NCBI RefSeq assembly: GCF_037811135.1
Contig: NZ_CP149130.1
Location: forward strand, 385,001-449,000
From: Aeromonas rivipollensis
GTDB taxonomy: Bacteria; Pseudomonadota; Gammaproteobacteria; Enterobacterales; Aeromonadaceae
Direction of reading: 5' to 3'
Length of the DNA: 64,000 bases
This document shows, in pieces, positions 1-64,000 of this stretch (position 1 is the first letter of the stretch; the number at the start of each line of letters is the position of its first letter). The translations under genes and the position numbers were made by a program. The notes beneath the pieces are model-generated. The model saw only the letters and a list, made by a program, of their open reading frames with translations, did no database searches and was not told the origin of the DNA.

Positions 1-661
<661 letters not shown>

Positions 662-787
662 TACAACACCCAAGAAGTGTTCTAAGGCTTGTAGCAAGTG
701 AACGAACTACTTACCTAATTCAGTGATAGCGACGAGGCAACAGCCAATCAGTCGTTACTCACGTCAGCTTTCCGAGATTGAAGAATT

Positions 788-906
788 TGCCTGGCGGCCA
801 TAGCGCCGTGGAACCACCTGATCCCATGCCGAACTCAGAAGTGAAACGCGGTAGCGCCGATGGTAGTGTGGCATTCGCCATGCGAGAGTAGGACACTGCC
901 AGGCAC
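788..906 (+). rRNA. rrf: 5S ribosomal RNA
   Basis: The start TGCCTGGCGGCC pairs with the end GCCAGGCA to form helix I. The internal CCATGCCGAACTCAGAAG and GCGCCGATGGTAGTGT blocks are diagnostic of gammaproteobacterial 5S rRNA. It lies about 125 nt after the 23S end with no tRNA between. The length of about 119 nt is normal. Confidence 0.97.
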
Positions 907-920
907 CCAATTAGAAGAAA

Positions 921-946
921 CCCCGCTCAATGAGCGGGGTTTTTTA
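921..946 (+). terminator. rrn operon intrinsic terminator
   Basis: Perfect stem CCCCGCTCA / TGAGCGGGG followed by a run of six T. It lies 15 nt after 5S rRNA, so this rrn operon has no distal tRNA gene. Confidence 0.93.
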
Positions 947-1289
947 TTGCCTGACGCTTCCCCAGAACCTGCCGTTGCCTGCCGAGACTTCGTCTGATTA
1001 TTCCTTGTGTTCACCAGTATCATCACCAGTTGGTGCTCATGACCTCCGGCTTCCGAGGCTTCGTATGCCGCCACACCTGGATCTGCCCTCTCACCGGTTT
1101 TCCATTTGATTCCTCACGCGGCGCTATCCTGTTGAAAGCCTGTATCTGGCCTGCAATTGGGGTTGTATCTGCATCATAACTCGGTAGAGTAAAGGGCATT
1201 CCGGGTTTGCCCATACCATGCCTTTGCTTCTCCATCTGGTATGAGAGCATCCCACCCGTTTTCATTCACCTTCAGTCAGTGGTACCGAT
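947..1289. other. Intergenic stretch after the rrn operon, no supported gene
   Basis: About 340 bp. An 80-codon minus-strand open frame (1023-1265) exists, but it has no recognisable family, low-complexity composition and no clear ribosome-binding site, so I do not call it. The promoter of the following small gene probably lies at the right end. I could not identify a convincing -35/-10 pair. Confidence 0.5.
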
Positions 1290-1607
1290 ATGGAACAAGT
1301 AAACAAGTCTACCTTCAGCGATGTGTTGGAATATGTGCGTATGTCCCGTCGTCAGAACAAGCTCAAGCGTGAAATCGCGGACAACGAGAAGAAGATCCGT
1401 GACAACCAGAAGCGGGTGCTGTTGCTCGACAACCTGAGTGACTATATCAAGCCCGGCATGAGCATCGATGAGGTGCAGGCCATCATCGCCAACATGCGCA
1501 CCGATTATGAAGAGCGTGTTGATGATCACATCATCAAGAATGCCGAGCTTTCCAAGGAGCGCAAGGAGCTGAGCACCAAGCTCAAGGGTATGAGTACCAG
1601 CAAGTAA
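1290..1607 (+). CDS. Conserved small coiled-coil protein of unknown function
   Basis: 105 residues, rich in Lys, Arg, Glu and Asp. Long heptad-like helices flank a central segment (about residues 49-70, [18 protein letters not shown]), so a helical-hairpin or coiled-coil fold is expected. There is no signal peptide, membrane segment or catalytic motif. It is a single-gene unit with its own terminator just downstream. I recall closely similar proteins in Vibrionaceae and Aeromonadaceae, sometimes labelled as chromosome-partitioning (ParA-like). Nothing here supports that label because there is no Walker motif. The start ATG gives the only full-length frame and codon use matches the neighbours. 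Function unknown. Confidence 0.8.
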
Positions 1608-1627
1608 GCTTACACCGCCATTCCCGA

Positions 1628-1652
1628 ACACCGGCTTCCAGCCGGTGTTTCA
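1628..1652 (+). terminator. Intrinsic terminator of the small coiled-coil gene
   Basis: Perfect stem ACACCGGC / GCCGGTGT with a 5-nt loop, followed by a T-rich tail (TTCATTTCC). It lies 20 nt after the stop codon at 1607. Confidence 0.8.
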
Positions 1653-1821
1653 TTTCCATTCCGCAGCTCGGATCTCTCGCCGCACTGCAACAATCGGCTC
1701 CCATTTTTACAATCGCCCTGTTAACATCGCTGCAAAGCGGTCAATAGTTTTCAAGCCCTTGACTTGAAACGACTAAGCTTGATTGAAAGACAATAAATTG
1801 CGCAACCATGGTGGGGCTGAT

Positions 1822-4800
1822 ATGGGCGCATCAAAACAGACGGATTCGAACAAAGTGGCATCTCAGGATTCATCCGTACCGCATGCGGACGGGCAATATC
1901 AGCGCAAGCGTCGCCCCTGGTGGCGCTGGTTGTTCTGTTTCATCTTTTTGCTTTGCCTGGCTGCCGTGATCGCCCTGGTCGGTTATGAAATGAAGACCTC
2001 CCGATTGCAATCGCAGGAGATCTCCCGTTATGCCGCCAAGCTGACTTACGAGCTGGAACCCGGTCCCAGCAAGCAGATCACCTTCCCGGATGATGGCCCC
2101 TTCGACAAGCGACTCGGTTATGTGCTGATGCCCATGATCCAGGAGCGCCTCATCCAGCGTGGCTATCAGGTGAGCGAGCAGGTGCGTTTTTCCGATGCGC
2201 TGTACAACTACGCCAGCCATGGTTTCTTCGTCCCCTATACCGAGAAGGTACAGGCGGGGCTGACGCTGCACGACTGCCGTGCCGAGCCTTTCTATCAATA
2301 CAAGTATCCGACCCATTACTACCCTGATTTCAACTCCATTCCTCCTTTGGTCATACAGTCGCTGCTGTTTATCGAGAACCGGGAGCTGCTAAGCAACGAG
2401 CAGCCCTTGGCCAACCCGGCCGTGGACTGGCCCCGTTTTGCCAAGGCTGCACTGTCCCAGGTGGGCAAGGCGCTGGATATGCAGGATCAATCCGCCGGCG
2501 GCAGTACGCTGGCGACCCAGGTGGAGAAGTATCGTCACTCTCCTGATGGTTTGACCCTGTCCCCCACCGAGAAGATCCGCCAGATGGCTTCGGCCAGCGT
2601 GCGGGCCTATCGATTGGGGCCGGAAACCCTGGAAGCACGCAAACTGGTGGCCTGGGCCTATCTCAACTCGGTGCCGCTCTCCGCCGCCCCGGGCTATGGC
2701 GAGGTGCACGGCTTGGGGGATGGTCTCTGGGTCTGGTTCGGTGCCAATGTGGACGAGGTGAATCGCCTGCTGGATCCCGCTCGCAATCAGGATGCCACCC
2801 TGGCCGAGCAGGGGCTGGCGCTGCGTCAGGTCGTATCTCTGATGATTGCCCACCGTCGCCCCTCCTACTATCTGGCCCAGGGGCGGGAGGCGCTGTCGGC
2901 CCTGACTGACAGCTACCTGCGTCTGTTCGTGCAGGAGGGCATGATCACGCCGCCCCTGATGGAGTCGGCGCTCAAGGCCAAGCTTGCGTTCCGCGACTTC
3001 CTGCAGGCACCGGCGATCACCCGGGTCAATAACAACAAGGGGTTGCAGGTAGCGCGCACCCGCCTCAGTCGCCAGCTCGGGGTTCAGCTCTATGATCTGG
3101 ACCGCATGGATCTGACGGCTGATACGACCCTCAACATGCCGCTGCAAAATGACGTCTCCCGTTATCTGCAGCAGTTGGCGGATCCCACATTCGCCGCCCA
3201 GGTTGGGCTGTTTGGTGAGCGCCTGCTCTCGCCGGAGAAGACGGGGGACGTGAAATACAGCTTCACCCTGTTCGAGAAGACGCCGGAAGGGGTCAAGGTG
3301 CGGGTGCAGACCGACAACACGGATCAGCCGTTCGACATCAATGAGGGCAGCAAGCTGGAGCTGGGCTCTACCGCCAAGCTGCGGGTGCTGACCACCTATC
3401 TGGAGATAGTGACCGAGCTGCATGACAGCTATGGGAACATGCCGGCCGAGAGCCTGCGCAAGATAGAGGTCTCCGATCAGGACAACATCAGCCGTTGGGC
3501 CATCGGCTACCTGATGAGTGCCAAGGACAAGAGCCTGCCCGTGATGCTGGAGGCGGCGCTGGATCGCAAATACTCCGCCAGCCCCTACGAGGGCTTCTTC
3601 ACCGGCGGCGGCATGCACACCTTCAACAACTTCCGCAAGGAAGACAATGGCCGCATTCCGCCCATCCGCGACGCCTTGCGCGAATCCATCAACCTGCCCT
3701 TCGTGCGGCTGATGCGGGACATAGTGCGCTACAGCCTCTACAAGGAAGGCAATCGAGCCCAGTTGCTCAAGGATGACAAGGATCCTCGTCGTACCGAGTA
3801 TCTGGCCAAGTTTGCCGACAAGGAGGGCCAGACCTATCTGCTGCGCTTCTGGCGCAAATATCGCGGCAAGACCACGGATGAGCAGCTCGATACCTTCCTC
3901 GACGGCCTCAAGCCCAGCGCAGTGCGCCTCGCGGCCGTGCATCGCTACCTGATGCCGGAAGCGTCACAGGCCGACTTTGCCGCCTTCCTGGCGAAGCGCC
4001 TGCCGCGTAACAAGCTGAGTGACAAGCGGATCGAGCAGCTCTATATCAGTTATGGTCCTGGTAAGTATTCACTGCCGGATCAAGGCTATATCGCCCGAGT
4101 TCACCCGCTGGAGCTGTGGCTGCTCTCCTATCTCAGGGAGTTTGACAAGGCCACCTTCGCCGATGCGGTTGCGGCCAGCCGGGATGAGCGTCAGGAGGTC
4201 TACAGCTGGCTGTTCAAGACCCGCCATCGCAGCGCCCGGGATAGCCGGATCCGCACCATGCTGGAGGTCGAAGCCTTCCTCGACATCCATCAGCGCTGGG
4301 CACGCCTGGGCTATCCGTTTGATCACCTAGTTCCCTCCCTGGCGACCGCACTGGGTAGCTCGGGTGACAGGCCCGCCGCCCTGGCGGAGTTGATGGGGAT
4401 CATCCAGAACGGCGGCATGCGGGCACCGACCCTGCGGATTGAGCATCTCTCTTTTGCCAAGGACACGCCCTTCGCCACCGCGTTCGAGCCGGCCAACACC
4501 CAGGGCGTGCGGGTGATGCCCGTCGAGGTGGCCAACGCCCTGCGCAATGCCCTCTCCAAGGTGGTGGAAGGTGGTACGGCACGGCGCATCGCCGGTGCCT
4601 TTGCCTTGCAGGATGGCACAGTGCTGTCGTTGGGGGGCAAGACGGGGACGGGGGACAACAGGATCGAGACGGTCGGCCGCTACGGCAATGTCACCAGCTC
4701 GCTGGCGCGCAACCGGACAGCGACCTTTGTCTTCTACATAGGGGATGATCACTTCGGCACCCTGACGGCCTATGTGCCCGGCAGCCAGTCCGACAAGTTC

Positions 4801-4905
4801 CGCTTCACCTCGGCACTGCCGGTGCAGGTTCTCAAGGGGATGGCGCCCTTGCTGGTACCTTATCTGCAACCGGGTACTCATACCCAGTGCTTGCCGGGCA
4901 GCTGA
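1822..4905 (+). CDS. Large class A-type penicillin-binding protein with degenerate glycosyltransferase domain
   Basis: About 1027 residues. An in-frame TTG at 1783 would add 13, and the ATG at 1822 was chosen because a GGTGGGG-like site precedes it. Positions below count from the TTG. A cytoplasmic basic tail is followed by one membrane segment (about 46-67) and a periplasmic part. A GT51-like region shows IENRELL (Glu198), GGSTLATQ (about 239) and a YLN block. A transpeptidase region has all three PBP signatures: STAK (Ser529), SIN (Ser635) and KTG (Lys953). The length exceeds typical PBP1a/1b (770-850). GT51 motif 1 reads EN instead of ED, and motif 3 has Gln267 where the second catalytic Glu is expected, so glycan polymerisation is doubtful while crosslinking looks intact. 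It is monocistronic. It could be a dedicated transpeptidase or a scaffold. Confidence 0.85.
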   Translation: MGASKQTDSNKVASQDSSVPHADGQYQRKRRPWWRWLFCFIFLLCLAAVIALVGYEMKTSRLQSQEISRYAAKLTYELEPGPSKQITFPDDGPFDKRLGYVLMPMIQERLIQRGYQVSEQVRFSDALYNYASHGFFVPYTEKVQAGLTLHDCRAEPFYQYKYPTHYYPDFNSIPPLVIQSLLFIENRELLSNEQPLANPAVDWPRFAKAALSQVGKALDMQDQSAGGSTLATQVEKYRHSPDGLTLSPTEKIRQMASASVRAYRLGPETLEARKLVAWAYLNSVPLSAAPGYGEVHGLGDGLWVWFGANVDEVNRLLDPARNQDATLAEQGLALRQVVSLMIAHRRPSYYLAQGREALSALTDSYLRLFVQEGMITPPLMESALKAKLAFRDFLQAPAITRVNNNKGLQVARTRLSRQLGVQLYDLDRMDLTADTTLNMPLQNDVSRYLQQLADPTFAAQVGLFGERLLSPEKTGDVKYSFTLFEKTPEGVKVRVQTDNTDQPFDINEGSKLELGSTAKLRVLTTYLEIVTELHDSYGNMPAESLRKIEVSDQDNISRWAIGYLMSAKDKSLPVMLEAALDRKYSASPYEGFFTGGGMHTFNNFRKEDNGRIPPIRDALRESINLPFVRLMRDIVRYSLYKEGNRAQLLKDDKDPRRTEYLAKFADKEGQTYLLRFWRKYRGKTTDEQLDTFLDGLKPSAVRLAAVHRYLMPEASQADFAAFLAKRLPRNKLSDKRIEQLYISYGPGKYSLPDQGYIARVHPLELWLLSYLREFDKATFADAVAASRDERQEVYSWLFKTRHRSARDSRIRTMLEVEAFLDIHQRWARLGYPFDHLVPSLATALGSSGDRPAALAELMGIIQNGGMRAPTLRIEHLSFAKDTPFATAFEPANTQGVRVMPVEVANALRNALSKVVEGGTARRIAGAFALQDGTVLSLGGKTGTGDNRIETVGRYGNVTSSLARNRTATFVFYIGDDHFGTLTAYVPGSQSDKFRFTSALPVQVLKGMAPLLVPYLQPGTHTQCLPGS

Positions 4906-4910
4906 CGGCA

Positions 4911-4946
4911 CATGAAAAAACGGGGCCAGATTGGCCCCGTTTTCGT
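4911..4946. terminator. Bidirectional terminator between the PBP gene and darP
   Basis: Perfect stem CGGGGCCA / TGGCCCCG with a 3-nt loop, flanked by A6 on the left and T4 on the right. It can serve both converging transcription units. Confidence 0.9.
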
Positions 4947-4985
4947 TTCTGCCGCCGGCAGCGTGTTCCGCACCGGCATCATGAC

Positions 4986-5510
4986 TCACAGCAGATCTTC
5001 TATCTCGCCGCGCAGGTACTGGTACATCTCGCGATAGGCCACCGGCGGCTTGTTCAGCTCCCGCTCCTTGTTGGCGGTGCGGATCAGCTGGCGCAGCTTC
5101 TGGCGATCCAGCTCGTGGAACTGGGACATCAGTTCGTTGAGGGCGCTGTCACCCTCGGTGATCAGGCGCTCACGCCACTGCTCCAGCCGGTGCAGGCGGG
5201 CATTCACGGTGGAGTGACGCATCTTGATGATGGAGAGGGCTTCCTCGATCTGCTCTATGTCCCGGCTGCGCATCAGGCGGCCGATGAACTGCAGGTGGCG
5301 GCGGAAGGACTCGTCCTTCTTGGGCTTGAGCTTGCGGCCCAGCTCGACGGCTTCGGCCAGCTCTTCATCCAGCGGGATCCGTTCCAGCTCGCTGTGGCTC
5401 AGGGAGACGATCTCGGCCCCCAGTTTCTGCAGTGCCTCGGCGTCGCGCTTGAGCTGGCTCTTGCTGGGACCCCAATCGTCCAATTCGTTGTCGTCTTGAT
5501 ACTGACTCAT
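4986..5510 (-). CDS. darP: DarP (YjgA), 50S ribosome biogenesis factor
   Basis: 174 residues, highly charged and all-helical, as expected for the DarP/YjgA family (DUF615), which associates with late 50S precursors. The start is set at the Met of MSQYQDDNELDDWGPSKSQLKR, the conserved family beginning. A longer open frame extends upstream to 6140 but is only the antisense shadow of pmbA. It is divergent from pmbA with about 110 bp between them, the same pairing as in E. coli. The C-terminal YREMYQYLRGEI block is conserved in the family. Confidence 0.95.
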   Translation of the reverse strand: MSQYQDDNELDDWGPSKSQLKRDAEALQKLGAEIVSLSHSELERIPLDEELAEAVELGRKLKPKKDESFRRHLQFIGRLMRSRDIEQIEEALSIIKMRHSTVNARLHRLEQWRERLITEGDSALNELMSQFHELDRQKLRQLIRTANKERELNKPPVAYREMYQYLRGEIEDLL

Positions 5511-5621
5511 CGGTCTCTGATTCCTGTCATTCGCGTTGGGGGATATGTTACCAGCTTCTCCCGCTGGGCGCAGGGGTCTGATATGCTTAGCCCCTTTCCT
5601 TCCTTCATACAGATGTGAGTT

Positions 5622-6965
5622 ATGGACCAGCAAGATCAAATCCGCCAGGATCAAGCCCATCTCGAGGCGGTGGTCGCCGAGGCCCTGGAGATAGCCAAGG
5701 GGCTGGGTGCCGGGCTTGCGGAAGTTTCCATCAGCAAGCAGACAGGGCTGTCGGTGAATACCCGGGGCTGTGAGCTGGAAAGCATCGAGTTCAACAAGGA
5801 TGGGGCGCTCGGCATCGCCGTCTATCGCAATGGCTGCAAGGGATCCTCCTCGACCACGGATCTCGGCAAGCCTGCCATCCGTGCCGCCGTTGAAGCGGCC
5901 ATGGAGATTGCCCGCCACACCTCCCCCGATGAATATGCCGGCCTGGCGGATGCCGAACTGCTGGCCTGGGATGCCCCGGATCTGCAACTTTGTCACTCCA
6001 TCGAGCTGGATCCCCAGCGTGGCATCGAGCTGGCCATCGAGTGCGAGCGGCTGGCCCTGGGACGTGATGCCCGCATCAAGCACTCCGATGGCGCCAGCTT
6101 TTCCAGCCATCTGGGGGTCAAGGTCTATGGCAACAGCCATGGCTTCGTCAAAGGCTATGCGGCGTCCCGCAACTCCCTGAGTTGCGTGCTGATCGGCGAG
6201 CAGGATGGCGACATGCAGCGCGACTATGGCTACTCCTCCAGCCGCGCCCTGGATGGGCTATGGAGCCCCCAGCGCATCGCTGACGAGGCGGTGGAGCGTA
6301 CCGTCTCCCGTCTGGGGGCCCGCAAGATCAGCACCCGCCACGCCCCCGTGCTGTTTCATCCCGACACCGCCGCCGGCCTGTGGGGCCATCTGGTGATGGC
6401 TATCAGCGGCGGCAACCTCTATCGCAAGTCGAGCTTCCTGCTGGATAAACTGGGCAAGCAGATACTGCCCGAGTGGCTCAGCATTCAGGAGTTTCCACAC
6501 CTGCTGGGTGGGCTTGCCAGTACCCCCTTCGACGGTGAAGGGGTACGCACCCGCGACATGGACATAGTCCGCAACGGCGAGCTGATGAGCTGGCTGCTCA
6601 CCTCCTACTCGGCACGCAAGCTGGGGCTGACCACTACGGGTCACGCCGGTGGCATCCATAACTGGCAGGTTTCCAATACCGGCCAGGATTTCCAGGGCAT
6701 GCTCAAAGAAATGGGTACCGGCCTGCTGGTGACCGAGCTGATGGGGCAGGGGGTCAACATCGTCAATGGTGACTACTCCCGCGGCGCCGCCGGTTTCTGG
6801 GTGGAAAATGGCGAGATCCTCTATCCGGTTGAGGAGATCACCATAGCCGGCAACCTGGCCGACATGTTCAGCACCCTGGTGGCGGTGGGGAACGACGAAG
6901 ACGAGCGCTCCAGCCTCAAGACGGGCTCTGTGCTGGTCGAGCAGATGAAGCTGGCGGGGCACTAA
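5622..6965 (+). CDS. pmbA: PmbA/TldE metalloprotease subunit
   Basis: 447 residues, full length for PmbA (TldE), the partner of TldD in a heterodimeric zinc protease that processes peptides such as microcin B17 and cleaves unfolded peptides. The N-terminal half carries the swinging domain and the C-terminal half the TldD/PmbA fold. The glycine-rich [19 protein letters not shown] block and the final [13 protein letters not shown] block are family signatures. TldE lacks the metal-binding motif, which resides in TldD, and tldD is not in this window. The start ATG lies 9 nt after an AGATGTGAG stretch. Confidence 0.96.
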
Positions 6966-6985
6966 GCCGCCAGACTCCGGAAATG

Positions 6986-7021
6986 AAAAAGGCCCCCTCG
7001 CCTGGCGAGGGGGCCTTTTTA
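6986..7021. terminator. Bidirectional terminator between pmbA and murA
   Basis: A very strong stem GGCCCCCTCGCC / GGCGAGGGGGCC, preceded by A5 and followed by T5. It separates two converging genes and can act in both directions. Confidence 0.92.
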
Positions 7022-7045
7022 GTGCTCATCGGCAAGGGGCGATGA

Positions 7046-8302
<1,257 letters not shown>

Positions 8303-8318
8303 TTACTTAGATACCAAA

Positions 8319-8576
8319 TCAGGAGGGCAGTAGAAATTTACGTTCGCGCTTCCATTCGGCATCGGTAAAGGCCTTGATGGAGAGGGCGTGGATGGCGTTG
8401 CTGGCGATCTTGTCCATCAGCGGGGCATAGATGGCCTGCTGCTTCTTGACCCGGCTCATGCCGTCAAACATGTCGCCGACCGCAATCACCTGATAGTGAC
8501 TGCCGTCGCCTTTGACATGTACTTCGGACAATGGCAAAGCCTCAAGGAGTATCGCTTCAATTTCAGAGACTTGCAT
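8319..8576 (-). CDS. ibaG: BolA-family protein IbaG
   Basis: 85 residues. A BolA/IbaG-like fold with the conserved helix-strand-helix and the invariant-type His in [12 protein letters not shown]. IbaG partners with monothiol glutaredoxin in Fe-S trafficking and is linked to acid and envelope stress. Its start codon overlaps the mlaB stop by one base, implying translational coupling. Its position between mlaB and murA is conserved in Enterobacteria and Vibrio. Confidence 0.95.
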
Positions 8577-8848
8577 TATGCGTCCTCGGTGTTGGGCGGG
8601 GTGGGTTGAAACAGACTGGCCACGCCGTACAGCTTGGCCAGGGTATAAAAATCAGTGGAGGCGCCCACCAGTTGCGGCGTTGCACCCCGAGTCAGGGTGG
8701 CTTTGGCCCACTTGACCAGCAGGGCCAGGCCGGCGGAATCCAGGGTGGTGACCCCGCTCATATCGAGCGCATCATCTTGCCACCACTCGGATCGCCGTTG
8801 CCACAGGGCATTGACCTGCGATGCCTGCAGCTCACCCTGGAGTGTCAT
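8576..8848 (-). CDS. mlaB: MlaB, STAS-domain subunit of the Mla phospholipid transporter
   Basis: 90 residues. The STAS fold shows [21 protein letters not shown], including the DSAG Ser/Gly motif. MlaB stabilises the MlaFEDB inner-membrane complex by binding MlaF. The start at 8848 overlaps the mlaC stop (ATGA), and the protein has the family length from there. An upstream extension of the frame is a shadow. Confidence 0.93.
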
Positions 8849-9480
8849 GACTTGAGCACCAGCGGCTTGGCATTGTGCTCGCGCAGCTGGGCGATCACCG
8901 CATCTATGCCGTTCTGACGAATGAGGCCACCGAGCTCGCTCTGCTTGGCTGAGAGCAGGCTGATCCCTTCGGCAACCATGTCGAAGGCCTTCCATTCACC
9001 CGTCTTGTTGTTCTTGCGCAGCTTGAACTCGAGGAAGATGTCCGGCTTGCCGGCCTCTTTCACGCTGACGTTGACGGCGGTGATGTTGCTGTCACCGGGC
9101 GCCTTGCCCGGCTGTACCTTGACGGTCTGCTTGTCGAAATGGGCCAGGGCATCGGCGTAGGAGCTCACCATGTACTCGGTGAACACCTGGACGAAGGCAT
9201 CGCGCTGGGCCGGGGTGGTCTCCTTGATCTGGTTGCCGAGCACCTTGTAGGCAGCAAAGCGGTTGTCCACATAGGGCAGCAGCTCTTCGCGGATGATCAC
9301 CCGCAGGTGATCCGGATTGCTCTTGACCTGGGACTGGTCCGCCTTCAGGCGGGCGAAGGTCTGCTGGGCAGCCTGATCCACCAGGGCATAGGGGTCGGCG
9401 GCATTGACCGCCGCCAGGGCGGAGACGGAAAACAGCATGCTGGTCATCAGACCCAGCAGCAGGGCGATCTTCTTGAACAT
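8845..9480 (-). CDS. mlaC: MlaC, periplasmic phospholipid-binding protein
   Basis: 211 residues with a cleavable signal peptide (MFKKIALLLGLMTSMLFSVSALA). It is the soluble shuttle that carries phospholipid between the outer-membrane MlaA complex and inner-membrane MlaFEDB. The IREELLPYVDNRFAAYKVLG and GKPDIFLEFKLRKN-type blocks match the Tol-Tol-Ttg2 (MlaC) family. It lies 2 nt after mlaD and overlaps mlaB by 4 nt. Confidence 0.96.
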   Translation of the reverse strand: MFKKIALLLGLMTSMLFSVSALAAVNAADPYALVDQAAQQTFARLKADQSQVKSNPDHLRVIIREELLPYVDNRFAAYKVLGNQIKETTPAQRDAFVQVFTEYMVSSYADALAHFDKQTVKVQPGKAPGDSNITAVNVSVKEAGKPDIFLEFKLRKNNKTGEWKAFDMVAEGISLLSAKQSELGGLIRQNGIDAVIAQLREHNAKPLVLKS

Positions 9481-9482
9481 GG

Positions 9483-9983
9483 TTACTCCTTGGTTGCTGG
9501 CGTATCGGTGGCCGGGGAAGACTGGCTGTAGAGGAACTTGCCAATCAGGTCTTCCAGCACTATGGCAGACTTGGTGTCTTCGATCATGTCGCCATCCTTG
9601 AGCATGTTGGTGCCCATCTCTTCATCGGTGAAACCCGGTGCCAGGCCGACATACTGCTCGCCCAGCAGCCCCGAGGTCAGGATCGAGAGGGTGCTGGTTT
9701 CGGAGAACTCGCCGGCACTCTTTTGCATCTGCAGGGAGACAATGGGCACCTGGCTCTTGGCATCCAGCGTGATGTCGCTGACTCGACCGACGACGACGCC
9801 GCCGACCTTGACCGGCGAGCGTACTTTCAGGCCGCCGATATTATCGAAATGGGCGCGCAGGGTATAGGTTTCTCCTTCCGGTTTGAAACTCAATCCCGCC
9901 ACTTGCAGTGCCAACGCCAGAATGGCTGCGATGCCAGCCAGCATGAAGGCACCGACCAGGAATTCTACTTTGCTGAACTTCAT
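9483..9983 (-). CDS. mlaD: MlaD, MCE-domain substrate-binding subunit
   Basis: 166 residues. The start MKFSKVEFLVGAFMLAGIAAIL gives an N-terminal membrane anchor (about 8-30), followed by one MCE domain (YTLRAHFDNIGGLKVRSPVKVGGVVVGRVS) and a short helical tail. MlaD forms the hexameric periplasmic ring of the Mla transporter. The open frame continues upstream to 10112 but that part is antisense-like and overlaps mlaE. The start at 9983 leaves 7 nt to mlaE. Confidence 0.95.
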   Translation of the reverse strand: MKFSKVEFLVGAFMLAGIAAILALALQVAGLSFKPEGETYTLRAHFDNIGGLKVRSPVKVGGVVVGRVSDITLDAKSQVPIVSLQMQKSAGEFSETSTLSILTSGLLGEQYVGLAPGFTDEEMGTNMLKDGDMIEDTKSAIVLEDLIGKFLYSQSSPATDTPATKE

Positions 9984-9990
9984 CTTTCCC

Positions 9991-10773
9991 TTATCCAAAC
10001 ATGACTGCGGTGAGTATAAAATCCAGACCGAGCACGGCCAGGGATGAGTGGACCACGGTACGGGTCGTCGCCTGACTGATCCCGGCCGAGGTCGGCTTGG
10101 CATCATAGCCATTGAAGAGCGCGATCCAGGTCACCACCAGGGCGAATATCACACTCTTGATGGCCCCTTGCATGATGTCGTCCTGCCAGTCGACGGAGGC
10201 CTGCATGGCAGACCAGAAGCTGCCCTCATCCACCCCCAGCCAGTCGACCCCGACCAGTTTGCCGCCGAAGATGCCGATCAGGCTGAACATGAAGGCCAGC
10301 AGCGGCATGCTGATGACCCCAGCCCAGAAGCGGGGGGCTACTACCCGGCGCAGCGGGTCCACCGCCATCATCTCCAGGCTGGAGAGCTGCTCGGTGGCCT
10401 TCATCAGGCCAATCTCGGCGGTGAGGGCCGAACCTGCACGACCGGCAAACAGCAGGGCGGTGACCACAGGACCCAACTCCCGCAGCAGGGAGAGGGAGAC
10501 CAGGGGCCCCAGACTCTGCTCGGCGCCGAAGTCCTTCAGTACGTTGTAACCCTGCAAGGAGAGCACCATGCCGATGAAGAGACCCGACACCAGTATGATG
10601 GCGACCGATTGTACTCCTACCACATAAAGCTGCTGTACCAGCAGGGGGAAGTGCTTGCGGGGCTCGGGTTTGCCCGCCAACGCGTGAAACAGCATGATGG
10701 TGGCGCGGCCGACTGCGCTGATGAAGCGCACCCCGCTCCGCCCCAGCTTGCTTATCTGACTTATGAACATCAC
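9991..10773 (-). CDS. mlaE: MlaE, permease of the Mla phospholipid transporter
   Basis: 260 residues, an MlaE/YrbE-family integral membrane permease with several hydrophobic segments. The [31 protein letters not shown] block contains the EIG motif of the coupling region. It overlaps mlaF by 4 nt, indicating translational coupling. It acts with MlaF (ATPase), MlaD and MlaB to maintain outer-membrane asymmetry. Confidence 0.97.
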
Positions 10774-11570
10774 AGATCCTGTAGCAGGTCGCCTGCCGGA
10801 AAATGAAACGGAACAGGACCATCGGGCAATCCCTTGAGGAACTGCTCGACCTCGGGATTGTGCTCCTCGCGAAGTTGCTCCGGCGTGCCCTGTGCCACCA
10901 CCCTGCGGTTGGCGATGATGTAGGCGTAGTCGGCGATGCTCAGCACCTCATTCACATCGTGGGTGACGATGACGGAGGTGATGCCGAGGGCATCGTTGAG
11001 CTCCTTGATGAGCTTGACCAGCACCGCCATGGTGATGGGATCCTGGCCGACGAAGGGCTCGTCATACATGATGAGATCCGGATCCAGTGCTATGGATCTG
11101 GCCAGGGCTGCACGACGGGCCATGCCGCCGGAGAGCTCGGAGGGCATCAAGCGGGCGGCGCCACGCAGACCCACAGCCTGCAACTTCATCATGACGATGG
11201 TGTGGATCAGCTCTTCCGGCAGACCCGAGTGTTCCCGCAGCGGGAAGGCCACGTTGTCGAACACAGTCATGCCGGTGAACAGGGCGCCGCTCTGAAACAG
11301 CATGCTCATCCGCTTGCGCACTTCATACAGACGGCTGCGGGAGAGGGTGGGGATGTCTTCCCCGTCAAACAGAATATGACCGGACTCAGGCTTCAGCTGG
11401 CCACCGATCAGGCGCAGCAAGGTGGTCTTGCCGATGCCGCTGGGGCCCATGACGGCGGTGACCTTGCCACGGGGAATGGTCAGGTTGATCCTGTCGTACA
11501 GCAACCTATCTCCGTGACTGAAGGTCAGGTCGGAGATGGTGATCAGGTCATCGTTCAAACAATTGTCCAT
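10770..11570 (-). CDS. mlaF: MlaF, ATPase of the Mla phospholipid transporter
   Basis: 266 residues, an ABC ATPase. Walker A is GPSGIGKTT, the signature is [14 protein letters not shown], Walker B is DLIMYDEPF and the H-loop is VIVTHDV. It is the first gene of the minus-strand operon, and the promoter must lie in the 206-bp divergent gap with kdsD. The E. coli gene yrbG, which sits between mlaF and kdsD there, is absent. Confidence 0.97.
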
Positions 11571-11736
11571 CCGGTATAAATGAAGAGCGAATTTTATGGG
11601 CTAGTCTAGGTCTAAGCAACAGCAAGGAACAACTATTGAGCGGCTTTGCCCCCCAAATACGCGACAGTTTTATGTAACAACTTGCATCAGCGGCAGAGCG
11701 TCCCGCATCCGATTCGCTTATCTCGGCAGACTTTTT

Positions 11737-11742
11737 TATAAT
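11737..11742 (+). promoter_or_regulatory. Possible -10 element of the kdsD-lpt operon
   Basis: TATAAT lies 35 bp before the kdsD start in the divergent mlaF/kdsD gap. The -35 region (about 11714-11719) is weak, so this is a tentative sigma70 promoter. Nothing else distinctive was seen in 11571-11776. Confidence 0.45.
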
Positions 11743-11776
11743 CCCGCAGCAAATTTCGGCCCGGAGCTGTGCCTTT

Positions 11777-12772
11777 ATGTCTGTAAAGCCTGAAAAAGTG
11801 TCTGAATTGTTCGATTTCCGTCGCAGTGCCCGCGCGGTGCTGGACATAGAAAAACAAGCCATCGATGGGCTCTACCAGTACCTCGACGAGACCTTCGAGC
11901 GTGCCTGCGAGATGGTGCTGCGCTGCGCCGGCAAGATAGTGGTCACCGGCATGGGCAAGTCGGGTCATGTCGGCAACAAGATTGCCGCGACCCTGGCCAG
12001 CACCGGCACGCCTGCCTTCTTCCTCCACCCTGGCGAAGCCAGCCACGGGGATCTGGGGATGATCTCCGCCGGAGACCTCATCATCGCCATCTCCAACTCA
12101 GGCGAGAGTGACGAGATCCTCGCCCTGCTGCCGGTACTCAAGCGCCGCGGCATTCCGCTCATCTGCATGACCGGCAACTCGGCCTCCACCATGGCCAAGG
12201 AGGCCAACGTGCACCTGTGCATCAAGGTGGAGAAAGAGGCCTGCCCGCTGGGTCTGGCCCCGACCTCCAGCACCACGGCGACCCTGGTGATGGGGGACGC
12301 CCTGGCCGTGGCCCTGCTGGAAGCTCGCGGTTTCACCGCCGATGACTTCGCGCTCTCCCACCCTGGCGGGTCGCTGGGCAAGCGGCTCTTGCTGCGGGTC
12401 GGCGACCTGATGCACAGCGGCGATCTGTTGCCCCGGGTGGGGATAGATGCCACCATCAGCCAGGCGCTGCTGGAAGTGAGCCGCAAGGGCCTCGGCATGA
12501 CGGCTGTGGTGGATGAACAGGGGCTGCTGGCCGGTCTGTTCACCGACGGTGACTTGCGCCGGATCCTGGATCTGCAGGTGGACATTCACCACACCCCGAT
12601 CAGCCGCGTAATGACGGCCAATTGTGTTACCGTAGGGCCTGAGATGATGGCGGCCGAGGCCGTCAAACTGATGGAAACCAGAAAGATTAACGGATTGCTG
12701 GTGGTGGATGAAGAACGGCGACCACTGGGCGCCTTCAACATGCACGACCTGCTGAGAGCCGGGGTGATTTGA
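11777..12772 (+). CDS. kdsD: D-arabinose 5-phosphate isomerase KdsD
   Basis: 331 residues. An N-terminal SIS domain (VVTGMGKSGHVGNKIAATLASTG) is followed by two CBS domains, the KdsD layout. It converts ribulose 5-phosphate to arabinose 5-phosphate for Kdo and LPS core synthesis. The stop overlaps the kdsC start (TGATG). It opens a plus-strand unit running through LPS export genes to rpoN and the nitrogen PTS. Confidence 0.97.
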   Translation: MSVKPEKVSELFDFRRSARAVLDIEKQAIDGLYQYLDETFERACEMVLRCAGKIVVTGMGKSGHVGNKIAATLASTGTPAFFLHPGEASHGDLGMISAGDLIIAISNSGESDEILALLPVLKRRGIPLICMTGNSASTMAKEANVHLCIKVEKEACPLGLAPTSSTTATLVMGDALAVALLEARGFTADDFALSHPGGSLGKRLLLRVGDLMHSGDLLPRVGIDATISQALLEVSRKGLGMTAVVDEQGLLAGLFTDGDLRRILDLQVDIHHTPISRVMTANCVTVGPEMMAAEAVKLMETRKINGLLVVDEERRPLGAFNMHDLLRAGVI

Positions 12773-13326
12773 TGCAAGACGTACCGACCCTCTATGGTCC
12801 GGTGACGCGCGGCCAGTATGAGAAGGCGGCGCAGATCCGCCTGCTGGTGTGCGATGTGGATGGGGTGCTCTCCAATGGCTTCATCTATATGGGCAATAAC
12901 GGTGAAGAGCTGAAAACCTTCTGCACCCGTGACGGTGCTGGCATGCGTGCCCTGCTCAACGCCGGCATCGAGATTGCCATCATAACGGGGCGCAATTCCC
13001 GTATCGTCAGCGATCGGATGAGGGGCCTGGGGGTGCAGCATCTGGTGCAGGGGGCGGATCAGAAGCTGCCCCACTTCGAGGCGCTGCTGGCCAAGCTGGG
13101 CCTGATGCCGGAACAGGCCGCCTACATGGGGGACGACACCATCGATCTGCCGGTGATGCAGGCCTGCGGTCTCGGCATAGCGGTGGCGGATGCTCATCCG
13201 CTGGTGCTGGCTCGTGCCGATCTGGTGACCCGTCTGGGGGGCGGAGTGGGCGCGGTGCGCGAGGTGTGCGATCTCATCCTGCAGGCGCAGGGCTTGGGCG
13301 ACTACCAACCCGAGGTCTCGGTATGA
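12772..13326 (+). CDS. kdsC: 3-deoxy-D-manno-octulosonate 8-phosphate phosphatase KdsC
   Basis: 184 residues from the ATG at 12772. A TTG directly before it would add one codon. It is a HAD-type phosphatase: motif I is CDVDGVLSNG, the Thr/Ser motif is IITGR, and the C-terminal Asp pair is MGDDTIDLP. It removes phosphate from Kdo-8-P to give Kdo. It overlaps kdsD by one base and lptC by four. Confidence 0.97.
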   Translation: MQDVPTLYGPVTRGQYEKAAQIRLLVCDVDGVLSNGFIYMGNNGEELKTFCTRDGAGMRALLNAGIEIAIITGRNSRIVSDRMRGLGVQHLVQGADQKLPHFEALLAKLGLMPEQAAYMGDDTIDLPVMQACGLGIAVADAHPLVLARADLVTRLGGGVGAVREVCDLILQAQGLGDYQPEVSV

Positions 13327-13883
13327 ACAAGCAGACGTTTCTGTTCGCCCTGCTGTTTCTGGCGGCGCTGGCCGCCTGGCAGTTTGGCGAGATCGAGCTG
13401 GCGCCCGAACCGGCTGCCAAGGTAGAGAACTATCAACCGGACTTCACCGCTAGGAATCTGGTCACGACCCGCTTCAACGAGCAGGGCAAACGAACCGAGC
13501 GGTTGGAGTCCGAATACGCGGAGTATTACCAGATCCTCGAGCAGGCCACCTTCAACAAGCCGGTGGTCTACATGTTCGATGAGCAGGGGAAGGCCGAATG
13601 GAAAGTCACGGCTGAAACCGGGGTGCTCAACACAGATGACAACGTGATACTGCGTGACAAGGTACATCTGGACGGCCTACTGCCGGCGTCTTTCATCTCC
13701 ACGCTGGATACCCCCTATCTGGAGCTGGATCTGGTGACTCAGGACATGAGAAGCAACCAGCACATCAGCATAGTGGGCCAGGAATTCCAGACCGAAGGCG
13801 TTGGCCTGAAGGGCCATCTGGAACGTAAATATTTCGAATTACTGGATAAAGGCCATGCCACTTATTTCAATGAAAAACGTTAA
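13323..13883 (+). CDS. lptC: LptC, LPS export bitopic membrane protein
   Basis: 186 residues. An N-terminal membrane anchor (QTFLFALLFLAALAAWQF) is followed by a periplasmic beta-jellyroll (DUF1239). LptC links the inner-membrane LptBFG exporter to the LptA bridge. The start overlaps the kdsC stop (ATGA). The end overlaps lptA by 29 nt. Confidence 0.95.
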   Translation: MNKQTFLFALLFLAALAAWQFGEIELAPEPAAKVENYQPDFTARNLVTTRFNEQGKRTERLESEYAEYYQILEQATFNKPVVYMFDEQGKAEWKVTAETGVLNTDDNVILRDKVHLDGLLPASFISTLDTPYLELDLVTQDMRSNQHISIVGQEFQTEGVGLKGHLERKYFELLDKGHATYFNEKR

Positions 13884-14388
13884 TCTGGCCCTCGCGGCCC
13901 TGCTGCTGTGCAGTACAGTGAGCGCCAAAGAGTCCGACTTTGCCGAGAAGGTCTATGTGGATGCGGTCAAGCAAGTGGCCGAGATGCAGGACAACCGCAT
14001 CACCTTCAGCGAAGACGTGCTCATCACTCAGGGCACCATCAAGATTAAGGCCGACAAGGTGGTGGTGATCCGTTCCGGCGATAAAGGGGCCGAGGTGATG
14101 ACCGCCTATGGCAATCCCGCCACCTTCTTCCAGATCCTGGACAACGGCAAGCCGGTCAATGCCCACGGCAACAGCATTCGCTACGAGCTGAAGAACCGCC
14201 TGGTCACCATCACAGGCAACGGTCAGCTCAAGCAGGAAGACAGCCAGGTCACCGGCGATCTCATCCGCTACGACATCGTCAAACAGAAGATGATCGCCGA
14301 GAGCAAGGGGCCCACCCAGCGGGTCAAGACGGTGTTCCTGCCGGATCAGGTAGAAAACTTCGACAAACCCGCCGATCAGAAGAAGTAG
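13855..14388 (+). CDS. lptA: LptA, periplasmic LPS bridge protein
   Basis: 177 residues with a signal peptide ending near STVSA. The OstA-type jellyroll (NRITFSEDVLITQGTIKIKADKVVV) polymerises to carry LPS across the periplasm. The start at 13855 is preferred because AAAGG precedes it. ATG 13870 is an alternative giving a shorter signal peptide. It overlaps lptC and lies 12 nt before lptB. Confidence 0.95.
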   Translation: MPLISMKNVNLALAALLLCSTVSAKESDFAEKVYVDAVKQVAEMQDNRITFSEDVLITQGTIKIKADKVVVIRSGDKGAEVMTAYGNPATFFQILDNGKPVNAHGNSIRYELKNRLVTITGNGQLKQEDSQVTGDLIRYDIVKQKMIAESKGPTQRVKTVFLPDQVENFDKPADQKK

Positions 14389-14400
14389 GAAACAGAAGCC

Positions 14401-15126
14401 ATGGCAGTGTTAAAAGCAACGGGTTTGCAGAAGAGCTACAAGCGCCGCATGGTGGTCAGCGACGTGAGCCTGGAAGTGGGCACCGGCCAGATAGTGGGGC
14501 TGCTCGGCCCGAATGGTGCCGGCAAGACCACCTCCTTCTACATGATCGTGGGCCTGGTGCAGCGGGATGCGGGCCTCATCACCATAGATGAGCAGGACAT
14601 CAGCCTGCAGCCCATGCATATCCGCGCCCGCAATGGCATCGGCTACCTTCCCCAGGAGGCCTCCATCTTCCGGCGCCTGTCGGTGTTCGACAACCTGATG
14701 GGGGTCATGCAGACCCGCAAGGGGTTGAGCCGCGAGGAGCGTGAGGATAAGGTCGAGCAGTTGCTGGAAGAGTTCAACATCACCCATATTCGCGACAGCC
14801 TGGGTCAGAGCCTGTCTGGCGGGGAGCGGCGGCGGGTCGAGATTGCCCGTGCGCTGGCGGCAGAGCCGCGATTCATCCTGTTGGATGAACCCTTTGCAGG
14901 TGTTGATCCTATTTCGGTCATAGACATCAAGAAGATCATCCAGCATCTGAAGGAAAGAGGGCTGGGTGTGCTGATCACGGATCACAACGTCAGAGAGACG
15001 CTGGATGTGTGCGAGAAGGCCTATATCGTCAGCCACGGCAAGATGATTGCCGAGGGGGCGCCGGCCGAGATCCTCGCCGATGAGCAGGTCAAGCGCGTCT
15101 ATTTGGGCGATCAATTCAGTCTATAG
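14401..15126 (+). CDS. lptB: LptB, ATPase of the LPS exporter
   Basis: 241 residues, standard. Walker A is GPNGAGKTT, the signature is [14 protein letters not shown], Walker B is [13 protein letters not shown], and the H-loop is ITDHNV. It powers LptFG extraction of LPS from the inner membrane. A weak GGGG/CCCC hairpin with a T-run (15129-15149) follows it, which may partly insulate rpoN. Confidence 0.98.
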
Positions 15127-15191
15127 TAAGGGGGCACCCCTCATTTTTGTTAGGTGACTGCCTCGCTGAACATAAGGATATCCCGACGTAG

Positions 15192-16631
15192 ATGAAGCCG
15201 ACATTACAGTTGCGTCTCGGTCAGTCACTGACCATGACGCCACAATTACAACAAGCGATTCGTCTGCTCCAGCTCTCCACCCTGGAACTCCAGCAGGAAA
15301 TTCAGCAAGCGCTCGATAATAACCCCTTGCTGGAGCAGGAGGAGAATGAAGCGCAGGAAACCAGCCCGATAGAGCCCCAGGACGCCAGTCAACTCGACTC
15401 CAGCGACGCCATGGCGCAGGACAAGATGCCGGATGAGCTGCCTGTCGACACCACCTGGGATGAGGTCTACTCCGCCGGTACGGCCCAGAGCGCCGGCCCC
15501 ATCCATGACGGGGAAGACAGCGTCTATCAGGGAGAAACCACCGAGAACCTGCAGGACTATCTGCTGTGGCAGATGCGACTGACGCCGTTCAGCGATCTGG
15601 ATGCCGCCATCGCCCTCGCCATCATCGATGCCATCGATGAGTCCGGCTACCTGACCGCCTCTCTCGAAGATATTCAGGCTGCAGTCAGCAGTGAAGAGGT
15701 AGAAGTTGAACTGGATGAAGTGGAAGCCGTGCTCAAGCGGGTGCAGCATTTCGATCCGGTTGGCATTGCCGCGCGTTCGGTGCAGGAGTGTCTGCTGATC
15801 CAGCTTGGCCAGTACTCGCCGGATCTGCCCTGGCTCAATGAGGCAAGGGAGGTGATTCGCGACCACATGGACCTGCTCGGCAACCGTGACTACCGCACTC
15901 TGGCGCGAAAGACCCGGCTCAAGGAGAGCGACCTCAAGGAGGTGCTGGATCTCATCCAGCAGCTGGAGCCGAGACCTGGCAATGGCATCATCCAGAGTGA
16001 ATCGCAATACGTGATCCCGGACGTCTCAGTGGTCAAGAAGGGGGCAAAGTGGGTGGTTGAGCTCAACCCGGATTCGGCGCCGCGCATCCGTGTCAACGAG
16101 GCCTATGCGGCCATGGCACGCAATGCCCGCAGCAGCACTGATACCCAGTTCATTCGCTCCCATTTGCAGGAAGCCAAGTGGTTCATCAAGAGCCTGGAGA
16201 GTCGCAATGACACCCTGCTCAAGGTGGCCAGCTGCATCGTCGAGCAACAGCAGGGCTTCTTCGAATACGGGGAAGAGGCCATGAAACCCATGGTACTCAA
16301 CGACATCGCCGAGGCGGTGGAGATGCACGAGTCGACGATTTCACGGGTGACGACCCAGAAGTACATGCATACGCCCCGTGGCATCTTTGAACTGAAGTTT
16401 TTTTTCTCCAGTCATGTCAACACGGAGGGAGGAGGAGAGTGCTCATCGACCGCAATTCGCGCCCTGATCAAGAAGCTGGTGACGGCCGAAAACCCGGCCA
16501 AACCGCTTAGTGATAGCAAGATCGCGGATTTGCTGGCCGAACAGGGTATTATGGTGGCGAGACGCACGATCGCAAAGTACCGTGAATCCTTGTTGATCCC
16601 GCCATCCAATCAGCGCAAACGCCTGGTTTAG
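15192..16631 (+). CDS. rpoN: RNA polymerase sigma-54 factor RpoN
   Basis: 479 residues. The N-terminal glutamine-rich region I ([20 protein letters not shown]) contacts activators. An acidic region II and the core-binding region follow. The RpoN box [10 protein letters not shown] near the C terminus recognises the -24 element. It is directly relevant here because LafK, encoded at 47749, is a sigma54-dependent activator of the lateral flagellar genes. The rpoN-hpf-ptsN-rapZ-ptsO order is conserved in enterics. Confidence 0.98.
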
Positions 16632-16651
16632 GCAAACAAAAGGAAGACGTT

Positions 16652-16939
16652 ATGCAAATTAACCTGACCGGACACCATGTCGAGATTACCGAAGCTCTGC
16701 GTGATTATGTGAATAACAAATTTGCCAAACTCGAGCGTCACTTTGACCATATCAACAACGTACATGTGGTGTTGAGCGTCGAAAAACTGAACCAGATCGC
16801 CGAAGCCAAGCTGCACGTCAGCGGGGGAGAGGTGTTCGCCAATTCGCAGCATGCCGACATGTATGCGGCGATTGATACCCTGCTGGATAAACTGGATCGG
16901 CAGATCATCAAGCACAAAGATAAGTTAAATCAAAAATAA
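16652..16939 (+). CDS. hpf: Short ribosome hibernation promoting factor HPF
   Basis: 95 residues, the short HPF/YhbH type, beginning MQINLTGHHVEITEALRDYV. It binds the 30S decoding region and promotes 100S dimers in stationary phase together with RMF. An AGGAAG ribosome-binding site precedes the ATG. It lies 20 nt after rpoN. Confidence 0.97.
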   Translation: MQINLTGHHVEITEALRDYVNNKFAKLERHFDHINNVHVVLSVEKLNQIAEAKLHVSGGEVFANSQHADMYAAIDTLLDKLDRQIIKHKDKLNQK

Positions 16940-16941
16940 CT

Positions 16942-17388
16942 ATGCAACTTGAACACATACTGAGTCGGGACTGCACCAAGAGTGCGGTCCCTTGTACCAG
17001 CAAGAAACGCGCCCTCGAGATCATCAGTGAGCTGGCCGCAGAGCGCCTCGGTGCCTCCCGCCAGGTACTGTTTGAAAGCCTGCTGGCGCGGGAAAAGATG
17101 GGCAGTACCGGGATCGGTGCCGGTATCGCCATTCCCCATGGCCGGATCGACGACGCCTTTGCGCCGACGGCCGTGCTGATGACCTTCTCCGAACCCATCC
17201 CTTTCGACTCTATCGACAATCAACCGGTTGACCTGCTCTTTGCATTGCTGGTGCCGGAAAGCGAGTGCAAGCAGCATCTCAAGACCCTTTCCCTGATGGC
17301 ATCCAAGCTGGGTGACAAGGCCGTCTGCCGCCAGTTGCGCCAGGCGACCAGCGACGAAGAACTCTATCAGATCATGACCTCGGCCTGA
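16942..17388 (+). CDS. ptsN: Nitrogen PTS EIIA protein PtsN
   Basis: 148 residues, an EIIA-Ntr/Fru fold with the phospho-accepting histidine in IAIPHGRID. It accepts phosphate from NPr (ptsO, 18316) and regulates potassium transport and other targets. It follows hpf by 2 nt. The same domain type is fused to the regulator encoded at 18607-20511. Confidence 0.97.
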   Translation: MQLEHILSRDCTKSAVPCTSKKRALEIISELAAERLGASRQVLFESLLAREKMGSTGIGAGIAIPHGRIDDAFAPTAVLMTFSEPIPFDSIDNQPVDLLFALLVPESECKQHLKTLSLMASKLGDKAVCRQLRQATSDEELYQIMTSA

Positions 17389-17428
17389 TGCCGGGTCTGA
17401 CGAAGCCACGTTGGCGTGAGGGGACAAG

Positions 17429-18295
17429 ATGCAGTTAATAGTGGTAAGCGGTCGTTCGGGCTCCGGTAAGACGGTGGCCCTGAGGGTGCTGGAGGATCTG
17501 GGTTACTACTGCGTGGATAACCTGCCGGTCAACCTGCTGCCCCAGCTGATCGTCTCGGTGGAGAGCCAGTATGACAAGCTGGCGGTCAGCATAGACGTGC
17601 GCAACCTGCCGACCCAGCCAGACAAGCTGGACAACCTGCTGACCCAGGTGCGCAACGAGGGGCGGGTGGAGTTCTCCAGCTTCTTCTTCGATGCGGACAA
17701 CGGGACCCTGCTCAAGCGCTATGGCGAGAGCCGCCGGCTGCACCCCCTGTCTCGCAAACAGCTGTCGCTGGATGAGGCGATTCGGGAAGAGACTCACCTG
17801 CTGGCGCCCCTCTCCTCGACCGCCGATCTGCGCATCGATACCACCAACCTCAGCATTCACGACCTCAGCGAGCTCATCAAGACCCGGGTGCTCGGCAAGA
17901 AAGAGAACGAGCTGGTGCTGGTGTTCGAGTCGTTCGGCTTCAAATACGGCATCCCCAAGGATGCGGACTTCGTGTTCGATGCCCGTTTCCTGCCCAACCC
18001 CCACTGGATCCCGGAGCTCAAGCCCTTTACCGGTCAGGATGAGCCAGTGGCCAACTACCTCTCGGCCCAGGCGGACGTGATGCTGTTCATCCAGCAGATA
18101 GAGAACATGCTGGTGACCTGGTTGCCTCACCTGGAGCGCAACAATCGCAGCTATGTGACCGTCGGCATAGGTTGTACCGGCGGACAGCATCGTTCGGTGT
18201 TCATCGCCGAGCGGCTGGCCAGCACCTTCCGACTGCTTGGCAAGAACGTGCAGATCCGTCACCGCACGCTGGACAAGCGCTCCCCCCAAGCCTGA
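17429..18295 (+). CDS. rapZ: RNase adapter protein RapZ
   Basis: 288 residues. The N-terminal P-loop reads GRSGSGKT and the C-terminal domain contains [12 protein letters not shown]. In enterics RapZ binds GlcN6P and directs RNase E to the sRNA GlmZ, tuning glmS. Its place between ptsN and ptsO is conserved. Confidence 0.97.
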
Positions 18296-18315
18296 CAGAC
18301 CCACAGGATGTTCAG

Positions 18316-18588
18316 ATGACAGTTTCCGCCTCGGTAGAAGTCAAAAACAAGCTGGGAATCCATGCCAGACCTGCCATGATGCTGTTTGAGCTGGTGCAGG
18401 GGTTCGATGCCCATGTGCTGCTGCGCAACGAGGACGGCATCGAAGCCGATGCGGACAGCGTGATCGGCCTGCTGATGCTGGACTCCGCTCAGGGCAAGCA
18501 GGTGGAGGTGCAGGTCGAGGGCCCCGAAGAAGTGGAAGCCCTGGCCGCCGTGGTGGCGCTGTTCACCTCGGGCTTCAACGAGGAGTGA
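18316..18588 (+). CDS. ptsO: Nitrogen PTS phosphocarrier NPr
   Basis: 90 residues from the ATG at 18316. An HPr-like fold with the phospho-histidine in [10 protein letters not shown] and a conserved region around [16 protein letters not shown]. It relays phosphate from EI-Ntr (PtsP) to PtsN. It converges on the regulator gene of the accessory operon with only 18 bp between and no clear terminator. Confidence 0.96.
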
Positions 18589-18606
18589 GCAGCGCCTCCC
18601 TTGCCG

Positions 18607-20511
18607 TCATGATCCGGCGCGCGCCAGCGCCTTGAAGCCGCAAAAATCCCGACAAGCCAGCAGATTCCTGCTGGCTTTTTCGTTCATCAGCGCCAGAAAC
18701 AGATCGTAGAGCCCCATCGCCTCCTCGTAGTCCGCCTTGCTGATGGCGAGCACGAAGATGAGGGTGGCGGTCTCGCCATTGCCCCAGTCGATCCCCTGAG
18801 GGGCCAGCACTGTATAGACCAGGGTGCGGCGGGCCAGCAGGCCGAGGGAGTGGGGCAGGGCTATGCCCTCTCCCAGCAGGGTGGAGACGATGCGCTCCCG
18901 CTCTTGCAACGATCCCCTGAATCCCGGCTCCACCAGCTGCTCGGACTCCAGCTGGTCACAGATGCGGCCAAACAGCTGCGCCTGGCTGAGCGGCTCTGTG
19001 ACCACCATGAAGTGGTCCGCATCGAAGTACTTGTCCAGCAGGTAGGGGCGGGTGCGATCGATCAGCACCAGCTTGCCGAGCTGCTCCAGCTGATACTGGG
19101 TCGGGAAGGGGGTGACCTGTACCACGGGGGCGTTCTTCTCGCTCACCTTGAGGGTGCTGATGACAAAGTCCTGCTCGATGTGCGCCAGCCCCTCGTAATC
19201 CCGCACCGACTCCAGGCTGGTCAGCTGCAGCTGGGGGTATTCCCGCCGGATGCGTGCCTCCAGTACCCGGAAGGTGGCGTTGCCCGCATCGCACAGGAGC
19301 ATGGCCTGGGGGCGACGGCTGTAGCCGATGTCATAGTGGCGTTCCAGCCCGACCCCGATGTGGATCACCAGATAGCCGATCTCGTGATGGGTCAGCCGGT
19401 AGGGGGTCTGCCTTATCCACTCCGAGATGGCAGCCAGGGTGATGTCGTAGGCGAGGGGGTAGTACTGCTTGATGTGGTCCGCCAGCGGGTTGTGGCTGCC
19501 TATCTGGTATTTGACCCGCAGCAGCATGGCGCCAATGTGGGTCTGCAGGTCGGCCCGCAACTGCGGGTCGGCGCGCAGATCGTAGGGGTAGTGCTGGTGG
19601 ATGTAGGTCAGCAGATGCTCCACCAGTTGCTCGCTCTCGGCGGCCATGGCCGGGCTGAGCTGGGGGGTATCGGCAGTGAGCCTGGCCTGGATCTGGATGG
19701 CGAGGCAGGCGATCTCCTCCTCCCCTGGCGGGGTCAGGGTCGGCAGCTCGGCATAGATGTCGCGGGCCACCGCGGCCAGGGTCTGGGTGATGTCGTCGCT
19801 GGCGAACTGGCGCAGCTCGTGGCCTGCCGCCTGACGCAGCAGGGCGACGGCGCAGTAGATGGCGAGCTGTTGCAGGCTCTCGTCGGCGAGGCGCAGCTGA
19901 TGGCGGCCGAGCTGATCGTGAATGTGGTTGCCCACGACCTCCAGGGTCTTGCTGGGGCAGAGGGTGGGCAGCAGGCTCTGCAACGGGTGGTTGTTCAGCA
20001 GCTCCTGGCACAGCAGCTGGGTCAGGCAGGCACGGATCGCCGTCTCGCTCCCCTGGATACGCATGCCCAGCCGTGGCTTGCTCTCTATGGTGAGCCCGAA
20101 GTGGGCGAGCCGCTCCCTCACCTGTGCCATGTCTCCCTGCAGGGCCGCCCGGCTCAGATACCAGGTATCTGCCAGCTCGTCGAGCTTGATCCCCTGCTCC
20201 GCCGTCAGCAGCAGGATCTGCAGATGCAGCACCCGCTCGCGACTGGTGCGCGGCAGGCTGCTCTCCTGCTCCTGTGCCGCCAGCAGCGCATCAAAAAGCC
20301 CCTGATTGTAAATCTTGAGTTGATAGCCGGTGCCGCGCTGGTGGATCAGGTGGGCGCCCTGGGTGGCGATCAACTCGTTGAGGGTCGCCACGTCGGTGCG
20401 CACCGTGCGGGTGGAGACATTGAGGCGACGGGCCAGCTCCTCCTGGGGCAGCGGCTCGGCATGGAGCTGGGTCAGCAGTTGATGGAGCCTGGGGTGGGGC
20501 AGCTTGATCAT
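18607..20511 (-). CDS. BglG/MtlR-type transcriptional regulator with PRD, EIIB-like and EIIA domains
   Basis: 634 residues from MIKLPHPRL. Domains in order: an HTH (about 1-65, EELARRLNVSTRTVRTDVATLN), a second winged-helix-like region, two PRDs (about 165-380), an EIIB-Gat-like domain with Cys407 in LLCDAGNAT, and an EIIA-Fru/Ntr domain with His554 in GIALPHS. This is the layout of DNA-binding PTS-controlled activators such as MtlR/ManR/LicR, not of RNA-binding BglG. It is the last gene of the accessory operon and its likely regulator, with activity set by PTS phosphorylation. The start is uncertain by a few codons because the GGAG site lies rather far upstream. Confidence 0.88.
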   Translation of the reverse strand: MIKLPHPRLHQLLTQLHAEPLPQEELARRLNVSTRTVRTDVATLNELIATQGAHLIHQRGTGYQLKIYNQGLFDALLAAQEQESSLPRTSRERVLHLQILLLTAEQGIKLDELADTWYLSRAALQGDMAQVRERLAHFGLTIESKPRLGMRIQGSETAIRACLTQLLCQELLNNHPLQSLLPTLCPSKTLEVVGNHIHDQLGRHQLRLADESLQQLAIYCAVALLRQAAGHELRQFASDDITQTLAAVARDIYAELPTLTPPGEEEIACLAIQIQARLTADTPQLSPAMAAESEQLVEHLLTYIHQHYPYDLRADPQLRADLQTHIGAMLLRVKYQIGSHNPLADHIKQYYPLAYDITLAAISEWIRQTPYRLTHHEIGYLVIHIGVGLERHYDIGYSRRPQAMLLCDAGNATFRVLEARIRREYPQLQLTSLESVRDYEGLAHIEQDFVISTLKVSEKNAPVVQVTPFPTQYQLEQLGKLVLIDRTRPYLLDKYFDADHFMVVTEPLSQAQLFGRICDQLESEQLVEPGFRGSLQERERIVSTLLGEGIALPHSLGLLARRTLVYTVLAPQGIDWGNGETATLIFVLAISKADYEEAMGLYDLFLALMNEKASRNLLACRDFCGFKALARAGS

Positions 20512-20617
20512 GGGGTGAGGCAAGACTCCTGTTGCGAAATAAAGGGTCGATGTTAACAAGGTGATCATCAACAAGCCAGACACCGGCCAGTGATCGGACC
20601 GGTGCCTGCGGGTGCCG

Positions 20618-21358
20618 TTATGCCAGCAGCGTTTTGACCGTGGCGAGCAGGGTGCGCACATCCTCGGGGCGGGTCTGGCCGCTCTCGCTGTCGATGATGG
20701 AACTGTAGATGTGGGGGATCACCTTCTCGACCCCGGCCTCCAGCGCGATGCGGACTATCTCCTCGAAGTTGTCGAGATCGATGCCGCCGGTGGGTTCCAG
20801 CCAGAAGCCGTGACGGGCGCAGGCCTCGGCCACCGCCTGATACTCGTCGCGGCAGGCCAGGCCTCCCATGGGGAAGAACTTGACCGAGCTGCCGCCCATG
20901 TCCTTCAGCAGGGCGATGGCGGTATCGATGGGCACAATCCCATCCGGCTGCTGGGCACTGAGGGGGCCGGTGGAGATCTTCACCATGCCGGGGGTGCCGG
21001 TGGGGGAGACGAGGCCGTTGACCAGGCTGTGAGGCTGACCCAGCAGCGCCCGGCTGGGGCCCACTCCGGTGAATACCTGGTTGACGTGCTGGGGCTGCAG
21101 CTGGCGAGCCAGCTCGGCCACCATGGCGGACTGGCGGGGATCCCCCGCCCCCAGACCGATGGAGAGGGCGTTGTCGATAAGCTTGGCATACTCCCGCATG
21201 TCGGCGACGGCGGAGGGCACATCCGGGTAGTTCTTGGAGAGCACGCCGACCAGTACATGGCCCTCGGCCGCCTCATAGATGTCGACGGCATTCTGTCTGG
21301 ACCCTGCCAGCACGTTGAGACAGACACGATCACGGTAGTAGTTGGGAACAAGGGACAT
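20618..21358 (-). CDS. KDGP aldolase family protein (2-dehydro-3-deoxy-phosphogluconate aldolase type)
   Basis: 246 residues. The segment SVKFFPMGGL resembles the Schiff-base lysine motif of Eda-type aldolases, and WLEPTGGIDLDNF is a phosphate-binding-type segment. It is homologous in role to DgaF of the Salmonella D-glucosaminate pathway, cleaving KDGP to pyruvate and glyceraldehyde 3-phosphate. I recall this family as EF_0839/AHA_3917. A GGAGG site lies 7 nt before the ATG. The first 25 codons recur in a truncated copy immediately upstream (21375-21467). Confidence 0.88.
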   Translation of the reverse strand: MSLVPNYYRDRVCLNVLAGSRQNAVDIYEAAEGHVLVGVLSKNYPDVPSAVADMREYAKLIDNALSIGLGAGDPRQSAMVAELARQLQPQHVNQVFTGVGPSRALLGQPHSLVNGLVSPTGTPGMVKISTGPLSAQQPDGIVPIDTAIALLKDMGGSSVKFFPMGGLACRDEYQAVAEACARHGFWLEPTGGIDLDNFEEIVRIALEAGVEKVIPHIYSSIIDSESGQTRPEDVRTLLATVKTLLA

Positions 21359-21374
21359 CAGCGATCCTCCTTAA

Positions 21375-21467
21375 TTAGATATGGTCTTGGACGACGGCAT
21401 GCTGCCGGGATCCCGCTAGTACATTGAGGCAGACACGATCGCGGTAGTAATTAGGGGTAAGAGACAT
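21375..21467 (-). pseudogene. Truncated duplicate of the KDGP aldolase 5' end (30-codon ORF)
   Basis: The ORF begins MSLTPNYYRDRVCLNVLAGS, identical to the aldolase N terminus except Thr for Val at position 4 and His for Asn at 23 over 25 residues. It then diverges and stops after 30 codons. Its ATG overlaps the stop of the upstream lyase gene (TGATG), and AGGAG precedes it, so it is likely translated. The two copies differ at 11 codons synonymously but only two non-synonymously. It could be a remnant of a partial tandem duplication, recombination with a diverged allele, or a retained coupling/leader peptide. Confidence 0.85.
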
Positions 21468-22582
21468 CAGTTGTTCTCCTGAACGAGGTTGGCAATGGCG
21501 GCATGGATCTGGTCGAGCTGGGGGATGGTGACGCTGCGCACGTCGATCTCGATGTGCCCCTCGTTGGCCTTGTAGCCGCGGCAGTAGATGGCCGGATTGC
21601 CCTGCTGCAGGCGGGCCACCAGTTGCACCGTCGTCATGCCGATCTGAGCGTGGTCGAAGGCGATGTCGGTGCGGGCGATGTCGCGCCCGGCGCTGTCCCA
21701 CACCACCCGGGCGGTGACGCCGGGCAGCTGGTTGAGGCGCTCGATGAAGGACGCCATCTTGGCGGCCATGGCGGCGCCGCTCTCCTGCTCTTTCTCCAGG
21801 TAGCGCTCGATGGCGTGGGTCAGGCCGAGGATCCCCTCCTTGCCCACCTTCATGGCGCGCCCTATGCCGTTGGCCTGCTGCTTGACCCACTCCACATACT
21901 GGCGCTTGCCGAGCACCAGGCCGCTGGTGGGCCCCTCGATGGCCTTGGCGCCGCTGTAGATGACGAGATCCGCCCCTTGCTGGTAATAGAGACGCAGATC
22001 CTCTTCCGCCGCCGCATCGACGATGAGCGGCAGCCCGTGGGCCCTGGCCACCTCGGCCGCCTCGGAGACTGACAGAATGCTCTTCTGCACGCAGTGGTGG
22101 GACTTGATGTAGAGGATGGCGGCGGTATCGGGGTTGATGGCGGCAGCCAGCTGGGCGGGGGAGCATTCGTTGGCATAGCCAGCTTCCACCACCTTGCCGC
22201 CCCCCAGGTTGACCATGGTGCCGACCGGCGCGCCGAAGTTCACGTTGTGACCCTTGGGCAGCACTATCTCGCTCGGCACCCCGTGGGCATGGGCATGCAA
22301 CTGCTCGAGGCGGTAGGGATCGCCGCGCACTATGACGGCGGCCACCGACTGGGCTATGCCGGCACTAGCGCAGGAGACCACCACGGCGTCTTCCGCGCCG
22401 AGCAGATTGGCCAGGTAGGCACCTGTCTTGTTGACCAGGTCTTTGACCTCGAAGTAGTGGCCCAGGCCGAAGTTGACCGCGTCGACCACCTCCTGCTCCG
22501 GGGTGGAGACGCCGAGGATGGTCATGCGCCCTGAGGCGTTGATCACGGGTTTGAGCTGATATTTCTCATACACGGAAGGCAT
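21467..22582 (-). CDS. DgaE-family PLP-dependent ammonia lyase
   Basis: 371 residues from the Met of MPSVYEKYQLKPVINASGRM, the usual family start. GTG 22618 and ATG 22597 are in-frame alternatives. It has the SelA-like aminotransferase fold with the PLP lysine in YSGAKAIEGPTSG. By analogy with Salmonella DgaE it would eliminate ammonia from a 2-amino-2-deoxy-gluconate 6-phosphate to give KDGP, the aldolase substrate. It overlaps the upstream amidohydrolase gene by 17 nt. Confidence 0.87.
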   Translation of the reverse strand: MPSVYEKYQLKPVINASGRMTILGVSTPEQEVVDAVNFGLGHYFEVKDLVNKTGAYLANLLGAEDAVVVSCASAGIAQSVAAVIVRGDPYRLEQLHAHAHGVPSEIVLPKGHNVNFGAPVGTMVNLGGGKVVEAGYANECSPAQLAAAINPDTAAILYIKSHHCVQKSILSVSEAAEVARAHGLPLIVDAAAEEDLRLYYQQGADLVIYSGAKAIEGPTSGLVLGKRQYVEWVKQQANGIGRAMKVGKEGILGLTHAIERYLEKEQESGAAMAAKMASFIERLNQLPGVTARVVWDSAGRDIARTDIAFDHAQIGMTTVQLVARLQQGNPAIYCRGYKANEGHIEIDVRSVTIPQLDQIHAAIANLVQENN

Positions 22583-23705
22583 GGTGGGATTGTCCATATT
22601 GAGTGAGAACCAGGTCACCGCCCATCAGGGCGGCGAGGGGGCGCAGTTGCCGGTCGCCGTGGCGGGACCCGGCTTCGGTATCGGTAAAGAGCGTCGGGCC
22701 GCTCATGACCTCGAACAGGGTCAGATCGGCATCGGTGCCCACCTCGAGTCGTCCCTTGCCGGGCAGACGCAGGGCATCGGCGGCCTGGCTGGTGACGCAG
22801 GCGATCACCTGCTCCAGGGTCATGCCGATGGCGAGAAACTTTGACATCACGTGGGCCAGGCTGTAGACGGGGCCCTTGATGCGGTTCTTGCAGTAGATGT
22901 CCGAGCTGATGGTGTGAGGCAATATCCCTTGCCGGATGGCGGCCTCTGCCACCTCGAAGCTGAAGCTGGCACCACCGTGGCCGATGTCGAGGCGCAGGCC
23001 CCGTTGCATCGCCTCGCGCACCCCCTGGCGCAGTTCGCCCGCCGGGGTCAGGATGCGGTTGGGCTTGCCGTTGAAGCAGTGGGTCAGCAGATCCCCTTCC
23101 CCCAGCAGGGCGACTATCTCGTCGAGATCCGGTGGCGTGTTGCCTACGTGCACCATCAGCGGCAGCTGGCCGTTGTCCTGCTGGATCTGCTTGGCCACGC
23201 GCAGCGGCTGCAGGCCGTTCTCGCCCACCACGCTGCCGCTCATCCGCGCCTTGATGCCGACGATGAAGGAGGGATGACGACGAATGGCCGCCCGGGCGAG
23301 AGCGGGATCTATGTCGGCGGGGTTGGCCAGCTCGTTCTGGCGCAGCAGACCGATGCGGGAGATGTTGAGCAGGGCATGGACCCGGGTCTTGCAGCCAGCG
23401 GCGAGGCGCTGGAAGTCGTCCACGTCGTCAGCCCCGGTGCTGCCCGCATCGATGACAGTGGTGACACCGGACTCTACGCCCACCTTGTCCGGCTCATCCT
23501 GATAGATGGGAGAGGCGGGGTAGCAGTGGGTGTGGCCGTCAATCCAGCCGGCGCTCACATGAACCTGTCCGGCCAGAGTGAGGGTTCGCTTCGCCTCGGT
23601 GGTCTCTGGCAGCGCGCCCAGCGCCGCTATCTTGCCGTCCTGGATGGCGATATCGATGAGCTGGCCATTTCCCTGGCGTCCCGCTCTGATGATGATGTCG
23701 TACAT
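22566..23705 (-). CDS. Amidohydrolase/deacetylase-family metal-dependent hydrolase
   Basis: 379 residues, full-length amidohydrolase superfamily. The metal ligands are visible in order: the HxH motif DGHTHCY, a probable carboxylated lysine in GIKARMSG, His in MVHVGN, His in LTHCFNG and Asp in TISSDIY. That is a binuclear dihydroorotase-like centre. In this operon it plausibly deacylates an N-acylated amino-sugar acid before the lyase. I recall this family as EF_0837/AHA_3915, substrate undetermined. AGAGG precedes the ATG. Confidence 0.87.
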   Translation of the reverse strand: MYDIIIRAGRQGNGQLIDIAIQDGKIAALGALPETTEAKRTLTLAGQVHVSAGWIDGHTHCYPASPIYQDEPDKVGVESGVTTVIDAGSTGADDVDDFQRLAAGCKTRVHALLNISRIGLLRQNELANPADIDPALARAAIRRHPSFIVGIKARMSGSVVGENGLQPLRVAKQIQQDNGQLPLMVHVGNTPPDLDEIVALLGEGDLLTHCFNGKPNRILTPAGELRQGVREAMQRGLRLDIGHGGASFSFEVAEAAIRQGILPHTISSDIYCKNRIKGPVYSLAHVMSKFLAIGMTLEQVIACVTSQAADALRLPGKGRLEVGTDADLTLFEVMSGPTLFTDTEAGSRHGDRQLRPLAALMGGDLVLTQYGQSHHAFRV

Positions 23706-23723
23706 GCTGATGGCCTCTAGAGT

Positions 23724-23741
23724 GCCGCCCCGAAGGGCGGC
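23724..23741 (-). other. Intercistronic hairpin with UUCG tetraloop
   Basis: On the minus strand a 7-bp all-GC stem GCCGCCC / GGGCGGC closes a TTCG loop in a C(UUCG)G context, an extra-stable RNA hairpin. It lies between the amidohydrolase and DUF4310 genes. There is no T-run, so it is not a classic terminator. It may act in mRNA stability or processing between the transport and catabolic halves. Confidence 0.75.
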
Positions 23742-23747
23742 GGAAGG

Positions 23748-24398
23748 TTATGCAAGCGCAACCGGGAAGAAGGTACCGAGCAGCATTGCACCCAGGATGG
23801 CGCCGCCTGTGATGGGCTTCTCCCAGATGTAAAACAGCAGCGCTCCCGCCAGGGAACCCAGCCCTATGGGGATGGAGGCCCCCATGGCGGAGAGGATGAT
23901 CAGGGGGCCGAGGAAGCGGCCCGAGCTGTTGCCAGCCCCCATCATCACATCCGCCCCGTAGGTGGAGTTGCTCTGGTTGATGGTGAACTTGCGCGCCAGG
24001 ATGATCACGTAGCCGATGGCCAGGCCTATGGCCATGCCGGTGACCAGGGAGGCGCCGAAGTTCTCCACCGGGTAGACGATGCCGGCACCCAGCAGCAGGG
24101 CGGGAACCCCCAGGCCGACGCCGGTCTGGATGGCGCCGCCTATGTCCAGGATCCCCACCAGGGAGCCCTCTATGATGCGGGCAAACAGGAAGCTGGCACC
24201 GAAGGCTGCGACTGCGCCGTAGGCACCTGTGTCCATTCCGGCTTTCAGCATGGCGACGAAGGCCACCTCGTTGAAGGCGCCGACCCCGTACAGGTAGAAC
24301 ATGTGGGTCCCGGCAAAGACCCCGGCCGACAGCAGACCGACGAAGATGGGGAAGGACCAGTCGGCGTACCAGAAGTTGTTTCTCAGTTTCTCATCCAT
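23748..24398 (-). CDS. DUF4310-family membrane protein
   Basis: 216 residues with multiple hydrophobic segments: about 20-40, 85-110, 120-150, and two near the C terminus. It is glycine and alanine rich, as in transport proteins. I recognise it as the DUF4310 family (EF_0833/AHA_3914 by memory). Together with DUF4311 it forms the membrane half of an uncharacterised conserved cluster, in the place where Dga-type operons have PTS EIIC/EIID. No phosphorylation motif was seen. AGGGA precedes the ATG. Confidence 0.85.
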   Translation of the reverse strand: MDEKLRNNFWYADWSFPIFVGLLSAGVFAGTHMFYLYGVGAFNEVAFVAMLKAGMDTGAYGAVAAFGASFLFARIIEGSLVGILDIGGAIQTGVGLGVPALLLGAGIVYPVENFGASLVTGMAIGLAIGYVIILARKFTINQSNSTYGADVMMGAGNSSGRFLGPLIILSAMGASIPIGLGSLAGALLFYIWEKPITGGAILGAMLLGTFFPVALA

Positions 24399-24409
24399 GT
24401 GGTGGTCCC

Positions 24410-25186
24410 TTATTTACTGCCAAGCAGGTGATGGACGTTTTCCAGCCACAGGGGAATGCCCAGGTGGAAGGACTCAATCAGTTTCATATCGAAGCCGCGG
24501 AAGAAGCCGCTCAGCACGAACAGCAGCACTATTGCGCTCATCATCACCCTGGTGACGTGGTTCCAGCCGCTCTCTTCCACGCCCTTGCCGATCAGGATGC
24601 CAAGCACCAGGCCCGGCACGGCGTTGCCCATGATGAGCTGCGCCAGACCGCCGAAGATGGTGGCCCAAAAGCCGGACTTCTTGCCCGCCTCTATGGCGGC
24701 CAGCCAGAAGATCACCGGCATGACGGTGTTGACCAGCAGGTTGGCGGCTGGCACCAGCACCTTGACCGCAGTGACCTGCAGGGCCTCGGGCACGGCCGCC
24801 GCCGTGCTGTTGAGGAAGGCGACGACGATGGCACCTATGATGCCGCCGGCGATGGCCATCTTCTTCGGGTCGTGCAGGGTAGTGGCGAGATCCCGGTTCT
24901 TGAACAGCAGCGCGGCCGTGGCCCAGTGCGGGATGATGCGGTGATCCACGTCCTGGGTGAAGGCACCTGCCGCGACCGTGGAGGCCCAGGCGTTGAAGAA
25001 GAAGCCAAGCCCGAACGAGAAGTGGGAGGCGGGATCCCCTTCGCAGGAGTTGAGCTCACCCAGGGTACGGAAGGCACCCATGCCCTGTACTGTCGGGGCG
25101 TGGAACATCCGCGCCGCACCGGCTCCCACGCCGACGCCCACCAGGCCGCCGATGATGAGTGACTTCATCAAAATGATTAGAAACAT
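24410..25186 (-). CDS. DUF4311-family membrane protein
   Basis: 258 residues from MFLIILMKSLIIGG, chosen because AAAGGA lies about 10 nt upstream. ATG 25168 is an alternative. There are several membrane segments, including an N-terminal Gly-rich helix (IIGGLVGVGVGAGA) and helices near GGIIGAIVVAFL, VPGLVLGILIG and IVLLFVLSGFF. DUF4311 family (EF_0832/AHA_3913 by memory). Presumed partner of DUF4310 in a two-component permease. Function not established. Confidence 0.85.
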   Translation of the reverse strand: MFLIILMKSLIIGGLVGVGVGAGAARMFHAPTVQGMGAFRTLGELNSCEGDPASHFSFGLGFFFNAWASTVAAGAFTQDVDHRIIPHWATAALLFKNRDLATTLHDPKKMAIAGGIIGAIVVAFLNSTAAAVPEALQVTAVKVLVPAANLLVNTVMPVIFWLAAIEAGKKSGFWATIFGGLAQLIMGNAVPGLVLGILIGKGVEESGWNHVTRVMMSAIVLLFVLSGFFRGFDMKLIESFHLGIPLWLENVHHLLGSK

Positions 25187-25211
25187 CCAACATGTCCTTT
25201 TGGTTGTGGGG

Positions 25212-25508
25212 TTACACCCTGGTGAAATCCACCTTGTCGACATCCAGGCTGCTGACCTTGACCCTGATCTCCAGCTGGACCCTGAACTCGCGGCGCTGGC
25301 GCGGCAGGAAGAAGAACAGGAACTTCTCCACCCGCACCGACTCCTCGGCCTTGAGCACCCGGACCTCGAGCGGCTCGATCCGCAGCATCACCCTGGGGTT
25401 GTCCTTGAGCAGGCTGGATTGCACCTGGCCGAGGGCGGCGGCAAACGCCTGCTGGCGGGTCGCCCCCTTGCCGTTGACCATGACCTGGGTGGTGAAGTCC
25501 TCTTTCAT
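25212..25508 (-). CDS. DUF4312-family protein
   Basis: 98 residues, soluble, predicted alpha/beta with a long C-terminal strand pair (REFRVQLEIRVKVSSLDVDKV). DUF4312 family (EF_0831/AHA_3912 by memory). The start ATG overlaps the stop of the preceding SFCGS gene (ATGA), showing tight coupling. It has no histidine and no cysteine, so it cannot be a conventional PTS phosphocarrier. Confidence 0.83.
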   Translation of the reverse strand: MKEDFTTQVMVNGKGATRQQAFAAALGQVQSSLLKDNPRVMLRIEPLEVRVLKAEESVRVEKFLFFFLPRQRREFRVQLEIRVKVSSLDVDKVDFTRV

Positions 25509-25873
25509 CAGGCGCGCCCGTGTTTCTTGGCGAAGGCTTCGACCAGCTTCTGACCCAGCTCTTCCTTGTCCATGAAGCCGAAGCCCAGCACCACGCAGCC
25601 TTCGTTGATGGCGGTGATGCCCTCCTCGACGGAGCGCATGCCGTAGCGGCACTTGTAGCCGTATTTGGTCTGGGCCGTGATGGCGCCGGCGCCGCCGCTG
25701 CCGCAGAAGGAGATGCCGAGATCCGCCTGCTCCTTGTTCATCACATCACCGAGTTTCATGTCGGCGGCCATGCCGGGGATGACGGTCACTGTGGCGCCGG
25801 CGGCTTCTGCCCCGGCTCCTACCTTCTGACCCTTGCCGAGGCGATCTCCAATCACGAGTTTGATGGCTGACAT
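25508..25873 (-). CDS. SFCGS-family glycine-rich protein
   Basis: 121 residues, soluble. The family hallmark SFCGSGGAGAIT is present at about residues 55-66, a cysteine followed by a glycine-rich loop reminiscent of, but not placed like, PTS EIIB P-loops. Other conserved-looking blocks are VIGDRLGKGQKVGAGAEAAG and YGMRSVEEGI. I recall it as EF_0830/AHA_3911. Possible roles are a Cys-phosphorylated carrier or a ligand-binding subunit of the DUF4310/4311 permease. Neither has been shown. Confidence 0.85.
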   Translation of the reverse strand: MSAIKLVIGDRLGKGQKVGAGAEAAGATVTVIPGMAADMKLGDVMNKEQADLGISFCGSGGAGAITAQTKYGYKCRYGMRSVEEGITAINEGCVVLGFGFMDKEELGQKLVEAFAKKHGRA

Positions 25874-26236
25874 TTAGATTTCTCCTTTGACTGAGCTGAG
25901 TTCATTTTCTTTGGCAACTTCGAAATGGACGGACAAGAGGTGGGCCTCTTCATAGGCCAGCCTGTCCAGCCAGCCGACCACCTGTTCGGCGAGGCGCAGG
26001 GAGAGGGGGGAGATCTCCTCGAACAGGCTGAGGTCGACCTCGGGCAGGGCTTCACCGCTGTGGGAGCGCCACACCATGGCCTTGACGTGGGAGGCGAGCA
26101 TCTGTTTCTGCACCTCGTTGGGGATGATGCCCTGATCCGCCAGCAGGCCGTGGATGCGCGCCAGAGTGAGATCTGTCTTGCGCAGCAACGCCGGGCTGTT
26201 CGGGGTCAGGGCGGTGTCGTGAGTGTCGGTAGTCAA
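25874..26236 (-). CDS. Stand-alone PRD-domain protein
   Basis: 120 residues consisting of one PTS regulation domain without HTH or RNA-binding domain. Candidate phosphorylatable histidines occur in LASHVKAMVWR and LLSVHFEVAKEN. The start codon is TTG with GGAGA about 9 nt upstream. It is the first gene of the operon and abuts the SFCGS gene with no gap. I recall it as EF_0829/AHA_3910. It may modulate the full-length regulator encoded last in the operon. Confidence 0.82.
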   Translation of the reverse strand: MTTDTHDTALTPNSPALLRKTDLTLARIHGLLADQGIIPNEVQKQMLASHVKAMVWRSHSGEALPEVDLSLFEEISPLSLRLAEQVVGWLDRLAYEEAHLLSVHFEVAKENELSSVKGEI

Positions 26237-26418
26237 GGTCTGCTCTCCAAGGCTGGCAGAAAGGATGGGATTACCTTAAAACGGGGAAGAGAGCGGGAGG
26301 AGGCACCGTTTTTCCGATTCGAAATGGAAATTCCGGGGAAAAAGCCCCGAAAGAGGCCGGATTTGTGGCGACAAGGGGGAAAGGGAGGGGATTGACCCCG
26401 GTGCTGTGTGAGCGGGAC

Positions 26419-26466
26419 CACAGTTTCACCCCGCAGCCGCCCGATCGTGCGCGGGTGGAAACTGTG
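26419..26466 (-). promoter_or_regulatory. Imperfect inverted repeat, candidate operator of the accessory operon
   Basis: Arms CACAGTTTCACCCCGC (26419-26434) and GCGGGTGGAAACTGTG (26451-26466) are inverted repeats with two mismatches over 16 bp. Their centres are 32 bp apart, about three helical turns. They lie about 190-230 bp upstream of the first gene. A dimeric PRD-type activator such as the one encoded in this operon is a reasonable ligand. The intervening region 26237-26418 holds no gene, and I could not fix a -10 element. Confidence 0.55.
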
Positions 26467-26478
26467 AGTCATCTCACG
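26463..26478 (-). promoter_or_regulatory. CRP binding site upstream of the accessory operon
   Basis: TGTGAgtcatcTCACG matches the CRP consensus half-sites TGTGA-N6-TCACA at 9 of 10 positions. It overlaps the right arm of the inverted repeat. This implies catabolite control of the operon, consistent with a carbon-source pathway. Confidence 0.65.
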
Positions 26479-26510
26479 CCAGGGAAGGGGGGTCTGAGAG
26501 GGAGGCACGA

Positions 26511-26533
26511 AAAAGGGGCCCTGATGGCCCCTC
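26511..26533 (-). terminator. degS intrinsic terminator
   Basis: On the minus strand the stem AGGGGCC / GGCCCCT is followed by a T-run. It lies 18 nt after the degS stop and separates degS from the accessory operon promoter region. Confidence 0.85.
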
Positions 26534-26550
26534 TATTGGTTCCCTTGCCG

Positions 26551-27672
26551 TCAGCTGGCGGGGACTGCGCTGCTGGTGGGCAGATTCTGGTAGCGCACGT
26601 CTTCCTCTATGATGACGTCGACGTCCAGGGGCTTGCCATTGCGGATCACCGAGATGGTCAGCTTGGTACCGGGGCGGCTCTCGACGATCTTGTCCATCAC
26701 GGGGCGTACGCCGCTGATGGCCTCGCCGTTGATCTTGAGCAACACATCCCCGCGCCTGAGGCCGGCCTTGGTGGCGGGGCCGTCGGGATCCAGGCTCTCC
26801 ACCACCAGACCCTGCAGCTCACCGAGATTCATCATGCGCGCGACTATGGGGTTGATCTCGACGCTGGAGATGCCGAGGTAGCCACGAATGACACGGCCAT
26901 TGGCGATCAGCTCGTCCATGATCCGCTTGGCCAGCTTGTAGGGGATGGCGAAGCTGATGCCGTAGCTCTCCTGATTGCCGTTGAGGTGGTAGGCGGCGGT
27001 GTTGATGCCCACCAGATCGCCACGGCCATTGACCAGGGCGCCACCCGAGTTGCCCTCGTTGATGGCGGCATCGGTCTGCAGCAGATCCTGCCGGCCGTTG
27101 CTGTCGGGCCCCATGCTGGAGAGACCGATGCGACCGGTGGCACTGATGATGCCCTGGGTGATGGTCTGGCCGACGTTGTAGGGGTTGCCGATGGCGAGCA
27201 CCACATCGCCCACGTCCGGCAGCCGCTCCGGATCCTGAGGTATCACCGGCAGGTTGTCCGACTCTATGTAGAGCACGGCGAGATCGGTCAGCTTGTCGGT
27301 GCCGACCAGCTCGGCGCTGAATACCCGGCCATCCTGCAGCGCGACTATGATCTGGTCCGCATCGGCGATGACGTGGTAGTTGGTCAGCACATGACCGCGC
27401 TGGTTCATGATGACCCCTGAGCCCAGCCCCTGTGGCCTCAGCTCTGCCTTCTCGCCGCGATTGCCGGCGAAACTGCGGGTATAGATGTTGACGACGGCAG
27501 GACCGGCGCGGTGGGCGGCATAGGAGAAACTCAGCTCGCGGGCATTGGTGATGAGGCCCGGCAGGGGGGCGCCGCCCCGAAAACTGGGGAACAGCAGCAA
27601 CAGGAGCGCAGCCACGGTGAGGCCAAAGCCGACAGACTTGCCCAAGTAACTGATCAAAGGTGGGATTTTCAT
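26551..27672 (-). CDS. degS: DegS, inner-membrane site-1 serine protease of the sigma-E pathway
   Basis: 373 residues. An N-terminal membrane anchor (about 12-30) is followed by a trypsin-like protease with the triad in LTNYHVI (His), LTDLAVL (Asp) and NEGNSGGAL (Ser), then one PDZ domain. It cleaves RseA after its PDZ senses unfolded outer-membrane proteins. It lies downstream of degQ on the same strand, with its own leader of about 90 bp. Confidence 0.95.
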   Translation of the reverse strand: MKIPPLISYLGKSVGFGLTVAALLLLLFPSFRGGAPLPGLITNARELSFSYAAHRAGPAVVNIYTRSFAGNRGEKAELRPQGLGSGVIMNQRGHVLTNYHVIADADQIIVALQDGRVFSAELVGTDKLTDLAVLYIESDNLPVIPQDPERLPDVGDVVLAIGNPYNVGQTITQGIISATGRIGLSSMGPDSNGRQDLLQTDAAINEGNSGGALVNGRGDLVGINTAAYHLNGNQESYGISFAIPYKLAKRIMDELIANGRVIRGYLGISSVEINPIVARMMNLGELQGLVVESLDPDGPATKAGLRRGDVLLKINGEAISGVRPVMDKIVESRPGTKLTISVIRNGKPLDVDVIIEEDVRYQNLPTSSAVPAS

Positions 27673-27720
27673 GTCATTCTCGTCCGTACATGCTGCGCGC
27701 AGAGAATAACATTATCGGTG

Positions 27721-27753
27721 GATAAAAATCACCCGCGGCGGTTGCCGCGGGTG
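27721..27753 (-). terminator. degQ intrinsic terminator
   Basis: A 10-bp stem CACCCGCGGC / GCCGCGGGTG with, on the minus strand, a following ATTTTTATC tail. It lies 9 nt after the degQ stop. Confidence 0.88.
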
Positions 27754-27761
27754 TGAGGGAC

Positions 27762-29120
27762 TTAACGGATCACCAAATAGAGCGAGGAGTCGCCGCGCTG
27801 TATGTTCAGCGCCAGCACTTCCGGCTTGTTCTTCAAGGCCTTGGTCAGCTCATCCATGGAGTTGATGCGCAGACGGTTGACCCCGATGATGATGTCGCCC
27901 TTCTGCAGGCCGGCAGCGGCGGCAGGGGAGCGCGGATCTATGTCGGCCACAGCTACGCCGGTCACCGGATCCGAGGTGGTGCTGAGCTTGGCCCCTTCCA
28001 GTGCCGGGTGCAGGGCGCTGGCGAGGATCTCGCTGTCATCGGCCTTCTTCAGGGTGACCTTGACGGTCTGCTCCTTGCCATCACGGATGAGGCCGAGAGC
28101 AACCTGTTTGTCGGCGCCCATGGTGGCGATCTTGGCGCGTAGTTCACCGAACGAGCGGATGGGCTTGCCATCTATGCTGATGATGATGTCGCCGGCCTTG
28201 ATGCCCGCCTTGGCTGCGGCGGAGTCAGGCATGACCTGGTTGACGAAGGCACCATCCTTCTTGTTGTAGCCGAAGGACTTGGCGATATCGGTGGTCAACT
28301 CTGTACCGGTGATCCCAAGCTGGCCACGGCGCACTTCACCGTATTTCACGATCTGCTCGGACAGATCGCGCACCATGTTGGAGGGGATGGCGAAGCCGAT
28401 GCCGATGTTGCCGCCGTTCGGGCCCAGGATGGCGGTGTTGATGCCGATCAGTTCCCCACGCAGGTTGAGCAGGGCGCCGCCCGAGTTGCCGGAGTTGATG
28501 GCCGCATCGGTCTGGATGAAGTTCTCCAGATTCTCGATGTTGAGGCCGCTGCGACCCAGGGCGCTGACGATGCCTGAGGTGACGGTCTGACCCAGGCCGA
28601 AGGGGTTGCCGATGGCCAGGGCATAGTCACCGACCCGCAGATCGTCCGAGTCGGCAAACTGGATCTGCACCAAGTCCTCCGCCTTGATTTGCAGCAGGGC
28701 GATGTCGGACTGCTTGTCTTCACCTATCTTCTTGGCCGCGTATTCGCGACCGTCTTTCAGGTTGACCTTGATCTCGTCCGCCTCGTGGACCACGTGGGCG
28801 TTGGTGATCACATAGCCCTTCTTGGCATCGATAATGACGCCGGAGCCAAGGGCCTGGAAGGGCTGCTCGCTCACCTGCTCATCGGGCATGTTGGGGCCGA
28901 AGAAGAAGCGGAATTGTTCCGGCAGGCGCTGGCGGGTGATCTTCTTGCCAGAGACGGAGATATTGACCACGGCAGGGGTTACCTGCTCGAGCACGGGGGC
29001 CAGGCTCGGCATCTCCTGGCTGTTGCCCATCAGGGGCAGGGCGGCTTGTGCCGGCGCTGCGGACAGGGCGATACCGACACTGAGGGCTAACACACTGAAT
29101 ACAGAAAGAGATTTACGCAT
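27762..29120 (-). CDS. degQ: DegQ/DegP-type periplasmic serine endoprotease
   Basis: 452 residues from MRKSLSVFSVLALSVG, which starts a cleavable signal peptide ending near APAQA. The longer open frame is an extension. The catalytic triad lies in ITNAHVV, SDIALLQ and NSGNSGGAL, followed by two PDZ domains. The length and its position beside degS favour DegQ over DegP. It provides periplasmic quality control of misfolded envelope proteins. Confidence 0.93.
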   Translation of the reverse strand: MRKSLSVFSVLALSVGIALSAAPAQAALPLMGNSQEMPSLAPVLEQVTPAVVNISVSGKKITRQRLPEQFRFFFGPNMPDEQVSEQPFQALGSGVIIDAKKGYVITNAHVVHEADEIKVNLKDGREYAAKKIGEDKQSDIALLQIKAEDLVQIQFADSDDLRVGDYALAIGNPFGLGQTVTSGIVSALGRSGLNIENLENFIQTDAAINSGNSGGALLNLRGELIGINTAILGPNGGNIGIGFAIPSNMVRDLSEQIVKYGEVRRGQLGITGTELTTDIAKSFGYNKKDGAFVNQVMPDSAAAKAGIKAGDIIISIDGKPIRSFGELRAKIATMGADKQVALGLIRDGKEQTVKVTLKKADDSEILASALHPALEGAKLSTTSDPVTGVAVADIDPRSPAAAAGLQKGDIIIGVNRLRINSMDELTKALKNKPEVLALNIQRGDSSLYLVIR

Positions 29121-29201
29121 ATGAGAAACAGCTCCCAGAAAAAGTTGCAATGCAATCGTCAAGGTCTGACCACGATAAGGCGTAATTAGTTCCACCAGAG
29201 G

Positions 29202-29582
29202 CTAACCAGGCTGCTTGAGCAGGCCTGAGGCACCGGCGTAGTCACGGGGCGGCTGGCCCGGCTCCTCGCTGGCGGAGTCAGCGTTGCCTTCTTCCGCCTG
29301 AGGTTCGCGGAACAAGGGCTCCTGCGCCTTGGCGAGGAACTTGCTCTGTTCGGCCATGTGGCGATAGAGGGTCTGATATTGATCGGCCAACTGCTCCATC
29401 AGGGCGGCGCTGTCGGCGAAGTGGGTGGTGATCTGGCCCTGGTAGCTTTCCAGCTCCTTGTGAGCCTTTTTCAGCTCCTGTTCCAGGCGCCCGGCATCCC
29501 GGCTGCGGACAGTGAAACGGCCGATCAACACGCCGATGATCAGGGCGGCTACCGCCAGCAGGATCCCGTTTAACAGAGTCAT
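29202..29582 (-). CDS. zapG: ZapG (YhcB, DUF1043) envelope protein
   Basis: 126 residues. An N-terminal membrane helix (about 4-22) is followed by a coiled coil (about 27-85) and a disordered acidic tail, the YhcB/ZapG layout. It is linked to cell division and envelope biogenesis. It is divergent from zapE and upstream of degQ, as in enterics. Confidence 0.92.
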   Translation of the reverse strand: MTLLNGILLAVAALIIGVLIGRFTVRSRDAGRLEQELKKAHKELESYQGQITTHFADSAALMEQLADQYQTLYRHMAEQSKFLAKAQEPLFREPQAEEGNADSASEEPGQPPRDYAGASGLLKQPG

Positions 29583-29721
29583 AGAAGCTCCTTGTTACAG
29601 CTAAATCGATGAGTTTGAGGCGGCCGGATTGACCGCGATGCCTCGTTGGCACTATACCGTGCCCCCCGAGAGCGTGATACCATTTTGTCCCTCATTCAGG
29701 GACTTGGAGGCGGTTTACAGG

Positions 29722-30816
29722 ATGACCCCGCAGCAAAAATACCAGCAGGATTTGCAGCGTCCCGGCTTTTTGGCCGACCCGGCCCAGGCGATGGCCGTGA
29801 CCCGCCTGGAGCGACTCTATCAGGATTTGTGCGCCAGCCCGACTCCGACCAGATCCCGTGGCCTGCTCGGCTGGCTGCAAAAGCCGAAAGCCCGCGAGCC
29901 CATCCTGGGTCTCTATATGTGGGGCGGAGTGGGCAGAGGCAAGACCTGGCTGATGGATACTTTTTTCGACAGCCTGCCTGGGGAGCGCAAACTGCGTATC
30001 CACTTCCACCGTTTCATGCATCGGGTGCACGATGAACTCAAGGGGCTGACCGGTCAGGCCGATCCGCTCAAGCTCATCGCCAGCAAGCTGGCCGGCGAGA
30101 CAGACATCATCTGCTTTGACGAGTTTTTCGTCTCCGACATCACGGATGCCATGCTGCTGGGCACCCTGTTCCAGGAACTGTTTGGTCATGGCGTTGTGCT
30201 GGTGGCCACCTCCAACATCCCGCCCCGGGACCTTTATCGCAATGGGCTGCAGCGAGCCCGCTTCCTGCCTGCCATCGCCCTCATAGAGCGGCACTGCGAG
30301 GTGCTCAATGTGGATGGTGGCGTCGACTACCGGCTGCGCACCCTGGAGCAGGCGGAAATCTATCACTTCCCGCTGGATCAGCAGGCCAAGTCCAACCTGG
30401 ACCGCTATTTTGGGCAACTGACCGGGCTGGCGCAGATCACGGCCGCCACGCTGGAGATCAACCATCGCCAGTTGAGTGCGCTGGGCGTGGGGGAAGGTGT
30501 GCTTTATATGGAGTTCGAGCAGCTCTGCTGTACTCCGCGATCCCAAGGCGACTACATAGAGCTGGCCCGGGAGTTTCACACCGTCCTGCTGGCCAACGTG
30601 CAGCACATGGGCACAGGCACGGACGATGCGGCGCGCCGTTTCATCGCCATGGTGGACGAGTTCTATGAGCGGCATGTCAAACTCATTCTGTCGGCGGCGG
30701 TGCCCATGGCCGCGCTCTACGGAGATGGCCTGCTGAATTTCGAATTCAAGCGCTGTCTTTCACGGCTCCAGGAAATGCAATCGCACGAATACCTTGCCAG
30801 AGTGCACCTTCCTTAG
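29722..30816 (+). CDS. zapE: Cell division protein ZapE (AFG1-like ATPase)
   Basis: 364 residues from MTPQQKYQQDLQRPGF. The frame extends upstream but the family start and a GGAGG site support 29722. Walker A is GGVGRGKTWLMD, Walker B is IICFDEFFVSDI, and a sensor-type motif VATSNIPP follows. ZapE is a peripheral division ATPase that acts on FtsZ. The conserved neighbours rplM-rpsI follow downstream. Confidence 0.95.
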   Translation: MTPQQKYQQDLQRPGFLADPAQAMAVTRLERLYQDLCASPTPTRSRGLLGWLQKPKAREPILGLYMWGGVGRGKTWLMDTFFDSLPGERKLRIHFHRFMHRVHDELKGLTGQADPLKLIASKLAGETDIICFDEFFVSDITDAMLLGTLFQELFGHGVVLVATSNIPPRDLYRNGLQRARFLPAIALIERHCEVLNVDGGVDYRLRTLEQAEIYHFPLDQQAKSNLDRYFGQLTGLAQITAATLEINHRQLSALGVGEGVLYMEFEQLCCTPRSQGDYIELAREFHTVLLANVQHMGTGTDDAARRFIAMVDEFYERHVKLILSAAVPMAALYGDGLLNFEFKRCLSRLQEMQSHEYLARVHLP

Positions 30817-30928
30817 TCACAATACCGCGCCTGCCAGTCGGATGGGCATCTGCGGCAGGTAGGGCCGGGCGACATTTGCTAGCTTCATGGCAGTGAAATT
30901 AGCAGGTGATATTTAAGGCAACTTCACT

Positions 30929-30934
30929 TATAAT
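30929..30934 (+). promoter_or_regulatory. -10 element of the rplM-rpsI promoter
   Basis: A perfect TATAAT lies 149 bp before rplM with a weak -35. It would give a leader of about 140 nt. The rplM-rpsI operon is known in E. coli to be autoregulated by L13 through its leader, and this leader is long enough to carry such a target. No specific structure was assigned. Confidence 0.5.
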
Positions 30935-31082
30935 CGCCCGGCCCACGTTACAGCTGTCGATAAGACAGCAACACTTTAAGCTTTACTTGTATTCGAAGGG
31001 GTACAGGTAGGCCATCGTTTGTTGTTTGTGGGAGAGCCCCCATAAGCAATTGGGTCTGTAACAGGTAATTGGGTTTAACTTA

Positions 31083-31511
31083 ATGAAAACTTTCGTTGCC
31101 AAGCCAGAAACCGTAAAACGTGACTGGTACATTGTGGACGCAGAAGGTAAAACTCTGGGTCGTATCGCAACCGAGATCGCTGCTCGTCTGCGTGGTAAGC
31201 ACAAAGCTGAATACACTCCGCACGTTGACACCGGTGATTACATCATCGTTGTAAACGCTGAGAAGGTACACGTAACCGGTAAGAAATTTACCGACAAAAT
31301 GTACCACGCTCACTCCGGTTTCCCGGGTGGTATCAAGTCCATCAGCTTTGACAAGCTGATTCAGCGCAAGCCGGAAATGGTAATCGAAGCTGCCGTCAAG
31401 GGCATGCTGCCGAAGGGTCCGCTGGGCCGTGCCATGTTCCGTAAGCTGAAAGTTTACGCAGGCGCAGAGCACGCTCATGCTGCTCAGCAACCTCAAGTAC
31501 TGGATATCTAA
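31083..31511 (+). CDS. rplM: 50S ribosomal protein L13
   Basis: 142 residues, standard L13, beginning [20 protein letters not shown] and containing [22 protein letters not shown]. Codon use is strongly biased (CGT, GGT, CTG), as expected for a highly expressed gene. It is followed 14 nt later by rpsI. Confidence 0.99.
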
Positions 31512-31525
31512 CGGGAACTGGCAAC

Positions 31526-31918
31526 ATGGCAGAAAATCAATACTACGGTACCGGCCGTCGCAAAAGCTCCACTGCTCGCGTCTTTATCAAAGCGGGTAGC
31601 GGTAAAATCGTAATCAACCAGCGCTCCCTGGAGCAATACTTTGGTCGTCCGACTGCCCGCATGGTAGTTCGTCAGCCGCTGGAACTGGTTGAGATGACCG
31701 AGAAACTGGATCTGTACATCACCGTTAACGGTGGTGGCATCTCCGGTCAAGCTGGTGCGATCCGTCACGGTATCACTCGTGCTCTGATGCAGTACGACGA
31801 GACCCTGCGTGGCGAACTGCGTAAAGCTGGCTTTGTTACTCGCGATGCCCGTAAGGTTGAGCGTAAGAAAGTCGGTCTGCACAAAGCGCGTAAGCGTCCG
31901 CAGTACTCCAAGCGTTAA
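31526..31918 (+). CDS. rpsI: 30S ribosomal protein S9
   Basis: 130 residues with the conserved start [20 protein letters not shown] and the extended basic tail KRPQYSKR that reaches the P-site tRNA. Co-transcribed with rplM. Confidence 0.99.
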
Positions 31919-31950
31919 TTCGCTTTTGGTACGCACTCTCACGAGTGTCA

Positions 31951-31981
31951 AAAAAGCCTGGCCATGTGCCAGGCTTTTTTT
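31951..31981 (+). terminator. rplM-rpsI terminator
   Basis: Stem AAGCCTGGC / GCCAGGCTT with a 5-nt loop, A-rich upstream and seven T downstream. Confidence 0.93.
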
Positions 31982-32071
31982 ATTGGTAATATTACCTACG
32001 CCAATGCTAACCATACGTCACAAAAGACAAAAATTTGTGTATTTATTGTTTTTGCCCATCGCTTCTCTTTC

Positions 32072-32100
32072 TTGTCAAATTGTTATCTTTTCTTTAAAAT
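32072..32100 (+). promoter_or_regulatory. Sigma70 promoter of petABC
   Basis: TTGTCA at 32072-32077 and TAAAAT at 32095-32100 with exact 17-bp spacing, in an AT-rich region 119 bp before petA. No gene lies in the 31982-32218 gap. Confidence 0.75.
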
Positions 32101-32218
32101 TTCCATGGTCTTTCTGTGTCAATTGCCACTCCGCTTCCGCCGCAGTTGTCAGAGGGAGAGGAGATAGGAAACGGGGACACTATAAGAATGAGCGGAGTCC
32201 ACATGGGAGAGTTTTTGG

Positions 32219-32809
32219 ATGAGCAATGCGCCAGTTGATACCGGTCGCCGCAGATTTCTTACCTGGTCAACGGTTGCCGTTGGCGGTGTAGGAGCTGCTT
32301 TTACCGCAGTGCCGTTTATAAAGTCATGGAACCCGAGTGCCAAAGCCAAAGCGGCAGGGGCACCGGTAGAGGTGGATATCAGCAAGTTGGAGCCGGGTCA
32401 GCTGATCCGCGTCGAGTGGCGCGGCAAGCCGGTCTGGGTGGTGAAGCGCACCAAGCAGACCCTGGATGCCCTGGCCACACACGATGACAAACTGCGCGAT
32501 CCCGCCTCCGATGAGCCACAGCAGCCGGACTATGCCCACAACGGCTACAGATCCATCAAGCCGGAGATCTTCGTGGCGGTCGGTATCTGTACCCACCTGG
32601 GTTGCTCCCCCTCCTACCTGCCGGACAGCTTCGGCGAGCAGGTGCAAGGGGTGACCTCCGGCTTCTTCTGCCCATGCCATGGTTCCAAGTTCGACATGGC
32701 CGGTCGAGTGTTCCAGGGCGTGCCCGCACCGCTGAACCTGGTCATTCCGCCATACCAATTTCTTAGCGACACCACCATTCTGGTCGGTGCCGATGGCAAG
32801 GAGGCCTGA
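32219..32809 (+). CDS. petA: Ubiquinol-cytochrome c reductase Rieske iron-sulfur subunit
   Basis: 196 residues. The N terminus carries an uncleaved Tat-type anchor (GRRRFLTWSTVAVGG) and the cluster-binding motifs are CTHLGC and CPCHGS. It transfers electrons from ubiquinol to cytochrome c1 in the bc1 complex. It heads the petABC operon, 2 nt before petB. This complex is absent from E. coli but typical of Vibrio and Aeromonas. Confidence 0.98.
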   Translation: MSNAPVDTGRRRFLTWSTVAVGGVGAAFTAVPFIKSWNPSAKAKAAGAPVEVDISKLEPGQLIRVEWRGKPVWVVKRTKQTLDALATHDDKLRDPASDEPQQPDYAHNGYRSIKPEIFVAVGICTHLGCSPSYLPDSFGEQVQGVTSGFFCPCHGSKFDMAGRVFQGVPAPLNLVIPPYQFLSDTTILVGADGKEA

Positions 32810-32811
32810 CC

Positions 32812-34029
32812 ATGTTTGCCAAACTCATGGGCTGGATTGACGATCGTTTCCCGCTCACGGCCATGTACAACGACCACATGGCCAAGTATCCGGCTCCCAA
32901 GAACCTGAACTTCTGGTACTTCTTCGGTTCCCTTGCCATGTTGGTGCTGGTCAACCAGATCATCACCGGCATCTGGCTCACCATGAACTACAACCCGTCG
33001 GCGGAGGGAGCCTTTGCCTCCGTGGAATACATAATGCGGGACGTGGACTACGGCTGGCTGCTGCGCTACATGCACTCCACCGGCGCCTCCGCCTTCTTCG
33101 TTGTGGTCTATCTGCACATGTTTCGCGGCATGATCTACGGCTCCTATCAGAAGCCGCGCGAGCTGCTGTGGATCTTCGGCATGCTGATCTTCCTGGTGTT
33201 GATGGCCGAAGCCTTCATGGGTTACCTGCTGCCCTGGGGACAGATGTCGTTCTGGGGGGCTCAGGTCATCATCTCGCTGTTTGGTGCCATTCCGGTCATA
33301 GGTGACGATCTGACCCTGTGGATCCGGGGGGACTACGTCATCTCCGGGGCTACCCTGAACCGCTTCTTCGCGCTGCACGTCATCGCACTGCCGCTGGTGC
33401 TGGTGATGCTGGTTGCCATGCACATACTGGCGTTGCACGAGGTGGGCTCCAACAACCCGGACGGTATCGATATCAAGAAGCACAAGGATGAGAAGGGCTG
33501 GCCGCTGGATGCGGTGGCATTCCATCCCTACTTCACCGTCAAGGACATGATAGGTGTGGCGGGCTTCCTGTTCCTGTTCTGCGCCATCATCTTCTTCAAG
33601 CCGGATATGTGGGGCTACTTCCTCGAGAAACCGAACTTTGAAGTGGCGAATGGGTTGAAGACGCCGGCGCACATAGCCCCTGTCTGGTACTTCACCCCCT
33701 TCTACGCCATCTTGCGCGCTGTGCCGGACAAGCTGCTGGGGGTCATCATGATGGGGCTCTCCATCGTCGTGCTCTTCCTGTTGCCCTGGCTGGATCGCTG
33801 CAAGGTGCGTTCGGTGCGCTACCGCAGCACCCTGCACAAGCTGAACATCGCCCAGTTCGTGTTCTGCTTCGTCATCCTGGGTGTGCTGGGCGTTCTGCCA
33901 TCGACGCCGATGCTGACGCTGATCGCGCAGCTCTGCACTCTGGGTTATTTCGGGTTCTTCGTCCTGTTGTTCTTCTACAGCAAGAATGAGAGCACCAAGC
34001 CGCTGCCGGAGAGGGTGACATTCAAATGA
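32812..34029 (+). CDS. petB: Cytochrome b subunit of the bc1 complex
   Basis: 405 residues with eight or so membrane helices. Heme-ligand histidines lie in helices around MHSTGASAFFVVVYLHM and RFFALHVIALP. A Qo-site-type PEWY equivalent reads APVWYFTPFY. It overlaps petC by 4 nt. Confidence 0.98.
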   Translation: MFAKLMGWIDDRFPLTAMYNDHMAKYPAPKNLNFWYFFGSLAMLVLVNQIITGIWLTMNYNPSAEGAFASVEYIMRDVDYGWLLRYMHSTGASAFFVVVYLHMFRGMIYGSYQKPRELLWIFGMLIFLVLMAEAFMGYLLPWGQMSFWGAQVIISLFGAIPVIGDDLTLWIRGDYVISGATLNRFFALHVIALPLVLVMLVAMHILALHEVGSNNPDGIDIKKHKDEKGWPLDAVAFHPYFTVKDMIGVAGFLFLFCAIIFFKPDMWGYFLEKPNFEVANGLKTPAHIAPVWYFTPFYAILRAVPDKLLGVIMMGLSIVVLFLLPWLDRCKVRSVRYRSTLHKLNIAQFVFCFVILGVLGVLPSTPMLTLIAQLCTLGYFGFFVLLFFYSKNESTKPLPERVTFK

Positions 34030-34760
34030 AAAGAATAATTTTTGCAGTGCTGGCCCTGCTGCCCGGTCTGGTATTGGCCGCTGGCGGTGGCTTCCCCCTC
34101 GATAAGGCAGAGTACGACCTGAGTGACAAGGCATCCCTGCAACGGGGGGCCGCGACCTTCATGAACTACTGTGCCGGCTGTCACTCCACCCAATATCAGC
34201 GCTATAACCGGGTTGCCGCCGACATAGGCATTCCGGAAGAGCTGATGAGGGAGAACCTGGTCTTCACCGGCGCCAAGATTGGCGATCTGATGAAGAGCGC
34301 CATGTCCGAGAAGGATGCGGCGCGCTGGTTCGGGGCGCCGCCACCGGATCTGACCCTGGTGGCCAGGGTGCGGGGCGCCGACTGGATTTACACCTATCTG
34401 CGTTCTTTCTATGTGGATGAAACCCGGCCGTTCGGTGTGAACAATGCGGTCTTCCCGTCCGTGGGCATGCCCCACGTATTGGAGCCGTTGCAGGGGACTC
34501 CCCGTGCCGAGTTCGAGACCCACACCCTGGATGGAGTGGAGATGCAGCAAGTCGTCAGCATCAAATCTGACGGCAATGGTGAAATGAACAACGAAGAATA
34601 TGATCAGACGGTACTGGATCTGGTAAACTTCTTGGTCTACTCGGCTGAGCCGGTGCAGCAGGAGCGCGAACGCATGGGCTTCTGGGTGCTAGGTTTCATC
34701 GCAATCTTCTTCATCTTCACTGTGCTGTTGAAGAAGGAATTCTGGCGCGACGTTCACTAA
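34026..34760 (+). CDS. petC: Cytochrome c1
   Basis: 244 residues. A signal peptide (IIFAVLALLPGLVLA) is followed by the heme c motif CAGCHS and a C-terminal membrane anchor (about 215-235). It completes the petABC operon. Confidence 0.97.
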   Translation: MKRIIFAVLALLPGLVLAAGGGFPLDKAEYDLSDKASLQRGAATFMNYCAGCHSTQYQRYNRVAADIGIPEELMRENLVFTGAKIGDLMKSAMSEKDAARWFGAPPPDLTLVARVRGADWIYTYLRSFYVDETRPFGVNNAVFPSVGMPHVLEPLQGTPRAEFETHTLDGVEMQQVVSIKSDGNGEMNNEEYDQTVLDLVNFLVYSAEPVQQERERMGFWVLGFIAIFFIFTVLLKKEFWRDVH

Positions 34761-34847
34761 GCGACCAGATCGGAGTAATATGACGCACGGCAATGGAGAT
34801 CAAGATGCTTCATTGCCGTTTCTGCTTTTTAATGACGGGAGGGTTCA

Positions 34848-35477
34848 ATGGCTGTAGCTGCCAATAAGCGTTCGGTAATGACGCTGTTTTCCGGTGCCAA
34901 CGATATGTTCAGCCATCAGGTGCGTATTGTCCTGGCGGAGAAGGGTGTTAGCGTGGATATCTGCCAGGTTGACCCGAGCAACCTGCCGGACGAGCTGGCC
35001 GAGCTGAACCCGTACAACACTGTACCGACTCTGGTGGATCGCGAGCTGGCGTTGTACACCTCGCGCATCATCATGGAGTATCTGGACGAGCGCTTCCCGC
35101 ACCCGCCCCTGATGCCTGTCTATCCGGTGGCTCGCGGCAACAGCCGTCTGATGATGCATCGCATCGAGCTGGACTGGTACTCGCTGGCCGACAAGATCAT
35201 GGCGGGCACCGATACCGAAGCCGCCCGTGCCGAGCTGCGTGACAACCTGCTGGCCATAGCGCCGATCTTCGGTGAAATGCCCTATTTCATGAGCGAAGAG
35301 TTCGGTCTGGTTGACTGCTACATGGCTCCGCTGCTGTGGCGTCTGCCGAGCCTGGGCATCGACTTCACCGGTCGCGGTGCCAAAGAGCTGAAGGCTTACA
35401 TGGTCCGTCTGTTCGAACGTGAATCCTTCCAGGCCTCCCTGACCGAGGCTGAACGCGAGATCCGTGCCAGCGTATGA
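34848..35477 (+). CDS. sspA: Stringent starvation protein A
   Basis: 209 residues, a glutathione-S-transferase fold lacking catalytic function. The start MAVAANKRSVMTLFSGANDMFSHQVRIVLAEKGV matches SspA. It binds RNA polymerase and affects stationary-phase and acid-stress transcription. sspB follows 5 nt later. GGGAGG precedes the ATG. Confidence 0.97.
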   Translation: MAVAANKRSVMTLFSGANDMFSHQVRIVLAEKGVSVDICQVDPSNLPDELAELNPYNTVPTLVDRELALYTSRIIMEYLDERFPHPPLMPVYPVARGNSRLMMHRIELDWYSLADKIMAGTDTEAARAELRDNLLAIAPIFGEMPYFMSEEFGLVDCYMAPLLWRLPSLGIDFTGRGAKELKAYMVRLFERESFQASLTEAEREIRASV

Positions 35478-35482
35478 GTAGT

Positions 35483-35902
35483 ATGGAACCGACCATGACA
35501 CCCAGTCGCCCCTATCTGTTGCGGGCGTTTTTTGACTGGTTGCTGGATAACGACTTGACCCCGCATCTGGTGGTCAATGCCAATATCCCCCATGTGATGG
35601 TGCCGATGCAGTTCGTGCAGGATGGGCAGATCGTCCTGAACATAGCGCCTCGGGCCGTGGGCCAGTTCCACATGGATAATGATGCCGTCAGTTTCAGCGC
35701 CCGCTTCGGCGGCGTGTCACAGCAGGTCTACATTCCCATGGCGGCCATATTGGCCATCCATGCCAGGGAAAACGGCGTGGGAACCCTGTTCCCGCCTGAG
35801 CCGGGCTACGATCTCTGGCTGGAGCAGGCCGAGGCGCCGGTGGAACCCGAGCCGGAGCCACCGCGCCCGACGGGTCGTCCGACCCTGAAAGTCATCAAAT
35901 AA
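35483..35902 (+). CDS. sspB: ClpXP adaptor protein SspB
   Basis: About 139 residues. In-frame ATGs at 35474, 35483 and 35495 leave the start uncertain by a few codons. The folded substrate-binding domain (about 10-115) recognises ssrA tags. The C-terminal tail RPTGRPTLKVIK matches the ClpX-docking XB peptide of SspB. Confidence 0.95.
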   Translation: MEPTMTPSRPYLLRAFFDWLLDNDLTPHLVVNANIPHVMVPMQFVQDGQIVLNIAPRAVGQFHMDNDAVSFSARFGGVSQQVYIPMAAILAIHARENGVGTLFPPEPGYDLWLEQAEAPVEPEPEPPRPTGRPTLKVIK

Positions 35903-35931
35903 AAAACGCAGCCAACTGGCTGCGTTTTTTT
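35901..35931. terminator. Bidirectional terminator between sspB and dolP
   Basis: Stem CGCAGCCA / TGGCTGCG with a 2-nt loop, flanked by A6 and T7, between converging genes. Confidence 0.93.
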
Positions 35932-35948
35932 ATCTCATCATTGCCCGC

Positions 35949-36527
35949 TTAGTTCTGGGCAAACTCGAAGGCTTTGATAACCTGCTTCACTCCGCTGACG
36001 TGGCGGGCGATCTCCACTGCCTGATCCCCTTCCTGACGGGTCACCAGGCCGATGAGAAACACCTCGCTGTTCTCGGTGACTACCTTGACCTTGGTGCTGT
36101 CGAAGTTCTTGGTGCCCAGCATGTCGGCCCTTACCTTGGAGGTGATCCAGGTATCGTTGCTGCGCACCCCTATGCTCACCGGCTTGCCGAGACGCAGCTC
36201 ATTGTAGACATGACGAACCCCTTCGATCCGACCCACAATCTTGCCCGCTTCCTGCTTGTAAGCGTCAGACGGTGTCTGACCGACCAGCAAGACACGGCCG
36301 TTGTTGCTGTAGACGCTGATCTTGCTGGAGGCGCTCAGCGACTTGTTGTCGGCCAGCAGATTGGCCGCTTTCAGCTCTATGGTCTGATCGTCCCACTGGG
36401 CACCCAGGGTGCGGCGATCCCCGGTCGCCTTGGCGGTACCGGCTGCGCCACCCACTACCACGGCGGCACAGCCTTGCAGCAGCAGGGCGCCGGTCAGCAG
36501 GGCGAGTGCGAGAATAGGCTTCTTCAT
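35949..36527 (-). CDS. dolP: DolP (YraP), outer-membrane BON-domain lipoprotein
   Basis: 192 residues from MKKPILALALLTGALLLQGC, with the lipobox LLQGC giving a lipidated Cys. Two BON domains follow (about 45-115 and 125-190). DolP binds anionic phospholipid and supports outer-membrane integrity. The lpoA-yraN-diaA-dolP order is the same as in E. coli. Confidence 0.95.
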   Translation of the reverse strand: MKKPILALALLTGALLLQGCAAVVVGGAAGTAKATGDRRTLGAQWDDQTIELKAANLLADNKSLSASSKISVYSNNGRVLLVGQTPSDAYKQEAGKIVGRIEGVRHVYNELRLGKPVSIGVRSNDTWITSKVRADMLGTKNFDSTKVKVVTENSEVFLIGLVTRQEGDQAVEIARHVSGVKQVIKAFEFAQN

Positions 36528-36531
36528 GGTT

Positions 36532-37122
36532 TCAATCTTCCTGTTGCGGGAAAAGTGTCTGGTCGATGAGATCACAGAGGCAGTGCAGGGTCAACAGATT
36601 CACTTCCAGAATGCGAGGGCGGCGGGCGGACGGCACGCGGATCTCCACGTCATTGGGCCCGAGCAGGCCGGCGATTTCACCACCATCGCCACCCCCGAGC
36701 ACTATGATGGTCATGTCGCGGGAGAGTGCCGCCTCAGCGGCCTTGATCAGGCTGCGGCTGTTGCCCGTGGTGGTGAGCACCACCAGGATGTCGCCGGGCT
36801 GACCCAGAGCCCTGATCTGCTTGGCATAGACCTCTTCGAAGCCGTGGTCGGTGGCGATGGCGCTGATGGTGGCCATGTCGGGGGTCAGGGCCAGGCCGGG
36901 CAGGGAGGGGCGTGGTGTCTCGTAGCAGTTGACCAGCTCGGAAATGAACAACTGTGCCAGGGCAGAGGAGGGGCCATTGCCGCATGCCATGACCTTGTGG
37001 CCATTGAGCAGGCAGATAGTCAGCATCTGGGCCGCGGTGTGGATGGCGTCCGGCAGCGCCTCGGCGGCGGCTATCTTGGTCTGGATGCTTTCGGTGTAAT
37101 TCTCTTTGATGGGATCAGTCAT
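36532..37122 (-). CDS. diaA: DnaA initiator-associating protein DiaA
   Basis: 196 residues, a SIS-domain protein with [14 protein letters not shown] and [13 protein letters not shown]. DiaA binds DnaA and promotes timely initiation at oriC. GmhA is a close relative, but the position between yraN and dolP supports DiaA. It lies 4 nt before dolP. Confidence 0.95.
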
Positions 37123-37131
37123 GGGGTCCTC

Positions 37132-37527
37132 TTAAAAAGCGTTCTGGATCCAGTCTGGCTGGTCGCCCTCGAACGCGATCACATCGAATCGGCAGGCCTG
37201 GCTGGCCTCGTTGATGGCATGTTGCTTGAAATAGTGGCGCGCGGCCAGCACGATCTTGTGCTGTTTGCGCCGGGTGACCGAGCTGGCGGCTCCGCCATGG
37301 CTGGCCCGAGCGCGATATCTGACCTCGACAAACACCAGGGTATCCCCCTGGCGCATGACGAGATCTATTTCACCACCACGGCAGCGGTAGTTGCGGGTAA
37401 CTGGTTGCAGGCCGCGGGCCTGCAACCAGCGTTCCGCTACTTGCTCAAAGTGCTGTCCCTTGCTCGTCGCTGCCGACGGCAACAGGTTCAACCACTGCTG
37501 GTGCAGCTGTGCCAGTAGCCTCTTCAT
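37132..37527 (-). CDS. yraN: YraN family protein (UPF0102)
   Basis: 131 residues from MKRLLAQLHQQWLN. The endonuclease-like core has the GGEIDLVMRQGDTLVFVEVRYR motif (E, D, ExR) typical of UPF0102. Its biological role is unproven. The start lies 83 nt inside the 3' end of lpoA, so the two genes overlap substantially. Confidence 0.92.
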   Translation of the reverse strand: MKRLLAQLHQQWLNLLPSAATSKGQHFEQVAERWLQARGLQPVTRNYRCRGGEIDLVMRQGDTLVFVEVRYRARASHGGAASSVTRRKQHKIVLAARHYFKQHAINEASQACRFDVIAFEGDQPDWIQNAF

Positions 37528-39355
37528 GGGTAGCGTCCTCCAGCTGGGGCACGGCGCTGTCGCTGACCAGCTTGCCATTCTGGTAGGTGGCCCAGTCCAG
37601 CATGCGCACTATGTTGCCCTGGGGATCCACGCTCAGCTGCCCGCTCATGCCCGGTTGCTGCATGGCATTGAGCTTGCGCATCTGCGGCAGGTTGCCGGCC
37701 AGGCTGACCGCATCGTAGCCGAGGGCAAACAGGCGCAGCAGGTCACCCTGGGTCTGTGGCCAGAGCAGAGCTATCTGTTCCCGTTGTTGCTCATAGCCTC
37801 CCAACAGCAGCGGCATGTCGGAGATATGCATGCCGTTGAGTTCGGAAGCCACCTCTGTCGCCCCGCTGTCATAGCCTCGCGAGCTGCTGTAGATGGGCAG
37901 GCTGCCCATGGGATTGACCGAGATGTCCACATAGGGCTTGATCATCCGGGTCTCCAGGCTGTTGGCTACCACATAGACGGCGTCTATGCTGCGCGGTGCC
38001 GCATCAGAGAGCTGCACTATCTCCCCGGCCCGGGCGGTGGAACGACCGCTCAGGGCATTCTTGACCATGCCCTGCACCTCGTTGCGTGCCCCGAAGGTGG
38101 CGACCACGGGCTTCTCCTGGCTGACGCCAGCCCAGGCCTGCTCGAATGCCTTGATGCTGCTGTAGCCAATCCGGCCTTGCGCCGCGATCAGCAGCGGCTT
38201 GCGGTAACCCTGACCATAGAGGTACTGGGCTGCCTGGCTCGCATCAGCGGCGGCGGAGAGGGAGAAATAGAAGGTGTTGTCGTTGATGATCGGCTTGTCC
38301 AGCTCGTTGAGCGCCAGCACCGGCACTGTCGGGTTGGCCTTGAGCAGCTCCTCGACCTGATCTTTCAGCAGCGGGCCAATGATCATGTTGGCCCCCTCCT
38401 GGATCGCCTGCTTGTAGAGATCCCCCATCGCCTTGCCCTGAGTGTCATAGAAGTTCAGGGTGAATTGCCCCTGATTATCCTTGTAGGACATCAGCATGCC
38501 GTTGCGGATGGCGGCGCCCTGCGCCTCCAGGTTGCCGGAGAGGGGCAGGAAGACGGCGACCTGCTGCAGTACACCTGTATCCGTGGTGGCGAGATCCCCG
38601 AGGCCGGCCGGCATGTCAGTCTGGGCCGGGTGGTTCGGGAAGCTCTGCTTCCAGCCTGCGAGCTGGCGCGCGAGTTGACTTGGCTGGGCGCCAAACTCGT
38701 TCACCAGTGCCGCCAGTCGCAGCCAGCCAGTGGTCACGTCGGGGGCCGGCGCCTCTTCCAGCGCCTGCAGGGTGGAGGGGGTCATGCTTTTCAGCAGGGA
38801 CCAGATCTGCTGGTGGTTGGTGGCCAGCTCATTCTTGGCCAGGTAAGGCTCCAGCAGGATCAGCGACTTGGCCGCGCCAAACTTGTTGTTGATGTCCAGT
38901 TGCAGCACCACCCGCTGGCGATACCAATCCTTCTGGGTATCGGCATCGAGGGCCACATTCGGCTTGCCTTCCAGCAGGATCAGGGCCTGGTTGGCGTTGC
39001 CCTGGGCCAGCAGGAGGTGCGCCTGCAGCAGTTGCAGTTGTGCCTGCTGCACCGGGTTGCCGGCCTGCTTCTGCAACTGTTGATACAGGGCGGCGGCCGG
39101 TTTGGCCTGACCGAGCGCCAGATAACTGCGCGCCGCCATCACCTGCCAGGTGAAGGCCTCAGCCGGTTTGGCGGGATCCACCTGCTCCAGATACCACTGG
39201 GCATTCTTGGTCAGATCCGAGAACGCCGACGGCATGCCGGGTTCCGCGGAGGATGGGTTGGGCTCCGACGCACAGGCGGCGAGCAGTACTGCCGCGAGTA
39301 TGATGCCGAAGAGTCGTGATACACTTAGCTGCTTTGTAACCCGGTTCAAGTTCAT
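37445..39355 (-). CDS. lpoA: LpoA, outer-membrane lipoprotein activator of PBP1A
   Basis: 636 residues from MNLNRVTKQLSVSRLFG, giving a lipoprotein signal with lipobox LLAAC. The N-terminal part is TPR-like (about 45-260), followed by a periplasmic-binding-protein-like C-terminal domain (about 270-600). LpoA activates the transpeptidase of PBP1A from the outer membrane. It is slightly shorter than the E. coli protein (678). The longer upstream frame is not supported. Confidence 0.94.
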   Translation of the reverse strand: MNLNRVTKQLSVSRLFGIILAAVLLAACASEPNPSSAEPGMPSAFSDLTKNAQWYLEQVDPAKPAEAFTWQVMAARSYLALGQAKPAAALYQQLQKQAGNPVQQAQLQLLQAHLLLAQGNANQALILLEGKPNVALDADTQKDWYRQRVVLQLDINNKFGAAKSLILLEPYLAKNELATNHQQIWSLLKSMTPSTLQALEEAPAPDVTTGWLRLAALVNEFGAQPSQLARQLAGWKQSFPNHPAQTDMPAGLGDLATTDTGVLQQVAVFLPLSGNLEAQGAAIRNGMLMSYKDNQGQFTLNFYDTQGKAMGDLYKQAIQEGANMIIGPLLKDQVEELLKANPTVPVLALNELDKPIINDNTFYFSLSAAADASQAAQYLYGQGYRKPLLIAAQGRIGYSSIKAFEQAWAGVSQEKPVVATFGARNEVQGMVKNALSGRSTARAGEIVQLSDAAPRSIDAVYVVANSLETRMIKPYVDISVNPMGSLPIYSSSRGYDSGATEVASELNGMHISDMPLLLGGYEQQREQIALLWPQTQGDLLRLFALGYDAVSLAGNLPQMRKLNAMQQPGMSGQLSVDPQGNIVRMLDWATYQNGKLVSDSAVPQLEDATHEEATGTAAPAVVEPVAVGSDEQGTAL

Positions 39356-39434
39356 TCCCCGACCAGTGTTGAAGTTCTCCATAGTGTAAACGGGCCAATA
39401 TGGCGACACAATTGTCGGGACACTCGGAGATCCC

Positions 39435-40268
39435 ATGAGTGACACCCCAACCCTGTATATAGTCCCCACTCCCATCGGTAATCTGGCGGATATCACCCAG
39501 CGTGCATTGGACATTTTACGCAGCGTCGATCTGGTGGCAGCCGAAGATACCCGGCACTCCGGCATCCTGCTCAGCCACTACCAAATCTCGGTGCCGACCT
39601 TCGCCCTGCACGATCACAACGAACAGCAGAAGGCGGATGTGCTGATCGGCCGGATCAAGGAGGGCAAGAGCGTCGCCCTGGTCTCGGATGCAGGGACGCC
39701 GCTCATCAGCGACCCTGGCTATCATCTGGTCACCCGCTGTCGCGAGGCTGGGGTCAAGGTGGTGCCGCTGCCGGGCCCTTGCGCCGCCATCACTGCACTC
39801 TCTGCCGCCGGTCTGCCCACAGATCGCTTCTCCTTCGAAGGGTTTCTGCCGGCGAAAGCCAAGGGCCGTGACGATCGGCTTCAGGCCGTCATCGAAGACA
39901 CCCGTTCCCTGGTGTTCTACGAGTCGCCGCGCCGGGTGCAGGATACGGTGGAAGCCATCGCTCGCATCCTCGGTGAACGCCAGGTGGTGGTGTGCCGCGA
40001 GCTGACCAAGACCTTCGAATCCATCCACGGTCTGCCTGCCTCCGAGATGCTGACCTGGCTTGGGGAAGACGATAATCGCTGCCGCGGTGAAATAGTGCTG
40101 GTGGTGGCCGGTGCCAGCAAGGTAGATGAAGAGTTGCCCGCCGAGGCGATCCGCACCCTGGGGCTGCTGGTGGCGGAGCTGCCGTTGAAAAAAGCGGCTG
40201 CTCTTACCGCCGAGATCCACGGTGTGAAAAAGAATGCCCTCTACAAATATGGTCTCGAGCACCACTGA
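39435..40268 (+). CDS. rsmI: 16S rRNA 2'-O-ribose C1402 methyltransferase RsmI
   Basis: 277 residues. It opens [19 protein letters not shown], and the family motifs [12 protein letters not shown] and [15 protein letters not shown] are present. It belongs to the tetrapyrrole methylase superfamily and modifies C1402 of 16S rRNA. It is divergent from lpoA, as in E. coli. Confidence 0.97.
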
Positions 40269-40418
40269 GCCGTGCAAGCAGGCCAAATGAGCACCGCCAA
40301 GGCGTAAAAATAGGCAAAATGAGAGCGTTCTGACTGGTGCAAGCCAGGTGGCCCGCAAGAGTGGGCCCGGCTGGCAGGGGTTGGCGCACTATTAATTGCT
40401 GCAAACGGGAATTGCCGG

Positions 40419-40447
40419 TTTACCCCACTGTGTCACGAGGCTATAAT
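40419..40447 (+). promoter_or_regulatory. Promoter of rnpB
   Basis: TATAAT at 40442-40447 lies about 9 bp before the inferred RNA 5' end, with a weak TTTACC at -35 (17-bp spacing). Confidence 0.65.
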
Positions 40448-40455
40448 CCGCGCCT

Positions 40456-40847
<392 letters not shown>

Positions 40848-40866
40848 TCTGGTAAGTGATTACCTT

Positions 40867-40898
40867 AAAATCCCGGCACCTCTGGTGCCGGGATTTTT
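40867..40898 (+). terminator. rnpB intrinsic terminator
   Basis: Stem TCCCGGCACC / GGTGCCGGGA with a 3-nt loop, A4 upstream and T5 downstream. Confidence 0.93.
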
Positions 40899-41071
40899 AT
40901 TTTCGGCTGGCCATGCGGCCGCGTGGCGCCTTTTGGGGTTTTGTAATAAAGTTCTCGCCCGTTTCGGTCGCTCTATGTCGGCTGGACTATTTGTATCGAT
41001 CACGCGGCTGGCCTGATGAGTGTCTCTATAAGGCAGTAGGGCGAGATGAAAATGGCAAAGGTGGATTTGTA

Positions 41072-41947
41072 ATGTCATCAAGCGGCGTAATGCTCACACC
41101 TTCCCGGTTGCTCTGTGCGCAGCGGGGCAAAACCCTTCCCCATTATGATCTGCTGGGCGTCGAGCGAGCCAATCAGGCGCGGCTCAAGCAGCTCAACGCC
41201 CAGCTGGGCTCTTTTTCGCAGCAGGCATCGGGCTGCATGGCCCAGCTGTTCAATGCGGCGGATTGCGAACTGGGTTATCAGGATTTCTCTTCCGCTCTGC
41301 CCCAGGATCGCGAAGATACCCTGATCTGGGTCGAGGCGCGCACCCCGCTGGATGCCCAGCGTGTCGCCTATTTCTCCATCTCTCCCACCGTCATCTATCA
41401 GCTTGCCGTGCTGTTCTTTGGTGGCTCCCTGCAACACAAGGGCGCCACGACCGCCCATGGCAGGGGATTGACCGATACCGAGCAGCGATTGCTGCTGCGG
41501 CTATGCCAGTACCAGATCGACATCTGGTCTGCCTGCCTCGGTCAGGGAGACCTCGCCTGGCAGCTGACCCTGGTCACCCGGGATGCGGTGCCGGCAACCC
41601 GGCTCTGGGTGACAGAGGCCAGCATGCTGGCCGGTGGCAGCAACCATGACTGGCAGTTCTGGCTGGCGCCTCCCGAGGAGACCCTCAGCATAGGAGCCGG
41701 TCATCCCGTGCAGAAGGCGCAGCTTGAGCAGGCCCTGACTCAGGTGCCGGTGCAACTGCGAGTGGTCATGGGGCAGATGTCCATGACACTGGCGGATCTG
41801 GAATGCCTCAAGGTGGGGGATGTGCTCTCGCTGGATTTGCCCGAGGTGGTGCCGGCCCTGATCGGCAACCGCCCCTGTTTTAATGGACGCATTGCTGAAC
41901 ATAAAGGCAGCCTGGTGTATCAGGTTGCGACTGTGGTAGAGGAGTAG
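41072..41947 (+). CDS. fliM: Lateral flagellar motor switch protein FliM
   Basis: 291 residues from MSSSGVMLTPSRLLCAQRG, with AAAGGTGGA upstream. The open frame extends further 5' but without family similarity. The middle CheC-like domain and the C-terminal SpoA domain (VPVQLRVVMGQMSMTLADL) are recognisable. It is shorter than polar-type FliM, and the usual N-terminal CheY-binding peptide (LSQxEIDALL) is not seen. It is the first gene of the lateral cluster, following the rnpB terminator. Confidence 0.9.
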   Translation: MSSSGVMLTPSRLLCAQRGKTLPHYDLLGVERANQARLKQLNAQLGSFSQQASGCMAQLFNAADCELGYQDFSSALPQDREDTLIWVEARTPLDAQRVAYFSISPTVIYQLAVLFFGGSLQHKGATTAHGRGLTDTEQRLLLRLCQYQIDIWSACLGQGDLAWQLTLVTRDAVPATRLWVTEASMLAGGSNHDWQFWLAPPEETLSIGAGHPVQKAQLEQALTQVPVQLRVVMGQMSMTLADLECLKVGDVLSLDLPEVVPALIGNRPCFNGRIAEHKGSLVYQVATVVEE

Positions 41948-41954
41948 TCGAATC

Positions 41955-42332
41955 GTGAACGAGCACAACATGAATGACCCGCTGGATCTGGATGGCCTGG
42001 ATCAGCTGTTTGGTGATGATATCAGCATGCCGAGTGCGGCCGACTACATGGCGCCCACCAGTAGCAGCAAGCAGCGGGATCTCTCCTTTTTCCATCAGAT
42101 CCCGGTCAAGGTGACGCTGGAAGTGGCCAGCACCGAAGTCGCGCTGGGTGAACTGATGAAGGTGGAAGAGGGGGCCGTCATCGAGCTGGACAAGCTGGCG
42201 GGCGAACCGCTGGATGTGCGGGTCAACGGTCGCCTGCTGGCCAGGGGCGAGGTGGTGGTGGTGAATGGCAAGTACGGCCTGCGCCTGGTCGACGTGGTCG
42301 ACACCAAGCTGCTGGGTGGCATGAACGACTGA
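41955..42332 (+). CDS. fliN: Lateral flagellar motor switch protein FliN
   Basis: 125 residues from the GTG-proximal ATG-containing start. The N-terminal acidic LDGLDQLFGDD stretch is followed by a SpoA domain (IPVKVTLEVASTEVALGELMKV). It forms the C-ring base with FliM and FliG. Its end overlaps fliP by one base. Confidence 0.94.
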   Translation: MNEHNMNDPLDLDGLDQLFGDDISMPSAADYMAPTSSSKQRDLSFFHQIPVKVTLEVASTEVALGELMKVEEGAVIELDKLAGEPLDVRVNGRLLARGEVVVVNGKYGLRLVDVVDTKLLGGMND

Positions 42333-43066
42333 TGCGTTATCTGCCGGTTGCCCTGCTGCTGTTCGCGCTGCCGAGCTGGGGCGCGGACATGACGCTGTTC
42401 TCTGTCTCCCCCAGCGATACCGGGGGCGAGGATTACAGCATCAAGCTGCAGATCCTCTTCTTCATGACCCTGCTGGGTCTGTTGCCGACTCTGTTGCTGA
42501 TGATGACCAGCTTCACCCGGATCATCATAGTGCTGGCCATCCTGCGTCAGGCCATGGGGTTGCAGCAGAGCCCCCCCAACAGGGTGCTGATCGGCATCAG
42601 CCTGATCCTGACCCTGGTGATCATGAGACCGGTCTGGACCGAAATGTATCAGCACGCCTTCGTGCCCTATGACCAGAACGAGATTACCCTGTCCGAGGGG
42701 CTGGCCCGGGCGGAGAAACCCTTGCGGCAATTCATGCTGGCCCAGACCAGGGAGCCGGATCTGGAGCAGATGCTGCGCATCTCCGGCGAGCCCACCACCC
42801 TCGCCAAGAGCGAGGTGCCCTTCGGCGTGCTGCTGCCCGCCTTCGTATTGAGCGAGCTAAACACCGCCTTCCAGATAGGCTTCATGCTGTTCATTCCCTT
42901 CCTCGTCATCGACCTGGTGGTCGCCAGCGTGCTGATGGCGATGGGGATGATGATGCTCTCGCCCCTCATCATCTCGCTGCCATTCAAGCTGATGGTCTTC
43001 GTGCTGGTGGATGGCTGGTCCATGACGGTCGGTACCCTGGCGGCCAGTTTCGGCGGCGGAGGCTGA
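42332..43066 (+). CDS. fliP: Lateral flagellar export gate protein FliP
   Basis: 244 residues. A cleavable signal peptide is followed by the FliP family core (MTSFTRIIIVLAILRQAMG, ending VDGWSMTVGTLAASF) with four membrane segments. It forms the export gate with FliQ and FliR. Confidence 0.97.
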   Translation: MRYLPVALLLFALPSWGADMTLFSVSPSDTGGEDYSIKLQILFFMTLLGLLPTLLLMMTSFTRIIIVLAILRQAMGLQQSPPNRVLIGISLILTLVIMRPVWTEMYQHAFVPYDQNEITLSEGLARAEKPLRQFMLAQTREPDLEQMLRISGEPTTLAKSEVPFGVLLPAFVLSELNTAFQIGFMLFIPFLVIDLVVASVLMAMGMMMLSPLIISLPFKLMVFVLVDGWSMTVGTLAASFGGGG

Positions 43067-43067
43067 G

Positions 43068-43337
43068 GTGACACCTGAACAGAGCGTGGCCCTGGTCGGG
43101 GGGGCCGTGAACCTGGTGGTCATCATGGTCTCGGTGCTGATCGTGCCCGGCCTCATCGTCGGTCTGGTGGTCAGCATCTTCCAGGCCGCGACCCAGATCC
43201 AGGAGCAGACCCTCAGCTTCCTGCCCCGTTTCATCGTGACCCTGTTGACGCTGATCTTCACGGGGAACTGGCTGCTGTCGCAGATCACCACCCTGTTTTC
43301 CGACCTGTTCCAGAAGATCCCCGGGCTCATCGGATGA
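43068..43337 (+). CDS. fliQ: Lateral flagellar export gate protein FliQ
   Basis: 89 residues with a GTG start and GGAGGCTGAG upstream. Two membrane helices with IFQAATQIQEQTLSFLPR, the family signature. It overlaps fliR by 4 nt. Confidence 0.96.
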   Translation: MTPEQSVALVGGAVNLVVIMVSVLIVPGLIVGLVVSIFQAATQIQEQTLSFLPRFIVTLLTLIFTGNWLLSQITTLFSDLFQKIPGLIG

Positions 43338-44116
43338 ACTCCCTGCTGTCGCTCAGTGCGGCCGAGCTGACCGCCTGGCTGGGACAGTGGTGGTGGCCCT
43401 TCATTCGTATCGCGGCAGCCTTCTGGGTGATGCCGGTGTTTGGTGATGGCCGCATCCCGGCCCAGGTCCGCATCTTTCTGGCCTTCGTCATCAGCCTGCT
43501 GATCGCCCCCATGCTCAAGGACATGCCGGCTCTGGATCCCTTCAGCGTCGGCATGATGGTGCTGACCCTGGAACAGCTGCTGTTCGGTCTGCTGTTCGGG
43601 CTCTGCATCCAGATGCTGTTCATGGTGATGACCATGGCGGGCCAGATCCTCTCCATGCAGATGGGTCTGGCGATGGCGGTGATGAATGATCCGTCCAACG
43701 GGGACACGGCGCCCATCGTCAGCCAGATCATGCTGATCTTCTGCTCGCTGCTGTTCCTCGGCCTGAACGGCCATCTGGTGACCCTGGAGGTGCTGGTGCA
43801 GAGCCTGCGCAGCTGGCCACCGGGGGCCTCCCTCTACGCGCTGGACCTGAAGGGGGTCATCGGCCTGTTCGGCTGGAGCATAGGGGCGGCCCTGATCCTG
43901 ACCCTGCCGGCCGTGGTGGCCATGCTGATGGTCAATCTCACCTTCGGGGTGCTCAACCGTACCGCCCCCTCGCTGAACATTTTCTCTTTGGGCTTCCCCA
44001 TGACGCTGTTGCTGGGGCTGCTCACCATGGCCATCTCCATCAGCGGTGTGCCGGCCCGGTATCTGGATCTGGTCGCCCATGTGCTGGCCCAGCTCAGGGC
44101 GTTGACGCCGACATGA
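43334..44116 (+). CDS. fliR: Lateral flagellar export gate protein FliR
   Basis: 260 residues, six or so membrane segments, with the FliR core GDGRIPAQVRIFLAFVISLLIAP. It overlaps flhB by 4 nt, so fliPQR-flhB are translationally coupled. Confidence 0.96.
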   Translation: MNSLLSLSAAELTAWLGQWWWPFIRIAAAFWVMPVFGDGRIPAQVRIFLAFVISLLIAPMLKDMPALDPFSVGMMVLTLEQLLFGLLFGLCIQMLFMVMTMAGQILSMQMGLAMAVMNDPSNGDTAPIVSQIMLIFCSLLFLGLNGHLVTLEVLVQSLRSWPPGASLYALDLKGVIGLFGWSIGAALILTLPAVVAMLMVNLTFGVLNRTAPSLNIFSLGFPMTLLLGLLTMAISISGVPARYLDLVAHVLAQLRALTPT

Positions 44117-45249
44117 GTCAGAGCAGCGCCCAGGATAAAACCGAAGAGGCCTCCACCCAGAAAAGGCGCAAGGCGCGGGAAGAGGGGCAGATAGCGCGCT
44201 CCAAGGAGCTGAGCTCCGCCGGTCTGCTGCTGATCGGTGGGCTGGCCATGCAGTGGATGGTGCCGAGCTTCGGCCTTTTCTTTGCCGAGCTGATGAAGCA
44301 GCCCCAACGCTTCAACTGGCAGGGGGCGCGGGATCCCCAGATGATGATCCAGTGGACCGCCGATGCGCTGATCGGCATGTTGTGGGTCCTGCTGCCGCTG
44401 TTCGGCCTGCTCGCCCTGTTGCTGGTCCTGCTCAGCATAGTGCCGGGGGGCATGGTGCTGGTCTGGAAGAAGCTGATGCCAAGCGGGGAGAAGCTCAATC
44501 CGCTCAAGGGCCTTAAGCGGATGTTCTCGACCCACAGCCTGATGGAACTGCTGAAATCCCTTCTCAAGGTGCTGCTGATCGGCGGCACCCTGGCCCTGAT
44601 GCTCCAGCACCAGTGGCCCCTGCTGATGATGATGAACCGCATGCCGCCCCAGGCTGCCATGGAACAGGCGCTGCGCATCCTTTCTCAGGCATTTATCTTG
44701 CTAGGCACGGTGCAGATGCTGATCGCCGTGCTGGATGTCCCCTATCAGCGCTGGTCATTGAACAAGCAGTTGAAGATGACCAAGCAGGAGGTCAAGGACG
44801 AGCACAAGAACAGCGAGGGGCGCCCAGAGATCAAGGCCAGGATCCGCCAGGTGCAGGGCATGCTGGCGCGGGCGCGCATCGAACAGCGGGTGCCGCAGGC
44901 AGACGTCATCATAGTGAACCCGACCCATTACGCGGTCGCCATCAAGTATGATCCTGCGAGGGCCAACGCCCCCTATGTGATTGCCAAGGGTATAGACGGC
45001 ATGGCGGAGCGGATCCGCGAGGTCGCCAGGCAGCACGACAAGATGGTGATGAGCCTGCCGGAGCTGACCCGGGCCATCTATTACTCCACCCGGGTGGATC
45101 AGGAAGTGCCGGCGGGCCTCTACACAGCGGTCGCCTATGTATTGAACCACGTATTGCAGTTACGGGCCTATGAGGCAGGCAAGGGCAGAAAACCCAATCC
45201 CCTTGCTCCTCTGCATGTGCCGCCCGAGTTACGTCAACCTGAGAGGTAA
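44113..45249 (+). CDS. flhB: Lateral flagellar export switch protein FlhB
   Basis: 378 residues. It opens with DKTEEASTQKRRKAREEGQIARSKEL, followed by four membrane helices, then the autocleavage site NPTH in IIVNPTHYAVAIKYD. Cleavage there switches export from hook to filament substrates. Confidence 0.97.
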   Translation: MSQSSAQDKTEEASTQKRRKAREEGQIARSKELSSAGLLLIGGLAMQWMVPSFGLFFAELMKQPQRFNWQGARDPQMMIQWTADALIGMLWVLLPLFGLLALLLVLLSIVPGGMVLVWKKLMPSGEKLNPLKGLKRMFSTHSLMELLKSLLKVLLIGGTLALMLQHQWPLLMMMNRMPPQAAMEQALRILSQAFILLGTVQMLIAVLDVPYQRWSLNKQLKMTKQEVKDEHKNSEGRPEIKARIRQVQGMLARARIEQRVPQADVIIVNPTHYAVAIKYDPARANAPYVIAKGIDGMAERIREVARQHDKMVMSLPELTRAIYYSTRVDQEVPAGLYTAVAYVLNHVLQLRAYEAGKGRKPNPLAPLHVPPELRQPER

Positions 45250-45252
45250 GTT

Positions 45253-47328
45253 GTGAACTGGCGTGTATTGACCCAATCCTATACAGCTATCCCCATGATG
45301 CTGCTGGCCATCCTGGCGATGATGATACTGCCTCTGCCAGGTTGGCTGCTGGATGCCCTGTTCACCTTCAACATAGTGCTGGCGGTGCTGGTGCTGCTGG
45401 TCTCTGTCTCGGCTCGCCGCCCCCTCGATTTCTCCGTATTCCCGACAGTGCTGCTGGTGGCCACCCTGATGCGGCTGTCCCTCAACGTCGCCTCCACCCG
45501 GGTGGTGCTGCTCCATGGTCATGAGGGCAACGAGGCCGCCGGCAAGGTCATCCAGGCCTTCGGGGAAGTGGTGATCGGTGGCAACTACGTGGTGGGTCTG
45601 GTGGTGTTCGTGATCCTGATGATCATCAACTTCGTGGTGATCACCAAGGGGGGGGAGCGGATCTCCGAAGTCTCCGCCCGCTTCACCCTGGATGCCATGC
45701 CGGGCAAGCAGATGGCCATAGATGCCGATCTCAACGCCGGCACCCTGGATCAGCACCAGGCCCGCGCCAGGCGGGAAGAGATCGCCAGGGAAGCCGACTT
45801 CTACGGCGCCATGGACGGGGCCTCCAAGTTTGTCCGTGGCGATGCCATCGCCGGCCTGCTGGTGCTGATCATCAACCTGGTGGGCGGTCTCGCCATCGGT
45901 ATCTTCCAGCACTCGCTGCCGGTCTCCGATGCCTTCCGCATCTATGCCCTGCTCACCATAGGTGATGGTCTGGTCGCCCAGATCCCCTCCCTGCTGATGT
46001 CCACCGCGGCGGCCATCATAGTCACTAGGGTGAGTGACGAGGGGGAGATGTCGGATCAGGTCGGCCAGCAGATCCTGGCTTCTCCCCGGGTCATCTATAC
46101 GGCGGCGACCATCATGCTGATCCTGGGCCTGGTGCCCGGCATGCCCATGCTGGCCTTCCTCAGCTTTGCCGCTGTGCTGGCCTGGACCGGCTGGAGCGTC
46201 AGCCAGCGCCGGGCAAAGGATCCGGCCCTGGATGCGGCCGAGGAGCTGACGAGGCAGATGGTACAGCCGGAGCCGCAAGGGCTGGACTGGCAGGATCTGC
46301 CGCCGGTGGATGCGGTCGCCATCGAACTGGGTTATCGGTTGGTGCCGCTGGCCGAGGCGAACAAGGGGGCCGAGCTGCTCGCCCGGGTGCGCGGCATTCG
46401 CAAGACACTGTCCGAGCAGTACGGTTTCCTGCTGCCCGAGATCCGGGTGCGGGACAACCTGCAACTGCAGCCGGACCAGTATCGCATCAAGCTGTCTGGC
46501 ATTGCCCTGGCCACAGGCAATGTGGATTGCCAGCGGCTGATGGCCATCAGCAGCGGCGAGACCTATGGCGCCCTGGACGGCGAGCTGACCCAGGATCCGG
46601 CCTATGGCATGAACGCTGTCTGGATCTCGCCGGACAACAAGGCCAAGGCGCTCAACCTGGGTTACTCCGTGGTCGACTCTGCCACCGTCATCGCCACCCA
46701 TGCCAGCAAGTTGCTCAGGGAGCAGCTCGATGGGCTCTTCGGCCATGACGAGGTGGGCAAGCTGGGCCAGTATCTGGCCACCCAGTCCCCCCGCCTGGCG
46801 GAAGAGCTCAATCTGGCCCTGACCCAGATGCAGCAACTGCGGGTCTTCCGTCAATTGCTCAAGGAGCAGATCAGCCTCACCGACATCCGCACCATAGCCA
46901 CCACCTTGCTGGATGCGAGCGAGCTGACCAAGGACCCGGTGCTGCTGGCCTCGGACGTGCGCTGCGCCCTCAAGCGCCAGATCGTCAGGCAGGCGATCGG
47001 ATCCCGCGACATACTGGCGGCCTTCACCCTGGACGACCGGCTGGAGCAGACCCTGCTGACGGCAATGAACCAGTCCCAGCAGCAGGGAAAAATCCAGCTG
47101 GACAGCTTCCCGGTCGACCCGCAATTGCTGGCGCAGTTGCAGCAGAACATGCCGCTGGTGAAGGAGCAGTTGCAGCAGCAGGGGTATGCGCCCGTGCTGG
47201 TGGTCATGCCCCAGCTCAGGCCCCTGATCGCCCGCTATGCCCGATCCTTCTCAAAGGGTCTCAAAGTGCTCTCTTATAACGAGATCCCGGAAGATTTACG
47301 GGTCGAAGTAATTGGCACCCTGGGCTGA
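45253..47328 (+). CDS. flhA: Lateral flagellar export protein FlhA
   Basis: 691 residues with a GTG start and GAGAGGTAAG upstream. Eight N-terminal membrane helices contain the FHIPEP signature region (RPLDFSVFPTVLLVATLMRLSLN), followed by a large cytosolic domain. It forms the nonameric export ring. It is the last gene before the lafK leader. No clear terminator follows. Confidence 0.97.
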   Translation: MNWRVLTQSYTAIPMMLLAILAMMILPLPGWLLDALFTFNIVLAVLVLLVSVSARRPLDFSVFPTVLLVATLMRLSLNVASTRVVLLHGHEGNEAAGKVIQAFGEVVIGGNYVVGLVVFVILMIINFVVITKGGERISEVSARFTLDAMPGKQMAIDADLNAGTLDQHQARARREEIAREADFYGAMDGASKFVRGDAIAGLLVLIINLVGGLAIGIFQHSLPVSDAFRIYALLTIGDGLVAQIPSLLMSTAAAIIVTRVSDEGEMSDQVGQQILASPRVIYTAATIMLILGLVPGMPMLAFLSFAAVLAWTGWSVSQRRAKDPALDAAEELTRQMVQPEPQGLDWQDLPPVDAVAIELGYRLVPLAEANKGAELLARVRGIRKTLSEQYGFLLPEIRVRDNLQLQPDQYRIKLSGIALATGNVDCQRLMAISSGETYGALDGELTQDPAYGMNAVWISPDNKAKALNLGYSVVDSATVIATHASKLLREQLDGLFGHDEVGKLGQYLATQSPRLAEELNLALTQMQQLRVFRQLLKEQISLTDIRTIATTLLDASELTKDPVLLASDVRCALKRQIVRQAIGSRDILAAFTLDDRLEQTLLTAMNQSQQQGKIQLDSFPVDPQLLAQLQQNMPLVKEQLQQQGYAPVLVVMPQLRPLIARYARSFSKGLKVLSYNEIPEDLRVEVIGTLG

Positions 47329-47382
47329 AGTGGAATTGCCACGCCCATATGCCGGCAGGAAGAGACTATTCCGCACATCTGC

Positions 47383-47410
47383 TTGAATTGTCATATAAAG
47401 CCGTTATGAT
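47383..47410 (+). promoter_or_regulatory. Sigma70-type promoter upstream of lafK
   Basis: TTGAAT at 47383-47388 and TATGAT at 47405-47410 with 16-bp spacing, 340 bp before the lafK ATG. This would give a long leader containing the hairpins at 47469-47502 and the riboswitch at 47524-47616. Confidence 0.55.
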
Positions 47411-47435
47411 GTGACGGCTTTTGACGCGACACAGA

Positions 47436-47502
47436 CTGACAGTGAAAAAATAAAATAGAAACAGTCAGATGTGTCACATGGCTTAAGGACAACCAAGCCA
47501 TG
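47436..47502 (+). other. Hairpins and palindrome in the lafK 5' leader
   Basis: An imperfect stem CTGACAGT / ACAGTCAG (7 of 8 pairs), the 11-bp palindrome ATGTGTCACAT (47469-47479), and a perfect 8-bp stem CATGGCTT / AAGCCATG (47477-47484 with 47495-47502). No T-run follows, so they are not obvious terminators. They may be protein-binding sites on DNA or leader RNA structure. Confidence 0.5.
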
Positions 47503-47523
47503 CCATCCTAATACGGGTCGTCG

Positions 47524-47616
47524 CATGATAAAGGCAAACTGAACTGAAAAGTCAGGACGCAAAGCCTCCGGTCTAACGGCATTGATGCTAATGATAGCGG
47601 GGTTACCAAGGTCATG
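47524..47616 (+). ncRNA. Cyclic di-GMP-I (GEMM-I) riboswitch aptamer
   Basis: Matches the GEMM-I consensus as in Vibrio Vc2: an AGGCAAAC box, a first hairpin CTGAaCT-GAAA-AGTCAG with a GNRA tetraloop, the core GGACGCAAAGCCTCCGG, a CTAA tetraloop-receptor-like step, and TAGCGGGGTTACC closing the second arm. P1 is CATGA (47524-47528) with TCATG (47612-47616). An alternative stem CAAGG (47607-47611) / CCTTG (47624-47628) followed by T4 could sequester the P1 3' strand and act as an expression platform. It precedes lafK by about 130 nt. The aptamer is sure; whether c-di-GMP turns lafK on or off is not readable. Confidence 0.93.
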
Positions 47617-47748
47617 ATTCCAGCCTTGTTTTCATACCGATATAGGGTAAGTGCTCAATAAGAGGTGCTGCCCCGTCCTGGTGCGTTTTTATTTTTTGAG
47701 CGTCAGTTCTGTTGATTGATTCATGTGCAATCACAGGTTCGGGTTAAT

Positions 47749-49125
47749 ATGTTTTCTGATTTATCTATCAAGGAAAATTCAATACCCGTCGGTATTGAAT
47801 CTCATGCACATCTATTATTAGTTTCCTCTTCGTTATCAAATGGAGACGATGTTGAGGGAATATTGTTGAATGCAGGCTATCGCGTCTCTTGCCTGAATTC
47901 TGTCCCGCTGGCCAAGCAATTTCTCTCCAACCATTCCGCGGATCTCGTGTTGCTCGACATGGCGGTCATGACCGAGGCCGGTCCCTCAATGGTGCAGGAG
48001 CTGGCGGGTACCGACTGCGTCATCCTGGTCAATGAGCACCAGGCCTATCTGGCGGCGGAGGCCATGCGGGCCGGCGCCATCGATTACATCATCAAGCCTT
48101 TCAGTCAGCGCCAGATCCTCGATGTGGTGAGGGGGGCCCTGCGCCTGCGTCAGGCCATTCCCAACCTGATCGCCTCCTCGCCTCTGAGCCTGCAGGTATT
48201 GCAGCTCGCCAGGCGGGCTGCCAAGACCTCGGCCACCATCCTCATCGGCGGCGAGTCGGGGACGGGCAAGGAGCGGCTGGCCCGCTACATCCACGAGATG
48301 TCCAGCCGGGCGGGCAAGCCCTTCGTGGCCATCAACTGCGCAGCCATCCCCGAATCCATGCTCGAATCCATCCTGTTCGGACACAGCAAGGGGGCCTTTA
48401 CCGGCGCGACCGCCAGCCAGCAGGGCAAGTTCGAGCTGGCCCAGGGGGGCACCCTGCTGCTCGACGAGATCTCCGAACTGCCGCTGGCATTGCAGGCCAA
48501 GCTGCTGCGGGTACTGCAGGAGAAAGAGGTCGAGCGGTTGGGCAGCCATCAGGTGATTGCGCTGGATGTGCGGATCATTGCCGCCAGCAACAGAGACCTG
48601 AGGGAGTTGGTGTTGCAGGGGGAGTTTCGCGAGGACCTCTTCTACCGGCTCGATGTGCTGCCCATGAGCTGGCCCGCCCTGCGGGAGCGGCCGGACGACA
48701 TACTGCCGCTGGCGGAGTACTTCATCGAGCGCTACGCCGCCCAGCAGGGGTATCGCCTCAGCGAGAGCGCCTGCAAGCAGCTGCTCTCCTATGACTGGCC
48801 GGGCAATGTGCGCGAACTGGACAACGTGATCCAGCGGGCGCTAATTATGGCTCGCGGATTGCATATTCAGGCGGTCGATTTGATGCTGCCCCATTATGCC
48901 GTGGAAGCCGACAACCTGTTACCGCAGACGCTTGCGGCCCCGGAGGGGCTCAGCGAGACCAAACGGCATGCCGAATTTCAATTCGTCCTGGAGACGTTGC
49001 GCCGTTTTCGTGGTCACCGGACTCGTACGGCCGAAGCCCTTGGGATGACGACCCGGGCACTTAGATACAAGCTGGCTGCCATGCGCGAGCAGGGCATCGA
49101 TGTCGAGCAGCAGATTCAAAACTAA
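47749..49125 (+). CDS. lafK: LafK, sigma54-dependent master activator of lateral flagellar genes
   Basis: 458 residues from the ATG at 47749. An in-frame TTG at 47716 would add 11. The N-terminal receiver-like domain (about 15-125) keeps an Asp (LLDM) and a Lys (IKPF) but lacks the acidic pair. The AAA+ domain carries Walker A GESGTGKE, the sigma54-contact loop GAFTGA and Walker B LLLDEI. The C-terminal Fis-type HTH contains TRTAEALGMTTRALRYKLAAM. It activates lateral flagellar sigma54 promoters with the RpoN encoded at 15192. The leader carries a c-di-GMP riboswitch. Confidence 0.93.
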   Translation: MFSDLSIKENSIPVGIESHAHLLLVSSSLSNGDDVEGILLNAGYRVSCLNSVPLAKQFLSNHSADLVLLDMAVMTEAGPSMVQELAGTDCVILVNEHQAYLAAEAMRAGAIDYIIKPFSQRQILDVVRGALRLRQAIPNLIASSPLSLQVLQLARRAAKTSATILIGGESGTGKERLARYIHEMSSRAGKPFVAINCAAIPESMLESILFGHSKGAFTGATASQQGKFELAQGGTLLLDEISELPLALQAKLLRVLQEKEVERLGSHQVIALDVRIIAASNRDLRELVLQGEFREDLFYRLDVLPMSWPALRERPDDILPLAEYFIERYAAQQGYRLSESACKQLLSYDWPGNVRELDNVIQRALIMARGLHIQAVDLMLPHYAVEADNLLPQTLAAPEGLSETKRHAEFQFVLETLRRFRGHRTRTAEALGMTTRALRYKLAAMREQGIDVEQQIQN

Positions 49126-49136
49126 GGGATAACCGA

Positions 49137-49463
49137 GTGAAGATTGAGATCATGTCATCACAGGTGACGCTCCTGCAGCAGATGCAGGAAATGCAGCGCG
49201 TTGCCAGTCACACCCCTTCCATCGAGCCTAACGACGCCTCGGCTGTCTCGTTCAGCGACGCCATGCGTGACGTCGTCGGCCGGGTCAACGAACAGCAGAA
49301 TGTCGCGTCCAGATTGATGACCGCCGTCGACGCGGGTCAGAGCGACGATCTGGTGGGGGCCATGGTGGCCAGCCAGAAGGCAGGTCTCAGTTTTTCCGCC
49401 CTGATGCAGGTGCGCAACAAACTGATGACAGGCTTCGATGACATCATGCGCATGCCGCTCTGA
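49137..49463 (+). CDS. fliE: Lateral flagellar hook-basal body protein FliE
   Basis: 108 residues with a GTG start (AAGGGA upstream). ATG 49152 is an alternative. The C-terminal KAGLSFSALMQVRNKLMTGFDDIMRMPL block is the FliE signature. It links the MS ring to the rod. It lies 11 nt after lafK, so the two may be co-transcribed. Confidence 0.95.
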   Translation: MKIEIMSSQVTLLQQMQEMQRVASHTPSIEPNDASAVSFSDAMRDVVGRVNEQQNVASRLMTAVDAGQSDDLVGAMVASQKAGLSFSALMQVRNKLMTGFDDIMRMPL

Positions 49464-49472
49464 GGGTAGGTC

Positions 49473-51221
49473 ATGACTGAATTGGTATCATCCTCGCCGG
49501 GGGCATCGGGCTCCCTGATCGCCCGGGTACAGGAAGGGATGCGCAACTGGCGCACCCTGTCCCGGGACAACAAATCCATCCTGACCATAGCGCTGCTTGC
49601 CGCCATAGTGGCGGGCACCATAGTGGTGATCCTCTGGACCTCCAGCAAGAACTATGTGCCGCTCTACGGCAAGCAGGAGCTCTACGACACCGCCAACATC
49701 ATGGAGATGCTGGAGAAGGAGCAGGTGCCCTTCCGGCTGGAGAAAAGCTCGGGCCAGATCCTGGTACCGGAGAGCCAGCTTGCCCACGTGCGCATGGCGC
49801 TGGCGGCGCGCGGGGTCAGGGCGGCCATGCCGGCCGGCCTCGAGGGGCTGGACACAGTGACAGGTCTTGGCACCAGCGAGTTCATGGAAGGGGCGCGTTA
49901 TCGCCATGCCCTGGAAGGGGAGCTGGCCAGAACCATCATCTCGCTGGATGCGGTGCGCAGTGCCCGGGTGCATCTGGCTATCCCCAAGCGGACCCTGTTT
50001 GTCGGCCGTGACGAAGAGAAACCCAGCGCCTCCGTGATGCTGGATCTGCAACCCGGCCAGTCCATGGAGCCGGGTCAGGTCGAGGCCATCGCCAACCTGG
50101 TGGCGGGCAGCATCTCGGGCATGAAGCCCGGTGCCGTGACCATAGTGGATCAGGCGGGCCAATTGTTGAGTGCCGAGCTTGGCGACAAGGCGGGCTTCGG
50201 CAAGCAGAGCGTCCAGCAGATGGAATACGTGCGCAAGCTGGAGCAGTACATCCGCCAGCGTGCCAGCGACATGCTCTATCCCATGCTGGGCACCGGCAAC
50301 TTCCGGGTCCAGATCGCCGCTGATGTCAACTTCAACGCTGTGGAAGAGACCCAGCAACAGCTGGATCCCAACGGTGTGGTGACCAAGGAATCCAACAAGT
50401 CCGACAAGACCATAGATGCCCTGGCGCTCGGCATTCCGGGGGCCCTGTCCAACCGTCCTCCCGAGACGGCGCCCCAGACCGACCAGGCTGCCGAAGGGAA
50501 TGCGGCGGCGCCGGAGCCTGCCAAGAATGACACCCGTACCGAACGGCAGGAGGTCAGCAAGCAGTACGAGAACAGCCGCACCATAGTGCATACCCGCTAT
50601 CAGCAGGGACGACTGGAGCGGATGAACGTCTCCATACTGCTCAACCAGCAGAGCGGCCCCAAAGGGGGCTGGAGCGCGGAGCAGCTGGAGCAGATCCGCC
50701 AGATGGTGGAGCGCTCCGTCGGCTTTGACGGCGTGCGTGGCGATCAGATCAGCTTGCAGGTGTTCGACTTCACCGGCGCCGTGCCGGTGACGCCACCTGA
50801 GTCGAGCTGGCTGGAGACCCCTTACTGGCAAGACTCCCTGCGCTACCTGGTGGGTGGCCTGCTGGGACTGACCCTGGTGTTCTTCGGCATTCGCCCTCTG
50901 GTGAAGCACCTGGTGCGTACCCAGCAATATCCTGATGCCGAGTCGGAACAGGAGCAGGATGAAGAGCAGGAACCGACCATAGGCCTCTCCATGCGCCGGG
51001 AAGGGGATGACGAGACTGACGGCACCGCGATTGGCAAGAGCCTGCAGCAGGCGGAATACAAGCTGGAGCCCCAGTTCTCCTCGCTGGATCTGGAGGCGCT
51101 GCCGGAGCCTGGCTCCGAGCTCGAGGTGCAGCTCAAGCACCTGCAACTGCTGGTGGATAAAGACACTGCCCGGGTGGCGGAAGTGGTCAGACAATGGGTG
51201 AGTGGCAATGAACAACGGTAA
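49473..51221 (+). CDS. fliF: Lateral flagellar MS-ring protein FliF
   Basis: 582 residues. Two membrane helices (about 37-57 and 452-472) flank the periplasmic ring-building domains. Conserved blocks include YVPLYGKQELYDTANIMEMLEK and a C-terminal FliG-binding tail. It overlaps fliG by 14 nt. Confidence 0.97.
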   Translation: MTELVSSSPGASGSLIARVQEGMRNWRTLSRDNKSILTIALLAAIVAGTIVVILWTSSKNYVPLYGKQELYDTANIMEMLEKEQVPFRLEKSSGQILVPESQLAHVRMALAARGVRAAMPAGLEGLDTVTGLGTSEFMEGARYRHALEGELARTIISLDAVRSARVHLAIPKRTLFVGRDEEKPSASVMLDLQPGQSMEPGQVEAIANLVAGSISGMKPGAVTIVDQAGQLLSAELGDKAGFGKQSVQQMEYVRKLEQYIRQRASDMLYPMLGTGNFRVQIAADVNFNAVEETQQQLDPNGVVTKESNKSDKTIDALALGIPGALSNRPPETAPQTDQAAEGNAAAPEPAKNDTRTERQEVSKQYENSRTIVHTRYQQGRLERMNVSILLNQQSGPKGGWSAEQLEQIRQMVERSVGFDGVRGDQISLQVFDFTGAVPVTPPESSWLETPYWQDSLRYLVGGLLGLTLVFFGIRPLVKHLVRTQQYPDAESEQEQDEEQEPTIGLSMRREGDDETDGTAIGKSLQQAEYKLEPQFSSLDLEALPEPGSELEVQLKHLQLLVDKDTARVAEVVRQWVSGNEQR

Positions 51222-52236
51222 TCTGAACCAGAGCGCGGTCGACATCGACATCGACAACCTCGAGAAGGCCGCCATCCTGCTGCTGAGCATGGGCACAGAG
51301 GCGGCCGCCAAGGTGATGCAGAAGCTGTCGCGGGACGAGGTGCAACGGCTCATCTCCAAGATGGCGGGCCTCTCCGGCGTGAGCTCGATAGAGGCAAAGT
51401 GGACCCTGCAGCAGTTCTTCAACCAGTATCGCGAGCAGAGCGGCATCGGCAGCGCGTCTCGGGAATACCTGGAGCAGACCCTGGATCTGGCGCTGGGTCA
51501 GCGCCTCTCCCGCAGCCTGCTCGACAGCCTCTATGGCGATGCGATGAGCCAGGACATCCAGCGCCTGCAATGGGTGCCAGCGGATGTCCTGGCCCGCTTC
51601 TTTCGCAACGAACACCCCCAGATGCAGGCGGTGCTGCTCGCCTTCCTGCCGCCCCAGACCGCCTCGGCCGTGCTCGATGCCCTGCCGGGGTCGCTCCACG
51701 ACGATCTGCTGGTCCGGGTCGCCAGCCTCAGCTCGGTCAGCGAGCATGTGCTGGCCGAGCTGAGGCTGACCCTGGATCGCTGTCTCGCCTACGTGGCCGA
51801 CCAGTCCGGCGCCAAGGTGAACGGGGTGCGCCAGGTGGCCGACATCCTCAACCGCTATCAGGGTGACAAGGAGCAGATGCTCTCCCTGCTGCGGGAACAC
51901 GACGGCGACATGGCCCTCGAGATCGAGAAGAACATGTTCGACTTCATGGCCCTGCGTCGCCAGAGCGACGACACCCTGCAGCGTCTGGTGCAGGAGCTGC
52001 CGGCGGATCTGCTGGCGCTGGCCCTGAAGAATACCGACGCCGGTTTTCGCAAGGTGGTGCTGGGGGCCATGCCCAAGCGGATGGCGCAGGCACTGGAAGC
52101 CCAGATCCAGGATCAGGGCAGCGTCTCCCTGCGCAAGGTGGAGCAGGCCAGGGAAGAGGTGATGCAACTGGTGCGGGAACTGGTGGAGCAGGGCGAGATC
52201 GAGTTCCAGCTGTTCGAAGAAGCCACCGTCAGCTAA
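51208..52236 (+). CDS. fliG: Lateral flagellar motor switch protein FliG
   Basis: 342 residues from the ATG at 51208. A GTG six bases earlier is in frame, but GGGTGAG is better spaced for the ATG. It has the three FliG domains, with the C-terminal torque domain containing the charged helix IEKNMFDFMALRRQSDDTLQ. It couples stator movement to the rotor. Confidence 0.95.
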   Translation: MNNGNLNQSAVDIDIDNLEKAAILLLSMGTEAAAKVMQKLSRDEVQRLISKMAGLSGVSSIEAKWTLQQFFNQYREQSGIGSASREYLEQTLDLALGQRLSRSLLDSLYGDAMSQDIQRLQWVPADVLARFFRNEHPQMQAVLLAFLPPQTASAVLDALPGSLHDDLLVRVASLSSVSEHVLAELRLTLDRCLAYVADQSGAKVNGVRQVADILNRYQGDKEQMLSLLREHDGDMALEIEKNMFDFMALRRQSDDTLQRLVQELPADLLALALKNTDAGFRKVVLGAMPKRMAQALEAQIQDQGSVSLRKVEQAREEVMQLVRELVEQGEIEFQLFEEATVS

Positions 52237-52248
52237 CAGGAGACAGGC

Positions 52249-52941
52249 ATGAGTCAGCATGTTCGCAAACTGGCGGCCGGTGCCACCCGTCTCTACCGTT
52301 TCCCGGCACTGGGACAGAGCGGGGAAGAGGCCAGAAGCCAGCAGGAAGAGTTCGAATACGGCTATCAGCAAGGGCTGGAGCAGGGACAGACAGAGGGGTA
52401 TCAGGCCGGCTACCAGCAGGGGTTGACCAGCGGCCTGATTGAAGGGGAGGCCAAGGGTCTGCAACAGGGACAGGTGCGTGGCCTGGCCCAGGGGCTGGCC
52501 GAGGGCAGGGCCTCGTTCGATCAGGCCATGGTCCCCTTTGCCAAGCTGCAACAGCAGTGGGAGTCTCTGACCCGGGCCCGGATGCTGGAGCAGAAGGCGT
52601 TGATCGCCCAGCTGGTCGCCCAGGTGGCCAAGCGGGTGATCCAGGCCGAGTTCACCCTCAACCCGCAGCAGGTGCTCCAGCAGGTCGAACAGGCCATGGC
52701 GACCCTGCCGAGCGAGTCGGAAGATCTGGTGATCTACCTCAATGAGGGGGACAGGCAGCGCCTGGCCGAGCAGGGGGTGACCCGCTGCGAGAAGTGGCCG
52801 CTGCAGGTGGACGGGGCCCTGGGGGTCGGTGACGCCCGGATCGAGACCCGGGCCGCGGTGATCGAGATCAACACGGGGGAGCGGCTCGGTCGTTGCATCG
52901 AGCAGCTCAACCAGACCTTGGAACTGCCTCGGGATGCATGA
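52249..52941 (+). CDS. fliH: Lateral flagellar export regulator FliH
   Basis: 230 residues. A central glycine-repeat helix (GYQQGLEQGQTEGYQAGYQQG and similar GxxxG steps, about 40-90) is typical of FliH, followed by a stator-like C-terminal domain. It binds the FliI ATPase. The end overlaps fliI by 8 nt. Confidence 0.94.
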   Translation: MSQHVRKLAAGATRLYRFPALGQSGEEARSQQEEFEYGYQQGLEQGQTEGYQAGYQQGLTSGLIEGEAKGLQQGQVRGLAQGLAEGRASFDQAMVPFAKLQQQWESLTRARMLEQKALIAQLVAQVAKRVIQAEFTLNPQQVLQQVEQAMATLPSESEDLVIYLNEGDRQRLAEQGVTRCEKWPLQVDGALGVGDARIETRAAVIEINTGERLGRCIEQLNQTLELPRDA

Positions 52942-54265
52942 GGCATTGCAGCAGGCGCTGACCTCGGCGCTGGACAGCCTGGACGAGATCCCGGGCTTTC
53001 GTCGTTATGGCCGCCTGGTGCGCGTCACCGGGCTGACCCTGGAAGTGGTGGGCTGCCAGCTGGTGATGGGGCAGCGCTGCCGGGTGGAAACGGCAACGGG
53101 TGACTCCCTGCTGGCCGAGGTGGTCGGCTTCAACCGGGATATCTCCTACCTGATGCCCCTGCAACCCATGAGCGGCCTCTATGCCGGTGCCCGGGTGCTG
53201 CCCATCGACGGGGAGGAGACCATAGTGGTCGGCGAGCACCTGCTCGGCCGGGTGCTAGACGGCCTGCTGCACCCCCTGGACGGGCGTTCGCTGTCAGAGG
53301 AGGGGGAGCGGGTTCCCCTGTTCTCTTCCCCCCCCAACCCCCTGCTGCGCACCCCGGTACGCGAGCCCCTGGATGTGGGCATTCGCGCCATCAACGGCCT
53401 GCTGACGGTCGGCAAGGGCCAGCGACTGGGGCTGTTTGCCGGCTCAGGGGTGGGCAAGAGCATGCTGCTCGGCATGATGACGCGCAATACCAGCGCCCAG
53501 ATAGTGGTGGTGGGGCTCATCGGCGAGCGGGGCCGGGAGGTGCGGGAGTTCATCGAGCACAGCCTGGGAACAGAGGGGCTGGCCCGCGCCGTGGTGATCG
53601 CGGCCCCCGCTGACCAATCCCCCCTGATGCGCCTGCGGGCCGCCCAGCTGTGCCACCGCATCGCGGAGTATTTCCGTGAGCAGGGTCAGGACGTGCTGCT
53701 GCTGATGGACTCCCTGACCCGCTATGCCCAGGCCCAGCGGGAAATCGCCCTGGCGATCGGAGAGCCGCCCGCCACCCGTGGCTATCCGCCCTCGGTGTTC
53801 AGCATGCTGACCCAGCTGGTGGAGCGGGCGGGCAACGGCACCCGCACCGACGGCAGCCTGAGCGCCTTCTATACGGTGCTGGCGGAGGGGGATGATCAGC
53901 AGGATCCCGTGGTGGATGCCGCCAGGGCCATTCTCGATGGACACATAGTGCTGACGCGGCGGCTGGCGGAGGAGGGGCACTACCCCGCCATCGACATCGG
54001 CGCCTCGGTGAGCCGGGTGATGCCGCAGGTGGTGCCTCCACAATGGCAGGGGCTGGCGGTGAACCTGCGCCAGCTGTGGGGGCGCTACCAGCAGGTGCGC
54101 GAGCTGCTGCCCCTCGGCGGCTATCAGCCCGGCGCCGATCCCCAGATGGACGAAGCCGTGCAGCGCTATCCCGCCATCGCCAGCTTCCTGCAACAGGGGA
54201 TCCATGAAGAGACCCCCATCACCCAGGTGGTGAGCGGCCTCAAGCAAGTGCTTGGCAGAGCCTAA
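52934..54265 (+). CDS. fliI: Lateral flagellum-specific ATPase FliI
   Basis: 443 residues, an F1-beta-like ATPase. The P-loop is AGSGVGKSM, Walker B lies in VLLLMDSLTRYAQAQRE, and the family segment EPPATRGYPPSVFSML is present. It powers substrate unloading at the export gate. Confidence 0.97.
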   Translation: MHEALQQALTSALDSLDEIPGFRRYGRLVRVTGLTLEVVGCQLVMGQRCRVETATGDSLLAEVVGFNRDISYLMPLQPMSGLYAGARVLPIDGEETIVVGEHLLGRVLDGLLHPLDGRSLSEEGERVPLFSSPPNPLLRTPVREPLDVGIRAINGLLTVGKGQRLGLFAGSGVGKSMLLGMMTRNTSAQIVVVGLIGERGREVREFIEHSLGTEGLARAVVIAAPADQSPLMRLRAAQLCHRIAEYFREQGQDVLLLMDSLTRYAQAQREIALAIGEPPATRGYPPSVFSMLTQLVERAGNGTRTDGSLSAFYTVLAEGDDQQDPVVDAARAILDGHIVLTRRLAEEGHYPAIDIGASVSRVMPQVVPPQWQGLAVNLRQLWGRYQQVRELLPLGGYQPGADPQMDEAVQRYPAIASFLQQGIHEETPITQVVSGLKQVLGRA

Positions 54266-54274
54266 GGACGCCCC

Positions 54275-54691
54275 ATGCTGAAATCCTACCTCGGGTTGCA
54301 ACAGGATGCCCTGGATACCATGGGCAAGGAGCGGCAGCGGCTGCGGGAGGTGGCGCTGCGTGAGGAGCGGCGGGCCCTCAAATTGCAGGAGGTGATAGCG
54401 ACGCTGCAACCGGGCTCGGCCAGCTTCCATCCCCTGCTGTGGCAGAACAAGCAGCAGATGCAGGGACAACTGCGCCACCTGCTGGATCACCAGGTGCAGC
54501 AGTCCGCGCTGGCCAACCTGGATCTGGCGCGCCACGAGGGACAACTGCTCAAGCAGTTTGGCCGGGTCAAGGGGCTGGAACTGTTGCTGGACAAGCGGGA
54601 TCTGGCGGCGCGCCAGCGGCAGGAGTCAGGGGAGCAGCGGCAACTGGACGAGCTCGCCAGCCTGCGTCATCGCACCCTGCAGGGGCGCTGA
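54275..54691 (+). CDS. fliJ: Lateral flagellar export protein FliJ
   Basis: 138 residues, nearly all coiled coil, Gln, Arg and Leu rich, as for FliJ, the central stalk of the export ATPase. It lies 9 nt after fliI. It ends 4 nt from the convergent flgN stop, with no terminator between. Confidence 0.9.
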   Translation: MLKSYLGLQQDALDTMGKERQRLREVALREERRALKLQEVIATLQPGSASFHPLLWQNKQQMQGQLRHLLDHQVQQSALANLDLARHEGQLLKQFGRVKGLELLLDKRDLAARQRQESGEQRQLDELASLRHRTLQGR

Positions 54692-54695
54692 CGAT

Positions 54696-55139
54696 TCAAT
54701 CGGGGAAGTGTTCCTGCCTGCCATAGGATGACTCCTGGCCCAGCAGGGTGTTGATCGTTTCGATCTGGCCGGCCAGCAGGCGTCCGTTGAGTTCGTTCTG
54801 GCGCCGGCACTGCTGCAACAGCCACTCGAGGCGTTGCCATTGCTCGCCAACGCGCTGTTGCAGCGGGTCGGGCAGTCTGGTGATGAGCGTCGCCATGCCC
54901 TGCTCGTCGGGCTTGAGCCCGAGCGCCAGCAGGTGCTGACAGCGTTGCTGGGCCTGTTGCTGGATGTCGGCCATCAGCCTAGTCTGCTGCCGGTTGTGTC
55001 CGGTCAACCCGTCGACATCGTGGCTGGCCAGCAGAGAGTGCTGGTTGAGCAGCAGCTGCTGCAGATCGGCGTAGCGGCCGCAGTCCTGCTGGATGCCGAT
55101 GATCAGCTCCTTGACCCTCAGCTTGGGGGCCATGCTCAT
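54696..55139 (-). CDS. flgN: Lateral flagellar chaperone FlgN
   Basis: 147 residues, helical, with the FlgN-type segment LNQHSLLASHDVDGLTGHNRQQTRLM. It chaperones FlgK and FlgL. The start overlaps the flgM stop by 4 nt. Transcribed as flgA-flgM-flgN on the minus strand. Confidence 0.9.
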   Translation of the reverse strand: MSMAPKLRVKELIIGIQQDCGRYADLQQLLLNQHSLLASHDVDGLTGHNRQQTRLMADIQQQAQQRCQHLLALGLKPDEQGMATLITRLPDPLQQRVGEQWQRLEWLLQQCRRQNELNGRLLAGQIETINTLLGQESSYGRQEHFPD

Positions 55140-55408
55140 CGGCGGTGCATGTCCAGGATGGCCTGGCTCAGGGCATCCATGTCGAGCTCGAGCCGGCCTT
55201 CGCTGATGGCCTGGCGGATCTGGTTCACCTTCTCCATGTCCACGTCGGAAGTGGATGCCAGCTGAGACCTTGCCTGATTGATGCTCTGGGCCGTGCTGCT
55301 GATTAGGGCATCCCCCTGGCCGGCCCGTGGCTGGGCTGCGGGCGCGGCATCGGCCTTGCGCTGCTGCTGGGGTTGAACATAGATAGGGTCGGTGCGTGTG
55401 ATTTTCAT
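55136..55408 (-). CDS. flgM: Lateral anti-sigma-28 factor FlgM
   Basis: 90 residues with a disordered N-terminal half and a C-terminal helical region VDMEKVNQIRQAISEGRLELDMDALSQAIL, the FlgM signature. It presumably inhibits the lateral sigma28 (LafS), releasing it when exported. AGGA precedes the ATG. Confidence 0.92.
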   Translation of the reverse strand: MKITRTDPIYVQPQQQRKADAAPAAQPRAGQGDALISSTAQSINQARSQLASTSDVDMEKVNQIRQAISEGRLELDMDALSQAILDMHRR

Positions 55409-55486
55409 AACGTCAATTCCTGATGGTCTATCTCTGACAGGCGACCCGAAGGCGGCCGAACTTGAATCAAACTCGCCTTTTGTGGG

Positions 55487-56209
55487 CTAAAAACGGGTTT
55501 CGACTTCCCCCTTGTCGATCACCCAGGCCTGGATCTCCTTGCCCGAACTGAGGTTTCTGACCCTGACCCCCTCGCCAATGGCGGCATTGGTCAGCGCAGT
55601 GCCGCGGGTGGTGGCGGAAAAGCTCTGCTGGCCCGCCCTGATCAATACCCCTTCCCCCGCCCGGACGGCCCAGGCCAGCTGCAAGTCAAGTTCCCCTATC
55701 AGCTGGCCCATCCTGAGATGTCGGGTGCTTTTGCTGCCCACCAGGGACTCATTGCTTGGGACGAACCCCCGCTGCAACCGGCTGACGTCGAGGGACTTCT
55801 CGAGCAGATCCCCCGGCCCTATGGTCTGCCCTTTCTGGATCTCCTGCGCCGTCACCCAGACCGGCAGCATCAGGGTGACCTCCACCCGCGCCCTGAGCTG
55901 CCAGGCCGGTTCGGTACACTCCACCAGATAGGGTCGCCGCCCCCAGGGCTGGCGATACTGCCCGCCCGCCTGGTAGCGCACCGCCTGCTGGCAGGGGGGA
56001 AGATGGGCCACGGCGGGGGAGAGCCAGACCTGATAGTCGGCTTGGGTGTCCGGCCAGCCCTGTTGCTGCAGATAGTCGCGCAGGGCCAGCGCCGCATCTT
56101 CCTTGAGTCCGTCGCTCAGCCGTTGCGCCAGCGGTTCGGGTTCGGCCCGCAGGGGCAGCGCCAGGATCAGCAGGGCGAGCAGGCCACCCCGCTTCCATGT
56201 GGGAAACAA
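55487..56209 (-). CDS. flgA: Lateral flagellar P-ring chaperone FlgA
   Basis: 240 residues from a TTG at 56209, preferred because AGGGG lies 5 nt upstream and it places a classic signal peptide (KRGGLLALLILALPLRA) at the N terminus. ATG 56287 would add 26 residues before it. The SAF domain is recognisable (VTAQEIQKGQTIGPGDL and GEGVRVRNLSSGKEIQAWV). It assists periplasmic P-ring assembly. Confidence 0.88.
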   Translation of the reverse strand: MFPTWKRGGLLALLILALPLRAEPEPLAQRLSDGLKEDAALALRDYLQQQGWPDTQADYQVWLSPAVAHLPPCQQAVRYQAGGQYRQPWGRRPYLVECTEPAWQLRARVEVTLMLPVWVTAQEIQKGQTIGPGDLLEKSLDVSRLQRGFVPSNESLVGSKSTRHLRMGQLIGELDLQLAWAVRAGEGVLIRAGQQSFSATTRGTALTNAAIGEGVRVRNLSSGKEIQAWVIDKGEVETRF

Positions 56210-56280
56210 CGCTTCCCCTTTTGCCTGCGCCCTCGGCCGCAGTCTATGCCCCGACCAGCGGAAATAAGGGATTTTCACGA

Positions 56281-56297
56281 TTGGCATGAGTCTTGAT
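56281..56297 (+). promoter_or_regulatory. Candidate sigma54 promoter of flgBCDEFGHIJ
   Basis: TTGGCATGAGTCTTGAT aligns with the consensus TTGGCACGnnnnTTGCW at correct GG-to-GC spacing, with T for C at one -24 position and A for C at the -12 position. It lies 42 bp upstream of the flgB start, where LafK and RpoN control would be expected. The -12 deviation makes it weak. Confidence 0.5.
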
Positions 56298-56339
56298 AAA
56301 GGATGCACTGGTCTGACTGGTTCACAAGAAGGATGAAGC

Positions 56340-56723
56340 ATGAGTATCTCATTTGACAGCGCGCTTGGCGTGCACCCCTATGCCCTCGATGTGCGGGCGG
56401 ACAGAGCCCGTATTCTGGCAGGGAACTTGGCCAATGTGGATACCCCTGGCTATCTGGCGCGGGATGTCGACTACAAGTCGATCCTCGGTCGCGTCGCACA
56501 GCAGGTCGCGGCGGGCGAGCAGGGCAGCGCCATCAGCCAGGGCGAGACCGACATGCAGCATCCCCTCTATCGCATTCCCTACCAGGTCTCCATGGACGGC
56601 AACACAGCCGAGCTCAGCGTGGAGCAGAGCAAGTTTGCCAGCAATGCCACCGACTTTCAGACCAGCCTCACCTTCTTGAATATGAAAATCACCGGGATCG
56701 CCAAGGCGATCGAGGGCCGTTAA
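56340..56723 (+). CDS. flgB: Lateral proximal rod protein FlgB
   Basis: 127 residues, with the flagellar rod motif RARILAGNLANVDTPGYLARDVDY. AAGGA lies 7 nt upstream of the ATG. First gene of the lateral hook/basal-body operon. Confidence 0.96.
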   Translation: MSISFDSALGVHPYALDVRADRARILAGNLANVDTPGYLARDVDYKSILGRVAQQVAAGEQGSAISQGETDMQHPLYRIPYQVSMDGNTAELSVEQSKFASNATDFQTSLTFLNMKITGIAKAIEGR

Positions 56724-56725
56724 TC

Positions 56726-57151
56726 ATGTCGTTCAATCGCATCTATGACATCGCCGGCAGTGCCATGCGGGCGCAAACCGTCCGCCTCGACACCGTCGCC
56801 TCCAACCTCGCCAACGTCGACAGCGCCGCCGGCAGCGAAGAGGCCGCGTTCCGGGCCATCAAGCCGGTCTTCTCCACCCTCTACCAACGGGTACAGGATG
56901 CCGAGGGGCTCGGCGCCGCCCAGGTGCAGATCGCCGGCATAGTGCAGTCGGACCGCCAGGTGGAGAAGCGCCTCGAGCCGACCAACCCCCTGGCCGATGG
57001 CGACGGCTTCGTTTACTACTCCAACGTCAATGCGGTGGAGGAGATGGCGGACATGATGAGCGCCTCCCGGGGATTCGAGACCTCGGTCGAGGTGATCAAC
57101 CGCATCAACAGCATGCAGCAAGGGCTGCTGCGTCTCGGCCAGGGGGCATAA
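56726..57151 (+). CDS. flgC: Lateral proximal rod protein FlgC
   Basis: 141 residues. It opens SFNRIYDIAGSAMRAQTVRLDTVASNLANV, and the C-terminal SRGFETSVEVINRINSMQQG block is typical. It lies 2 nt after flgB and immediately before flgD. Confidence 0.96.
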   Translation: MSFNRIYDIAGSAMRAQTVRLDTVASNLANVDSAAGSEEAAFRAIKPVFSTLYQRVQDAEGLGAAQVQIAGIVQSDRQVEKRLEPTNPLADGDGFVYYSNVNAVEEMADMMSASRGFETSVEVINRINSMQQGLLRLGQGA

Positions 57152-57835
57152 ATGAGCCTGCCACAGGTCAGCGGTCTGGATACCGCCCGCAGTGCCAGCC
57201 AGTACTCGGTGACGCCCGATATTGCCAGCAACAACACGACTGCCGGTCAGGGCGTGCAGCTGCGCAACGAATTCCTGCAGATGATGGTGGCCCAGATCCA
57301 GAACCAGGATCCGACCAACCCGCTTGACGGGGCCCAGTACGTCACCCAGCTGGCGCAGTTCAGCATGGTGGAGGGGGTGGAAGGGCTCAAGGTGCTGCAA
57401 CAGAAGTCCATCAACATGATGGATACCCAGCAGGTGCTGCAGAGCACTGGCTTGATCGGCCAGGAAGTGATGGTGCCGAGCCAGACCCTGAACCAGCAGA
57501 AAGAGGGTGCCATCCGCGGTCAGGTGGAGCTGGCCGGTGCGGCCGATACGGTCGAGCTGAAGGTGTATGACAAGCACGGCACCCTGGTCGCGACCAAGGG
57601 CTGGGGCGAGAGCAAGGCGGGGCCGCTGGATTATGCGCTGCCGACCCTGCCCGCCGGCGAATACAGCTTCGAGGTGAAGGCCTCCCTCGCCGGGGTTGCC
57701 ACCACCACCAAGAATTATGTGGCCAGCGAGGTTGAACGGGTCAACCTGCCGGGCACGGGCGAGATCATGTTGCAAGTGGCAGGCGTGGGGGATGTTCCCC
57801 TGTTCAGTGCCGTCCAGTTCGGCAAGTCGGCGTAA
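57152..57835 (+). CDS. flgD: Lateral hook cap protein FlgD
   Basis: 227 residues. The N-terminal FLQMMVAQIQNQDPTNPLDGAQYVTQLAQFS signature is followed by Ig-like and tudor-like modules. It is the scaffold for hook polymerisation. It starts directly after the flgC stop. Confidence 0.96.
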   Translation: MSLPQVSGLDTARSASQYSVTPDIASNNTTAGQGVQLRNEFLQMMVAQIQNQDPTNPLDGAQYVTQLAQFSMVEGVEGLKVLQQKSINMMDTQQVLQSTGLIGQEVMVPSQTLNQQKEGAIRGQVELAGAADTVELKVYDKHGTLVATKGWGESKAGPLDYALPTLPAGEYSFEVKASLAGVATTTKNYVASEVERVNLPGTGEIMLQVAGVGDVPLFSAVQFGKSA

Positions 57836-57853
57836 TCAGATAGGAGCGAAACT

Positions 57854-59047
57854 GTGTCTTTTAGTATCGGACTGAGCGGCCTGCGCGCCGTCAACCAGGA
57901 ATTGAGTGTCATCAGCAACAACGTGGCCAACGCCAGCACCGCGGGCTTCAAGTCCAGCCGAGCCGAGTTTGCCGCCATCTACGGCGGTGGTCAGGCCGGT
58001 GGCGTGGAGATGAACAACGTCTCCCAGAACTTCGATCGCAACGGCGACGTGACCCGGACCGGGCGCGGGCTGGATCTGGCGATCTCCGGCAACGGCTTCT
58101 TCGTGCTCAAGGATGGCAACGGCCAGACCTCCTACACCCGGGCCGGCATGTTCCAGCGGGATGCCAGCAATTATCTGACCACCGCCAGCGGCACCCGTCT
58201 GCAGGGCTACACCACCAACGAGGCCGGTGAATTGCAGTCTGGTGTGGTGGGGGACATCCAGGTCAAGACCGGCAGTCTGCCCGCCAAACCGTCCGACAGC
58301 CTGGAGTTCGTGGCCAACCTCAAGGCGGACGCCAGCGTCATCGATCAGGTCGTGCATCCCTTCGATCCCGCCAAGTCCGACAGCTTCAGCTACTCCCAGT
58401 CCAGCAAGGTCTATGACTCCCTCGGGGTCGAGCACACTGTCACCCAGTATTTCGTGAAGACGGGTGAGAACAGCTGGCAGGTCAACTACGCCTTCAACGG
58501 CACCCAGACCGGCACCCCGGTGGCCATGGAGTTCAACACCAACGGCACCCTGAAGACGCCGACCACGGCCCCGGTGCTGAACCTGGCCCCCGCCGGCGCC
58601 GAACCCATCAGCCTCACGGCCGATCTGGCCAAGGTCAGCCAGTATGCCTCCGACTTCAACGCCACCCGCAACCAGTCCAACGGCTATACCTCCGGGGATC
58701 TGACCGGGGTGCGGGTGGACGCGGATGGCGGTGTCTATGCCACCTTCACCAACGGCCAGAGCCTGCTCCAGGGCCAGGTGGTGATGGCGAACTTCACCAA
58801 CCCCAACGGCCTGCTGCAGACCAACAACACCACCTGGCAGCAGTCGTTCAGCTCGGGCCAGCCGGTGCTGGGCGCGCCGGGCACCGGGACCCTGGGTGGT
58901 CTGACGGCAGGGGCCTATGAGGCATCCAACGTGGATCTGACGGGTGAACTGGTAAGCCTGATGACCTCCCAGCGCAACTATCAGGCCAACGCCAAGACCA
59001 TCAGCTCGGCTGACAAGATGACTCAGGTACTCTTCAACTCCTTCTAA
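57854..59047 (+). CDS. flgE: Lateral flagellar hook protein FlgE
   Basis: 397 residues with a GTG start and TAGGAG upstream. The N-terminal SFSIGLSGLRAVNQELSVISNNVANAST and C-terminal LMTSQRNYQANAKTISSADKMTQVL helices form the D0 core. The length is normal for FlgE. Confidence 0.97.
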   Translation: MSFSIGLSGLRAVNQELSVISNNVANASTAGFKSSRAEFAAIYGGGQAGGVEMNNVSQNFDRNGDVTRTGRGLDLAISGNGFFVLKDGNGQTSYTRAGMFQRDASNYLTTASGTRLQGYTTNEAGELQSGVVGDIQVKTGSLPAKPSDSLEFVANLKADASVIDQVVHPFDPAKSDSFSYSQSSKVYDSLGVEHTVTQYFVKTGENSWQVNYAFNGTQTGTPVAMEFNTNGTLKTPTTAPVLNLAPAGAEPISLTADLAKVSQYASDFNATRNQSNGYTSGDLTGVRVDADGGVYATFTNGQSLLQGQVVMANFTNPNGLLQTNNTTWQQSFSSGQPVLGAPGTGTLGGLTAGAYEASNVDLTGELVSLMTSQRNYQANAKTISSADKMTQVLFNSF

Positions 59048-59057
59048 GGCGTGATGC

Positions 59058-59792
59058 GTGGAAAAGCTTATCTATACCGCCATGTCGGGGGCGCAACATA
59101 CCCTGATGGCCCAGCAAATCCGGGCCAACAACCTGGCCAACGTCAATACCGCCGGTTTTCGGGCCGATTTCGAGCGGGCCTCCGCCTATGCCCTGGCCGG
59201 CGACGGCTATCAGAGCCGGGTGATGGCCCGGGAAGAGCAGGCGGGGACCGACTTTCGGGCGGGCGCCCTGATGCAGACCGGCCGCAAGCTGGATGTGGCG
59301 GTACGAGGTGAAGGCTTCATCACTGTGCAGACGGCCGATGGCAAGGAGGCCTACACCCGTGCCGGCAATCTGGAGGTGGACGGGGAGGGGCTCTTGACCC
59401 TCAATGGTCGCCCCGTGCTCGGGGACGGCGGCGAGATGGTGCTGCCGGCCTACCGTGACCTGAGCTTTGGCAAGGACGGTTCCCTCAGCATCACCCCCCC
59501 CGGTGGTGGCGCCCGGCTGGATGTGGGTCGTCTCAAGCTGGTCAATCCGGACCCGGCCGATCTGGTCAAGGGGCCGGATGGCTTGTTCCGCCAGCGCCAG
59601 GGCGGGGATGCGGAGATCAGCGAACAGGTGGTGCTGGCCTCGGGCTTCCTCGAGGGGGCGAACGTGAACGCGGTGGATGAGCTTATCAGCAGCATGTCCC
59701 TGACCCGCAACTTCGAGTTGCAGGTCAAGCTGATGAAGACGGCAGACGATCAGGCCAGGCAGGGTGCCCGGCTGATCTCGGGCCAGGGCTGA
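59058..59792 (+). CDS. flgF: Lateral rod protein FlgF
   Basis: 244 residues with a GTG start. MEKLIYTAMSGAQHTLMAQQIRANNLANVNT is the FlgF signature. It lies 10 nt after flgE. A gap of 89 bp follows before flgG. Confidence 0.96.
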   Translation: MEKLIYTAMSGAQHTLMAQQIRANNLANVNTAGFRADFERASAYALAGDGYQSRVMAREEQAGTDFRAGALMQTGRKLDVAVRGEGFITVQTADGKEAYTRAGNLEVDGEGLLTLNGRPVLGDGGEMVLPAYRDLSFGKDGSLSITPPGGGARLDVGRLKLVNPDPADLVKGPDGLFRQRQGGDAEISEQVVLASGFLEGANVNAVDELISSMSLTRNFELQVKLMKTADDQARQGARLISGQG

Positions 59793-59838
59793 CGGCATTG
59801 AAGGCGGTGGCCCCGGCCGACCGTGAACAAGAGTTGAT

Positions 59839-59856
59839 GGGGCGCCTGAGCGCCCC
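59839..59856 (+). other. Intercistronic hairpin between flgF and flgG
   Basis: A perfect 7-bp stem GGGGCGC / GCGCCCC with CTGA loop, no T-run. It may protect mRNA ends or tune expression within the operon. Confidence 0.6.
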
Positions 59857-59881
59857 CGAATGAATCGGTGGAGAGACGAAG

Positions 59882-60667
59882 ATGCATGCAGCGCTTTGGG
59901 TGAGTAAAACGGGTCTGTCGGCACAAGATGCCAAGATGGCCAGCATTTCCAACAACCTGGCCAACGTCAACACGGTCGGTTTCAAGCGCGATCGGGTGGC
60001 GTTCGAAGATCTGTTCTATCAGGTGCAGCGTCAGCCAGGGGCCCAGCAGGATCAGCAAAACCTGTCCCCCATCGGCATCCAGATGGGTAACGGTGTGCGG
60101 GTGGTCGGCACCCAGAAGGTGTTCACCCCGGGCCAGTTCCAGAACACCAATCAGGAGCTGGACATGGCGGTGGTCGGTGCCGGCTTCTTCGGGGTCGAGC
60201 GCCCGGATGGCGAGACGGCCTACACCCGCAATGGTCAGTGGCACCGCAACGCGGAAGGCTTGCTGGTCAACTCCGACGGCCTGCCCATGCTGCCGCAGAT
60301 CCAGATCCCGGACAACGCAACCAAGATCGCCATCGGCACCGACGGCACAGTGAGTGCCACCCTGCCGGGCCAGCAGGAGAACGTCGAGCTGGGGCGCATC
60401 ACCCTGACCAACTTCTCCAACCCGGCCGGTCTGGAAGCCCTGGGGGGCAACCTCTATCGGGCGACCGGCGCCTCCGGTGAAGCCATCGAAGGGGTGCCGG
60501 GGGAAGAGGCCATGGGGGCCATCAAGCAGTTCACCCTGGAGAGCTCCAACGTCAACGTGGTGGAGGAGATGGTGGACATGATCACCACCCAGCGCGCCTA
60601 CGAGATGAATGCCAAGGTGGTCTCCTCCGCGGATCAGATGCTCAAGTTCGTGACCCAGGCGTTGTGA
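59882..60667 (+). CDS. flgG: Lateral distal rod protein FlgG
   Basis: 261 residues, the usual length. It opens MHAALWVSKTGLSAQDAKMASISNNLANVNTVGFK and ends with the conserved VEEMVDMITTQRAYEMNAKVVSSADQML. GGAGAGACGAAG precedes the ATG. It overlaps flgH by 4 nt. Confidence 0.97.
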   Translation: MHAALWVSKTGLSAQDAKMASISNNLANVNTVGFKRDRVAFEDLFYQVQRQPGAQQDQQNLSPIGIQMGNGVRVVGTQKVFTPGQFQNTNQELDMAVVGAGFFGVERPDGETAYTRNGQWHRNAEGLLVNSDGLPMLPQIQIPDNATKIAIGTDGTVSATLPGQQENVELGRITLTNFSNPAGLEALGGNLYRATGASGEAIEGVPGEEAMGAIKQFTLESSNVNVVEEMVDMITTQRAYEMNAKVVSSADQMLKFVTQAL

Positions 60668-61338
60668 TGATGAGGGCGATGTGGCGTTGTGTCGTGTTCA
60701 GCCTGCTGCTGGGGGGCTGCTCCACCTATGAACTGCAGGCTCCCGAGCCCGGTGACGAGAAGTGGGCGCCTTCCCGCTCCCAGATGACGAAGTCAGGGGT
60801 GGGGGAGGATGGCAGCCTCTACCGTGGTGACTACATGATGACCCTGTTTCAGGATCGTCGCGCCTATCGCATCGGCGACATCCTGACCGTGATGCTGGAA
60901 GAGCGGACCCAGTCCAGCAAGAAAGCCAACACCAGCATGAACAAGAACAGCAGCCTCAATGTGCCGGCCCCCTCCATCGGCGGCGTGTCGCGGCCCGACT
61001 GGGGCGCCTCTGTCACGGCGGATCGGGACTTCGATGGCGGTGCCACCTCCAGCCAGCAGAACACTCTGGCCGGGGCCATCACTGTCACTGTGGCCGAGGT
61101 GATGCCCAACGGCGTGCTGGGGATCCGGGGAGAGAAGTGGATCCGTCTCAATCAGGGGGATGAGTACATCCGTCTGGGGGGCATGGTGCGGGTCGAGGAC
61201 ATCGATCAGAGCAACCGCATCTCTTCCCAGCGCATCGCCGATGCCCGCATCACCTATGCGGGTCGCGGTGCCCTTGCCGACAGCAACCAGATGGGCTGGC
61301 TGTCGCGCTTCTTCAGCTCCGCCTTCGCCCCCTTGTGA
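60664..61338 (+). CDS. flgH: Lateral flagellar L-ring lipoprotein FlgH
   Basis: 224 residues, with a lipoprotein signal and lipobox LLGGC. The FlgH core [25 protein letters not shown] is present, and it ends with a conserved beta region ([22 protein letters not shown]). It forms the outer-membrane ring. The start is ATGATG, with either codon possible. Confidence 0.96.
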
Positions 61339-61346
61339 GGATTTCG

Positions 61347-62453
61347 ATGAACAGATGGTATATCGCCTTGCTCTGCCTCTCCTTGTCTGGGGTGGCCGGG
61401 GCGGCCGCGCCCGCCAAGCGGGCGCTGCTGGACATCGCCGACGTGCAGGGGATGAGAACCAACCAGCTGGTGGGCTACGGCCTGGTGGTCGGCCTCTCCG
61501 GCACCGGGGATCGCAGCCAGGTCAAGTTCACCGGTCAGTCCATGGCCAACATGCTCAAGCAGTTTGGCGTGCAACTGCCCGATGACATAGACCCCAAGCT
61601 CAAGAACGTGGCCGCGGTCTCGGTGCAGGCGACCCTGCCTGCCCTGGCGGGCAAGGGGCAGCTGGTGGACGTGACTGTAACCTCCATCGGCGATGCCAAG
61701 AGCCTGCGGGGCGGCTCCCTGTTGCTGACCCCCATGCGCGGCATCGACGGCGAGGTCTATGCGGTTGCCCAGGGCAACCTGGTGGTGGCCGGGGTCAAGG
61801 CGGAAGGGCAGTCCGGCTCGTCCGTCACCATCAATGTGCCGACGGCGGGCATCATTCCCAACGGGGCCATCATAGAGCGGGAGGCGGTCAGCAACTTCTC
61901 GGACAAGCCCGAGGTCACCCTCAACCTGCATCAGCCGAATTTCAAGACGGCCCGCAACGTGGAGCGGGAGATCAACCGTCAGCTCGGTCCCGTGGCCAAG
62001 GCGGTCAGCGCCGGACGCATCCAGATTGCGGCGCCCCGCGACGAGAGCCAGCGCATCTCCTTCATGGCCCTGTTGCAGGACATCCAGGTGGACATGGGCA
62101 AGGAGCGACCCAGGGTGGTCTTCAACAGCCGCACCGGCACTGTGGTGATGGGGCAGGGCGTCAAGGTACGCAAGGCTGCGGTCAGCCACGGCAGCCTGAC
62201 GGTGACCATAGGCGAGAGCCAGACGGTCAGTCAGCCCAATGCCTTCTCCAACGGCCGGACCACCACCACGCCCAACTCTCAGGTTCAGGTTGACCGGGAG
62301 CGCAACAACATGTTTGTCTGGCCGGATGGCACCTCCCTGGAGGTGATTGTCAAGGCAGTGAATTCCCTGGGGGCGACCCCGGACGATGTCATGGCCATTC
62401 TGCAAGCCCTCGACGAGGCGGGAGCCCTCGAAGGCGAGCTGGTGGTCATCTAA
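61347..62453 (+). CDS. flgI: Lateral flagellar P-ring protein FlgI
   Basis: 368 residues from the ATG at 61347, preferred over an upstream GTG because GAGGA lies 6 nt before it. A signal peptide ends near VAGA, and the FlgI signatures [19 protein letters not shown] and [24 protein letters not shown] follow. Confidence 0.97.
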
Positions 62454-62461
62454 GGATCTCT

Positions 62462-62860
62462 ATGACCAGAATTACCTCTGAGCCTGGTTTCTATCAGGAT
62501 CTCAATGAACTGCAGCAGATAAAGAGCAACCCGGATCAGCGCGCGGCCCTGGAGGCGGCGGCCGGCCAGTTCGAGGTGAGCTTCCTGCAGACGGTGCTCA
62601 AGCACATGCGCTCGGCCTCCGACGCCATGCAGGATGACGATGACAAGCTCATCAAGGGAGAGGCGCTCTACCGCGACATGTACGACAGCCAGCTGGCGAT
62701 GAGCATGGTCAAGCGTGGCGGCATGGGGCTCAAGGAGCAGATGGTCAATCAACTGGCCCCCACATTAAAGAATGCCGAGCCGGTGGTCGCTTCAGAACCC
62801 CAGACCCTGGCTGCCTTCAGTCAGCCTCTGAATTCGGCAAAAATGAGGAAAGTTGACTGA
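62462..62860 (+). CDS. flgJ: Lateral FlgJ, rod-assembly domain only
   Basis: 132 residues. It contains the rod-binding domain (AAGQFEVSFLQTVLKHMRSA and MYDSQLAMSMVKRGGMGLKEQMV) but no C-terminal glucosaminidase domain, compared with about 310 residues for the bifunctional polar FlgJ. The gene is intact, so this is a natural single-domain form. A separate muramidase must open peptidoglycan for this rod. The stop overlaps the flgK start by one base. Confidence 0.93.
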   Translation: MTRITSEPGFYQDLNELQQIKSNPDQRAALEAAAGQFEVSFLQTVLKHMRSASDAMQDDDDKLIKGEALYRDMYDSQLAMSMVKRGGMGLKEQMVNQLAPTLKNAEPVVASEPQTLAAFSQPLNSAKMRKVD

Positions 62861-64000
62861 TGTCGCTGCTCAATATCGGTTTTAGCGGACTCAACGCGGC
62901 GCAGATCGCGTTAAACGTCACCGCCCAGAATATCGCCAACGTCAATACCGTCGGTTACAGCCGCCAGGAAGCCATGATGGGCAGCCTGTCCGGCTTTGGC
63001 CGACTGGATAACGGCATGGGGGTCGAGGTGACCGGGGTCCGCAGGATCACCGATGACTATCTGGTGTCCCAGCACTGGCGCAGCCGCTCCTCTACCGGCT
63101 CCTCCTATGCGTTTCATCAGTACATCAACACCACCGAGCAGTTGCTTGGCAGCGAATCGATGAACATCACCAAGGGGCTGGACAGCTTCTTTGCCTCCCT
63201 CAGCGCCGCCCTCGACAGCCCGGAGACTCCGGCGCAGCGCAGCCAGATCGTCAGCTCTGCCGGGGCGCTGGCCAACCGCTTCGGCCAGTTGAACGAGAGC
63301 CTGCTGACCCAGGAGAAGCAGATCGACGATCAGCTCGGCAGCACCATCACCCAGGTCAACAGCTATCTGAAACAGGTGGCAGAGCTCAACACCCAGATCG
63401 GCGAGCAGGCCTCCAAGGGGGTCAACACCTCGGCCCTGGAAGACAGCCGCGAGCAGATAGTGCGTGAGCTGTCGACCTTCATGGAGGTGCGGGTCAACCG
63501 CCAGAGCGACGGCTCCTTCTCCCTGAGCCTGCCCCAGGGCCAGCCCCTGGTGCTGGCGGGCAGCAGCAGTACCCTCTCCCTCACCGGCGATACCCTGAGC
63601 CTGAGCTTCGGGCCGCAGTCCTTCGAGGTGCCCAGGCTGCAGGGAGGCACCCTGGCCGGGGTGCTTGAGTATCGCACCACGGTGCTGCGCCCCCTGCGCG
63701 ACGAACTGAACCAGATTGCGAAGAAGCTGGCGGACGACTTTAACGCCAAGCAGGCGGGGGGCATCGACTTGAACGGTGACTCGGGCAAACCCCTGTTCAG
63801 CTACGATCCCCTCAACCCTTCCGGCACCCTCAAGGTGGCCGACGGCTTTACCGGTGACCACCTCGCCTTCGCCAAGGCGGGCGGCGGCAACGGCGACAAC
63901 CGCAACTTGCAGGAGCTGCTGACCATCAAGGACAGCCAGTATGAGGCCTACAGCGCCCTGCTCGGCAAGATGGCGGTGCAGAGCGGCCAGGCCAAGGCGA
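62860..64000 (+). CDS. flgK: Lateral hook-filament junction protein FlgK (partial, runs off the window)
   Basis: The first 380 codons of FlgK. The N-terminal SLLNIGFSGLNAAQIALNVTAQNIANVNTVGYSRQ signature is clear, followed by a domain with LEDSREQIVRELSTFMEVRV. The frame is open to the last base. It is coupled to flgJ by a TGATG overlap, so flgK may extend the flgB operon. Confidence 0.96.
   Translation, partial: MSLLNIGFSGLNAAQIALNVTAQNIANVNTVGYSRQEAMMGSLSGFGRLDNGMGVEVTGVRRITDDYLVSQHWRSRSSTGSSYAFHQYINTTEQLLGSESMNITKGLDSFFASLSAALDSPETPAQRSQIVSSAGALANRFGQLNESLLTQEKQIDDQLGSTITQVNSYLKQVAELNTQIGEQASKGVNTSALEDSREQIVRELSTFMEVRVNRQSDGSFSLSLPQGQPLVLAGSSSTLSLTGDTLSLSFGPQSFEVPRLQGGTLAGVLEYRTTVLRPLRDELNQIAKKLADDFNAKQAGGIDLNGDSGKPLFSYDPLNPSGTLKVADGFTGDHLAFAKAGGGNGDNRNLQELLTIKDSQYEAYSALLGKMAVQSGQAKA

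Follow-up and report, generated by a model that had tools for sequence, protein, structure and literature searches.

A nine-gene Aeromonas operon with a possible role in the uptake and catabolism of an N-acylated amino-sugar acid

Organization and distribution of the operon

A nine-gene operon of Aeromonas rivipollensis may encode uptake and catabolism of an N-acylated 2-amino-2-deoxy-aldonate that is phosphorylated by the PTS on entry, a reading that we regard as evenly balanced. It lies on the minus strand, from 26236 to 18607, of the 64,000-nucleotide stretch of DNA analysed here (the window), and the nine genes and their order as initially annotated are borne out by the ORF calls and by NCBIfam and Pfam matches. 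Eight of the products exceed an NCBIfam cut-off, the exception being the regulator, which reaches none, and all seven models from TIGR03577 to TIGR03583 are passed by operon proteins. The features are as follows.

25874..26236, minus strand: stand-alone PRD protein of the EF_0829 family, TTG start (TIGR03582, 142.8 bits, cut-off 69.35)
25508..25873, minus strand: SFCGS protein, glycine-rich, RpiB/YhfU-like (TIGR03577, 221.9 bits, cut-off 141.1)
25212..25508, minus strand: DUF4312 protein (TIGR03578, 139.7 bits, cut-off 89.65)
24410..25186, minus strand: DUF4311 membrane protein, candidate permease half (TIGR03580, 495.8 bits, cut-off 301.1)
23748..24398, minus strand: DUF4310 membrane protein, candidate permease half (TIGR03579, 402 bits, cut-off 215.45)
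22566..23705, minus strand: amidohydrolase/deacetylase of the EF_0837 family (TIGR03583, 573.4 bits, cut-off 432.15)
21467..22582, minus strand: DgaE-family PLP-dependent ammonia lyase (TIGR01437, 608.4 bits, cut-off 385.3)
20618..21358, minus strand: KDGP aldolase of the DgaF type (TIGR03581, 398.7 bits, cut-off 222.4; NF047796, 387.2 bits, cut-off 300)
18607..20511, minus strand: BglG/MtlR-type regulator (above the Pfam cut-offs for HTH_11, Mga, PRD and PTS_EIIA_2)
26311..26330, minus strand: predicted 20-bp palindromic operator, TTTCC-N10-GGAAA, a pattern kept upstream of PRD
26463..26478, minus strand: CRP-like site CGTGAGATGACTCACA, one mismatch to TGTGA-N6-TCACA
26514..26532, no strand assigned: terminator-like hairpin between degS and the operon (listed on the plus strand, with its T-run read on the minus strand)

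Residue 51 (20511) of an ORF that opens at 20661 is the probable start of the regulator, because the six homologues compared are 634–645 aa long; the lyase probably starts at 22582, though its ORF opens at 22618, and the DUF4311 start has been corrected to 25186.

Seven of the nine families, all above their cut-offs here, form the catalogued set EF_0829-EF_0839/AHA_3910-3917, which is listed without function; its entries read 'hypothetical', except that the amidohydrolase bears the name of an enzyme class and one entry reads 'PRD domain protein'. To this catalogued cluster we add the operator, a link to HPr and Enzyme I, kinship with YhfTUY and the junction with ptsO.

The families occur from Aeromonas to Enterococcus, Klebsiella and Bartonella, with the eight core genes in the same order in 77 of 80 fetched loci. 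Within the genus the cluster is present in 28 of 37 genomes, in keeping with the earlier view that it is accessory. It had also been proposed to interrupt a core block between ptsO and degS, and these two genes are indeed directly adjacent in six of the nine genus genomes that have no DUF4311 match; however, operon remnants in three Aeromonas genomes, together with a junction to ptsN-rapZ-ptsO that is common to five genera, suggest an old locus that has undergone losses.

The regulator and the upstream control region

The description of the ninth gene as a PTS-type regulator holds, its domains being HTH_11, Mga, PRD, a segment with an EIIB-like Cys, and EIIA_2. In a set of 80 sequences, each 560 aa or longer, His375 and His434 of the PRD are present in all 80, the EIIA His604 in 79 and Cys457 in 72; the E. 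faecalis regulator is without the EIIA histidine.

The TTTCC-N10-GGAAA palindrome lies within 300 nt before PRD in 82 of 84 loci (two regions are shorter), and across loci L031–L110 there are just three matches to it outside the upstream position. A stricter form of the pattern has one match in the 4.55-Mb genome, which suggests a one-operon regulator. CRP-like sites with at most one mismatch are found in 25 of 83 upstream regions versus 3 of 400 random windows of the loci, and are consistent with a carbon source.

The small soluble proteins and the membrane pair

The four proteins grouped in the initial annotation as being of unknown function differ in kind. In the PRD protein that precedes them His50 and His104 are kept in 85/85 sequences, and in SFCGS Cys57 is invariant (83/83, excluding two sequences of unusual length); all three residues are kept in all lineages, that of E. 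faecalis among them. SFCGS aligns with the RpiB/LacAB isomerases around a CG[T/S]G or CNTG cysteine loop, as YhfU does more weakly, and RpiB-type models match 22–24 of 25 members weakly. SFCGS nevertheless falls under all of their curated cut-offs (14.9 bits with Pfam LacAB_rpiB, below the gathering score of 24.7), has no conserved His, and stops short of the C-terminal GGRH tail of RpiB. It matches no EIIB family in Pfam, and single EIIB proteins score against it within the control range. DUF4312 is fast-evolving (mean column identity 56% in 32 sequences), with no His or Cys column reaching 70%; neither it nor DUF4311 has a convincing match to anything.

Hydrophobic segments, five in DUF4311 and six in DUF4310, agree with the prediction that both are membrane proteins. 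His28, His54, His81 and His251 of DUF4311 are invariant, and DUF4310 has invariant His as well. Identity to the E. faecalis proteins is 69% for SFCGS, 69% for DUF4311 and 72% for DUF4310, above the 46% of the amidohydrolase and the 54% of the lyase, as expected of one obligate complex; the E. faecalis comparison covers these five proteins, and in Klebsiella the aldolase (77%) and SFCGS (76%) are alike, so high conservation is not peculiar to the module.

A Pfam search with 28 DUF4311 and 33 DUF4310 members found no PTS family, and DUF4312 and SFCGS likewise matched no known PTS family in Pfam. Single E. coli EII proteins gave only short matches to the module: when eight of them were set against 27 controls, AgaC alone scored higher, with the DUF4310 profile (22.0 versus a maximum of 19.2, over 25 columns, probability 2.3). 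AlphaFold models are weak (pLDDT 60.5 and 68.4), with no significant match to any solved fold.

Kinship with E. coli YhfT, YhfU and YhfY

The yhfSTUVWXYZ operon of E. coli also has a stand-alone PRD protein (YhfY), a small RpiB-like Cys protein (YhfU) and a membrane protein (YhfT). It differs in having a single YhfT in place of two membrane proteins, in that DUF4312 was not found there, in its enzymes (a phosphotriesterase homologue, a mutase and two PLP proteins), and in its regulator, which is YhfZ rather than one of the BglG/MtlR type.

By profile comparison the PRD protein is the homologue of YhfY: hhalign gives a probability of 95.1 and a score of 50.1 versus a shuffle maximum of 16.5, with none of 40 column shuffles reaching the score, and ranks 1–50 with the YhfY HMM are all PRD (best E 4.7e-6). 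Kinship of SFCGS with YhfU is likely; ranks 1–59 with the YhfU HMM over 16,727 ORFs are all SFCGS (best E 0.016), and the full-length hhalign score is 25.9 versus a shuffle maximum of 20.4, yet with a probability of just 25.7, and a single YhfU scored against the SFCGS profile is equalled by 7 of 148 controls. DUF4310 weakly resembles the C-terminal half of YhfT, its hhalign score of 41.1 (probability 68.1) standing against a shuffle maximum of 26.2 over 40 shuffles, and none of 27 controls equalling the match; neither the comparison in the opposite direction nor ranking by HMM bears it out, and DUF4311 has no match to YhfT. In Cetobacterium the gene order is PRD, small Cys protein, YhfT. These three likenesses suggest that the module and yhfTUY may form one unstudied permease class.

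PTS linkage and the source of the phosphate

In 79 of 80 related loci the span from PRD to the final gene, core or regulator, contains no unassigned ORF of at least 110 aa; the exception, in locus L102, is encoded on the opposite strand. No kinase is therefore seen inside the operon, and a 6-phosphate must have another source. The earlier statement that no kinase is encoded stands for the window operon and for the operon strand of all 80 loci, but not for the E. faecalis version (locus L027), which includes a sugar kinase of the PfkB type and has a lactose/cellobiose-family EIIC and a MupG-type protein beside the module. On Bartonella plasmids the operon is directly followed by an HPr-Enzyme I fusion bearing both active-site motifs, which ties the operon to the PTS. 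The link is confined to Bartonella plasmids, and the two, being near-identical, count as one event.

DUF4310/4311 could instead be an ordinary non-PTS importer, with the PTS acting on the regulator and the PRD protein only and an unlinked kinase phosphorylating the substrate. The membrane pair resembles no PTS membrane family in Pfam, a PfkB-type kinase is linked in E. faecalis, and the Bartonella HPr-Enzyme I could serve the regulator alone, whose own PTS-type residues suffice to explain it. We nevertheless think this doubtful, since no kinase-sized operon-strand ORF lies within the operon and the stand-alone PRD and SFCGS accompany the membrane pair, each in 80 loci, and since PRD and a small Cys protein precede YhfT in Cetobacterium too.

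The enzymes and the likely substrate

The amidohydrolase that had been singled out as an addition to the pathway has a site that looks intact: HxH, Lys, His, His and Asp, which we take to be the metal ligands, are present in 85/85 sequences. It has solved relatives (8wzy and 2ics), and close relatives are deposited under the names dihydroorotase and adenine deaminase. A lactonase gene in 17 of 80 loci is consistent with a sugar-acid lactone.

In the Salmonella Dga system uptake by the DgaABCD PTS is followed by a DgaE-family lyase and the DgaF aldolase (PMC9529869), under a regulator of PTS type (PMC3844500). The operon shares the DgaE-family lyase, DgaF-type aldolase and PTS-type regulator. 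It differs in its amidohydrolase and occasional lactonase, in a lyase from another branch, and in a regulator with no sigma-54 activator domain among its Pfam matches. No counterpart of the Man-family PTS of Dga operons was seen, as first noted: the membrane pair has no Pfam match to a Man-family EII, and no unassigned operon-strand ORF of at least 110 aa occurs in the 80 loci.

The Dga-like end of the pathway is supported, with a qualification for the lyase. The aldolase, with solved relatives 3m0z and 3lm7, exceeds the cut-off of the DgaF equivalog NF047796, and the lyase has counterparts of His163, the PLP Lys, Arg301, Arg332 and Arg346 in 85/85 sequences, among them those of the three arginines placed at the phosphate in Salmonella DGL (PMC9529869). 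The position of Arg226 (carboxylate) is Lys in 60/85. The lyase scores 395.7 bits with the D-glucosaminate-6-P ammonia lyase equivalog NF047797, under its 600-bit cut-off, and thus forms a separate branch, so that nothing points to glucosaminate itself. An N-acyl-2-amino-2-deoxyaldonate 6-phosphate is the probable substrate.

That lyase score, the MupG-type (cell-wall sugar) protein in the E. faecalis context and the deposited names of the amidohydrolase relatives would suit a substrate that is not an amino-sugar acid, with the lyase and aldolase using another 2-amino-3-hydroxy acid phosphate and the amidohydrolase acting on an unrelated acyl or ring substrate; we consider this unlikely given the aldolase score, the complete conservation of the phosphate arginines and the lactonase genes.

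A model for the pathway

The reading that we prefer draws on the families, their order, the operator, the catalytic residues, the Bartonella HPr-Enzyme I link, the PRD–YhfY kinship and the likely SFCGS–YhfU kinship; its predicted elements are transport, phosphorylation on entry, substrate identity, the order of deacylation and deamination, and the operator-binding factor. An N-acylated 2-amino-2-deoxy-aldonate such as N-acetyl-hexosaminate, at times arriving as a lactone, would be imported by a two-piece permease (DUF4311 and DUF4310) together with SFCGS, DUF4312 and the stand-alone PRD protein, and phosphorylated at C6 by the PTS chain (Enzyme I, HPr). The amidohydrolase would then remove the acyl group, the DgaE-type lyase would produce 2-keto-3-deoxy-gluconate-6-phosphate by eliminating ammonia, and the aldolase would cleave this product to pyruvate and glyceraldehyde-3-phosphate. 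The PRD/EIIB/EIIA regulator would read PTS phosphorylation and act at the single palindromic operator; CRP would provide a further regulatory input. Counting against this reading are the absence of Pfam PTS matches for SFCGS, DUF4312 and the membrane pair, the weak structural models, the additional EIIC and kinase of E. faecalis and the EIIA histidine missing from its regulator, the single Bartonella event, the lyase score with NF047797, the frequent Lys at the Arg226 position and a conservation that the module shares with the aldolase.

That PRD-SFCGS-DUF4312-4311-4310 is instead a membrane enzyme or sensor complex, with import via another carrier such as the E. faecalis EIIC, would fit the EIIC and MupG beside the module in L027, the likeness of SFCGS to sugar-phosphate isomerases and a conservation that we judge unusual for a permease, but is quite improbable, as no other transporter-sized operon-strand ORF lies inside the operon in 80 related loci, SFCGS has no conserved His and lacks the GGRH tail, and an aldonate offers an RpiB-type enzyme nothing to isomerise.

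A bolder form of the preferred uptake model, itself unlikely in our estimation, is a new PTS permease class in which PRD (His) would act as EIIA, SFCGS (Cys57) as EIIB and DUF4311/DUF4310 as EIIC, with YhfY-YhfU-YhfT as a second branch. Like the seven-family set listed without function, the yhf operon in E. coli K-12 has no assigned role. If a permease class is common to both systems, one transport and phosphorylation assay in a laboratory strain could explain the module and the yhf operon alike, and the PTS might gain a class; this would also suggest substrates for the structures 8wzy, 2ics, 3m0z and 3lm7, which are deposited under generic or doubtful enzyme names.

Gene content and distribution

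The initial annotation had described nine genes here, in the order PRD (a stand-alone PRD protein), SFCGS, DUF4312, DUF4311, DUF4310, amidohydrolase, lyase, aldolase and regulator, and both the number and the order are borne out. The features discussed below are:

18316-18588, plus strand: ptsO (NPr), convergent with the regulator gene
18607-20511, minus strand: BglG/MtlR-type regulator
18607-26236, minus strand: the nine-gene operon
26311-26330: operator-like palindrome
26463-26478: CRP-like site

For eight of the nine proteins the NCBIfam score exceeds the curated cut-off; in Pfam the regulator scores above the cut-offs of the HTH_11, Mga, PRD and PTS_EIIA_2 models. Seven of the families bear EF_0829-EF_0839 or AHA_3910-3917 names, so the cluster had already been recognized as a conserved set. 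The window sits in a single-contig genome of 4.55 Mb, and its DUF4311 protein is 100% identical to that of A. rivipollensis G78.

A DUF4311 scan of GTDB genomes gave at least 499 relatives, and because only the best 80 were taken as loci (L031-L110) the sample is biased towards close relatives. Within these best 80 of at least 499, all matches to the first eight (core) genes lie on a single strand, and their order is identical in 77; DUF4312 is undetected in L081 and L098, and the third departure, L084, has overlapping ORFs that sort differently. In the same best 80 the regulator follows the core in 71, precedes it in seven and is absent from the fetched DNA in two, and 17 of these loci, along with the Klebsiella locus L030, encode a 6-phosphogluconolactonase-like lactonase (PF10282). 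DUF4311 matches occur in 12 of 398 genomes of the phylum and 28 of 37 of the genus, the window's own genome counted in each case. There are two weak DUF4311 matches, L014, which we take to resemble DjlA, and L015; tblastn against viral contigs gave no match, nor did blastn of window positions 23748-26236 against E. coli genomes.

Some loci carry possibly broken genes: the lyase is split in two in Providencia stuartii (L098, 12525-13676), DUF4312 is undetected in Pantoea brenneri (L081, around 9117-9974), and the regulator is in two parts in L054, L069 and L072. In Yersinia aldovae (L102) a 452-aa ORF at 14669-16024, minus strand, lies on the opposite strand between aldolase and regulator. The Enterococcus faecalis version (L027) adds, at 10620-13355 and 16325-17335, a lactose/cellobiose-family EIIC, a MupG-type protein and a KDG-kinase-like protein, together with a 99-aa hydrophobic protein that has no Pfam match; its aldolase is in two ORFs at 15570-16316, where no CDS is listed. 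The L027 record (NZ_CP143580.1) is a 747-kb 'plasmid' on which the gene for ribosomal protein L25 and several others look chromosomal, and may be a mislabelled piece of chromosome.

The enzymes and their substrate

The lyase aligns with Salmonella DGL (7lc0/7lce) across residues 14-375. In the DGL study, Arg301, Arg332 and Arg346 lie at the substrate phosphate, His163 is the proton donor and the PLP lysine is numbered 217 (PMC9529869). Transferring these residues by counting along the alignment, we find arginine at all three phosphate positions, histidine at the His163 position and lysine at the PLP position (213 counted in the chain) in 85 of 85 lyases, a set that takes in near-identical sequences. 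The His162 position is histidine in 83 and alanine in two, one of them a Bartonella locus, and the position of the carboxylate-binding Arg226 is lysine in 60 and arginine in 25. Because the phosphate arginines are kept throughout, a 6-phosphorylated substrate is supported; glucosaminate itself is unsupported as the substrate, because the lyase scores 395.7 bits against a cut-off of 600. The Dga-like pathway proposed earlier is, for the most part, right in outline.

The HxH, Lys, His, His and Asp residues of the amidohydrolase, presumably metal ligands, are kept in 85 of 85 sequences. Its group, cog3964, reportedly includes misannotated dihydroorotases (title of Ornelas, 2013), and the solved structures related to it, 8wzy and 2ics, carry the deposited names 'dihydroorotase' and 'adenine deaminase'. 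A literature search for N-acetylglucosaminate gave nothing relevant among the matches listed, and no tested function was found in print. EF0838/EF0839 appear in three papers with no function tested (PMC7701990, PMC2912369, PMC7396535), and one of these names an E. faecalis gene pair dgaE and dgaF (PMC7396535).

A conserved putative operator upstream of PRD

In the window and in 82 of 84 loci, the 300 nt preceding PRD contain the palindrome TTTCC-N10-GGAAA; for L028 and L084 the upstream region is shorter than that. L028 and L029 have it, Bartonella included; those without it are E. faecalis L027 and L065, and in L065 it lies instead 884 nt upstream. The 1.62 Mb of L031-L110 hold only three further N10 matches, each of them 470-890 nt ahead of PRD. 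In the genome of the window the stricter pattern TTTCCRYTTNNNNNYGGAAA has a single match, at 26311-26330, and it is present in 27 of the 37 genus genomes: 26 of the 28 with DUF4311 (G428 and G433 lack it) plus G427, which retains operon fragments only. Its reversed control has no occurrence in the 37 genomes. We infer that the regulator binds this palindrome. Second TTTCCRYTTNNNNNYGGAAA matches in three Aeromonas genomes, at G410:C216:5484, G419:C37:8956 and G423:C73:15709 (L205, L194 and L207), are possibly another target of the regulator.

A CRP-like site with no more than one mismatch is present in 25 of 83 upstream regions and in three of 400 random locus windows, an easy control because such windows are mostly coding. 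No sigma-70-like promoter was found, and Rfam gave nothing at gathering score across 18000-27000.

History of the site beside ptsO

The regulator ends 7-141 nt from ptsO in 29 of 84 loci, comprising 17 of the 18 Aeromonas loci, nine from Rahnella and those of Hafnia, Edaphovirga and Sodalis. The fetched DNA includes degS for 16 of the 17 ptsO-adjoining Aeromonas loci and for none of the remaining 12. Because the ptsO junction is found in five genera and degS is nearby only in Aeromonas, this location next to the PTS-Ntr cluster appears to be either ancestral or preferred. The regulator is convergent with ptsO in the window and in L056, L057, L058, L062, L063, L066, L074, L076, L096, L103, L104 and L107.

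In a FastTree phylogeny of eight proteins the ptsO-adjoining loci are spread over separate clades, among them the deep clades of Aeromonas and Hafnia. This distribution is consistent with the operon having an old site next to ptsN-rapZ-ptsO and having later moved or been lost in places, and repeated insertion of the operon at one site is a possible alternative. Nine genomes of the genus have no DUF4311 match; in six of them ptsO adjoins degS directly, and the other three (G416, G411 and G427) carry broken regulator pieces beside ptsO, G427 also having PRD pieces; the G411 piece is close to the end of a contig, and the completeness of G427 is 80%. Remnants of this kind, at loci L142, L146 (where PRD is included) and L147, show the operon decaying in some Aeromonas.

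Likely relationship of the module to the E. coli yhf operon

Scanning 25 SFCGS members one by one against family models, we find RpiB-type models to be the commonest outside match (22-24 of 25 members; best E 3.9e-5), all below cut-offs. Other weak matches, unrelated models among them, are to DUF1685 (13 of 25; best 8.9e-4), PKS_KR_start (11), TrbL (8), DUF5325 (7), DUF2620 (6) and Cas_Csx9 (3). DUF2620 is E. coli YhfU, a small protein adjoining the membrane protein YhfT, and the same operon encodes the PRD protein YhfY. The SFCGS profile had no PDB match up to E 1, and four of the five PDB matches of YhfU are to RpiB (weak, E 0.45-0.91), the best being an aminopeptidase (E 0.39).

Profile-profile comparisons (hhalign), with 40 column shuffles per pair, gave scores of 50.1 for PRD and YhfY (shuffle maximum 16.5), 41.1 for DUF4310 and the C-terminal half of YhfT (26.2; probability 68.1), 25.9 for SFCGS and YhfU over the full length (20.4; probability 25.7) and 24.1 for SFCGS and RpiB over 21 columns (19.7); YhfU and RpiB score 19.8, which one of 40 shuffles attains. 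DUF4311 and DUF4312 had no match in this comparison. When 16,727 ORFs of the loci and window are ranked, the YhfY profile places PRD proteins at ranks 1-50 (best E 4.7e-6), the first regulator being at rank 75, and the YhfU profile places SFCGS proteins, which are mutual relatives and not independent, at ranks 1-59 (best E 0.016); neither DUF4310 nor DUF4311 stands out with the YhfT profile.

Against the SFCGS profile, a single YhfU is equalled by seven of 148 controls, six single RpiB sequences by two to 19, and UlaC, an EIIA (20.5, 21 columns), by two. As the conserved membrane proteins of the loci gave only three control families, 27 E. coli membrane proteins were added; a single DUF4310 scores above all 27 with the YhfT profile, and a single YhfT is equalled by 12 of 27 with the DUF4310 profile. 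The PTS proteins MtlA, AscF and AgaD also score above the membrane controls with YhfT (24-33 columns), as does AgaC with DUF4310 (25 columns). From the shuffle, ranking and control results together, we regard kinship as solid for PRD and YhfY, likely for SFCGS and YhfU, and suggestive for DUF4310 and YhfT.

A kinship of DUF4311 with YhfT, noticed by eye in the motif FH...E...FGL, had no hhalign support in free or global alignment and is set aside. All 28 DUF4311 members give a weak DUF2232 match (best 5e-4), which covers 85 residues of the protein from the window. Candidate relatives of DUF4312 among families, PDB entries and E. coli EII proteins are all at chance level, and its matches to recA (E 3.6e-6, 24 columns) and haemoglobin have no passing stretch and are chance-like. 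Plasmid searches with YhfT and E. faecalis DUF4310 revealed no intermediate family. A Cetobacterium plasmid has the order YhfZ, PRD, DUF2620, YhfT, amidase. In L. rhamnosus, PRD, DUF2620 and membrane proteins bear consecutive accessions, and a PRD activator and a sigma-54 factor have accessions close by (PMC7513527); the three would form one operon. Literature searches found no paper on DUF4310, nothing relevant on DUF4311, DUF4312 or EF_0830, one gene list for DUF2620 and, among the matches listed, nothing relevant on SFCGS and nothing on the function of yhfT/U/S/X.

Conservation of the module and its link to the PTS

Between Aeromonas and Enterococcus, identity is 69% for SFCGS, 69% for DUF4311 and 72% for DUF4310, and 54% for the lyase, 46% for the amidohydrolase, 41% for DUF4312, 33% for PRD and 19% for the regulator, the aldolase being left out as two ORFs in that record. 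The corresponding values for Bartonella are 78, 73 and 74% versus 56% (amidohydrolase), 57% (lyase) and 67% (aldolase); for Klebsiella, aldolase (77%) and SFCGS (76%) are equal. Because SFCGS, DUF4311 and DUF4310 are among the best conserved parts of the operon, these values suggest a tightly constrained machine.

Of the 80 regulators that are at least 560 aa long, every one has the PRD histidines, 79 have the EIIA histidine (E. faecalis lacks it) and 72 the EIIB-type cysteine. Stand-alone PRD proteins keep two histidines in 85 of 85 and SFCGS one cysteine in 83 of 83; DUF4312 has no conserved histidine or cysteine. DUF4311 and DUF4310 also have invariant histidines (four and one), so the PRD protein is not singled out by this feature alone.

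A sugar PTS is usually absent from alphaproteobacteria, Bartonella included. Two Bartonella plasmids carry the whole operon, directly followed by a gene for a 671-aa protein that joins an HPr domain (9-86) to a full Enzyme I, HARP being kept in HPr and GGATSHVAI in Enzyme I; the plasmids are near-identical and represent one event. Searching for further alphaproteobacterial cases, we found none in the order of G055 (397 genomes), which we guess to be the Rhizobiales, or in the one genome of the class of G001. On one plasmid (L028) the operon has a type VI secretion gene, tssA, nearby (10781-12201). With this genetic link to the PTS and a likely relative in E. coli K-12, it is plausible that the module is a transporter, which would both take up and phosphorylate its substrate.
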